Assembly: GCA_947369165.1 (NCBI GenBank)
Contig: CANBKJ010000029.1
Location: forward strand, 1-33,733
Source of the DNA: an uncultured Lachnoclostridium sp.
GTDB taxonomy: Bacteria > Bacillota > Clostridia > Lachnospirales > Lachnospiraceae
DNA: 33,733 nucleotides
Reading direction: 5' to 3'
Made by a program: the position numbers and the translations under genes
The notes under the pieces: generated by a model
Databases searched by the model: none
Told to the model about the DNA's origin: nothing
What the model saw: the letters and a program-made list of their open reading frames with translations, nothing else
In this document: piece after piece, positions 1-33,733 of the stretch
Layout: each line of letters starts with the position of its first letter
Position numbering within the stretch: the stretch's first letter is position 1

Positions 1-176
1 CTTATTTCTTCTGCCGTTGGATACCGATCGAATTTTTCGTTTATTACAGAAATGACAGACAAAACAGCTACCGAATCCCAGGTCTCCAATTCCTCAAGGA
101 CCGTATCCTCCTTAACATTCTCGTCATCCATTTCCAAAATATCTGCGATTGTTTCAATTTTTTCCTCTCTTGTCAT
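1..176 (-). CDS. Acyl carrier protein, partial (3' end outside window)
   Basis: The visible 58 codons encode a short acidic protein with the phosphopantetheine attachment motif DSV, so Ser35 would carry the 4'-phosphopantetheine arm. It resembles the other three acyl carrier proteins in the window, including the acidic ED(T/S)VLEE stretch before the motif. The ATG has a GGAGAGAG ribosome site just upstream. It follows the KAS III gene by about 33 bases and is the last visible gene of the leftward operon. The C-terminus lies beyond the left edge. It probably tethers the acyl intermediate handled by the adjacent KAS III and SDRs. Confidence 0.85.
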   Translation of the reverse strand, partial: MTREEKIETIADILEMDDENVKEDTVLEELETWDSVAVLSVISVINEKFDRYPTAEEI

Positions 177-209
177 TGCTCTCTCTCCTTTATTCTAATT
201 TCTATATTA

Positions 210-1220
210 TTACATCTGGAACATATCTCTATCGTCAAATACATAATCACTTGAAACCAATGGTAATATATTCATGGTATCAATTTCACAATATACAATG
301 CCCCAGGATAACCCGATACCAAAGCCGCACATAAAGATCTTTTTCTTACCAGTTTCTTTTTCATGATTCAAATGCAGACAGGCGGTAAGCGGTATGGAAG
401 CCGACGAGGTATTACCATAATCGTTACTTGACAATAATACCTTTTCACTTGGAAGCTCTGCACTCTGTGCCACTCCTTCCACAATCATTTTCTGAGCCTG
501 ATGAAAAATATAATAATCTACATCAGAAACACTCAAATGATGATCTGCATGAAACTGCTTTACACTGTCTACCACCTCATTTAACCCAAATAAGAGCACG
601 GCATTTCCATCCATAACACCTGGTTTATCAAAGGGTTTATAGATATAATTTGCACGAGAGCCATCACTATAATGCCGAAACAGCATAGATGTCTGATTTC
701 CATACTCCAACGCTGTAGCACTGGCAGCATCTCCTTCCAGCAGGGAAGATGTACTCAAATCGCCACTTGCTAATGCATTGCTTTCCCCAACAAGCAGAAG
801 ACCTCTTCCCTTTGTGGCGGAAAGAATAGCCGCAATGGTCTCAATCCCTCCTATATAACCAGAACACCCCAGATTAATATCATAAACCAAACAATCTTTT
901 CCAATGCCTAATCTTTGTTGAATGATAAATGCGGTGGATGGTCTCGATAACTCCGGCGATTGTGTAACAAAAATAAGTACATCGATCTCACTGCGATTCC
1001 ATTCAAGTAAATTTAGCAGTTTATCTGCCGCAATAGTTGCCAGATCGGAAGCCTTTTGTCCATCAATACATACGCGCCTGTTTTCAATACCTGTAAGCAT
1101 TACCTGCTTTTTAATTCTACGGCTCTCTATCTTTTCAATATAATCTAAATTACAAACTTTATTCTTAGGTACCGCGGAAACAATGCCCTTTATTTCTATA
1201 TTGCTATATTGACCCTTCAC
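210..1220 (-). CDS. 3-oxoacyl-ACP synthase III family protein (KAS III)
   Basis: A 336-residue FabH-like thiolase-fold condensing enzyme. The catalytic triad is visible: Cys119 in NLGCSGY, His240 in IFHQAQ and Asn270 in YGNTSSAS. The length is normal for the family. Such enzymes condense a primed acyl group with malonyl-ACP to give a beta-ketoacyl-ACP. The start is a GTG preceded by AGGAGAAAAGAT, since no ATG fits. It lies between an SDR and an acyl carrier protein in the leftward operon. No elongation KAS, dehydratase or enoyl reductase is nearby, so a single condensation followed by ketoreduction is the likely use. It is paralogous to the KAS III genes at 6521 and 10688. The substrate is unknown. 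Confidence 0.92.
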   Translation of the reverse strand: MKGQYSNIEIKGIVSAVPKNKVCNLDYIEKIESRRIKKQVMLTGIENRRVCIDGQKASDLATIAADKLLNLLEWNRSEIDVLIFVTQSPELSRPSTAFIIQQRLGIGKDCLVYDINLGCSGYIGGIETIAAILSATKGRGLLLVGESNALASGDLSTSSLLEGDAASATALEYGNQTSMLFRHYSDGSRANYIYKPFDKPGVMDGNAVLLFGLNEVVDSVKQFHADHHLSVSDVDYYIFHQAQKMIVEGVAQSAELPSEKVLLSSNDYGNTSSASIPLTACLHLNHEKETGKKKIFMCGFGIGLSWGIVYCEIDTMNILPLVSSDYVFDDRDMFQM

Positions 1221-1247
1221 ATCTTTTCTCCTTTTTAACTGGGATAC

Positions 1248-2003
1248 TTAATATACCCTGCCGGCACCAATCGTAATTAGTTCACCTGTGGTGTAATAGG
1301 ATTGGTCAGACAACAAAAACTCCACATAAGCTGCAATAATGTCACTTGGAATCAATCCTAACTGCTGTACATGATCTGACGCAGCGGAAAACCGCTTTCC
1401 GGTACTTGCTATATTGGTTAGCAAATTCTCTTTTTCCTTAGTCATCGGCGTACAGACAGCACCAGGCAAAATAGCATTTACCCGGATTTTTCTTCGTATA
1501 AACTCTTTTGCCATTGTCTTTACATACGAATTCAGAGCTGCTTTTGAGGCAGAATAACTTGACATTCCCACGTCTGGCATCAGACTTGCCGTTGACGATA
1601 TCGCTATGATGGAGGACGCTTCTTTAGAAACTCTCGTGCTATAAAACTTTCTCGCTGACTCCACAAAGGCAAAACAATTGACTGTCATCATCTGCACCAT
1701 ATGTTTTGTATTATTAACTTTTATCGGCCAGGTACCATCCATGCCGGCTGAGTACACCATGCCATCTAATTTTATTTGGTTTTCAGTGCATACGTCGAAA
1801 ATGGTTTCTATATGATCTAAGTCCGTTAAATCATAACAAACCGGAATAATCGTCGTTTTTCCGGCATATTGTTGTTCTAAGGCTTCTAATTTATCCTTGT
1901 TTCTTCCTACCAGAAGCAAATGATCAGAATCCGTCGCAAGCCTATGTACACACGTCTCTCCAATTCCAGATGTAGCGCCTATAATCAAATGTTTTTTCCC
2001 CAT
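1248..2003 (-). CDS. SDR-family oxidoreductase, probable beta-ketoacyl-ACP reductase
   Basis: A 251-residue short-chain dehydrogenase/reductase of FabG type. It shows the N-terminal cofactor glycine motif GATSGIG, an active-site serine region ISSTAS and the catalytic YSASK. It most likely reduces the beta-ketoacyl-ACP made by the neighbouring KAS III, with NAD(P)H as cofactor. The start chosen is the ATG at 2003, behind a GGAGGAG site. The longer reading frame beginning at 2042 overlaps the upstream acyl carrier protein and has no ribosome site. Only one base separates it from that gene's stop codon, suggesting translational coupling. Its ketoreductase role is inferred from context. Confidence 0.88.
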   Translation of the reverse strand: MGKKHLIIGATSGIGETCVHRLATDSDHLLLVGRNKDKLEALEQQYAGKTTIIPVCYDLTDLDHIETIFDVCTENQIKLDGMVYSAGMDGTWPIKVNNTKHMVQMMTVNCFAFVESARKFYSTRVSKEASSIIAISSTASLMPDVGMSSYSASKAALNSYVKTMAKEFIRRKIRVNAILPGAVCTPMTKEKENLLTNIASTGKRFSAASDHVQQLGLIPSDIIAAYVEFLLSDQSYYTTGELITIGAGRVY

Positions 2004-2004
2004 G

Positions 2005-2235
2005 TTACTCCTCCAGATCGGAAATGAACTGGCATATGTCACTCACAGTTTTAAAACTTTTAAGCATGTCTGTGGTCAGATTGTGCTCATATCTTTTTTT
2101 GATTTCCACCGTTAAAGCTAATGTGGCCAAGGAATCCCATTCATCTATTTCTTCTAAAACAGAATCCTCCGAAAGAACACCCTCGTCCAAATCCATTATC
2201 TCTTCTAAAAAATTCAACTTTTCCTGTAATGTCAT
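2005..2235 (-). CDS. Acyl carrier protein
   Basis: A 76-residue acidic protein with the motif EWDSL, in which Ser35 is the predicted phosphopantetheine site. Length and acidity match a free-standing acyl carrier protein. It sits between two SDR genes in the leftward operon and almost abuts the downstream SDR start. An AAAGGAG site precedes the ATG. It is closest in style to the acyl carrier protein at 6293-6508 on the other side of the recombinase: both have an E(D/E)IMD(L/I)(D/E)EG stretch followed by EWDSL. This suggests the two operons hold related, duplicated modules. Confidence 0.9.
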   Translation of the reverse strand: MTLQEKLNFLEEIMDLDEGVLSEDSVLEEIDEWDSLATLALTVEIKKRYEHNLTTDMLKSFKTVSDICQFISDLEE

Positions 2236-2257
2236 TATTTTTTTCTCCTTTAAATTA

Positions 2258-2977
2258 TTATAGATTACCTGCTGAAACAGGTATTACTGCTCCCGTAATA
2301 TATTTTGCCTTGGCAGATAAAAGAAATTCAGCTAAATATGAAACATATGCCGTTTCAATTAGTCCCAAAGGTTGTACATGACATAATTCTTCTTTCTTTA
2401 TAAATGGAGCACGATCAATCATTTCTGTGTCCACACATGCCGGAGCAATTGCATTCACCCGAATCCGTCGTTTTGTAACTTCCTTTGCAAGTACTTTTAC
2501 AGCAGCTTCTAACGCCGCCTTTGAAGAGGTATAAGTACTCATACCCGATGATATTCGATTTGTCGCATGGGATGAAATTGCCACGATACTTCCGCCATCC
2601 TCAGAATACTTTTTCTTAATAAAATATTTACTGAGTTCAACAAATGCCATATAATTTACCGTTAACGTCTCGCACATCAGTCCGATATCGTTATTTCGGA
2701 TTGGTATATCATGATTCACACCTGCGCAATATACCATACCATTAAGTTTTATGCCAGATTCTATACAAAAATCAAATATTGTTTGTATGTGTCCCAAATC
2801 ATTTAAATCATATGGAACAATATAAGATCTTCCAGAAATATTTGTTTGTATGCTTTTTAGCTTATCTGCATTTCTTGCCACCAGTACCACAGTCGCTCCT
2901 TGGGCTGATAAATACTCGGCGGTTTTGGCACCTATCCCTTGAGAGGCTCCCGTGACCAAAATATTTTTTTCTTTCAT
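2258..2977 (-). CDS. SDR-family oxidoreductase, probable beta-ketoacyl-ACP reductase
   Basis: A 239-residue short-chain dehydrogenase. It has the cofactor motif TGASQGIG, a CAGVN segment in place of NNAG, the serine region ISSHAT and the catalytic tetrad YTSSK. It is a close paralogue of the SDR at 8228-8965 in the rightward operon, sharing the LVTGAS start, the DIPIR(N/A)NDI segment and VPVSAG/IPVSGG ends. An AGGAGAGAAG site precedes the ATG. It follows the GNAT gene by 18 bases. It probably reduces a ketoacyl-ACP. Why the operon carries two SDRs is unclear; they may act on different chains or in series. Confidence 0.88.
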   Translation of the reverse strand: MKEKNILVTGASQGIGAKTAEYLSAQGATVVLVARNADKLKSIQTNISGRSYIVPYDLNDLGHIQTIFDFCIESGIKLNGMVYCAGVNHDIPIRNNDIGLMCETLTVNYMAFVELSKYFIKKKYSEDGGSIVAISSHATNRISSGMSTYTSSKAALEAAVKVLAKEVTKRRIRVNAIAPACVDTEMIDRAPFIKKEELCHVQPLGLIETAYVSYLAEFLLSAKAKYITGAVIPVSAGNL

Positions 2978-2995
2978 CTTCTCTCCTATTCCGGC

Positions 2996-3988
2996 TTAAC
3001 ATGGCCTATCCTGATCCCCATCTCCCAGAAATAACCGGAATCCCTCTATCCTGGGATCCATCAAACGTAAAGTCACATTTCTTTGTTCAAATGGATGAAA
3101 ATAATTAGGAATAATATTCTCACTGTCCATGTCACAGCGGATAAACCCTGCCTGGTCATATAGTTTTACTGGTATACCAAAAGAATACACATCCATATAT
3201 TCGTACTGTTTCTCTTTTATTAAAAGGTCAAGGGAACATGTTATTTTTCCCAAATCATGTAAGTCCCCATAAAAATCAATGATTTTTCCTACTTTTCTAT
3301 CTTCTACCCGCTCTTCCCTTGTTATTAAAATAGACTTCGAGTTTCCATCCTGGTTTACAATTTTCCATTTATCATATTGATAAACCGGATGATCAAAATA
3401 TCTTTTTTGTATATAAGAATAATCCTTACTCATAATACAATTCGCAAGTACTTCTTCAGAAATGATTTCTTTCATTTCCTCCACCGTATGGATAGATTCC
3501 AAATGGTATCCGGTATCCTCTACCCGCGGTATTATTTTGTCTTTTATCTTAGCAATCTTATACTCTGATATATCAGCCAGACGATAATAGTGATCCATCA
3601 CAGCAGGAGTCATTCCCAACATCTTATAGATACGATCTGCTTTGTTACTGAGCCCCGCTGAACAACTGTATCTGACTTGAAGCTGGTCAAACATATAATT
3701 TTCCAGTTCCATTCCAAGTACAGGATTCGTACTCTTAATCGTTTTCCAAATACTTCCCGAAATATCCGGATTGGGACGTTTATTATACTTTATAACACCC
3801 TGCATTCCATAGATCCTGCCGGCATCATCATCTACACCTAAAAAAACATTTACTTGATCATCATCTACAAATTGCCATTCAAAAAATTCTCTGTCTCTGG
3901 CAAGAATATGTCCTTTTTTCCAATGCTCATCAATAAACTGCATGATTTGGGGAATATCTTCGTATACGGCCTGCCGAATCGTTATCAT
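2996..3988 (-). CDS. GNAT-like N-acyltransferase, first gene of leftward operon
   Basis: A 330-residue protein whose N-terminus (IRQAVYEDIPQIM, then a hydrophobic strand pattern) resembles GNAT acetyltransferases. The remaining two thirds is a family-specific extension ending in GDGDQDRP. It is paralogous over its whole length to the gene at 5271-6296, which faces the opposite way across the recombinase. Placed before acyl carrier protein, KAS III and SDR genes, it may transfer the acyl chain from its carrier to an amino sugar or another surface acceptor. That role is inferred. The ATG follows GGAGAAG. It is the leftward gene nearest the invertible segment. Confidence 0.75.
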   Translation of the reverse strand: MITIRQAVYEDIPQIMQFIDEHWKKGHILARDREFFEWQFVDDDQVNVFLGVDDDAGRIYGMQGVIKYNKRPNPDISGSIWKTIKSTNPVLGMELENYMFDQLQVRYSCSAGLSNKADRIYKMLGMTPAVMDHYYRLADISEYKIAKIKDKIIPRVEDTGYHLESIHTVEEMKEIISEEVLANCIMSKDYSYIQKRYFDHPVYQYDKWKIVNQDGNSKSILITREERVEDRKVGKIIDFYGDLHDLGKITCSLDLLIKEKQYEYMDVYSFGIPVKLYDQAGFIRCDMDSENIIPNYFHPFEQRNVTLRLMDPRIEGFRLFLGDGDQDRPC

Positions 3989-4017
3989 AATTCTTCTCCA
4001 CTATTCTTCATTCTTAA

Positions 4018-4049
4018 TAAAAAAACTGCCCCAGATACTGGACACAGTT
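4018..4049 (-). terminator. Terminator-like hairpin upstream of the leftward GNAT gene
   Basis: Reading leftward, AACTGTGTCC and GGGGCAGTT can pair around a 7-base loop, with two wobble pairs and one bulge, followed by seven T. This is the layout of an intrinsic terminator. It lies between the recombination site and the first leftward gene, with only about 30 bases to the ATG and no obvious promoter in them. The same bases also resemble an insertion-sequence end, so the terminator reading is tentative. Confidence 0.45.
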
Positions 4050-4104
4050 ATGTTTTTTATATTCTGTGCCTCCATGCAACATTTATTCGCTAATCCATGC
4101 ATAA

Positions 4105-4137
4105 ATGTATCCTTAAGATGAAAACTTAAGGATACAT
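4105..4137. repeat. Left recombination site (33-bp inverted repeat, 13-7-13)
   Basis: A perfect 13-bp palindromic pair of arms, ATGTATCCTTAAG and CTTAAGGATACAT, flanks a 7-bp asymmetric core ATGAAAA. The 13-7-13 layout is typical of a core site for a tyrosine recombinase, with two monomers bound around a 7-bp overlap. The matching site at 5205-5237 has the core in the opposite sense. Confidence 0.85.
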
Positions 4138-4170
4138 CCTTTTCTTATATCGGACAGAACTTGTCTTTTC

Positions 4171-5151
4171 TTAACCTATCTCAATTAGATTTCCAACTTT
4201 TTCCACAAATTTCCTCTTCTTATCCATATCACTATGGACATAAGTGCGGAACGTAGTATTGATATCCGCGTGCCCCAAAAGCTCGCTGATCGTCTTATAG
4301 TCACATCCAGCTTCGACTAACCGGGTGGCAAAAGTATGCCGCAAACCATGAAAGGTCACATATTTTGTTCCATTCCTTTCCATGAGCCGGTTATAGTATT
4401 CCCGCAGCGTGCGGGGTTCAATAAATTTATCCTCACTTCCGGTCAATAAGTAGGCATCGGGTTCCGCCTGATGTTTTTTTAATATGGGAAGGTAATTTTC
4501 CGGCAAAGGAATATACCGGATGGAGTTAGAAGATTTTGGAGCCGTTACAATGACCTTGCTTTTCCCTAAACCATGTTCTTTGGTATATATACGTTGTAAC
4601 GTCTGTTTCACATGAACCAGTCCTCCAGAGAGGTCAATACAGCCCCATTGCAGGGCACAAACCTCACCAATCCGCATCCCTGTTGCCAGTGCCAGAGAAA
4701 TCCCTAAGCTCTTCAAAGATCTCTGTTTCTGCAGGCACTTCATTATCTCATATTCCTCCTGCAAAGTCAAGCAGTTTCCATTGGCTTCGGCTGTCAGGAC
4801 AGCGCTGGATTTTGGATACTGATACTGCCTTTTCCCCAGACAGATATAGCCTTTTTGTTCTGCCTTTTCTAAAATTCCCAGCCACAAAGCCAAAATGTCC
4901 TTTACTGACTTATGTGACAGAGTTCCAGAACCATTTATCTTTCTTTTTTGAGATAAGAAAAGAATAAAGTTTTGATTGTCATCATGACGGATATCTTTTA
5001 TTCTTCTCTTTCCATAATAAGGAAGTATATGATTTTCAATCGCCACAGAATAAGTTGCAAATGTGGATTCCTTGATATAACTTTTGTACTCTCTCTGCCA
5101 TTCCCGAATCCATGTCTCTACCGTTATGTCATTTTGTTTTTGTGCATTCAT
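4171..5151 (-). CDS. Tyrosine recombinase (site-specific integrase family), predicted DNA invertase
   Basis: A 326-residue phage-integrase-type recombinase. An N-terminal core-binding domain (about residues 8-100) is followed by the catalytic domain with all six expected residues: Arg160 (GMRIGE), Lys206 (APKSSN), His268 and Arg271 (HGLRH), His294 (LGHA) and the nucleophile Tyr304 (TYVH). The start at 5151 is preferred because GGAGG lies 8 bases upstream and the -10 element at 5176-5181 would put transcription start near 5168. The longer start at 5166 would then be leaderless. The gene is enclosed by inverted 13-7-13 sites, so its natural substrate is probably this segment. Classical integration cannot be excluded. 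Confidence 0.92.
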   Translation of the reverse strand: MNAQKQNDITVETWIREWQREYKSYIKESTFATYSVAIENHILPYYGKRRIKDIRHDDNQNFILFLSQKRKINGSGTLSHKSVKDILALWLGILEKAEQKGYICLGKRQYQYPKSSAVLTAEANGNCLTLQEEYEIMKCLQKQRSLKSLGISLALATGMRIGEVCALQWGCIDLSGGLVHVKQTLQRIYTKEHGLGKSKVIVTAPKSSNSIRYIPLPENYLPILKKHQAEPDAYLLTGSEDKFIEPRTLREYYNRLMERNGTKYVTFHGLRHTFATRLVEAGCDYKTISELLGHADINTTFRTYVHSDMDKKRKFVEKVGNLIEIG

Positions 5152-5175
5152 TACGTTTTCCTCCATTTTTTAATA

Positions 5176-5184
5176 ATTATAACA
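5176..5184 (-). promoter_or_regulatory. Extended -10 promoter for the recombinase, inside the invertible segment
   Basis: Reading leftward, TGTTATAAT is a perfect extended -10 element (TG, one base, TATAAT). No convincing -35 box stands 16-18 bases upstream, which extended -10 promoters tolerate. Read-through past the recombinase would reach the leftward operon now, and the rightward operon after inversion. No comparably good outward promoter facing right was found near 5185-5270. Confidence 0.65.
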
Positions 5185-5204
5185 CTTGCGCCGTTAAGTT
5201 AAGC

Positions 5205-5237
5205 AGATATCCTTAAGTTTTCATCTTAAGGATACAT
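5205..5237. repeat. Right recombination site (33-bp inverted repeat, 13-7-13)
   Basis: Arms AGATATCCTTAAG and CTTAAGGATACAT flank the core TTTTCAT. It equals the reverse complement of the left site except for two bases in the outer part of the segment-proximal arm. The core is the exact reverse complement of the left core ATGAAAA, so pairing of overlaps favours inversion over excision. It lies 33 bases before the rightward GNAT start. Confidence 0.85.
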
Positions 5238-5270
5238 TTCCTTGAACTCAGCATACGCAGGAGGAATGTG

Positions 5271-6296
5271 ATGATCAGAATCAGACAGGCGGTTTATGAA
5301 GATATTCCCAACATAATGAGATTTATCGATGAACACTGGAAAAAAGGACATATTATGGGAAATGACCGTACTATGTTTGAATTTCAGCATGTAAGAGATG
5401 GAGAGGTCTTTTATATTATAGCAGAAGATGATGTGGATGGCAGGATCTATGGTTCGATGGGGTACATTCCGATGATGGAACAGGAATGGCCCTGCATGTC
5501 TACCGTTATGATTCAATCCCTGAACAATCCTGAGAACCGGATGCTCGGTGAAGAGATGGCACGGTATTTTGAAAAAAATATGCAGTGCTATAATCTTTTT
5601 TCTGTGGGCATTGAAAAACGATATGCCAGGGCGATTGCCGCACTAGGCGGAAATATAGAAAAACTGAATCACTATTATCGGCTGGGACAAAAACAGGAAT
5701 TTAAAATTGCCAGTATCAACCATTATCATATTTTACCTGTAAAAAAAGATGGTGTTTCGCTTGTCCCTTTAAAAACAGCCGCTGCCTTTGAAGATCAGAT
5801 TGACAAAGAACAGCTCTATCATAATTATCCGAGGAAAAGCCTGCGTTATATCACCCATCGATATTATTGCCATCCATATTATACATATAAAATATGGGGT
5901 CTGCAGAGTAAGGAAGGAATAACAAGCGCTATTGCCACAAGAGAAGAAGAAGTAAACGGGTCAAAGGTTCTTCGTATCGTAGATTTTTTTGGCAGAGATG
6001 CTGACCTTGCGATGGCAGGACATGAGATTGACAAGCTCCTTGCCGAAGGTAACTATGAATACATCGATTTCTATTGCTATGGGATTGAAGATTCTATCCT
6101 GCGGGAGGCCGGATTTTCCTTGAGAGACGAGACCGATGAAAATGTAATTCCAAATTACTTTGACCCATTTTTACAAAAAAATATTGACATCTATTTCTAC
6201 ACCTGGTATTTACCCAACATACATGTATATCGTGGATTTGGCGATCAAGACCGTCCAAACCATATTATAAATCATAAAAAAGGAGAACTAAAATGA
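5271..6296 (+). CDS. GNAT-like N-acyltransferase, first gene of rightward operon
   Basis: A 341-residue paralogue of the leftward GNAT at 2996-3988. Both begin IRQAVYEDIP, continue with FIDEHWKKGHI and share NVIPNYF/NIIPNYF and GDQDRP near the end. The ATG at 5271 is chosen because AGGAGG stands six bases before it; the GTG at 5268 is too close. The gene starts 33 bases after the right recombination site, so a promoter flipped into that position would drive it directly. It ends in an ATGA overlap with the acyl carrier protein gene. Predicted role: acyl transfer from a carrier protein to a surface-sugar amine. The acceptor is not known. Confidence 0.75.
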   Translation: MIRIRQAVYEDIPNIMRFIDEHWKKGHIMGNDRTMFEFQHVRDGEVFYIIAEDDVDGRIYGSMGYIPMMEQEWPCMSTVMIQSLNNPENRMLGEEMARYFEKNMQCYNLFSVGIEKRYARAIAALGGNIEKLNHYYRLGQKQEFKIASINHYHILPVKKDGVSLVPLKTAAAFEDQIDKEQLYHNYPRKSLRYITHRYYCHPYYTYKIWGLQSKEGITSAIATREEEVNGSKVLRIVDFFGRDADLAMAGHEIDKLLAEGNYEYIDFYCYGIEDSILREAGFSLRDETDENVIPNYFDPFLQKNIDIYFYTWYLPNIHVYRGFGDQDRPNHIINHKKGELK

Positions 6297-6508
6297 AAGA
6301 ATTATTAGAAATGCTTGAAGATATTATGGATATCGAAGAAGGAACCCTGGAGACTACTACCGTTCTGACAGATTTGGAAGAATGGGATTCCCTAAGCAAA
6401 TTATCTCTTATGGCAGAAGCAAAGAAAAATTATCAAAAGAAACTATCTGCGGATGAAATAGCTGGATTTGTTACCGTACAGGATATTTTTGATTATTTAC
6501 AAAAATAA
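6293..6508 (+). CDS. Acyl carrier protein
   Basis: A 71-residue acidic protein with EWDSL, Ser33 being the predicted phosphopantetheine site. Its ATG overlaps the GNAT stop codon (ATGA), a sign of translational coupling and perhaps of physical partnership between the acyltransferase and its carrier. AAAGGAG lies upstream. It is slightly shorter than usual for a free-standing acyl carrier protein but keeps the expected four-helix length. It is most like the leftward acyl carrier protein at 2005-2235. Confidence 0.9.
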   Translation: MKELLEMLEDIMDIEEGTLETTTVLTDLEEWDSLSKLSLMAEAKKNYQKKLSADEIAGFVTVQDIFDYLQK

Positions 6509-6520
6509 GAGGTGTCCAAC

Positions 6521-8197
6521 ATGATTGGAAAATTTGACAACATAAAAATACAGGGAATGAGTGCTGCCGTTCCGGAATATGTAGAACATAATATGAATTT
6601 TGCTAATGTTATCGGGAAAAGAAGAACAAAAAAGCAGATCAAGATTACTGGCGTGGAACAACGACATATCTCCGGCAGACATCAAAGAACTTCTGATCTG
6701 TGCTATGCCGCTGCTCTTCCATTATTGGAAAAACTTCAATGGAAACGTAAAGACATAAAAGTACTGCTTTTCATTACTCAGGGTCCCAACTACCTGCATC
6801 CTTCCACTGCATTTTTCCTGCACAAAAGACTGGGGCTGGAAAAGGACTGTCTGGTTTATGATATGAACCTGGGATGCTCCAGCTTTAATGTAGGAGTACA
6901 TACAGCCGCAGCACTGCTTCAAAGTTGCAGCCTGCACGATAAGGCATTACTCTTGATAGGAGATACGGCTGGACGTATAAGAAACCCGGAAACATCGTTA
7001 AAACCAGATGACATCGCACACGATATGCTTTTTGGATCTGCTGGTGCGGCTATTGCCATTGAAAAGGTAGAAAATCATCCCTTGTATTTTATGAATATGT
7101 CCGATGGTAACGGATACGACGCAATCATTGGCTACAAGGGGCGTCCCTCCCAGATGAATGGGGCTGCTGTTTTTTCTTTTGCCATTAACGATGTTTCGGA
7201 TGGAGTCATCAACTTCCGAAAAAAATATAATATTTCAGAGGATCTTATTGATTATTATATATTCCATCAGGCTCAGGATCTAATTTTAGATAATATTATA
7301 GATTCCTGTAATATTCCTGCCGAGAAAGAACTTCGTTCCCTACGCCATTATGGTAACACTTCTGGGACTTCCGTTCCCGTCACGGTATGTGCAAACAGGG
7401 AACAGATCCAGAAAAAGAAAACTTCCAAACTGCTGCTATGCGGATTTGGTGTTGGTTTGTCCTGGGGATGTATCTATACTGAGATCGATACTGCAAATAT
7501 ACTGCCGGTAATAGAGACAAATGAACATTACGATGATGATAAAAAACCGGCACGGGGTCTGCACGACAAAAATATTCTTGTACTGTGCGCCGATACAGAA
7601 ATAGGAGAATGGCTGAGCCGGTTTGATAATGATAAATCTGCCATGGTAATCCTCGCCGGAAAAAATGCAGATAAATTGAACCAGATTCAAAGTGATCTAT
7701 TTATGGATTCAGATTCCTTTGTAATGGAAACACTCACAAAAGAAACGATCCATAGAGCCTTAGAACACTGTCTGGAAAAAGAGCTGATGCTAGATGGTAT
7801 TGTAATACCAGCTGAAATCTCTGCAGAATTGCTATCGTATCTCAGTCATGAACTTGTGCATGGTTATGGAAAAGAGCTGGCCTCTATCATTGTTCTGGAG
7901 TCAGTTTCCTCTAAAAGTGAATTGGAGATATTGAAACAAAGGCTGGAATTAAAGCTTAAAGGAACCGGTTTCCGGGAAAGCGAACGATGTGTGCGTGTAA
8001 ATGGCATTATTTATGCAGAGGATGAGATCGATATTGTACAGATCATAAAAGACGGACAGCAATGGGTCAGCCTTTTTCTTGAAAGAGAATGTCCTGAAAA
8101 AATGAAGAAGCCAATTTACATATGCCAACTGCAGCAATTCCTGCTTACCGACAAGTCCAGATACATAACAGAAACCGCCATAGCCTTTAACAATTAA
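6521..8197 (+). CDS. KAS III fused to a degenerate SDR-like domain
   Basis: A 558-residue two-part protein. Residues 1-335 form a KAS III domain with an intact triad: Cys119 (NLGCSSF), His249 (IFHQAQ) and Asn279 (YGNTSGTS). Residues from about 349 follow the course of an SDR: NILVLCADTEIG aligns with the cofactor motif, then LAGKNADKLNQIQ, LDGIVIP, RVNGI and FLLTDKSRYIT. The TGxxxGIG glycines and the catalytic YxxxK are missing, so this half should not be an active reductase. It may be a scaffold, partner or relic. The ATG at 6521 fits the paralogues and has AAGAGG 8 bases upstream; a GTG at 6512 is less likely. The join is one continuous frame. Confidence 0.85.
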   Translation: MIGKFDNIKIQGMSAAVPEYVEHNMNFANVIGKRRTKKQIKITGVEQRHISGRHQRTSDLCYAAALPLLEKLQWKRKDIKVLLFITQGPNYLHPSTAFFLHKRLGLEKDCLVYDMNLGCSSFNVGVHTAAALLQSCSLHDKALLLIGDTAGRIRNPETSLKPDDIAHDMLFGSAGAAIAIEKVENHPLYFMNMSDGNGYDAIIGYKGRPSQMNGAAVFSFAINDVSDGVINFRKKYNISEDLIDYYIFHQAQDLILDNIIDSCNIPAEKELRSLRHYGNTSGTSVPVTVCANREQIQKKKTSKLLLCGFGVGLSWGCIYTEIDTANILPVIETNEHYDDDKKPARGLHDKNILVLCADTEIGEWLSRFDNDKSAMVILAGKNADKLNQIQSDLFMDSDSFVMETLTKETIHRALEHCLEKELMLDGIVIPAEISAELLSYLSHELVHGYGKELASIIVLESVSSKSELEILKQRLELKLKGTGFRESERCVRVNGIIYAEDEIDIVQIIKDGQQWVSLFLERECPEKMKKPIYICQLQQFLLTDKSRYITETAIAFNN

Positions 8198-8227
8198 CAC
8201 AGACAGCACAGAGGCTGTACTGGGAAA

Positions 8228-8965
8228 ATGGAGAATAATGTGGAAAAATCAGTATTAGTGACAGGAGCTTCTTCTGGAATCGGAGCTGCTGTCAGCAAAT
8301 ATTTATCTGAACAAGGTTATTCTGTTGTTTTGGTTGCCAGAAGTAAAGACAAATTAAATCAGATTGCAAACAAACTTAACGGGACCAAATTCATAATATC
8401 TTATGATCTTACGGATTTAGAGCATATTGAAGACATTTTTATTGAATGCAGGGATAAAGGAATAAAATTAGACGGTCTGGTTCATTGTGCCGGGATCAAT
8501 AATGACATTCCCATTCGCGCTAACGATATAGAAATCATGAAGGAAGTAACAACCATAAATTACTACTCATTTGTAGAATTAGGAAAATATTTTAATAGAA
8601 AAAAGTATTCCAATGAAGGGGCATCCGTCATAGCACTTTCCTCTTCAGCGGCGTTTTCATGCAGCAAGGGGATGTGTACTTATGCGGCATCAAAAGCAGC
8701 AATAAACGCAACTGTTAAAGTAATGGGAAAAGAATTCTTAAAACGGCGGCAACGTGTCAATGCCATCTGCCCGACCTTTGTAGATACTCCCATGGCTGCC
8801 CGCATGGATGCCTCCCTTGGCGATCTCGAAAAAAAGGTTTCCGGACAACCTCTTGGACTGATTGACCCCGTACAGCTGGCATATCTTGCTGAATTTTTGC
8901 TCTCTGACAAATCTTCATATATTACCGGGGCATGTATACCCGTATCAGGAGGCGCTATTCTATAA
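8228..8965 (+). CDS. SDR-family oxidoreductase, probable beta-ketoacyl-ACP reductase
   Basis: A 245-residue short-chain dehydrogenase with TGASSGIG, CAGIN, a serine region LSSSAA and catalytic YAASK. It can supply the ketoreduction that the fused SDR-like domain upstream has lost. It is a close paralogue of the leftward SDR at 2258-2977. Two starts are possible. The ATG at 8228 has only a weak upstream site, whereas a GTG at 8240 has GGAG six bases before it and would give MEKSVLVTG, like the paralogue's start. The shorter form may be right. It sits about 40 bases before the next acyl carrier protein. Confidence 0.88.
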   Translation: MENNVEKSVLVTGASSGIGAAVSKYLSEQGYSVVLVARSKDKLNQIANKLNGTKFIISYDLTDLEHIEDIFIECRDKGIKLDGLVHCAGINNDIPIRANDIEIMKEVTTINYYSFVELGKYFNRKKYSNEGASVIALSSSAAFSCSKGMCTYAASKAAINATVKVMGKEFLKRRQRVNAICPTFVDTPMAARMDASLGDLEKKVSGQPLGLIDPVQLAYLAEFLLSDKSSYITGACIPVSGGAIL

Positions 8966-9006
8966 CCTGTAGTTATAGGGCGTAAAAACAGAAGGAGGAT
9001 GCCACA

Positions 9007-9243
9007 ATGACAGTTATAAATATCATTGAACAGATTTTTAAGGATGCACTGGATATCCAGGAATCAGAAATCATATCTGATGATATATGTATGGAGGATT
9101 GTCCGGCATGGGACTCTCTGGCACAGATGACCATTATCATTCAGTTAAAAAAGGAATTTGATATCAACTTTCTGTATGATGAAATCTTATCCATGAACAC
9201 ATTGGGAAAAATCAAAGAAATAACAGAAAATAAACTGAAATAA
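9007..9243 (+). CDS. Acyl carrier protein
   Basis: A 78-residue protein with the motif AWDSL, Ser37 being the predicted phosphopantetheine site. It is preceded by AAGGAGG. It differs from the other three in the window: it lacks the EDxVLEE stretch, has CMEDCPAW before the motif, and is followed directly by the acyl-activating ligase. It may therefore be the carrier loaded by that ligase, while the others serve the condensation and reduction steps. This division of labour is inferred from gene order only. Confidence 0.88.
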   Translation: MTVINIIEQIFKDALDIQESEIISDDICMEDCPAWDSLAQMTIIIQLKKEFDINFLYDEILSMNTLGKIKEITENKLK

Positions 9244-9273
9244 TAGCTCTAACTTTAAAAAGGAGAGATAATT

Positions 9274-10674
9274 TTGGCTTTTTTTGATAATAATGAATTA
9301 TTTAAAAATAATACCGCTTTGATCGATGATCTCGACCGGCACTATACCTATGGACAAATGTATGATTTGGGCAGCCAGATATTAAATGGTACAAAAGCAC
9401 GGCGGGTATTGATGCTCTTGTGTGATAATTCCATGGAATCCATCAGCACCTATCTGGCGGCTCTGCAAAAAGGCATCATCCCCCTGATGGTCAACTCTTC
9501 CATGCCGGAGGATCTGCTTTTTTCCATCTATGATAAATATAAGCCGGCCTATGTTTTTATGAATAAAGAAATTCAGAAATTCTTTCCAACATGCCATTGT
9601 ATTCGGGAAGTCTCCGGCTATACGCTCTTCCAGGCTGACTCTGTAGAAGATTATCCTGTCAATGACGATCTGGCTCTTTTGCTGACGACTTCTGGCAGTA
9701 CCGGCAGCCCAAAGCTGGTTCGCCAGTCTTACAAAAATATACAGAGTAATGCCAGCTCCATCGCCAGATATTTAGATATTCAGGAAAGCGACACAGCGGT
9801 CACTACTCTTCCACTCAATTATACATACGGCTTATCCATCATAAACAGCCACATGGAAAGAGGCGCCTCCATCGCAGTTACAAATAAAACTTTTTTTGAT
9901 AAAAGTTTCTGGGAATTTTGCAACCGGTACAAAGTCACTAACTTTGGAGGTGTTCCCTACTCTTATGACATCCTTCAGACCATCGGTTTTGAACAGATAC
10001 AGATCCCCTCCCTTCGGTATATCACCCAGGCCGGCGGCAAACTGCATGAAGAAAAAGTAAAAAATATGGTTTCGGTCTGTGAGGCGAAGGGAATCAAATT
10101 TATTATCATGTATGGTCAGACAGAAGCAACTGCCCGGATGTCTTACCTACCATGGGAAAAAACCAGAGAAAAGAGCGCAAGTATCGGAATTGCAATTCCG
10201 GATGGAAGGTTTGTATTGGAAGATGATCATGGAAATGAGATAACAACGGCAGATCGGATCGGCGAATTGGTTTATTATGGCCCCAATGTAACACTAGGTT
10301 ATGCAGAGAGCTATATGGATCTTTGTAAGGGAGATGAATTTAACGGTGTCCTTCATACTGGGGATCTCGCCAAATGCGATACCGAGGGCTTCTATTATAT
10401 CGTCGGCAGAAATAAGCGTTTTATTAAATTGTTTGGAAACCGGGTGAGTCTGGACGAAGCAGAACAATTACTGGCTAAAAATCATTACTTCTGTGTCTGC
10501 GGAGGAAAGGATGACTGCCTTACAATCTATACCATTGAACAGGGAAAAGACGAAGAGATCTTAGATTATATCAGCAGAGTAATGGGATTTCACAAAAATG
10601 CTTTTGAAGTAAAATACATTAAAGAAATCCCCCGGAACCAGTCTGGAAAGGTGGACTACTCTTCTCTTATATAA
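9274..10674 (+). CDS. AMP-forming acyl ligase (ANL superfamily)
   Basis: A 466-residue adenylate-forming enzyme. It shows the phosphate-binding motif TTSGSTGSPK (138-147), YGQTEA (280-285), the HTGD motif (361-364), YIVGRNKR and a C-terminal SGK lysine (Lys459). It should activate a carboxylic acid with ATP and load it on a carrier thiol, most likely the acyl carrier protein just upstream. The start is TTG at 9274, set by AGGAGAG just upstream. The N-terminal region is short for the superfamily but all core motifs are present. It offers a free-acid route to the primer used by the KAS III enzymes. The substrate is unknown. Confidence 0.88.
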   Translation: MAFFDNNELFKNNTALIDDLDRHYTYGQMYDLGSQILNGTKARRVLMLLCDNSMESISTYLAALQKGIIPLMVNSSMPEDLLFSIYDKYKPAYVFMNKEIQKFFPTCHCIREVSGYTLFQADSVEDYPVNDDLALLLTTSGSTGSPKLVRQSYKNIQSNASSIARYLDIQESDTAVTTLPLNYTYGLSIINSHMERGASIAVTNKTFFDKSFWEFCNRYKVTNFGGVPYSYDILQTIGFEQIQIPSLRYITQAGGKLHEEKVKNMVSVCEAKGIKFIIMYGQTEATARMSYLPWEKTREKSASIGIAIPDGRFVLEDDHGNEITTADRIGELVYYGPNVTLGYAESYMDLCKGDEFNGVLHTGDLAKCDTEGFYYIVGRNKRFIKLFGNRVSLDEAEQLLAKNHYFCVCGGKDDCLTIYTIEQGKDEEILDYISRVMGFHKNAFEVKYIKEIPRNQSGKVDYSSLI

Positions 10675-10687
10675 ATTGGAGGTTATT

Positions 10688-11683
10688 ATGTTTGGTGAAT
10701 ATTCCAATATTGCAGTCCGCGGAATCGTATCCGTAGTCCCTCCGACAAAGGTCGAAAATTTAGACTGCGTAAGTAATGAGCTGAGTCTCAAAAAGATAAC
10801 AAAACAGATCAAACTCACGGGGATCGAAAGAAGACGAATTCTTACCGGTGAACAGACGGCCTCGGATCTCGCTGCAAAAGCAGCGGAAAATCTATTGAAT
10901 GAACTAAAGTGGGAAAGAGATACAATCCGTATCCTTGTCTATGTAACCCAGGCGGCAGATATGGAAATCCCCTCCACTGCTTTATTGATCCAGAAACGAC
11001 TGGGAATCGGCACCCACTGCCTGGCTTTTGATGTGAATTTAGGATGCTCCGGCTACACCGTCGGTCTGCAGATCGTGGCAGGACTGCTTCATCAGGCGGG
11101 GGGACGCGCATTATTACTTGCCGCAGACGGAAGAAGCGACAGTCAGAGGGAAAATGCTGCTGATTATCTTCTATTTGGAAATGCAGGCACAGCCACGGCC
11201 CTTGAAACCTCTGAAAATCATATGCTTCAATACCGGCATCAATCCGATGGGAGCAGATGGAGAACGATATACCGCAAAAATGGCTGCGCTACGATTATGG
11301 ACGGCAACGCGGTTTTTGCCTTTGCCATCAATGATGTGGCAGACAGCGTAAGACAGACTTTAGAGCATTTTTCCCTGACTACTGATGATATCGACTACTT
11401 CGTATTTCATCAAGGACAGAAAATGATCATTGATAATCTGGCAGAGATCTGTGGCATCCCTTTGGATAAAATGCTATATTCTTTAAAAGATTACGGAAAT
11501 ACATCCTGTGCCTCGATTCCATTATCCATATGCAATGAGGTACGGAAACTAAAACAACAGCAGGAAGTTCGTATGTACCTGTGTGGTTTTGGCGTCGGTC
11601 TTTCCTGGGGAAGCATCCTTGTAACAATAAGTACCGATACGATTTTTCCTATCGAGGTAAGTGATACTCACTACATCGACTGA
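10688..11683 (+). CDS. 3-oxoacyl-ACP synthase III family protein (KAS III)
   Basis: A 331-residue condensing enzyme with Cys120 (NLGCSGY), His241 (VFHQGQ) and Asn271 (YGNTSCAS). It resembles the leftward KAS III more than the fused one: both share GIVS(A/V)VP, IKLTGIE/VMLTGIE and GFGIGLSWG/GFGVGLSWG. The ATG at 10688 is chosen because GGAGG stands 5 bases before it; a TTG at 10676 gives a longer but poorer start. It follows the ligase by about 13 bases, so a ligase-primed acyl group may be its substrate. With the fusion protein it makes two KAS III enzymes in the rightward operon. Confidence 0.92.
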   Translation: MFGEYSNIAVRGIVSVVPPTKVENLDCVSNELSLKKITKQIKLTGIERRRILTGEQTASDLAAKAAENLLNELKWERDTIRILVYVTQAADMEIPSTALLIQKRLGIGTHCLAFDVNLGCSGYTVGLQIVAGLLHQAGGRALLLAADGRSDSQRENAADYLLFGNAGTATALETSENHMLQYRHQSDGSRWRTIYRKNGCATIMDGNAVFAFAINDVADSVRQTLEHFSLTTDDIDYFVFHQGQKMIIDNLAEICGIPLDKMLYSLKDYGNTSCASIPLSICNEVRKLKQQQEVRMYLCGFGVGLSWGSILVTISTDTIFPIEVSDTHYID

Positions 11684-11704
11684 TAATATGCTGGAGGAAA
11701 TTCT

Positions 11705-13135
11705 ATGAATTATGATCAATTATGCAGCAAGATCTGTGAGATAGAGGATAAGTATGATCTGTTTCAACTCACTTTTAACCATGTTGCATACTGGAAGTAT
11801 GCAAGATACTATGTATACCGGGTCTTACTCCATAAATTCTTTGGAATCCATACACCCTGGCTGGAAAATAAGAAGGAAAATTACTTTATAAAACATCCCC
11901 ATTTTTCAAAGAAATTTACAGATCCTGTCTTTCAAAATGAAAGCAGCTCCATTTCCAACGATGTTCTAATGTTTACTTTTAACCGGAGATCCAGGCAGGG
12001 AGAAACCTATGTCTCTTCTGTCACTGACGAAATCTCCTTGCATCTGGAATTATCAAACTGCGTTGTAGAAGTCCCATACAACGGCGGGTACTATCAGCCC
12101 GTCCCCATCAAAAACATCAAATATTTTGATCCATGGGAAGATATCGGTATTGACAAAGACCAGAAAACGTATACTCCGATCAGCAGAGGATTGCTGCGAA
12201 GACAGCTTTTGCAGATCTTTGAAAAAGAATTTGAAATATCCTTTTCTCCGGAAGAAAAAAATATCCTAAACACAAATATTAATTACTTTATTATGTACCG
12301 TCAGGATCTCATGGAAAATTATCATAAAGTGATCCAAAAGGTAAATCCAAAGCTGGTGCTTCTGACAACCTCCTATATTGGCGAATGGGTTGTATTGATC
12401 GAACTTTTAAAAGAGTTGAAGATCCCCAGTATAGAAATATTACACGGATATGTAGATGATAATTACCTGCCCTATAATTATAAAAAACTGGGAATGAACG
12501 ACGCCCAGCCAGACTACATTTTTGTCTACAGCAAGCTGCAGAAAGATCAGGTGAATTGGGGCATCCCAAAAGACCGCATCCGGGTAACAGGCTATCCGGA
12601 AGGGGAAAAAAGATCCCTTGAACTACTGGGCAACCCGCTGAAAAGAAGTAAAAAAAGGATTACCTTCATCTCAAATATGGCACAGGTAATGGAAAAATAT
12701 CTGAACGCCCTGGCGGAAAACATCAATCTGGAAGAATTTGAGATTCTTTTTAAACTTCATCCCAATGAGTATGACTGCTGGAAAGAGATCTATAACAACC
12801 TGTCCCGGCATGTCCAGGTGATCGATCACAACGAAAATGACATCCACTATTATCTTGCAAATTCTGATATTGTGGTCGGCATAAATTCTACCGCACTGTT
12901 TGAAGCGACATTTTATCCTGTGGATATCTATATTCTGCAGGAAGATAGTTACCAGAATATGAAACTTCTGTTTCAGTCAGGCGCTGCCACCCTGGTAAGT
13001 GACAGCCCTGCGCTGTTCTCTGGCATTTATGAAAACAGTGCAGGAAAAACTTCAAACAATGACATCATTTTCAGGAAAAATTCTATCGAAAATGTAAACT
13101 CAGAAATTAAAAGTATTTTAGGTGAGAGGGACTGA
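11705..13135 (+). CDS. GT-B-like capsule/CDP-glycerol-type glycan transferase
   Basis: A 476-residue protein without a signal peptide or clear membrane segments. The C-terminal half resembles the GT-B fold of CDP-glycerol and capsule-polymer transferases: RIRVTGYPEG (292-301), FKLHPNEY (349-356), then DIVVGINSTALFEA (388-401). The N-terminal half has no feature I recognise. It closes the rightward operon and ends in a terminator. As the only glycan-type enzyme in the locus it ties the acyl-chain genes to a surface sugar or polyol-phosphate polymer. Its donor and acceptor cannot be read from sequence. A GGAGG site precedes the ATG. Confidence 0.7.
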   Translation: MNYDQLCSKICEIEDKYDLFQLTFNHVAYWKYARYYVYRVLLHKFFGIHTPWLENKKENYFIKHPHFSKKFTDPVFQNESSSISNDVLMFTFNRRSRQGETYVSSVTDEISLHLELSNCVVEVPYNGGYYQPVPIKNIKYFDPWEDIGIDKDQKTYTPISRGLLRRQLLQIFEKEFEISFSPEEKNILNTNINYFIMYRQDLMENYHKVIQKVNPKLVLLTTSYIGEWVVLIELLKELKIPSIEILHGYVDDNYLPYNYKKLGMNDAQPDYIFVYSKLQKDQVNWGIPKDRIRVTGYPEGEKRSLELLGNPLKRSKKRITFISNMAQVMEKYLNALAENINLEEFEILFKLHPNEYDCWKEIYNNLSRHVQVIDHNENDIHYYLANSDIVVGINSTALFEATFYPVDIYILQEDSYQNMKLLFQSGAATLVSDSPALFSGIYENSAGKTSNNDIIFRKNSIENVNSEIKSILGERD

Positions 13136-13155
13136 TCCAATCAGTACCTCTTTTC
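13126..13155 (+). terminator. Intrinsic terminator of the rightward operon
   Basis: GAGGGACTGAT and ATCAGTACCTC pair around CCA with one mismatch, followed by TTTTC. The stem begins inside the last codons of the transferase gene and marks the end of the acyl-chain locus. Confidence 0.8.
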
Positions 13156-13177
13156 TATTAGTCATGGTAAAGCTGCC

Positions 13178-13206
13178 CACCAAAACACCGTTTTTTTATT
13201 CGGTGT
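13178..13206 (-). terminator. Possible terminator after ptsI
   Basis: ACACCG and CGGTGT form a 6-bp stem around an A/T loop. Read leftward it is followed by TTTT. The stem is short, so this is a weak call, but the position about 50 bases after the ptsI stop fits. Confidence 0.4.
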
Positions 13207-13258
13207 GTTTGTTGCCAAACGACAGAAATCGACAAACCAACATTTAAATTCTCCCTCC

Positions 13259-14887
13259 TCACTCATCTCTCTCGATCCCCCGGATCCGCTTCCTAACTTT
13301 CAGTACCATGGAGGGCGCTACTGACAGCTCATCCACTCCCATCTCTACAAACCGCTCTGTCATCTCCAGATCTGCCCCCAGTTCTCCGCAGATGCCCGCC
13401 CACTTTCCGTGTTTATGGGCATTGTCCACCACGATCTGTATCATCTTCAGGACTGCCCGGTGATGAGGCTTGTAAAAATCATCCAGTTTTTCGTTTTGGC
13501 GGTCAATAGCCAGAGTATACTGTGTCAGGTCGTTGGTTCCTATGCTGAAAAAATCTACCATTTCAGCCAGTTCATCGCTGATCATAACCGCTGCCGGCGT
13601 CTCCACCATGACGCCCTGCTCCGGGACCTCATAGGGTATCTGGACCTGGTTCAGCTCCTCTATCACTTCTTCCAGGATCTCATGAATCTTCTGTACCTCT
13701 TCTGTGGATGTTATCATCGGATACATAATAGAAAGATTTCCAAATACCGCAGCCCGTAGCAGCGCCCGGAGCTGTGTCTTAAAGATCTCCGGCTGTTTCA
13801 GGCAGATACGGATCGCCCGGTACCCCAGGGCAGGGTTTTCCTCTCTCCCCAGATTAAAATAGTCCACCTGCTTGTCTGCTCCGATATCCAGGGTCCGGAT
13901 GATCACCTTCTTTCCCGCCATCATCTGCATCACATGCTTATATGCCTGAAACTGCTCTTCCTCCGTGGGGAATGTAGTTTTTCCCAGGTACAAAAATTCA
14001 CTCCGGAACAGTCCAATGCCTTCCGCATCATTTTCCAGCACATGCCCCACATCGCTGACACTCCCTATGTTGGCATACAGATGGATGCGGTAACCATCCA
14101 GGGTAATGGTATCCTTTCCTTTTAATGTCTGCATCAGGCGGTGCTTTTCCTGCTCTTCTTCTATTTTCCTTTTAGCCTCTTCACACACTTCTTCTGTCGG
14201 CTCAAAAGTTATTTCTCCCTGAAATCCATCCACAACGGCTCTTGTTCCTGTCTGGATTTCCTGCAGGTCCATGGAAACCCCGATCAATGCCGGTATGTTC
14301 ATCATACGGGCGAGGATCGCCGTATGGGAGTTAGAAGAGCCATGAACCGTAGCAAATGCCAGAATCTTATTCTTATCCATCTGGACCGTTTCACTGGGGC
14401 TCAGATCATCGGCCACAATGATAGACGGCTCCATGGCAGAGAAATCCACTTCTGCCTGCCCTTTCAGATTCTTAACCAGGCGGTTGGATATATCTTTGAT
14501 ATCTGCCGCTCTGGCTTTCATATACTCATCTTCCATATTTGCAAACATTTCAGAAAAATTATCGCCGGTTACTGCCACCGCATAATCGGCATTGACCTGC
14601 TCCGTCCGGATCATATTCTGTATGGCATCCACATAATCTTCATCTTCCAGCATCATCTGGTGTACTTCAAAAATAGCTGCATTGGTTTCCCCGACCTCTC
14701 GCAGCGCTTTATCATATAATATTTGAAGCTGTTTCCTGGCCTGCTCTGTCGCCTCCTCCAGTCTTGCGATCTCTGTCTCCGCATCCTCGATCCGGCAGCG
14801 TTTCACCAGCGTCTCCTTGTTTGTCAGCACAGCCACCGGTCCCAGCGCAATACCTTTATATACAGATTTTCCTTTATATGATCTCAT
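13259..14887 (-). CDS. ptsI: Phosphoenolpyruvate-protein phosphotransferase, PTS enzyme I
   Basis: A 542-residue enzyme I, which takes phosphate from phosphoenolpyruvate and passes it to HPr in the cytoplasm, powering PTS sugar uptake. The phospho-histidine lies in GSSNSHTAILAR (His188). The barrel domain has GLFRSEFLY, the metal and substrate region FFSIGTNDLTQYT, and active-site Cys500 in AGICGELGAD. The length is close to the usual 570. GGAGGAGAACAT precedes the ATG. No ptsH or sugar-specific PTS gene is adjacent, so it appears to be a single-gene unit. It marks the return to household genes after the acyl-chain locus. Confidence 0.95.
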   Translation of the reverse strand: MRSYKGKSVYKGIALGPVAVLTNKETLVKRCRIEDAETEIARLEEATEQARKQLQILYDKALREVGETNAAIFEVHQMMLEDEDYVDAIQNMIRTEQVNADYAVAVTGDNFSEMFANMEDEYMKARAADIKDISNRLVKNLKGQAEVDFSAMEPSIIVADDLSPSETVQMDKNKILAFATVHGSSNSHTAILARMMNIPALIGVSMDLQEIQTGTRAVVDGFQGEITFEPTEEVCEEAKRKIEEEQEKHRLMQTLKGKDTITLDGYRIHLYANIGSVSDVGHVLENDAEGIGLFRSEFLYLGKTTFPTEEEQFQAYKHVMQMMAGKKVIIRTLDIGADKQVDYFNLGREENPALGYRAIRICLKQPEIFKTQLRALLRAAVFGNLSIMYPMITSTEEVQKIHEILEEVIEELNQVQIPYEVPEQGVMVETPAAVMISDELAEMVDFFSIGTNDLTQYTLAIDRQNEKLDDFYKPHHRAVLKMIQIVVDNAHKHGKWAGICGELGADLEMTERFVEMGVDELSVAPSMVLKVRKRIRGIERDE

Positions 14888-14934
14888 ATGTTCTCCTCCA
14901 CTTTTATTAACTCAGTGCACCGCCTGTTACTGCT

Positions 14935-14940
14935 ATTATA
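14935..14940 (-). promoter_or_regulatory. Probable -10 box of ptsI
   Basis: Read leftward this is a perfect TATAAT about 48 bases before the ptsI start. No strong -35 hexamer is seen at the usual distance, so the call rests on the -10 box and position alone. Confidence 0.4.
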
Positions 14941-14966
14941 ATGATACATTTTCCCGGCATTTATAC

Positions 14967-15009
14967 AGAAAAAGACCATGAACCGATACCAGATATCAGC
15001 TCATGGTCT
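14967..15009 (-). terminator. Intrinsic terminator after the AraC regulator and its small ORF
   Basis: AGACCATGA and TCATGGTCT form a perfect 9-bp stem around a 19-base loop. Read leftward, five T follow. It lies about 20 bases after the small ORF stop and separates this unit from the ptsI promoter. Confidence 0.75.
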
Positions 15010-15029
15010 ATTCTTTCCATTTCCAATTA

Positions 15030-15113
15030 TCAATCCTTTTTCAAAGCCTGGATACGCATTTTAACATTATCAGCAAATTCTTCGTCCGAAAACTTAGGAT
15101 CTCTTACCTTCAT
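15030..15113 (-). CDS. Small ORF (27 residues) coupled to the AraC-family gene
   Basis: A 27-residue, highly charged reading frame beginning MKVRDPKFSDEEFADNVK. Its ATG overlaps the AraC stop codon as ATGA, so ribosomes finishing the regulator could reinitiate, and an intrinsic terminator follows closely. No separate ribosome site is evident. Function unknown. It could be a small partner protein, or simply the broken start of a longer gene. Confidence 0.4.
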   Translation of the reverse strand: MKVRDPKFSDEEFADNVKMRIQALKKD

Positions 15114-15961
15114 CCAGATTCCACATGGACACCCCTGCGGGCATAATTCTTCGCTGTCTGTATATCCATAGTATGATACCGCTTAAATTCCCGCAACAAA
15201 TGGGACTGGTCTGTATAACCATACCGGTGGACAGCATCTTGTACATCAAATTGTGTATCTGTGATGATTTCATTCCACAAGTACTGATAACGGATTAAAT
15301 TGCTGAGTTTTTTCGGTGTGATGCCGATATATTCGTGAAACAGCCTTTGCAGCTGACGGCTGCTGACAAAACACTCCACTGCCAGCTCTGCAGCACTTTG
15401 CCTTCCCTTGTTTCGGATCATATGATGAACTGCCTTGTCGATCACACTGTGCTGTCTGATACCAGGCAGCTTCCGGACAAACATAGCTTCTGCTGTTTGA
15501 ATCCGTTCTTCCAACCCACTCTTTTCCAATAACTGGCTTCGCAACAGATGATCCAGCCACCAAAACCGGGACTGCACATCATAATAGCCATTTATGGTAT
15601 CTCTTAGAGCGTCTTCTGAAAATGCATAAACTCCCCAGGCATAAAAGCGAATGGCAAAGACAGAGATAAGATGTCCTGTCTCCTCTTCATGATATTCTGA
15701 AAAAGCAGCGTCGTTGATACCGCAAAAGCCCCCGGTTATCGTATGGCTCGTATGGTCAATATGATATATAATATCTGCACAGGTATCTGGTATTACGATA
15801 TCTGCGGCGTTCCTTTTCTCCTCTATTATGTAAGGTGCCTCACTGCCCCAAAAACAACGAATATATTTGGCAAGTTCCGCATTCTTCGGCAGCACCTCTT
15901 TGTATTCTTTATTTTTCTTAAAAGGAACTGCCGTCAGCGGCATATAAAATGTATCTTCCAT
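15110..15961 (-). CDS. AraC-family transcriptional regulator
   Basis: A 283-residue regulator. The N-terminal part (about 1-170) is a sensing domain of the type common in AraC proteins that begin with a residue pattern like ELAKYIRCFWG. The C-terminal part has the two AraC helix-turn-helix units: SAAELAVECFVSSRQLQRLF, then the second around GYTDQSHLLREFKRY. The ligand and targets are unknown. It sits just downstream of the secreted surface protein on the same strand, with about 24 bases between, so read-through from that gene is possible. The ribosome site (AAGGGAAA) is weak. Confidence 0.85.
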   Translation of the reverse strand: MEDTFYMPLTAVPFKKNKEYKEVLPKNAELAKYIRCFWGSEAPYIIEEKRNAADIVIPDTCADIIYHIDHTSHTITGGFCGINDAAFSEYHEEETGHLISVFAIRFYAWGVYAFSEDALRDTINGYYDVQSRFWWLDHLLRSQLLEKSGLEERIQTAEAMFVRKLPGIRQHSVIDKAVHHMIRNKGRQSAAELAVECFVSSRQLQRLFHEYIGITPKKLSNLIRYQYLWNEIITDTQFDVQDAVHRYGYTDQSHLLREFKRYHTMDIQTAKNYARRGVHVESG

Positions 15962-15985
15962 AGAATTCTTTTTCCCTTAGTACAT

Positions 15986-18592
15986 TTATTTCACGGATTT
16001 CACCTTTGACCACCCGGAATAGAACTTTTTCATTTTTCCCTCGATTTTTACCGCCTTATAAGTCCGTATCCTGACATAATAACGTTTTCCTGCCTTCTTC
16101 CTGGAAAACTTTTTGGAAACGATTTTATTGCTTTTAATCGTTACTGTCTTCGTGGTTTTTTTCTTGAATTTTTTGCTGGTGGAATACTGAATCTCGTAGC
16201 CGGTGGTCTGTACCCCCTGTCTCTTCCACTTAGCTAAAAACCTCTTTGATTTTGAGATAAGCCGAAATCCTTTCACATTTTTAGGTACAATATCAAAAAA
16301 TTTGGTGATCTTTGTACTCGAATCCCCATTAAAAATGACCGTTACCGATGCCCGCCCTACATTCACGTTATTCTGATACAACAGCTGATAATTTTCGCTG
16401 CTGATTACATTTCCTGCTGTGTCAGTAACACTTACCGCAGGCTTTTGTGCTTTCCCTGTATAAACCCGTGGCTTTGAAGAAACCTTGACCACTATCGCCT
16501 GATAGTTATCCGTCTGGTCAGGTGTCGGCTCCGGCATACCCCCTGGCGTTAGAGACGGCAAGGGCGACTGCGTTGACACTGGGGCTCCTCCTCCTGCCGG
16601 CGGAGTTGGATCTGGAATCTGTGTCGGTGGTATTGTGGGAGGTACCGTCGGTCTGTCCGGGTTATCCGGCTCTTTTGTCGGCTCCGGTGTCCCTGTGGGA
16701 GCTATTGTCGGAGGTACTGTCGGTCTGTCCGGGTTATCCGGCTCTTTCGTGGGCTCCGGTGTCCCTGTGGGAGCTATCGTCGGAACTATTGTCGGAGGTA
16801 CCGTTGGTCTGTCCGGGTTATCCGGCTCTTTCGTGGGCTCCGGTGTGGGCTTCTGCTCTGGGTCTCTATCCAGAAAAGATACTTTGCATTCCGCTTTTAT
16901 CAGATCTTTTAATTCCTTTACATCCCCCACCGTATTCAAATCATCTATATAATACTCGGAGCAGAATAAAAAGGTATAATCGCCGGTTTTGGCGCCGTCA
17001 TGGGCCTGCAGGAAATACTTTCCTGGATGCTCCGGTGACGTCATCAGAGTTATGGCATTATTCCAGTCTGTCTTTTCCTGGATATCCGGGGCATCACTCT
17101 CCCAATATTCTGTTTTTATCTTAAAGATGTAATCCATCTCATAAAGCGCCAGCTCTTCTGCCTCTTCGGCGCTGATCTCGTTTCCGTCAGTGTCTTTCCA
17201 GATGATCTCAAAAAATACGTTTTCATCCGGTACTGTGCCGTCCTGTGTTTCCATGATCTTACTTAAATTCACTTCCGATGGCGATGATACAATCTTGATC
17301 TCCCCAATCTTCTTTGTGTCTTCCTCACCTGCTGATCCCACAGTCCAGTTTCCTTCGTTGTAGTTCAGCTTGTAGCCCGCATCAATGCTTTTCTGTGATA
17401 ATACAAAATTATGGATACTGGCATTTTCTGCATTTGCGGAAATATAGGGCCAATCCCTATGAAAGGATCCTGGAAAAAGCCGGCTTTGCGTCTGAAACTG
17501 GGTGGTGCCAGTCACTTTACCGCCAATGGTTACGATGCCTTCCTGTTTTACTACAAGAATCCCCCGTTCTTCCTGGGGATCGCTGACACCGGTAAAATTC
17601 CCTGAAATAAACACATCACTTACACCGTTCACGTCCAGACAGCCGCCTCGCTGCAGTGTGACATTTCCATAAGTATCTGTTGTTGATGTCAGACACCCTT
17701 TGTCTGCCACCACAATATTGCCCACACCTTCTACAACCGCTCCATCTATCATACTTTGGCTCAGCGTCAACGTCGTGTTTTCATTTCCATAGTATTCCTC
17801 TGTTTTGGCATAATCATTTACGCCGCCGGCTATATTTATTTCTGCCCGGCTGTTTTTGCTGGTATCTACTCTTTCCCGGACTATAGCCCGCGTATCCAGA
17901 TTCACTTCGGCAGTTCCCTGGTAAGGAACTTTATTGTCGCTCTCTGCTTCGTGTCCCATGTAGACTGCCTGAAACATCGTCTCTGAATTGGAATTTCTCA
18001 CAGTCAGAGAGGCATTTTCCCCGATCTGGGTATTGGTGTATCCACCGGCATATACCGTGGGAAGCAGTTCTTTTTCTGTGCTGCCGAGAGCGCCGAGACT
18101 TCCACCTTCTAAAAAAGTCTTAACATTATCAAAAGTCAGACTGTGCCCTGCGAGAAATATCTCCCGGTGGGGAACACTGCCCAACGCATTCGAAGACGAA
18201 AAAGTCAATTTGATGTCCTGAAAACAGACATCACCCTCCAACTGGATCGGACTACGGCTGTTTAATATACCGTTTTCCGTTCCCCGTATCACAGTATCCC
18301 CAGGAATCTTCACCGGAAGCATACTGCCGTCCGTATCGGCGTCTTTACCAATAGTGATCTGTGCATTCACTGTGATCGGACTCTTATGCTGCTGCAAAGC
18401 AGCCATAAATTCATCCTGTGTACTGACTGTGACTCCATTTTCCTCTGAAAATGGAACGCTCTCTGACTGCAGTCTTTCCACGCCCTGCCGAACTATATCC
18501 GGTTCTTTCGCAGCCACAGGTCTGTGTATTCCACCCAGGATCAATGACGCTGCTGTTATGATGCACAAATTTTTTTTGATTTTAGTTCTCAT
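15986..18592 (-). CDS. Large secreted surface protein with proline-rich repeats and Fn3-like C-terminus
   Basis: An 868-residue protein with a signal peptide (basic start, hydrophobic core ITAASLILGG, likely cleavage near Ala28). Residues about 50-420 have short strand repeats with many Asn/Gly, like a right-handed beta-helix or adhesin stalk. A Pro/Thr/Glu linker with three copies of PTKEPDNPDRPTVPPT lies at about 583-651. After that come an Ig-like segment (about 700-765) and a basic Fn3-like domain that ends the protein. No LPXTG-type anchor or choline repeat is visible, so it is secreted or held by charge. GGAGG lies 10 bases before the ATG. It is downstream of a LytTR two-component pair that may control it. 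Confidence 0.8.
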   Translation of the reverse strand: MRTKIKKNLCIITAASLILGGIHRPVAAKEPDIVRQGVERLQSESVPFSEENGVTVSTQDEFMAALQQHKSPITVNAQITIGKDADTDGSMLPVKIPGDTVIRGTENGILNSRSPIQLEGDVCFQDIKLTFSSSNALGSVPHREIFLAGHSLTFDNVKTFLEGGSLGALGSTEKELLPTVYAGGYTNTQIGENASLTVRNSNSETMFQAVYMGHEAESDNKVPYQGTAEVNLDTRAIVRERVDTSKNSRAEINIAGGVNDYAKTEEYYGNENTTLTLSQSMIDGAVVEGVGNIVVADKGCLTSTTDTYGNVTLQRGGCLDVNGVSDVFISGNFTGVSDPQEERGILVVKQEGIVTIGGKVTGTTQFQTQSRLFPGSFHRDWPYISANAENASIHNFVLSQKSIDAGYKLNYNEGNWTVGSAGEEDTKKIGEIKIVSSPSEVNLSKIMETQDGTVPDENVFFEIIWKDTDGNEISAEEAEELALYEMDYIFKIKTEYWESDAPDIQEKTDWNNAITLMTSPEHPGKYFLQAHDGAKTGDYTFLFCSEYYIDDLNTVGDVKELKDLIKAECKVSFLDRDPEQKPTPEPTKEPDNPDRPTVPPTIVPTIAPTGTPEPTKEPDNPDRPTVPPTIAPTGTPEPTKEPDNPDRPTVPPTIPPTQIPDPTPPAGGGAPVSTQSPLPSLTPGGMPEPTPDQTDNYQAIVVKVSSKPRVYTGKAQKPAVSVTDTAGNVISSENYQLLYQNNVNVGRASVTVIFNGDSSTKITKFFDIVPKNVKGFRLISKSKRFLAKWKRQGVQTTGYEIQYSTSKKFKKKTTKTVTIKSNKIVSKKFSRKKAGKRYYVRIRTYKAVKIEGKMKKFYSGWSKVKSVK
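16641..16846 (-). repeat. Three in-frame tandem repeats coding a proline-rich linker
   Basis: Copies begin near 16641, 16713 and 16797, so the units are 72 and 84 bases long, both multiples of three. The third is partial. The 12-base difference adds four residues. Slipped-strand change would alter linker length without breaking the frame. Confidence 0.85.
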
Positions 18593-18704
18593 TTATCATT
18601 TTCCTCCTTGTTTTCTTTACTGTTTTGGTACTTAGTTTACTTGGATTATACTAGAAAATGAGAACTTTGAACAGTAGTTTTTTAGCAATCGGAAATAAAT
18701 GATT

Positions 18705-20009
18705 TTATGTATTCCCGTATCCGACTTTTAGAAAAGACTGACAAGATACCATCACATCCAATATAAAGCTTCCGTTCTCCGTATAACAGAGCATCTCTCC
18801 ATCAAGTCTTTCTGCCGCCTCCTTCACAGTAGAAAGCCCAAAACCATGGTCATGTCCTTCCTTATCCGTGGCAGGTATAGTCCCCTTCTCCACATACAGG
18901 TCATCCCGACAGCGGTTCCTGATCCGTATCAGAAGATAATTTCTATTGTATTTTATCTGAACAGAAGCCTCCCGTTTCTCTGCCTTAAGCCCTTTCAGTG
19001 CATCACAGGCATTTTCCAGCCCATTAGAAAGTATCTGGCAGAGCTCCATGTAAGGCAGCGATTCATCCCCGACCTGTATATTCATGCTGTATTTTGCACC
19101 TAGTTCTTCCAACTTCCCGGAATACTGGGTGAATACTGCATTCAGATATGGATTGGCACAGAACTGTCCCGGCAGACTGCTCATTTCTGTCTCTATGTTT
19201 TTCAGATATTCCTGCGCCTCTTTCACCTGTTCCGCAGCCAGCAGTCCCGACAGCGTGACCGTATACCCTTTCATGTCATGTTTCATCTTCCGTATCTGCT
19301 GCTGGTTTTCAAGCTGTGCCGCTAACATATTTTTCTGTTCCTGCAGGATAAGCTCACTCTGCCGCTTCCGATAAAGCAGAAGCTGCCGGTACAATGCTGC
19401 AAAAATCGTTGCATATGTCATGGGCATCAACAGCAGTATCAGCAGAAAAGCTGGCATCTCCTGCGGTCTTTTGGTAATGATTACAGGAAAATTCGCTTTG
19501 ACCGCAAGCAGGACATAATAAAGTGCCGTCATACCCGCAAAAATAACCCATCCTTCCGTAACCGATTCCTGTAATTCCAGATATGGCTTTCGCAGACGGC
19601 GGACTGCCCACCATTCCACCAGCGGAAATAATACGAGCCTTCCGATAAACATCAAAATGTACCGTCCGCCTCCAAAATAAAAATCCAGCACATTTGTCAC
19701 TGCAATAATCCACAAAGCAACCGTATCTGCCAGACAAAAGGTAAAGAAAAACCTTCCTTTTTTATCTTTTGAGACAAACCAGAAAAACAGCAGGCTCGGC
19801 AGGGTACATGTTAGTATGAAAACCTTTCCCATCACCTCCGACCCATAGAAGAACAAGCCCGCCATATTCAAAACAATTAACAATCCCATTGTAATTCCTG
19901 TAAGAACAAATGTTTTCCTTTTCCCATAGCGGGAACGGTACAGCATCATAAAGAGTATTAAAATGTGGAACAACGACCACAACATCGATAAATCCCGAAA
20001 TACAATCAT
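18705..20009 (-). CDS. Membrane sensor histidine kinase, GHKL/AgrC type
   Basis: A 434-residue kinase. About six hydrophobic segments fill residues 5-210. They are followed by a coiled stretch (RQSELILQEQKNMLAAQLENQ), the phospho-acceptor His244 in KHDMKGY, the N box NGLENACDA and a G box GHDHGFGLSTV. This build is typical of AgrC-like kinases that sense small molecules or peptides at the membrane. Its start shares one base (TAATG) with the stop of the upstream regulator, so the two are co-translated. No agrB or agrD gene is adjacent, so the signal is unknown. Confidence 0.88.
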   Translation of the reverse strand: MIVFRDLSMLWSLFHILILFMMLYRSRYGKRKTFVLTGITMGLLIVLNMAGLFFYGSEVMGKVFILTCTLPSLLFFWFVSKDKKGRFFFTFCLADTVALWIIAVTNVLDFYFGGGRYILMFIGRLVLFPLVEWWAVRRLRKPYLELQESVTEGWVIFAGMTALYYVLLAVKANFPVIITKRPQEMPAFLLILLLMPMTYATIFAALYRQLLLYRKRQSELILQEQKNMLAAQLENQQQIRKMKHDMKGYTVTLSGLLAAEQVKEAQEYLKNIETEMSSLPGQFCANPYLNAVFTQYSGKLEELGAKYSMNIQVGDESLPYMELCQILSNGLENACDALKGLKAEKREASVQIKYNRNYLLIRIRNRCRDDLYVEKGTIPATDKEGHDHGFGLSTVKEAAERLDGEMLCYTENGSFILDVMVSCQSFLKVGYGNT

Positions 20010-20707
20010 TAGTCCACCTCCTCAAACAATATCTCCTGATATCTCTTTTTAATCTCAGCATAATACCGTCTGGACACCGGAATCCGCTCTCCAGCAACAA
20101 TCAGGTCATTACCGCTTAACCCTTCCACAAGATACATGTTGACGATAAAGCTCTGGTGGCAGCGCATGAATATGTCCCCGTACACCTGATGCTCTATATC
20201 GTTTAGCTTTCCCGTACTCTCCTGTATATTACCATCCGTACAGTAAATGAAGAGAGTATGCCCCCTGCTGCTGATATAACGGATTTTTCCGTATGGAATC
20301 GCCCCGCTTTTTCCCCACCATGAGTAAATCAGTTTTTTCTCACTATCACGGGCAGCAATTTTTTGTACTTTTTGAAGAAGCTTATTCAGGTTCTCTTTCT
20401 GTACAGGTTTTATAAGATATTGTACAGCATATAGGTCGAATGCCTCCCTGTAAAAATCATCGCTGGTAGAGATAAAGCAGATGACTGCTTCCTCCTGTAA
20501 TTTACGCAGTTTTTCTGCCAACTCAATCCCGTTCATCGATTCCTCCATGAAAATATCCAGCAGGTATAAGTCATACTGTATCTTTTTATCTTCAATGTCT
20601 GCCAAAAGACTGTCTGCAGTAAAATACATACTGACTTCATGCCCTTTCAAAAGTTTTTTAAGGAACATGGCATCCTCCATACAGTCATCACAGACTGCTA
20701 TGTGCAT
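20009..20707 (-). CDS. LytTR-family response regulator (AgrA-like)
   Basis: A 232-residue regulator. The receiver domain has acidic residues DD at 7-8, the phospho-acceptor Asp51 (LLDIFM) and Lys100 (LIKPV). The C-terminal LytTR DNA-binding domain runs from about 130, with IPYGKIRYISSRGHTLFIY and FMRCHQSFIVNMYLV. Its partner kinase follows with a one-base overlap. A strong AAGGAGGGAGG site precedes the ATG. Likely targets include the secreted protein gene just downstream, although I could not pick out a clear pair of LytTR repeats there. Confidence 0.9.
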   Translation of the reverse strand: MHIAVCDDCMEDAMFLKKLLKGHEVSMYFTADSLLADIEDKKIQYDLYLLDIFMEESMNGIELAEKLRKLQEEAVICFISTSDDFYREAFDLYAVQYLIKPVQKENLNKLLQKVQKIAARDSEKKLIYSWWGKSGAIPYGKIRYISSRGHTLFIYCTDGNIQESTGKLNDIEHQVYGDIFMRCHQSFIVNMYLVEGLSGNDLIVAGERIPVSRRYYAEIKKRYQEILFEEVD

Positions 20708-20737
20708 ATGCCTCCCTCCTTGCTGGATTTTTGCAGC

Positions 20738-20786
20738 GAAAAGCAGTTATCGACGGAAACAAATTTTCCATCGATAACTGCTTTTC
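20738..20786 (-). repeat. Long hairpin in the leader of the LytTR two-component operon
   Basis: A 16-bp perfect stem starts GAAAAGCAGTTATCGA and closes with its reverse complement. A further 5-bp stem inside it follows a single mismatch, leaving a tiny loop. It lies about 30 bases upstream of the response-regulator start. No long T run follows on the minus strand, so it is not a standard terminator. It may be a regulatory or processing structure, or a trace of a small inverted-repeat element. Confidence 0.75.
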
Positions 20787-20904
20787 TATTTTCAGGCTGA
20801 TATCAGAAAAAGAGCACCCCTTACCCCTGGGTTGTCTAAAGCTTCTACTGTTTCCGCTCATTTACTGTCAACTCCCTACTAATTTCTATTTACATACGTA
20901 ATTT

Positions 20905-20913
20905 ATTATAGCA
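20905..20913 (-). promoter_or_regulatory. Probable extended -10 promoter of the LytTR/kinase operon
   Basis: Read leftward this is TGCTATAAT, a perfect extended -10 element, about 200 bases before the response-regulator start. No good -35 box is seen. The resulting leader of about 190 bases would contain the long hairpin at 20738-20786. Confidence 0.5.
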
Positions 20914-20996
20914 CCTTATTCCTGCCCCTGCCATGACAAATTTGTTCCAAATCATGTTAATTTTGTCTCAGACCTGGCTTGTTCATGTCCATTCCC

Positions 20997-22457
20997 TTAT
21001 CTGAGCCGTTTTAATACTTCAAGTGTATAATCCCATGTACGCCGGACACTCTCCACATCCATGGATTCTTTCGGGGTATGGATATCTTTCATATCCGGTC
21101 CAAAGGACACGCAGTCCAGTCCCGGCAGTTTCCCGGCAAACAGCCCGCACTCTAAACCAGCATGGATCGCCTGTACCACCGGTTTCCTGCCGTACTGTTC
21201 TTCAAAGACTTCCACCATCCGGTCTCTCAGCGGGGAATTCTGCCGGTATTCCCATGCCGGATACTCTCCGCTGCAGGAGACGGTCCCGCCTAACGCCGTG
21301 ACAAGGCAGGAGATCCTGTTTACCAGTTCCTTTTTCTCTGTCTCAACACTGCTTCGGACAGCGAAAGAAAAACTCACTTCATCTTCTTCCGTCTTGAGGA
21401 TACCTAGATTCAGAGATGTCTGTACCAGACCTTCTACATCTGCACTCATCCGCTGGATCCCTCCTGGGAGACATACAAGGGCGGCAACCACTTTCTCTGC
21501 TGTATCTGCCGTCATCACCGGAATAGTGTGGACACCGTCCCCGGAATCCACCGCCAGTTCCACTTCCGGATCTGTCTGACGGTACTCTTTCGCCAATATT
21601 TGCGATAACTCTTTCACAGCAGCCTTAAATTCTACTATTCTATCCTGATCCGACGACGCAAACAGCAGTTTTGCCTCCGCCTGTCTTGGAATGGCGTTAT
21701 CCTTCAGGCCTCCACTGACTTCACATATCCTAAATGAAAACGTCTTTTCCAGTTCATAGAGGATACGCCCAAGGATCTGATTGGCATTTCCACGCCCTTT
21801 GTCAATTTCTACACCGGAATGCCCTCCCTGCAGACCGTTGACTGTCAATGTCACAGGAATTCCTTCTGTTTTCTCTTTCTGTACCGGCAGATGTACCGTG
21901 ACAGCCATGCCTCCTGCACAGCTCACCAGCAGATATCCCTCTTCCTCGGAATCAATATTCAGCATGGTTCTTGCTTTCAGGACAGACGCATCCAGTGCTG
22001 CCGCTCCCAGCATACCGATTTCCTCATCTACAGTAAAGACCGCTTCCAGTGGTGGGTGTGGAATATCTGTGGATGATAGGATCGCCAGCATATAAGCGAC
22101 GGCAATTCCGTCGTCGCCGCCCAGTGTTGTGCCCTGGGCTGTGATCACACCATCCTGCAGCTGCAGGCGCACTCCTTCTTTGGCAAAATCAATCTCAACA
22201 CCCTCTTCTTTTTCACAGACCATATCCATATGTCCCTGCAGCAACACAGGAGCCGTCTCTTCATATCCTGCCGTTCCTTCTTTCCAGATTATCACATTAT
22301 TTTTATCATCCTGGATAACTCTCAGATCATGTTTCTTTGCAAATGCCACAAGATAATCACTGATTTCCTTCGTATTGGAAGACCCGTGGGGGATTCCGCA
22401 GATTTCTTCAAAATATTGAAATACCGGCTTCGGTTCCAGATTTGTTAAGATACCCAT
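20997..22457 (-). CDS. pepD: Aminoacyl-histidine dipeptidase, M20 family (PepD)
   Basis: A 486-residue cytosolic zinc peptidase that cleaves dipeptides, classically Xaa-His. Metal-binding and catalytic motifs are in order: GHMDMV near residue 75, TLGGDDGIA near 112, and VDEEIGMLGA with its catalytic Glu near 145. The lid domain carries GGHSGVEIDKGRGNA, and a late metal-site His is in the stretch AIHAGLECG. The length matches the family. It is the last gene of the OPT transporter/PqqD-like/PepD operon, so imported peptides would be broken down by it. Confidence 0.92.
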   Translation of the reverse strand: MGILTNLEPKPVFQYFEEICGIPHGSSNTKEISDYLVAFAKKHDLRVIQDDKNNVIIWKEGTAGYEETAPVLLQGHMDMVCEKEEGVEIDFAKEGVRLQLQDGVITAQGTTLGGDDGIAVAYMLAILSSTDIPHPPLEAVFTVDEEIGMLGAAALDASVLKARTMLNIDSEEEGYLLVSCAGGMAVTVHLPVQKEKTEGIPVTLTVNGLQGGHSGVEIDKGRGNANQILGRILYELEKTFSFRICEVSGGLKDNAIPRQAEAKLLFASSDQDRIVEFKAAVKELSQILAKEYRQTDPEVELAVDSGDGVHTIPVMTADTAEKVVAALVCLPGGIQRMSADVEGLVQTSLNLGILKTEEDEVSFSFAVRSSVETEKKELVNRISCLVTALGGTVSCSGEYPAWEYRQNSPLRDRMVEVFEEQYGRKPVVQAIHAGLECGLFAGKLPGLDCVSFGPDMKDIHTPKESMDVESVRRTWDYTLEVLKRLR

Positions 22458-22472
22458 ATTTTCTACAACGCC

Positions 22473-22823
22473 TCACTTTTTCTTTATGATAAACCGGTTG
22501 TTCTGGAGTGTGCCGAGAAATGTCACCACACGGTCCAGCATCCGGTCCTCTTCACCGGGGAACTGTTTCTCCATCGCCATAACGATATCATATACGGTAT
22601 TTCTGCCATCCATCAGGTTCCAGAGTGCCGTCCCGTATGCATCGAGGGAAATATGGCTTACCTTTGGTTTGTGCCAGAATTTCTGGGCAATACGGTGATG
22701 CGGCCCCTTATTTTCCACATCAATAACGACACTCCCGTCCTCCCCCTGGCGCCAGGGGCGCTGGGGGGAGGGAACAAATACCGTATCCATATAATTAGGA
22801 GCTATCCTTTTTTTCTTTTTCAT
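22473..22823 (-). CDS. PqqD-family small protein
   Basis: A 116-residue protein. The C-terminal 80 residues match the PqqD pattern: HISLDAYGTALWNLMDGRNTVYDIV, then a helix and a final FIIKKK strand. PqqD domains bind ribosomally made peptides and hand them to radical SAM enzymes, but no such enzyme is nearby. It lies 3 bases after the OPT transporter and 15 bases before pepD, so it is part of that operon. A peptide-binding helper role is possible but unproven. Confidence 0.8.
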   Translation of the reverse strand: MKKKKRIAPNYMDTVFVPSPQRPWRQGEDGSVVIDVENKGPHHRIAQKFWHKPKVSHISLDAYGTALWNLMDGRNTVYDIVMAMEKQFPGEEDRMLDRVVTFLGTLQNNRFIIKKK

Positions 22824-22826
22824 TGT

Positions 22827-24734
22827 TTATGCCTCATACTTTTTCTTCCTGTGTAGAGAGAAATAGAATATCGTCGCCAGCAGAAGAAGGAAGAATACTA
22901 CCCCTCCTGCATTTCCAAGCGGCGTCTCCAATTTGATCAGATCTGCCAGTGTACTGCCGCCTTTCAATGGTATTACGGCAAATACGGCAAGCAGGATACC
23001 GACCAGACCTTCTCCCGCGATCAGACCGGAGCTGTACAGCACACCCCTGTCGATAACGTCCTTGTTTTCCTCTTTGCTTTTCCCTGCTTTCTTCCACTCA
23101 AAGAACCAGCGGATCATGCCCCCGATAAAGATCGGCACAGAAAGATAGATCGGCAGATACAGTCCAATGGCGATAGGCAGCACAGGCAGTCCAAGCACTT
23201 CGATGACCACCGCAATAAAAATACCGCAGAATACAAGTCCCCAGGGAAGTGTGCCGCCCATAACTCCTTCCACCACCAATTTCATCAGGGTAGCCTGGGG
23301 AGCCGGAAGCTGCTGCTCCCCAAACCCCCATGCAGCGTTCAGCAGATACATTACGCCGCCGATAGCAAGGGCAGATACCAGCGCACCTACCAGTTCACCG
23401 ATCTGCTGGCGTATCGGCGTAGCACCAACAATATATCCGGTTTTCAGATCCTGGGAAGTATCTCCCGCCATCGCCGCCACAATACAGATCACCGTACCAA
23501 TACAGATCGCGGATGCCATGCCTTCATATCCTGTCATCCCGGTGGCTTTCAGCAGCGCCGTAGCGATCAGAAGCGTGGCGATCGCCATTCCCGATACCGG
23601 GTTATTGGATGAACCTACTAGTCCCACCATGCGGCTGGACACCGTGGCGAAGAAAAAACCAAATACAACGATGATCAGCGCACCTACCAGACTTACCGGA
23701 ACAGATGGCAGCAGCCAGATCACAAGGGCGATCACGAGTGCACCGCTCATAACCACAGGCAGCGGCAGATCCTTATTCGTCCTAAGTTCGGTCGCATCCT
23801 TGTGTCCGAAGCCCTTAACCGCTTTGGAAAATGTCTTAATGATCGTAGGCATTGATTTGACCAGACTGATAATTCCTCCGGCGGCCACAGCTCCGGCGCC
23901 GATATAGCGGATATAAGAACTCCAGATACCGGAAGCACCCAGTGTAGAAATAGGATCTTCACCCGGCGCCATAACCATGTCCCCGCCAAAAAGACTAATC
24001 AGCGGGATTATGACAAACCAGCCCAGCACACCACCGGCAAACATATAGGAAGAAATCTTTTTACCGCATATAAATCCAACGCCTGCCAGCGCCGGAAGCA
24101 CGTCCGCACCAAAACCGGCACGAAGCGGTTTGACTTCCCATGCCACCTCAGAAGGGAACAGACATAAACCGTCAGCAATAAATTTATACAAAGCAGATAT
24201 CCCCAGCCCGGAAAATACCACTTTTGATTTATCACCGCCGCTTTCTCCGGCAAGCAGAACTTCTGCACATGCCGTTCCTTCCGGAAATGGCAGCACGCCA
24301 TGTTCTTCAACAATCAATGCCGTTCGCAGCGGCACCATAAACAAAACACCAAGCAGACCGCCACACACAGCGATCACCGATATTTCCACAAAAGAAGGCG
24401 CTGATACGGTTTCACTCTCTGCCGCCCACATAAACAGTGCCGGAAGGGTGAAGATCGCACCCGCTGCCAAAGATTCTCCAGCAGAACCGATGGTCTGTAC
24501 CATATTATTTTCCAGTATATTATCCCGTCGCAAAACAAAACGGATCAGGCCCATGGAGATCACTGCCGCCGGAATCGAAGCCGACACAGTCATTCCCACA
24601 CGCAGGCCAAGATAAGCGTTCGCCGCCCCAAACACAACCGCCAGAATAATCCCGAGGATCACGGATACCAGTGTTATTTCCGGCACAACCTTGTCCGCAG
24701 GGATAAATGGCTTAAACTCCTTTTTTTCATCCAT
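22827..24734 (-). CDS. OPT-family oligopeptide transporter
   Basis: A 635-residue integral membrane protein with about fourteen hydrophobic segments. The N-terminal block EITLVSVILGIILAVVFGAA with NAYLGLRVGMTVSASIPAA is characteristic of prokaryotic OPT transporters, as are NMVQTIGSAGES and the GDTSQDLKTGYIVGATP block. It should bring oligopeptides, or in some relatives metal chelates, into the cell by proton symport. It heads an operon with the PqqD-like protein and PepD, supporting peptides as substrate. Confidence 0.93.
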   Translation of the reverse strand: MDEKKEFKPFIPADKVVPEITLVSVILGIILAVVFGAANAYLGLRVGMTVSASIPAAVISMGLIRFVLRRDNILENNMVQTIGSAGESLAAGAIFTLPALFMWAAESETVSAPSFVEISVIAVCGGLLGVLFMVPLRTALIVEEHGVLPFPEGTACAEVLLAGESGGDKSKVVFSGLGISALYKFIADGLCLFPSEVAWEVKPLRAGFGADVLPALAGVGFICGKKISSYMFAGGVLGWFVIIPLISLFGGDMVMAPGEDPISTLGASGIWSSYIRYIGAGAVAAGGIISLVKSMPTIIKTFSKAVKGFGHKDATELRTNKDLPLPVVMSGALVIALVIWLLPSVPVSLVGALIIVVFGFFFATVSSRMVGLVGSSNNPVSGMAIATLLIATALLKATGMTGYEGMASAICIGTVICIVAAMAGDTSQDLKTGYIVGATPIRQQIGELVGALVSALAIGGVMYLLNAAWGFGEQQLPAPQATLMKLVVEGVMGGTLPWGLVFCGIFIAVVIEVLGLPVLPIAIGLYLPIYLSVPIFIGGMIRWFFEWKKAGKSKEENKDVIDRGVLYSSGLIAGEGLVGILLAVFAVIPLKGGSTLADLIKLETPLGNAGGVVFFLLLLATIFYFSLHRKKKYEA

Positions 24735-24754
24735 AATCTCTATACCTCTCTCGT

Positions 24755-24804
24755 ATTATATAGTAGTAGTGTTTATATTTAACACACTAATATTTAGTAT
24801 ATCA
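24755..24804 (-). promoter_or_regulatory. Promoter region of the OPT operon with an operator-like dyad
   Basis: Two candidate -10 boxes read leftward: TGATATACT (extended form, 24796-24804) and TATAAT (24755-24760). Between them TAGTGT and ACACTA form a dyad across 24767-24789. A regulator bound there would overlap both starts. This is inference from spacing, and the protein is not known. Confidence 0.45.
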
Positions 24805-24888
24805 CAAAGCTGGCGAATACAAAAGGAAAAATGATTTTTATGCACTGAAAGACCGTCCCCGGAAATATCAACCTCTGGAAAACAGAAC

Positions 24889-24922
24889 AAGACCACAAGG
24901 GAAATAAAATCCTTGTGGTCTT
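24889..24922 (-). terminator. Hairpin terminator after the winged-helix gene
   Basis: AAGACCACAAGG and CCTTGTGGTCTT form a perfect 12-bp stem around a 10-base loop, two bases after the stop codon. The tail is T-rich rather than a pure T run. It may work in both directions. Confidence 0.7.
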
Positions 24923-24924
24923 TG

Positions 24925-25464
24925 TTATGGTACTTCAAATTTATAACCTACACCGACAATATTTTTGATATATTCCAAACCATCCGGTGTTATCTTCAAT
25001 TTCTTCCGCAGATTGCTCATATGGTTGCTTACCGCTTTGCGTGAGTAAAAGTCAGCATCCTCGTTCCAGACCAGTTCCATGATCAGCTCGTAGGTAAACA
25101 CCCGCTGTGGATGCGTGATCAGCAGGGCAAGAATATCAAATTCTTTTGCCGTTAGTTCGACCACTTGCCCATCTACCCGTACCAGCCGCTGCTCCAGGCA
25201 AAAGTATAAGTCACCCATATGAATCTCTGTGAAGATACCCTCAGTCTCTGTCTGCAGCCCATAAGCTCCGGATGGGATACACAGGTTATCAGGTGAACCG
25301 CCATTCTGCTTTTCTTTGCTAAGAAGATATTTTACTAACTCCTGCTGCTGTCTTGCATTTAATAGCATAAGCAGCTTCTCTCCGATTTTATCTCCCGGTT
25401 CGGATATTTCCAGTACAGCTAATTTCCCAAGGGTATCACCTCCTTTTCTTTTACAGCCCTCCAT
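24925..25464 (-). CDS. Orphan OmpR/PhoB-type winged-helix regulator lacking a receiver domain
   Basis: A 179-residue frame. From about residue 80 it is a clear OmpR/PhoB C-terminal DNA-binding domain: VVELTAKEFDILALLITHPQ, YELIMELVW, RKAVSNHMSNLRKKL and IVGVGYKFE. The first 80 residues do not look like a receiver domain. The ATG at 25464 has no proper ribosome site. A near-perfect site (AAAGGAGGTGATACCC) lies inside the frame and points at a TTG in another frame that stops after three codons. A one-base shift would join that TTG to the main frame as MGKLAVLEI. So the 5' end is either frameshifted or mis-started. It follows vanX on the same strand, separated by a structured 82-base gap. Confidence 0.6.
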   Translation of the reverse strand: MEGCKRKGGDTLGKLAVLEISEPGDKIGEKLLMLLNARQQQELVKYLLSKEKQNGGSPDNLCIPSGAYGLQTETEGIFTEIHMGDLYFCLEQRLVRVDGQVVELTAKEFDILALLITHPQRVFTYELIMELVWNEDADFYSRKAVSNHMSNLRKKLKITPDGLEYIKNIVGVGYKFEVP

Positions 25465-25546
25465 CCTTCAGCAGTCTTTGATAAACTATAAATTACACCA
25501 GATCAAATGCCCCGCAGCAAGCTAACGAGGCATCTGGGCAGATTCA

Positions 25547-26155
25547 TCATGCGATGCAAAAATCAAAATATGTATCCGGGTATGGCTCTTCCGCCAAGAC
25601 GTAATGCCACCATTCATAACGATAGGCTTCAAATCCGCTGCTCTCCATGATATTACACAGGCACGCACGGTTTTTTGATTCCTCTTCACTCAGACCGCTG
25701 GCGGCATGATGCGACCGCACATCCATGAAGTCGAAATCTCCTCCCATTGGCACAAGCATGCCCGTATCCAAACGGAAAATCGTGAGGTCAACCGCACTTC
25801 CACGGCTGTGGCTGGACTGGGAAGCCACATACCCTTTCGCGACCATCTCGTTCCTCTTTATATTTGGATAGTAGCGCTTTTTCGTCAGATTGTTTTCCGG
25901 CAGGGAAGCCCAATTCAGAAAGCAGTCCACTGCACACTGGGGACGGTAGCCGTCCCATAAGAGCAAACCATACCCCAGTCTCTCTGCCGCCTTCTGAGTC
26001 TCACGCAGAGCAATTCCCAGTTCTTTCGTTCCCACAATACGGTTTACCATGTATCCGTCTACCGGTTTCCCGGTGAAATTATCCCATGTGGCATATTTGG
26101 CATCCCACCGGATTCCCGGCAGCATTTCATCTAAAAAGACAAAGTTCTTTTCCAT
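25547..26155 (-). CDS. vanX: D-Ala-D-Ala dipeptidase, VanX (D type)
   Basis: A 202-residue cytosolic zinc dipeptidase, the exact length of VanX. It removes free D-Ala-D-Ala so that only D-Ala-D-Lac enters cell-wall precursors. The zinc ligands fall at the positions known for VanX: His116 and Asp123 in SHSRGSAVD, and His184 in EWWH, with catalytic Glu181. It starts 5 bases after the ligase stop, behind TAGGAGG. It is the last gene of the van operon. All active-site residues are present, so it should be functional. Confidence 0.95.
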   Translation of the reverse strand: MEKNFVFLDEMLPGIRWDAKYATWDNFTGKPVDGYMVNRIVGTKELGIALRETQKAAERLGYGLLLWDGYRPQCAVDCFLNWASLPENNLTKKRYYPNIKRNEMVAKGYVASQSSHSRGSAVDLTIFRLDTGMLVPMGGDFDFMDVRSHHAASGLSEEESKNRACLCNIMESSGFEAYRYEWWHYVLAEEPYPDTYFDFCIA

Positions 26156-26160
26156 GGCAG

Positions 26161-27192
26161 CTACCTCCTAAGTGAAAGTCCAATCAAGCGGTCCAGTATT
26201 TCAGAAAGCGTAAATCCTGCCGCTGTCATCATGCGTGGATAACGGCTGTAGGAAGTAAATCCAGGCATGGTATTCACTTCATTCAGGACAATGTTTCCGT
26301 CCTCCCGTAAAAACAAATCAATGCGGGCCAGACCTCTGCAGCCAAGTATCCGGTAGATCTTCTTCGCCGTTTTCTGAATCTGCTCCCTTACTTCATCCGG
26401 CAGGGCAGCCGGAACTCTGATAAACGCATTTTCAGAACCCTTTTCTGGCTGCGCTTCCTGATGGATCTTAAAAAACCCGTGTTTCAGTTCAATCTGATCG
26501 ACCTCACCGGCGACGAGATCGTTTTCGTTTCCCAGTATGGCACAGCCTACCTCACTCCCGGAAACGGCCTCCTCAATCAATATTTTGCTGTCATATTTTC
26601 CTGCCTCTCTGACTGCCGCCTGCAGATCCTCTGCCCGGCATACCTTATTCACGCCAAACGAAGAACCGGAACGGGCGGGCTTTACAAAGACCGGGTATGT
26701 AAGCGTCTCTGCTTCCAGACGGTTCCCCTTCTGAAGGACCCAAAACCCAGGCACCTCGATCCCCGCATTTTTCACAACCATATAAGCGAGCGACTTATCC
26801 ATGCAGACCACGGAGCTTTGAATGTCACATCCCACATAAGGAATACCGGACATCTCTAGCAGACCCTGTATGGTTCCATCCTCGCCAAATTTTCCATGAA
26901 TCATCGGAAGCACCACGTCTACAGGCTGGCTCTCATATCCACCGTCCTTTTGTATCAGCAGGCCATGGATCCTTCTGTCCGGAGAAAGCACAACCGGGGA
27001 TCCCGCATACCTCTCCCAATCCCGGCAGGGCTTTTCGCATAGTTTGCATGTGCCGGATTTTGTGATACCAATATAAAACGGCTGGTATTTTTCTGTGTTT
27101 ATATTTGCTGCAACCTCTATCGCAGATTTCACTGAAACATCATGTTCCTCTGAGCAGCCTCCAAACAGGACTGCAATTTTAAGCTTATTCAT
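26161..27192 (-). CDS. vanD: D-alanine-D-lactate ligase, VanD type
   Basis: A 343-residue ligase of the ATP-grasp D-Ala-D-Ala ligase superfamily, cytoplasmic. It joins D-Ala to D-lactate, giving precursors that vancomycin binds poorly. Signatures of the D-Lac ligases are FGGCSEEHDVSVKSA, SGIPYVGCDIQSS, PARSGSSFGVNK, the omega-loop GFFKIHQE with PEKGSEN, and NEVNTMPGFTSYSRYP. The D-type call rests on gene order and on the CEKPC/IQKDGGYESQPVD style, not on an alignment. The start at 27192 overlaps the vanH stop by 8 bases. A longer frame from 27210 is unlikely. Confidence 0.93.
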   Translation of the reverse strand: MNKLKIAVLFGGCSEEHDVSVKSAIEVAANINTEKYQPFYIGITKSGTCKLCEKPCRDWERYAGSPVVLSPDRRIHGLLIQKDGGYESQPVDVVLPMIHGKFGEDGTIQGLLEMSGIPYVGCDIQSSVVCMDKSLAYMVVKNAGIEVPGFWVLQKGNRLEAETLTYPVFVKPARSGSSFGVNKVCRAEDLQAAVREAGKYDSKILIEEAVSGSEVGCAILGNENDLVAGEVDQIELKHGFFKIHQEAQPEKGSENAFIRVPAALPDEVREQIQKTAKKIYRILGCRGLARIDLFLREDGNIVLNEVNTMPGFTSYSRYPRMMTAAGFTLSEILDRLIGLSLRR

Positions 27193-28156
27193 TTCCAAGA
27201 CTCCTCTCATAATTCAGACAATTTCGGATGGTATTACTCACGGTATCGACCAATACCCGTTCTGTATGGTAGGCCGTATGCGGCGTAACAATGACATTGG
27301 GCATTTTCTGCAAAATAGAAAGGTAAGGATGCCCCATCGTTTTTTGTGTGCATTCATGGTAAAAGATGCCGTCTTCCCCTTCCAGGACATCTAAGGCGGC
27401 CCCACCGATTTTCTGTTCTTGTAATGCAGCAACCAATGCTGCCGTTTCTACTAAAGCCCCCCGCGCCGTATTGATCAGAAGCGCCTCCCGCTTCATCATC
27501 TCTAACTGCTCACGGTCAATCATATGGCGAGTATCCTCTGCCAGAGGTACATGCAGCGTAACAATGTCGCTTCCTTTCAGCAATTCACAAAATGAAACGT
27601 AGTCTGCTCCCGTTTTTTGATTTCGGTCGCAGGCCAATACCTTGCAGCCGAATCCCTCCAGGCGTTCCATGACTGCCTGTCCGATTCGCCCGGTTCCCAG
27701 GACACCGACAGTCAAATCCCGCAGTTCTTTTCCACGGCGGTCATTCAAACAATAATTCTGTCTCTGAGCCCCTCGCAGAACGGACTTTGTGCCGCGCAGC
27801 AGCATAAGCATCAGCATGACAGTATAATCAGCCACGCTTCCCGGTGAGTATGCCACTGTGCCGACGGACATACCCAGTTGTCCTGCAGCCTGTATATCAA
27901 TATGGTTGAAGCCAATGCTCCTGGTACTGATGTATTTCACTCCTGCATGTTTCAGTGCAAGGAGAAGCTGCACGGGCAACTCCGCCTTATGGCTTACGCT
28001 GACACACCGGCATCCGTCAGCTAATTTTGCATTGCGCTCTGATACGGCATCTTCTATGAGCGAAACTGTGACGCCATACTCAGATGAAAGTTTACGGAAT
28101 GCCTCCGCTTCGTCCCGCTCACATCCAAAAACCGTAATATCTATTTTTTCCTTCAT
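27185..28156 (-). CDS. vanH: D-specific 2-hydroxyacid (D-lactate) dehydrogenase, VanH
   Basis: A 323-residue NAD(H)-linked dehydrogenase that reduces pyruvate to D-lactate for the ligase. It has the cofactor loop GVLGTGRIG, catalytic Arg in INTARGA, Glu in ALDVLEGE and His in TPHTAYHTE. The start at 28156 is chosen because GGAGG stands six bases before it and the length then equals known VanH. The longer frame from 28207 overlaps vanY. It lies between vanY and the ligase, the order seen in vanD operons. Confidence 0.95.
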   Translation of the reverse strand: MKEKIDITVFGCERDEAEAFRKLSSEYGVTVSLIEDAVSERNAKLADGCRCVSVSHKAELPVQLLLALKHAGVKYISTRSIGFNHIDIQAAGQLGMSVGTVAYSPGSVADYTVMLMLMLLRGTKSVLRGAQRQNYCLNDRRGKELRDLTVGVLGTGRIGQAVMERLEGFGCKVLACDRNQKTGADYVSFCELLKGSDIVTLHVPLAEDTRHMIDREQLEMMKREALLINTARGALVETAALVAALQEQKIGGAALDVLEGEDGIFYHECTQKTMGHPYLSILQKMPNVIVTPHTAYHTERVLVDTVSNTIRNCLNYERSLGNE

Positions 28157-28175
28157 TCGTTTCCTCCTTAAAATC

Positions 28176-29243
28176 TCACTGGGCTTTGATTCTATCCAAA
28201 ATATCAACGCTGTCCTGAAACCTGCTTTCTTTCGTAGAGCCCATGACTACACAGATGTAGGTTTCCCCATCAATCACTGCTGCGGAGACGACACAGGCAC
28301 CGCCAAGGCTGCTGGTCCCGGTTTTCAGGCCGATGACCTCCGGACGGTAAAAGGGACTGTTCGGATCAAGAAGCTCATTGGAATTATTGTAAGTGACCTC
28401 TCTGCCATTCAGCCATTTTTCATATGACGCATTGCTTGCCACAATTTCTGAAATAATGGAATTCTCCAAACATGCCTTTGCAATAATGGAAAGGTCATAG
28501 GCTGTAGTATACTGTCCCTTGGCATCATACCCATCCGGAACCACAAAATTTGAATCTGTGACGCCAATCTCCCTGGCCTTCTCATTCACCTTATCCATAA
28601 ATATTTTAATGGCCTGCTGATTGGTCAGGCTGTTATCATCTGCAATGGCCTTTCCGGTATTGACTGCAAGGGTATAGGCTGCATCATTGCCGGACGGAAG
28701 CATAAGGGCAATCAGGAGCTGCCTGACAGTCAGTGTATCGCCCTTCATAAGCCGTGCAGTTGATGAATCACTATGGATCATTTCAATCTCCGCACCTACC
28801 CTCATCTCATCCTCCGGGGAACAATATTCAAGCACGGTCAACGCCGTAATCATTTTGGCTGTACTGGCCGGCGCAATCCTGTCCGTGCCGTTTTTCTGAT
28901 ACAATACCGCATTGGTGTCTTTATTCACCACAATAGCATTTGCTGCTGTGATGTCCAGGTCAATCGTATTCGCCTGTCTGGATTTGGATTGCTCTGAAAG
29001 TAGAGGCTCATCCTCACTCTTATCAACAGTCAGCCATGAATAATCCTTTCCTGTTTTTGTATTTTCTTTGAATGCAAGATTGGGATCTTTACTCTCCCTG
29101 AGAAAATACACAGCTCCAAAGATTACGGCGACTATAAGCAGACAAAGCATGACACATGCTGTTCTGCAAAAAAGCATTTTTCTTCTTTTGGCTTTTCTGC
29201 GGTTCCTTCCATACTGGTTTTCAGTGTTGTTTTGACGTTCCAC
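28176..29243 (-). CDS. vanY: D,D-carboxypeptidase of penicillin-binding type, VanY (D type)
   Basis: A 355-residue membrane-anchored serine D,D-carboxypeptidase. One N-terminal membrane segment (about 24-48) puts the enzyme outside the cell. The active-site motifs are SxxK at Ser127-Lys130 (PASTAK), SGN at 184-186 and KTG at 307-309. It trims the last D-Ala from leftover precursors. VanY of A and B operons is a zinc enzyme, whereas the D type uses this penicillin-binding fold, and that is a main reason for the vanD call. The GTG start has AAGGAG 11 bases upstream. Confidence 0.92.
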   Translation of the reverse strand: MERQNNTENQYGRNRRKAKRRKMLFCRTACVMLCLLIVAVIFGAVYFLRESKDPNLAFKENTKTGKDYSWLTVDKSEDEPLLSEQSKSRQANTIDLDITAANAIVVNKDTNAVLYQKNGTDRIAPASTAKMITALTVLEYCSPEDEMRVGAEIEMIHSDSSTARLMKGDTLTVRQLLIALMLPSGNDAAYTLAVNTGKAIADDNSLTNQQAIKIFMDKVNEKAREIGVTDSNFVVPDGYDAKGQYTTAYDLSIIAKACLENSIISEIVASNASYEKWLNGREVTYNNSNELLDPNSPFYRPEVIGLKTGTSSLGGACVVSAAVIDGETYICVVMGSTKESRFQDSVDILDRIKAQ

Positions 29244-29268
29244 GTTTCTCTTAGCTCCTTTCTGAAAG

Positions 29269-29315
29269 CAAAAAATCGCTCCTTCTGATAAAAAGCATAT
29301 CAGAATGGAGCGATT
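29269..29315 (-). terminator. Strong intrinsic terminator between vanS and vanY
   Basis: AATCGCTCC plus TTCTGATA pair with their complements in a 17-bp stem with one bulged base and a 7-base loop, followed by six T on the minus strand. It would end the vanRS transcript. It also lies downstream of the predicted VanR boxes, so it sits in the leader of any vanYHDX transcript made from there. Confidence 0.85.
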
Positions 29316-29360
29316 AATGTTTTCGCGTTCTTTTATGGATAACGCACGGTTTATCCCGGA

Positions 29361-29382
29361 ATTTCTTACGATTTTCCTACGG
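29361..29382 (-). promoter_or_regulatory. Tandem VanR-box-like sites
   Basis: Read leftward, CCGTAGGAAAA is followed directly by TCGTAAGAAAT. Both resemble the phospho-VanR binding pattern known from the vanA promoters (TCGTANGAAA-like, from memory). They overlap the last codons of vanS and precede the vanY leader. A possible -10 (TATCCA or CATAAA) lies downstream but is weak. Confidence 0.55.
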
Positions 29383-30511
29383 TGGGCAATGTAACCTCAA
29401 AACTGGTGATACCTTTTTCACTGTGGGCAGTGATCTGTCCATGGTGCAGTTCCACAATCTCCCTTGCAATCGCAAGCCCCAGACCAGCCCCGCCGATGCT
29501 TGAGCTTCGTGATATATCCAAGCGGTAAAACTGCTCAAAGATTCTTTCTAACCTCTCCCCAGGAATCGTATCCCCTTCGTTTATGATTTGGATGAGCACA
29601 TGGTCTTCTGCCTGTCTGGCCTTCACCCGAATGGTGGTATTCTCATAACAATAGCTGACGGCATTTCTCAGCACATTATCAAACACCCGCTGCATCTTGT
29701 TGGCGTCACAGGACAGCATCATGTCCGGCTGTACTTCAAATTCACATTCCAGATTTTTCCCAGCCAGCATCGGCTTAAACTCATGCCCCAGCTGTTCCAG
29801 CATCATCGTCAGATTGATTTTGCTGTACACAAGCGTAATATTTGAAAGATTAAACCGCGTAATTTCAAAAAACTCGTTGATCAGCTCTTCCAGACGCTCC
29901 GCCTTATCCAGCGAAATGGACAGATATTTTTCCCTGAGTTCCTCGGAGATCTGCTTCTCATCCCTTAACAGGTTCAAATATCCTATGACCGATGAAAGAG
30001 GGGTCTTCAGGTCATGGGCCAGGTACATGACAAGGTCATTTTTCCGTTGCTCCGCAAGCTCAGCGTCCGTTTTCCGTTTCGTCAGAGTATGCCGTATGGA
30101 ATTAATTTTCCTTTCGGTCGAAGCCAGTTCCGGAGGCAGGACGATATCGTTAGTATCTTCATGCACCAGGGTATCAATCCCCCGGTTAATCTCCTTAAAA
30201 TACTTTGAAACGCCATTCAGATAACGGCGGAAAATAACGAAAAACACGCCCATGACAGCGAACAGGAAAAGCCACATTTCATACGCCTTGAAAGTTCTCA
30301 GGTAAGCAAGCACCGCCTCGTCCTGGTCATGATAAATAAAACGGTCTAATATGGCTACCACCACATTTGCAAAGTTACCTTTTAAGACAAACAGGTAAAT
30401 CACCGCTATAATCAGAATGGAACATGCCATCACCAGCAGTATTTTAAGAGACAGTCTGTTTTTAAAAAGTAAATAGTCATCCTCATGACTGGTCTTGATT
30501 TTATTTTTCAA
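29366..30511 (-). CDS. vanS: Sensor histidine kinase VanS (D type)
   Basis: A 381-residue membrane kinase. Two membrane segments (about 20-43 and 78-95) enclose a short outer loop. The phospho-acceptor is His166 in YLAHDLKTPLSSV. Next come the N box FDNVLRNAVSYC, then IFEQFYRLD, GGAGLGLAIA and the final strands. It is expected to sense glycopeptide or the resulting wall stress and control VanR. The start appears to be TTG, inside the end of vanR with an 11-base overlap, so the pair is co-translated. Confidence 0.92.
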   Translation of the reverse strand: MKNKIKTSHEDDYLLFKNRLSLKILLVMACSILIIAVIYLFVLKGNFANVVVAILDRFIYHDQDEAVLAYLRTFKAYEMWLFLFAVMGVFFVIFRRYLNGVSKYFKEINRGIDTLVHEDTNDIVLPPELASTERKINSIRHTLTKRKTDAELAEQRKNDLVMYLAHDLKTPLSSVIGYLNLLRDEKQISEELREKYLSISLDKAERLEELINEFFEITRFNLSNITLVYSKINLTMMLEQLGHEFKPMLAGKNLECEFEVQPDMMLSCDANKMQRVFDNVLRNAVSYCYENTTIRVKARQAEDHVLIQIINEGDTIPGERLERIFEQFYRLDISRSSSIGGAGLGLAIAREIVELHHGQITAHSEKGITSFEVTLPTVGKS

Positions 30512-31199
30512 TGGTATATCCCACTCCCCACACAGTTTTTATAAATTTGGGATTTCTTGACGGTTCCTTCATTTTCTCTCTGAGACGCCCGATATGCGCC
30601 ATCACGGTATTATTGCTGTCAAAATACCGTTCGCCCCATACTGCCTCAAATAATTCCTCTGTAGAAACAACCGTCCCCTGGCGCTCGCACAGGTACCAAA
30701 GAATCGAAAATTCCGTTGGCGTCAGCTGAATTTCCTTTCCAAACAGGATACACTTATGGCTGCTCTTGCTGATTGTCATCCCTCTGATATCGTATTCCGT
30801 GCGTTCAACCTCCTGTTTTAAGCAGGGCTGCTTGTACCGCATGTATTGCCTTAGCTGTGCCTTTACCCTCGCAACCACTTCCAGCGGGTTAAACGGTTTT
30901 GTAATATAATCATCCGCAACGGACAGCCCCATGATTTTATCCCCATCTTCTACTTTGGCTGTCAGCATGATAACAGGAAAGTAGGATTTTTCCCGGATTT
31001 TCTGGCAGATCTGAAAGCCGTCAACATCCGGAAGCATGATATCCAATATGGCTAAATCCAGTTCCACGGATTCAATGCACTTTAATGCATCCTTGCCATT
31101 ATAAAATTTATAAACAGTATATCCATCGTTTTTCAGATATACTTCAACTAAGTCGGCTAACTCTTTTTCATCGTCAACCACTAAGATTTTTTCATTCAT
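30501..31199 (-). CDS. vanR: Response regulator VanR (OmpR family)
   Basis: A 232-residue regulator. The receiver has Asp53 (LAILDIMLP), Thr80 and Lys101 (ITKPF). The C-terminal winged helix shows LTPTEFSILWYLCE, SNNTVMAHIGRLREKM and TVWGVGYTIEK, close to VanR of other operons. It should activate the van genes when phosphorylated. The segment before the lysine reads GLSVADDYITKPF, seemingly one residue shorter than the usual GLSxGADDY. That could be a family trait of the D type or a mutation affecting control. AAGGAGTAACACA precedes the ATG. Confidence 0.93.
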   Translation of the reverse strand: MNEKILVVDDEKELADLVEVYLKNDGYTVYKFYNGKDALKCIESVELDLAILDIMLPDVDGFQICQKIREKSYFPVIMLTAKVEDGDKIMGLSVADDYITKPFNPLEVVARVKAQLRQYMRYKQPCLKQEVERTEYDIRGMTISKSSHKCILFGKEIQLTPTEFSILWYLCERQGTVVSTEELFEAVWGERYFDSNNTVMAHIGRLREKMKEPSRNPKFIKTVWGVGYTIEK

Positions 31200-31243
31200 T
31201 GTGTTACTCCTTATGCCACCAATAATGTTATTTTGTTTCTCAT

Positions 31244-31708
31244 TCAGCTATTCAGCAGCTTTTCTAAATCCCCGATGGAAACATCCATTCTTTCGGACAC
31301 TTCTCCCATCGTCATACCGGTATTCAGAAAACGCTTGACCACCATTTTCATATCCTCGCCAACCTCTACAAGATGCTCGTCCAAATCGTAGAACCGGATC
31401 ACACGCTGTCCCCAGCTATGCTCAATGACTTCTCCCAGATATTCAATTGCCGGGTACTCTTTCAGCTTATTCAGGAAGCCGTCGAAATCCTGTTCTTCAA
31501 AAACCACTTCTACATTATTGGATTTCTTCAGCACCTTTTCTTTTGGTATACTTACCAGCCAGTCAAAATCCTGCTGTAATGCCAAGCCACAGGTAAAAGC
31601 GATGTTCCTTCCATAATCCTGACAGACTTCTAACCCGAATAGATCTTCATAAAACTTTCTTGCGGCGCCAATGTCCGATACTGATATAACCGTACATACA
31701 TACTTCAT
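31244..31708 (-). CDS. VOC-superfamily protein (glyoxalase/bleomycin-resistance fold)
   Basis: A 154-residue protein. The first 115 residues follow the VOC pattern: VISVSDIGAARKFYEDLFGLEV, LALQQDFDW, then FYDLDEHLVEVGE, the last being the usual metal-site strand. The C-terminal 35 residues form an extra helical tail. It could be a metal-dependent lyase or a drug-binding protein; the substrate is unknown. It lies 44 bases upstream of vanR on the same strand and may share a transcript with it. AGGAGG precedes the ATG. Confidence 0.8.
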   Translation of the reverse strand: MKYVCTVISVSDIGAARKFYEDLFGLEVCQDYGRNIAFTCGLALQQDFDWLVSIPKEKVLKKSNNVEVVFEEQDFDGFLNKLKEYPAIEYLGEVIEHSWGQRVIRFYDLDEHLVEVGEDMKMVVKRFLNTGMTMGEVSERMDVSIGDLEKLLNS

Positions 31709-31754
31709 ATAAATAATCCTCCTAAATTTAATATTCCATTTTCTACACGGATTC

Positions 31755-31890
31755 TCACTTTTTCTTTCGCAGCTTCAAGTCAATATTTTTCTTTGCCGCC
31801 GCAGCCTGCAGCAATCCTGCGGCAAAAGCACTTTTTTCTTTGAGCGTCAGCGTTTCCAAATAATTGATTTTGTCGGATAAATCCTTTCAT
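31755..31890 (-). pseudogene. Frameshifted small helical protein, about 44 residues
   Basis: The ATG at 31890 has a good AGGAGG site. After two codons the reading would have to shift by one base to enter a convincing frame, DLSDKINYLETLTLKEKSA and onward, ending in a lysine-rich tail at 31755. Without the shift the protein is 36 residues of unlikely composition. The intended protein would be short, helical and basic at the end. Family not recognised. A sequencing error is possible. Confidence 0.4.
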
Positions 31891-31939
31891 GATACCTCCT
31901 AACAAGCAAGCTTGCCCACAACCATTCAAGCTAACGTGT

Positions 31940-31996
31940 GCGCTGCCTGCCCCAATTTTAATTCCGGGGAGTATGATAACGCCACCGCCGATCCAC
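31940..31996 (-). pseudogene. Fragment of a hexapeptide-repeat (LbH) acetyltransferase
   Basis: About 18 residues, WIGGGVIILPGIKIGAGS, match the conserved C-terminal coil of maltose/galactoside-type O-acetyltransferases. A stop codon stands just before it and the frame runs into unrelated sequence after it. Only this scrap remains, so it is gene debris. Confidence 0.55.
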
Positions 31997-32060
31997 AATT
32001 ATATAATTCATACCTGTAGGACTGAGAAGATCTTTACTGATTTAGTTGAATCATTTCCGC

Positions 32061-32666
32061 CTACTTTTCCATTGATAGAAACGGCGGAAAGAGATCCGGG
32101 CTATCGATCCGCTGCATTGTTTTTACATCCACGTCAAAACACTTTCCGTTGTATTCATAGTGTAATTTTCCCTCTTTACAATAAAAACGATGTTCCGATT
32201 GAAATGCAACAGGCTTGAAACGCCCGCCTTGTACCGGCTGATCCCTATACAGCACTTGATCTTCCTTAAGTTTTAATACATTATCTTCAAGACGAATATC
32301 GTAAATACCACTTATTACAGCCTCCGCCGCTACATTTTTCCCAGAAGCAGAAATCAATCGGAAAGAGCCTGTCATGGCATTTGTACTTTTTCGCTCTGCC
32401 AGCTCGAATCGAAATAAGGATACGCCGCTAAAGTCTTTCCGTAATTCCTCCCTTTGACCATCTGCTCCCATAAGCCATATTTTCTCGTTAGATACAATGA
32501 ACATATCTAATTGAAACCCACTTTGAGAATACTTAAGGTTAGAAAAGGATATCTGATCAGAATAGACGCCCTGCAGCGCACCATTTTCCAGTTTATAAAC
32601 TAATTCCTTTGTAAACAGTGTCTTACCATTCACATTCTCCTCAAGAAATTCAATGATATTTTTCAT
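32061..32666 (-). CDS. Hypothetical protein
   Basis: A 201-residue protein I do not recognise. It has no signal peptide and no membrane segment. It is rich in alternating strands (for example VYKLENGALQGVYSDQISFSNL and HRFYCKEGKLHYEYNG), suggesting an all-beta cytosolic fold. The start at 32666 is chosen because GGAGG stands six bases before the ATG. A longer frame from 32717 exists but is less likely. It stands alone between gene fragments, with no neighbour to suggest a role. Confidence 0.6.
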   Translation of the reverse strand: MKNIIEFLEENVNGKTLFTKELVYKLENGALQGVYSDQISFSNLKYSQSGFQLDMFIVSNEKIWLMGADGQREELRKDFSGVSLFRFELAERKSTNAMTGSFRLISASGKNVAAEAVISGIYDIRLEDNVLKLKEDQVLYRDQPVQGGRFKPVAFQSEHRFYCKEGKLHYEYNGKCFDVDVKTMQRIDSPDLFPPFLSMEK

Positions 32667-32903
32667 CTCCAACCTCCCTTTTCCCTTCTTTTCCATATCT
32701 CTTTTATAAATCAACAAACTTTCACTTAGAGCTTTGCCAATATAGAAACCTCTAAAAATTTTATTTTATCATGTATTTTCCTATAAATCCACTACTACTA
32801 TACACGGTCACATCTAAGATTTATCCTTTTTTTCCTTTCTCCCTCCCATCGTACACAGCAATCACGAGGTCTGAATGCTCCACCAAAGACCGGTTGCGCT
32901 ACG

Positions 32904-33095
32904 AATAGACGTTATCCAATGCAATCCTTCTTTTACATCTTCGAATATTTGGGTGTAACGCCGCAGGAATTCTTCGATGAAGGATATCCTTACCCTGAGA
33001 CCCTGCAGAAATTAATCGCAGAGGGAAAGTAACTAAATCCCAAGTCGGTGGCTTATCTCCTCGGCATTATGAAGGAACCTAACAGCAGGGAGTAA
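32904..33095 (+). pseudogene. C-terminal remnant of an XRE-family regulator, frameshifted
   Basis: The frame NRRYPMQSFFYIFEYLGVTP then QEFFDEGYPYPETL matches the tail of XRE helix-turn-helix regulators, in which Q-x-FFYI and EFFD are typical. It stops at 33032. The next frame continues sensibly with LNPKSVAYLLGIMKEPNSRE and a stop at 33093-33095. The DNA-binding half is absent. Truncation plus frameshift make it a pseudogene. The terminator right after it survives. Confidence 0.6.
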
Positions 33096-33130
33096 AGCGG
33101 CCACACAAGATCGGCTGCTTTTTTCTTTTT
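33095..33130 (+). terminator. Intrinsic terminator after the XRE remnant
   Basis: AAGCGGCC and GGCTGCTT form a stem of about 8 bp with one wobble pair, followed by a run of six T, a C and five more T. It directly follows the remnant's final stop. Confidence 0.75.
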
Positions 33131-33132
33131 AT

Positions 33133-33572
33133 TATCTCCTATACGATCCTATATCCTTCCCCGAAATGTTCTATATTCATTCTTTTTATCTACATAGATG
33201 CAAGGAGGAAGCAGAAGACACTTCTTGTCTTTATCATATGATCAATCAAACTCCTACGAAACTCTGTTTAGAACACTTGTTTTCTATATTTTCCAACAAG
33301 GACATTTACATAGCAGGCAAGCGTTTTTTTACCCCTTATTGGAATTGTATGAGAGCCCCCACAATTTGAACAGATTACCTGTCGAGATGTACTTGGCTCT
33401 GGAACTACAGATATAATATGTAACCTCTCTAATTTTCTGCCGATAGCTTCGTAGCATTCTACCAACATTGAGATACGCACATCCGCAGTAAGACCATTAA
33501 CACCGTTTGCAAATAACACCATCTCCCACATATAAGTTCAATCGTTCATACTTTTGGCTTTGTAGATTCAAA
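33133..33572. other. 440-base stretch without a convincing gene
   Basis: The only frame of note is 33268-33531 on the minus strand, 87 residues, containing CSNCGG that might be half of a zinc knuckle. It has no good ribosome site at its first ATG and no recognisable family. I do not call it a gene. I see no promoter, repeat or RNA that I can defend here. Confidence 0.4.
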
Positions 33573-33733
33573 TTAACCCTCTCCATTTACATCACCATTT
33601 TTATATTGATTTACTTTTTCTAATAATTTACCAAAATACTCTTCATCGAATCCTTTTTCAGAATTTCCCCACTCAACGGGTCTTCCGTTCTCTTCTTCTA
33701 AAAAGGGACTTAGTTTTCGACTAGAAATAAAAT
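33573..33733 (-). CDS. Partial CDS at right edge, hypothetical
   Basis: The last 53 codons of a gene entering from the right edge, ending at a TAA. The visible tail is hydrophilic and acidic (FLEEENGRPVEWGNSEKGF, then a lysine-rich helix). No family recognised. The frame is open to the window edge and has plausible codon use, which is the only support. Confidence 0.5.
   Translation of the reverse strand, partial: FISSRKLSPFLEEENGRPVEWGNSEKGFDEEYFGKLLEKVNQYKNGDVNGEG

Follow-up and report, generated by a model that had tools for sequence, protein, structure and literature searches.

The window analysed here, a stretch of 33,733 nucleotides from an uncultured Lachnoclostridium sp., contains a cassette of 1.1 kb that is best explained as a self-contained two-way selector operated by a tyrosine recombinase, and we put the probability of this explanation as a whole at about three in four. 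The enclosed recombinase (REC) would exchange strands in the 7-bp cores of two inverted sites, as comparison of related genomes suggests, and the flip would carry its own gene along with the cassette. A promoter of the sigma-28 (FliA/SigD) type at the 3' end of REC would then fire through the adjacent site into the operon that it faces, and the operon at the 5' end of REC would meanwhile be silent. The paralogous GNAT-like, ACP, KASIII, SDR and ligase-type enzymes encoded in the operons are predicted to make and attach a short acyl group, and the flip would most likely choose between two versions of the glycan on flagellin or another surface structure. In many flanks, a leader with a terminator and an antiterminator appears to be placed between promoter and operon, where two GGA hairpins prompt the speculation that CsrA gates read-through. 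The features are collected in Table 1. The genome of the window is designated G000, and the other G-numbers likewise refer to genomes of the genus (39 in all).

Table 1. Features of the cassette, the leader and the two adjacent operons (window coordinates).
Feature	Position	Strand	Basis or remark
Left operon KASIII (FabH-like)	210..1220	-	profile search
Left operon second SDR	1248..2042	-	homology
Left operon ACP-like stretch	2023..2229	-	tblastn with right ACP
Left operon SDR	2258..2977	-	homology to SDR at 8228-8965
Left operon gene 1, GNAT-like acyltransferase	2996..3988	-	
Intrinsic terminator between switch and left operon	4018..4049	-	terminator scan and folding
Proposed antiterminator	4041..4070	-	GGCACAG (4064-4070) pairs with CTGTGTC (4041-4047)
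Leader hairpin H2, candidate CsrA site 2	4067..4078	-	TGC[ATGGAG]GCA, ANGGAN hexaloop
Leader hairpin H1, candidate CsrA site 1	4089..4103	-	GGAT in loop; weak stem here, -0.9 kcal/mol
Left recombination site, 13-7-13	4105..4137	.	core ATGAAAA; G000/G017 inversion breakpoint
Sigma-28-like promoter at REC 3' end	4146..4174	-	TTAAG-N16-CCGATATA; points out through left site
Tyrosine recombinase (REC), 331 aa	4171..5166	-	PF00589 and PF14659
Extended -10 of REC promoter	5176..5184	-	TGTTATAAT; sequence
Right recombination site	5205..5237	.	core TTTTCAT; arms palindromic at 11/13
Right operon gene 1, GNAT-like	5268..6296	+	about 39% identical to left counterpart
Right operon acyl carrier protein	6293..6508	+	PF00550
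Right operon KASIII fused to SDR-like part	6512..8197	+	KASIII by profile; rest aligns to SDRs
Right operon SDR	8228..8965	+	profile search
Right operon AMP-forming acyl ligase	9274..10674	+	PF00501
Right operon second KASIII	10676..11683	+	profile search
Right operon last gene, possible glycosyltransferase	11705..13135	+	no Pfam family; NF046086 far below cut-off

A first-pass annotation of this DNA had described two inverted 33-bp sites around a recombinase gene, with cores that are exact reverse complements of each other, and both points agree with the sequence. The 13-bp palindromic arms that it gave to both sites are found at 13 of 13 positions in the left site; the right site departs from the palindrome at two positions, in the arms AGATATCCTTAAG...CTTAAGGATACAT. 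With at most three mismatches allowed, the 33-bp pattern has no match in the 2.8-Mb genome other than these two sites (backward control, 0). The 21-bp inner pattern, with at most two mismatches, has two matches in the window, where shuffles average 0.13 and 0 of 100 gave two. Both sites were flagged by a scan as plus-strand terminators; conservation and core matching favour recombination sites. Inverted CTTAAG-N7-CTTAAG sites enclose the recombinase gene in all seven complete loci of the genus, and four kinds of core were found in them: ATGAAAA (one locus), ATGGAAA (two), ATAGAAA (one) and ATAAAAA (three). The cores are unlike between species and matched inside the pair of every genome (7/7), which is expected if exchange needs identity of the two cores.

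The cores are about 1.1 kb apart in the four closest copies, and 3.7, 3.0 and 2.2 kb apart in G028, G005 and G006, where further genes separate REC from the upstream site. This cargo (L037 10165-12541, L038 11452-13176 and L039 8206-8910) comprises a Phd/YefM-PIN toxin-antitoxin-like pair, an AAA-ATPase/PD-(D/E)XK protein, a further protein similar to the latter by eye, and a protein with a metallo-beta-lactamase fold. PADLOC returned no match for REC or for the four cargo proteins tested.

REC matches PF00589 with an E value of 1.5e-31, and is assigned to the tyrosine recombinase class by its catalytic domain together with the residues R, K, H, R, H and Y. The six catalytic residues claimed for it earlier are present as R165, K204, H273, R276, H299 and Y309 and are invariant in 7/7 orthologues, with K204 as the candidate catalytic lysine among three, K202 and K211 being likewise invariant in all seven. 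Orthologues with 70-89% identity were found in six other genomes of the genus, and thus 7 of the 39 genomes carry REC. Among solved structures, REC is closest in sequence to chains that carry the name Int protein (6emy, E 1.6e-13). This integrase type, together with cargo that varies between species, would suit a small mobile element with its integrase between inverted ends, integrating and excising instead of inverting. Such an element is extremely improbable in view of the sites, which are inverted and not direct, and of the setting, as six of the seven cassettes lie between divergent acyl-modification operons (the seventh, in G024, starts at a contig end). Copies at varied loci were not found, and none of the 39 genomes has a lone site without REC, a relic or a contig end. 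Every REC match in phages (2076 records) and in the best 5000 plasmid records was below 60% identity, with at most 37% among the matches listed, and viral contigs gave one remote match, at 24% identity.

In the recombinase tree, the present REC family forms one clade with 100/100 support, and more distant enclosed recombinases are scattered. The distant set comprised 24 loci (L010-L032 without the contig-end loci L017 and L031, plus L046-L048); in five of them (L015, L016, L020, L022 and L028) the gene lies between two inverted sites that are perfect palindromes. These five come from the same genus, family or order, and three of them have TTCGCAGA-type sites. Inverted pairs that are palindromic by eye were seen in L012, L014, L021 and L027, and inverted repeats that are not palindromic by eye in L011, L018 and L019.

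Comparative evidence argues that the cassette very probably inverts, with the recombinase flipping the DNA that holds its own gene. The inversion switch with an internal recombinase that had been proposed for this DNA is backed by the orientations in G000 and G017, the cores matched in all seven loci, the contig breaks exactly at the sites in G038, and the finding that every site is accompanied by a recombinase, its relic or a contig end. When related genomes were compared for both orientations, as the first-pass annotation had advised, G000 and G017 proved to be opposite relative to one shared flank. Positions 1-4134 of the window are colinear with G017 through the left site at 92.9% identity, and the cassette at 4108-5234 matches G017 in reverse at 86.2%, with breakpoints within the sites. 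Synteny resumes at 13267, in a gene that we take to be ptsI. The right operon between the cassette and this position is different DNA in the two genomes, so that the shared flank adjacent to the cassette is the left one only. In these two close species, the position occupied by window 5268-13135 in one is taken by different DNA in the other (G017 C10, about 77.3-89.6 kb); the switch, the left operon and the gene beyond are all syntenic, as if one arm had been replaced.

The cassette of G001 has the same orientation as that of the window. G024 contains both site-proximal leaders of G017 with their positions swapped (93.8% and 96.3% at the junctions). This swap is given little weight because the body of the G024 contig follows G017, a 17-bp repeat seems to mark a misjoin in it, and a third site has an N next to it. 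That third site (L148, near C8 25945) adjoins the left operon, with the single N just before it, and may be the product of a misjoin.

The site pattern was found in 9 of the 39 genomes (controls, 0), seven with REC, G025 with a relic and G038 with contig ends. In G038 the inner end of the site is exactly where one contig stops and another starts; the exact repeat shared by these contig ends measures only 22 bp, and the bases that come next on the inner side are not the same at the two cassette ends of relatives. These breaks would fit a mixed population, since the coexistence of both orientations would make a short-read assembler stop at this point. The G038 bin is without an orthologous recombinase, and the cassette of this genome is therefore out of view. 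In G025 (L157 8616-9065) a locked relic was found, consisting of one site and a recombinase in pieces, with the sigma-28-like promoter retained and facing an SDR gene.

G025 shows that decay occurs, and one could suppose that elsewhere, too, sites and recombinase persist after flipping has been lost. Seven intact recombinases with invariant catalytic residues, cores that vary between species yet match within each locus, and opposite orientations in close relatives make an inactive relic very unlikely.

The extended -10 of REC does lie with its gene inside the flipped segment, as had been stated. It had also been named as the promoter that inversion reorients; the likely effector is instead a separate, outward-pointing sigma-28-like promoter near the opposite end of the cassette. 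Its -35-like TTAAG overlaps the REC stop codon, and its -35 is TAAG, not TAAA. The promoter is found in 7/7 loci with 10 of the 12 positions of the sigma-28 consensus, as given in the available text of PMC3720852, and shuffles reached 10 in 5 of 420 cases. A related sigma-28-like pattern has 34 matches in seven genomes against six in backward controls; some of them precede flagellin genes, and FliK lies behind one further match. No recognisable flagellar gene was seen at 16 of 30 loci with the related pattern. The strict pattern TAAA-N14-16-CCGATAT gave eight matches in G000 against four in controls, an enrichment that is not clear. Of 30 flagellin-domain loci, only five reached a score of 10 or more in the 400 bp upstream (shuffles, 31 of 600), in a scoring whose spacing limit misses two G028 genes found with the related pattern. 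FliA is over the cut-off in 38 of the 39 genomes.

If the promoter of REC itself drove the faced operon by read-through, no sigma-28 factor would be needed. The extended -10 of REC is kept in G000, G017, G001 and G024, and the scan lists no minus-strand terminator from the REC stop codon to the left site; no promoter scan supports a -35 for REC. The 3' element was, however, found conserved, and read-through from REC was demoted for this reason to an unlikely alternative: CCGATATA is kept in 7/7 loci and even in the G025 relic with its broken recombinase, related elements precede flagellar genes in the same genomes, and in G028, G005 and G006 other genes intervene between the upstream site and REC. 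An outward sigma-28 promoter at the 3' end of REC is predicted with good confidence from sequence match and conservation, and the flip probably selects between the two operons. Two promoter-like matches of chance quality inside the REC gene point right, and the silence of the operon on the 5' side is therefore not proved.

What the operons act on was considered from their gene content and neighbours. Gene 1 of the right operon starts 30 bp from the right site and belongs to no Pfam family; the structure model of the GNAT-like protein has a mean pLDDT of 50, with residues 1-154 under 50, so that this first half is left unassigned, and on this weak model its GNAT fold is putative. The switch contig of G005 carries two flagellin-domain genes, CsrA, FliD, LicD, PEP mutase and NeuB; in G028 NeuB stands between the switch and flagellins about 15 kb away; and in G017 the left-operon side runs on into PseB (over the cut-off) and a NeuB-family gene. 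Linkage to flagellin and glycan genes was seen in G005 and G028, and to glycan genes in G017. These flagellin and nonulosonic-acid genes on the contigs of relatives, and the similar genes of enterobacterial flagellin islands, are the grounds on which the operons are read, as reasonably likely, to modify a flagellin glycan with alternative acyl groups. A real switch whose operons act on a surface polysaccharide or lipid instead of flagellin has a smaller though appreciable chance, since acyl-modification enzymes are generic and the proteins scanned on the window's own contig include no flagellar gene; the sigma-28-like promoter, the genes on the relatives' switch contigs and the CsrA-type leader hairpins speak against it.

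Three further observations concern these genomes. In G005, a GNAT-like gene of the same kind (L096, C11 72431) stands apart from any switch and has a sigma-28-like promoter of its own. Very long flagellin-domain open frames of 1645-1708 aa were found at L067, L068, L070, L076 and L081. Window 25547-31199 holds a VanD-type glycopeptide-resistance-like cluster, in which the models for VanX, VanD ligase, VanH-D, VanY-D, VanS and VanR-D are all over their cut-offs.

Between switch and operon, the two GGA hairpins H1 and H2, 23-29 nt apart, were found in 12 of the 17 flanks examined, the second in the form TGC[AYGGAG]GCA; the right flanks of G000, G001 and G017 are without a leader. Of the 12, 11 were tested for the hairpin pair and all passed, against 7 of 3300 mononucleotide shuffles, which do not preserve dinucleotides, the related leaders not being independent of one another. 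A terminator match is also present in nine of the 12, eight of which were folded. An antiterminator whose 5' arm overlaps H2 can form in all eight (-7.6 to -11.3 kcal/mol), and the terminator is the favoured structure in 8/8 MFE folds, so that antitermination would need a factor. The exact pattern of H2 plus the first terminator arm has eight matches in the 39 genomes, all beside switch sites (controls, 0), and the leader is for this reason regarded as belonging to the switch. Rfam gave four matches in 3000-6500, all far below the gathering score, which were taken as chance.

CsrA is a regulator of flagellin mRNA, and homologues of CsrA and FliW were found in G000. G017, G024 and G005 show a comparable hairpin in their flagellin leaders, and the hexaloop ANGGAN is the RsmE/CsrA form in the available text of PMC7652899. 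That CsrA acts on the leader is a speculative proposal, and a CsrA-gated attenuator is put forward tentatively. The leader could alternatively be governed by translation of a short open reading frame that begins within H2 and extends across the terminator. This frame is open in five of the nine terminator-bearing leaders (G000, G017, G001, G005 and G006 downstream), but it ends prematurely in G038 and in the upstream leader of G006, the two G028 leaders have no ATG, the peptide is poorly kept past the first residues, and no ribosome-binding site is seen by eye before the ATG; such control is rather unlikely. With CsrA as the gating factor, the antigen selector might even be tied to a flagellum checkpoint, in which inversion sets which glycan is made and flagellin export sets whether it is made. 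CsrA, either bound by FliW or released once flagellin captures FliW, would set the terminator by competing with the antiterminator in a dedicated leader RNA. This extended version is somewhat doubtful.

If the proposed selector is real, a complete antigen selector consisting of recombinase, sites and outward promoter is packed into about 1.1 kb, and offers a choice between two operons instead of switching one operon on and off. Variation of flagellin or surface glycans in Roseburia-like clostridia would be linked with the flagellar sigma factor as well as with DNA inversion, with a bearing on immune recognition of commensal flagellins and on flagella-using phages. The orthologues, with cores that vary between species and match internally, would form a natural series for the co-evolution of tyrosine recombinases and their sites, and the REC family could find use as a compact genetic switch with two outputs.

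Among known systems, the Salmonella Hin switch also reorients an outward promoter and chooses a flagellar antigen. Hin is a serine recombinase whose switch controls a single operon in an on/off manner, the second antigen being coupled to it by a repressor. REC, in contrast, matches PF00589 and does not class as a serine recombinase, the promoter here appears to face either of two operons directly, and enzymes instead of flagellins would be selected. The recombinase lies inside the invertible segment in both cases (Hin as described in the available part of PMC5903667). The cassette is best read as an analogue of Hin and not as its relative. The P. aeruginosa PAK island is a possible parallel. 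Enterobacterial flagellin glycosylation islands have ACP, FabG and CoA ligase genes of fatty-acid type, and the available part of PMC4875605 describes no invertible promoter for them, unlike here.

The flagellar switch of Clostridioides difficile under RecV resembles the present case in its tyrosine recombinase, inverted sites, flagellar genes and clostridial host (available parts of PMC5386303, PMC7446863 and PMC5903667). It differs in that C. difficile invertible sites span 154-230 bp and are mostly intergenic, and in that RecV also inverts the cwpV switch, with no choice between operons described in the available part of PMC5903667. The same text notes that recombinases are occasionally found inside the invertible segment, as in a fimbrial inverton of Providencia stuartii, which has a recombinase ORF inside and surface genes near; compared by its description there, this inverton is distinct in its 844 bp, its 14-bp imperfect repeats and its fimbrial locus (PMC5903667). 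Tyrosine recombinases are likewise tied to invertons in the clostridial inverton group 139 and tyrosine invertase group 35, of which 32/33 are in Clostridia; by description, in the available part of the paper, these recombinases are "nearby", whereas REC is inside (PMC11892184).

The compact form with the recombinase inside, which the first-pass annotation had singled out as unusual, is thus present here and is not unique, being shared with Hin, with P. stuartii and with 5 of the 24 distant loci; the cases in PMC5903667 and those distant loci mean that the layout is not new. Among the titles and abstract openings listed, none was recognised as describing this locus or a sigma-28 promoter that is inverted to choose between two operons. 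The class of switch is known, and so is the layout with an internal recombinase; a sigma-28 promoter that chooses between operons is apparently new.
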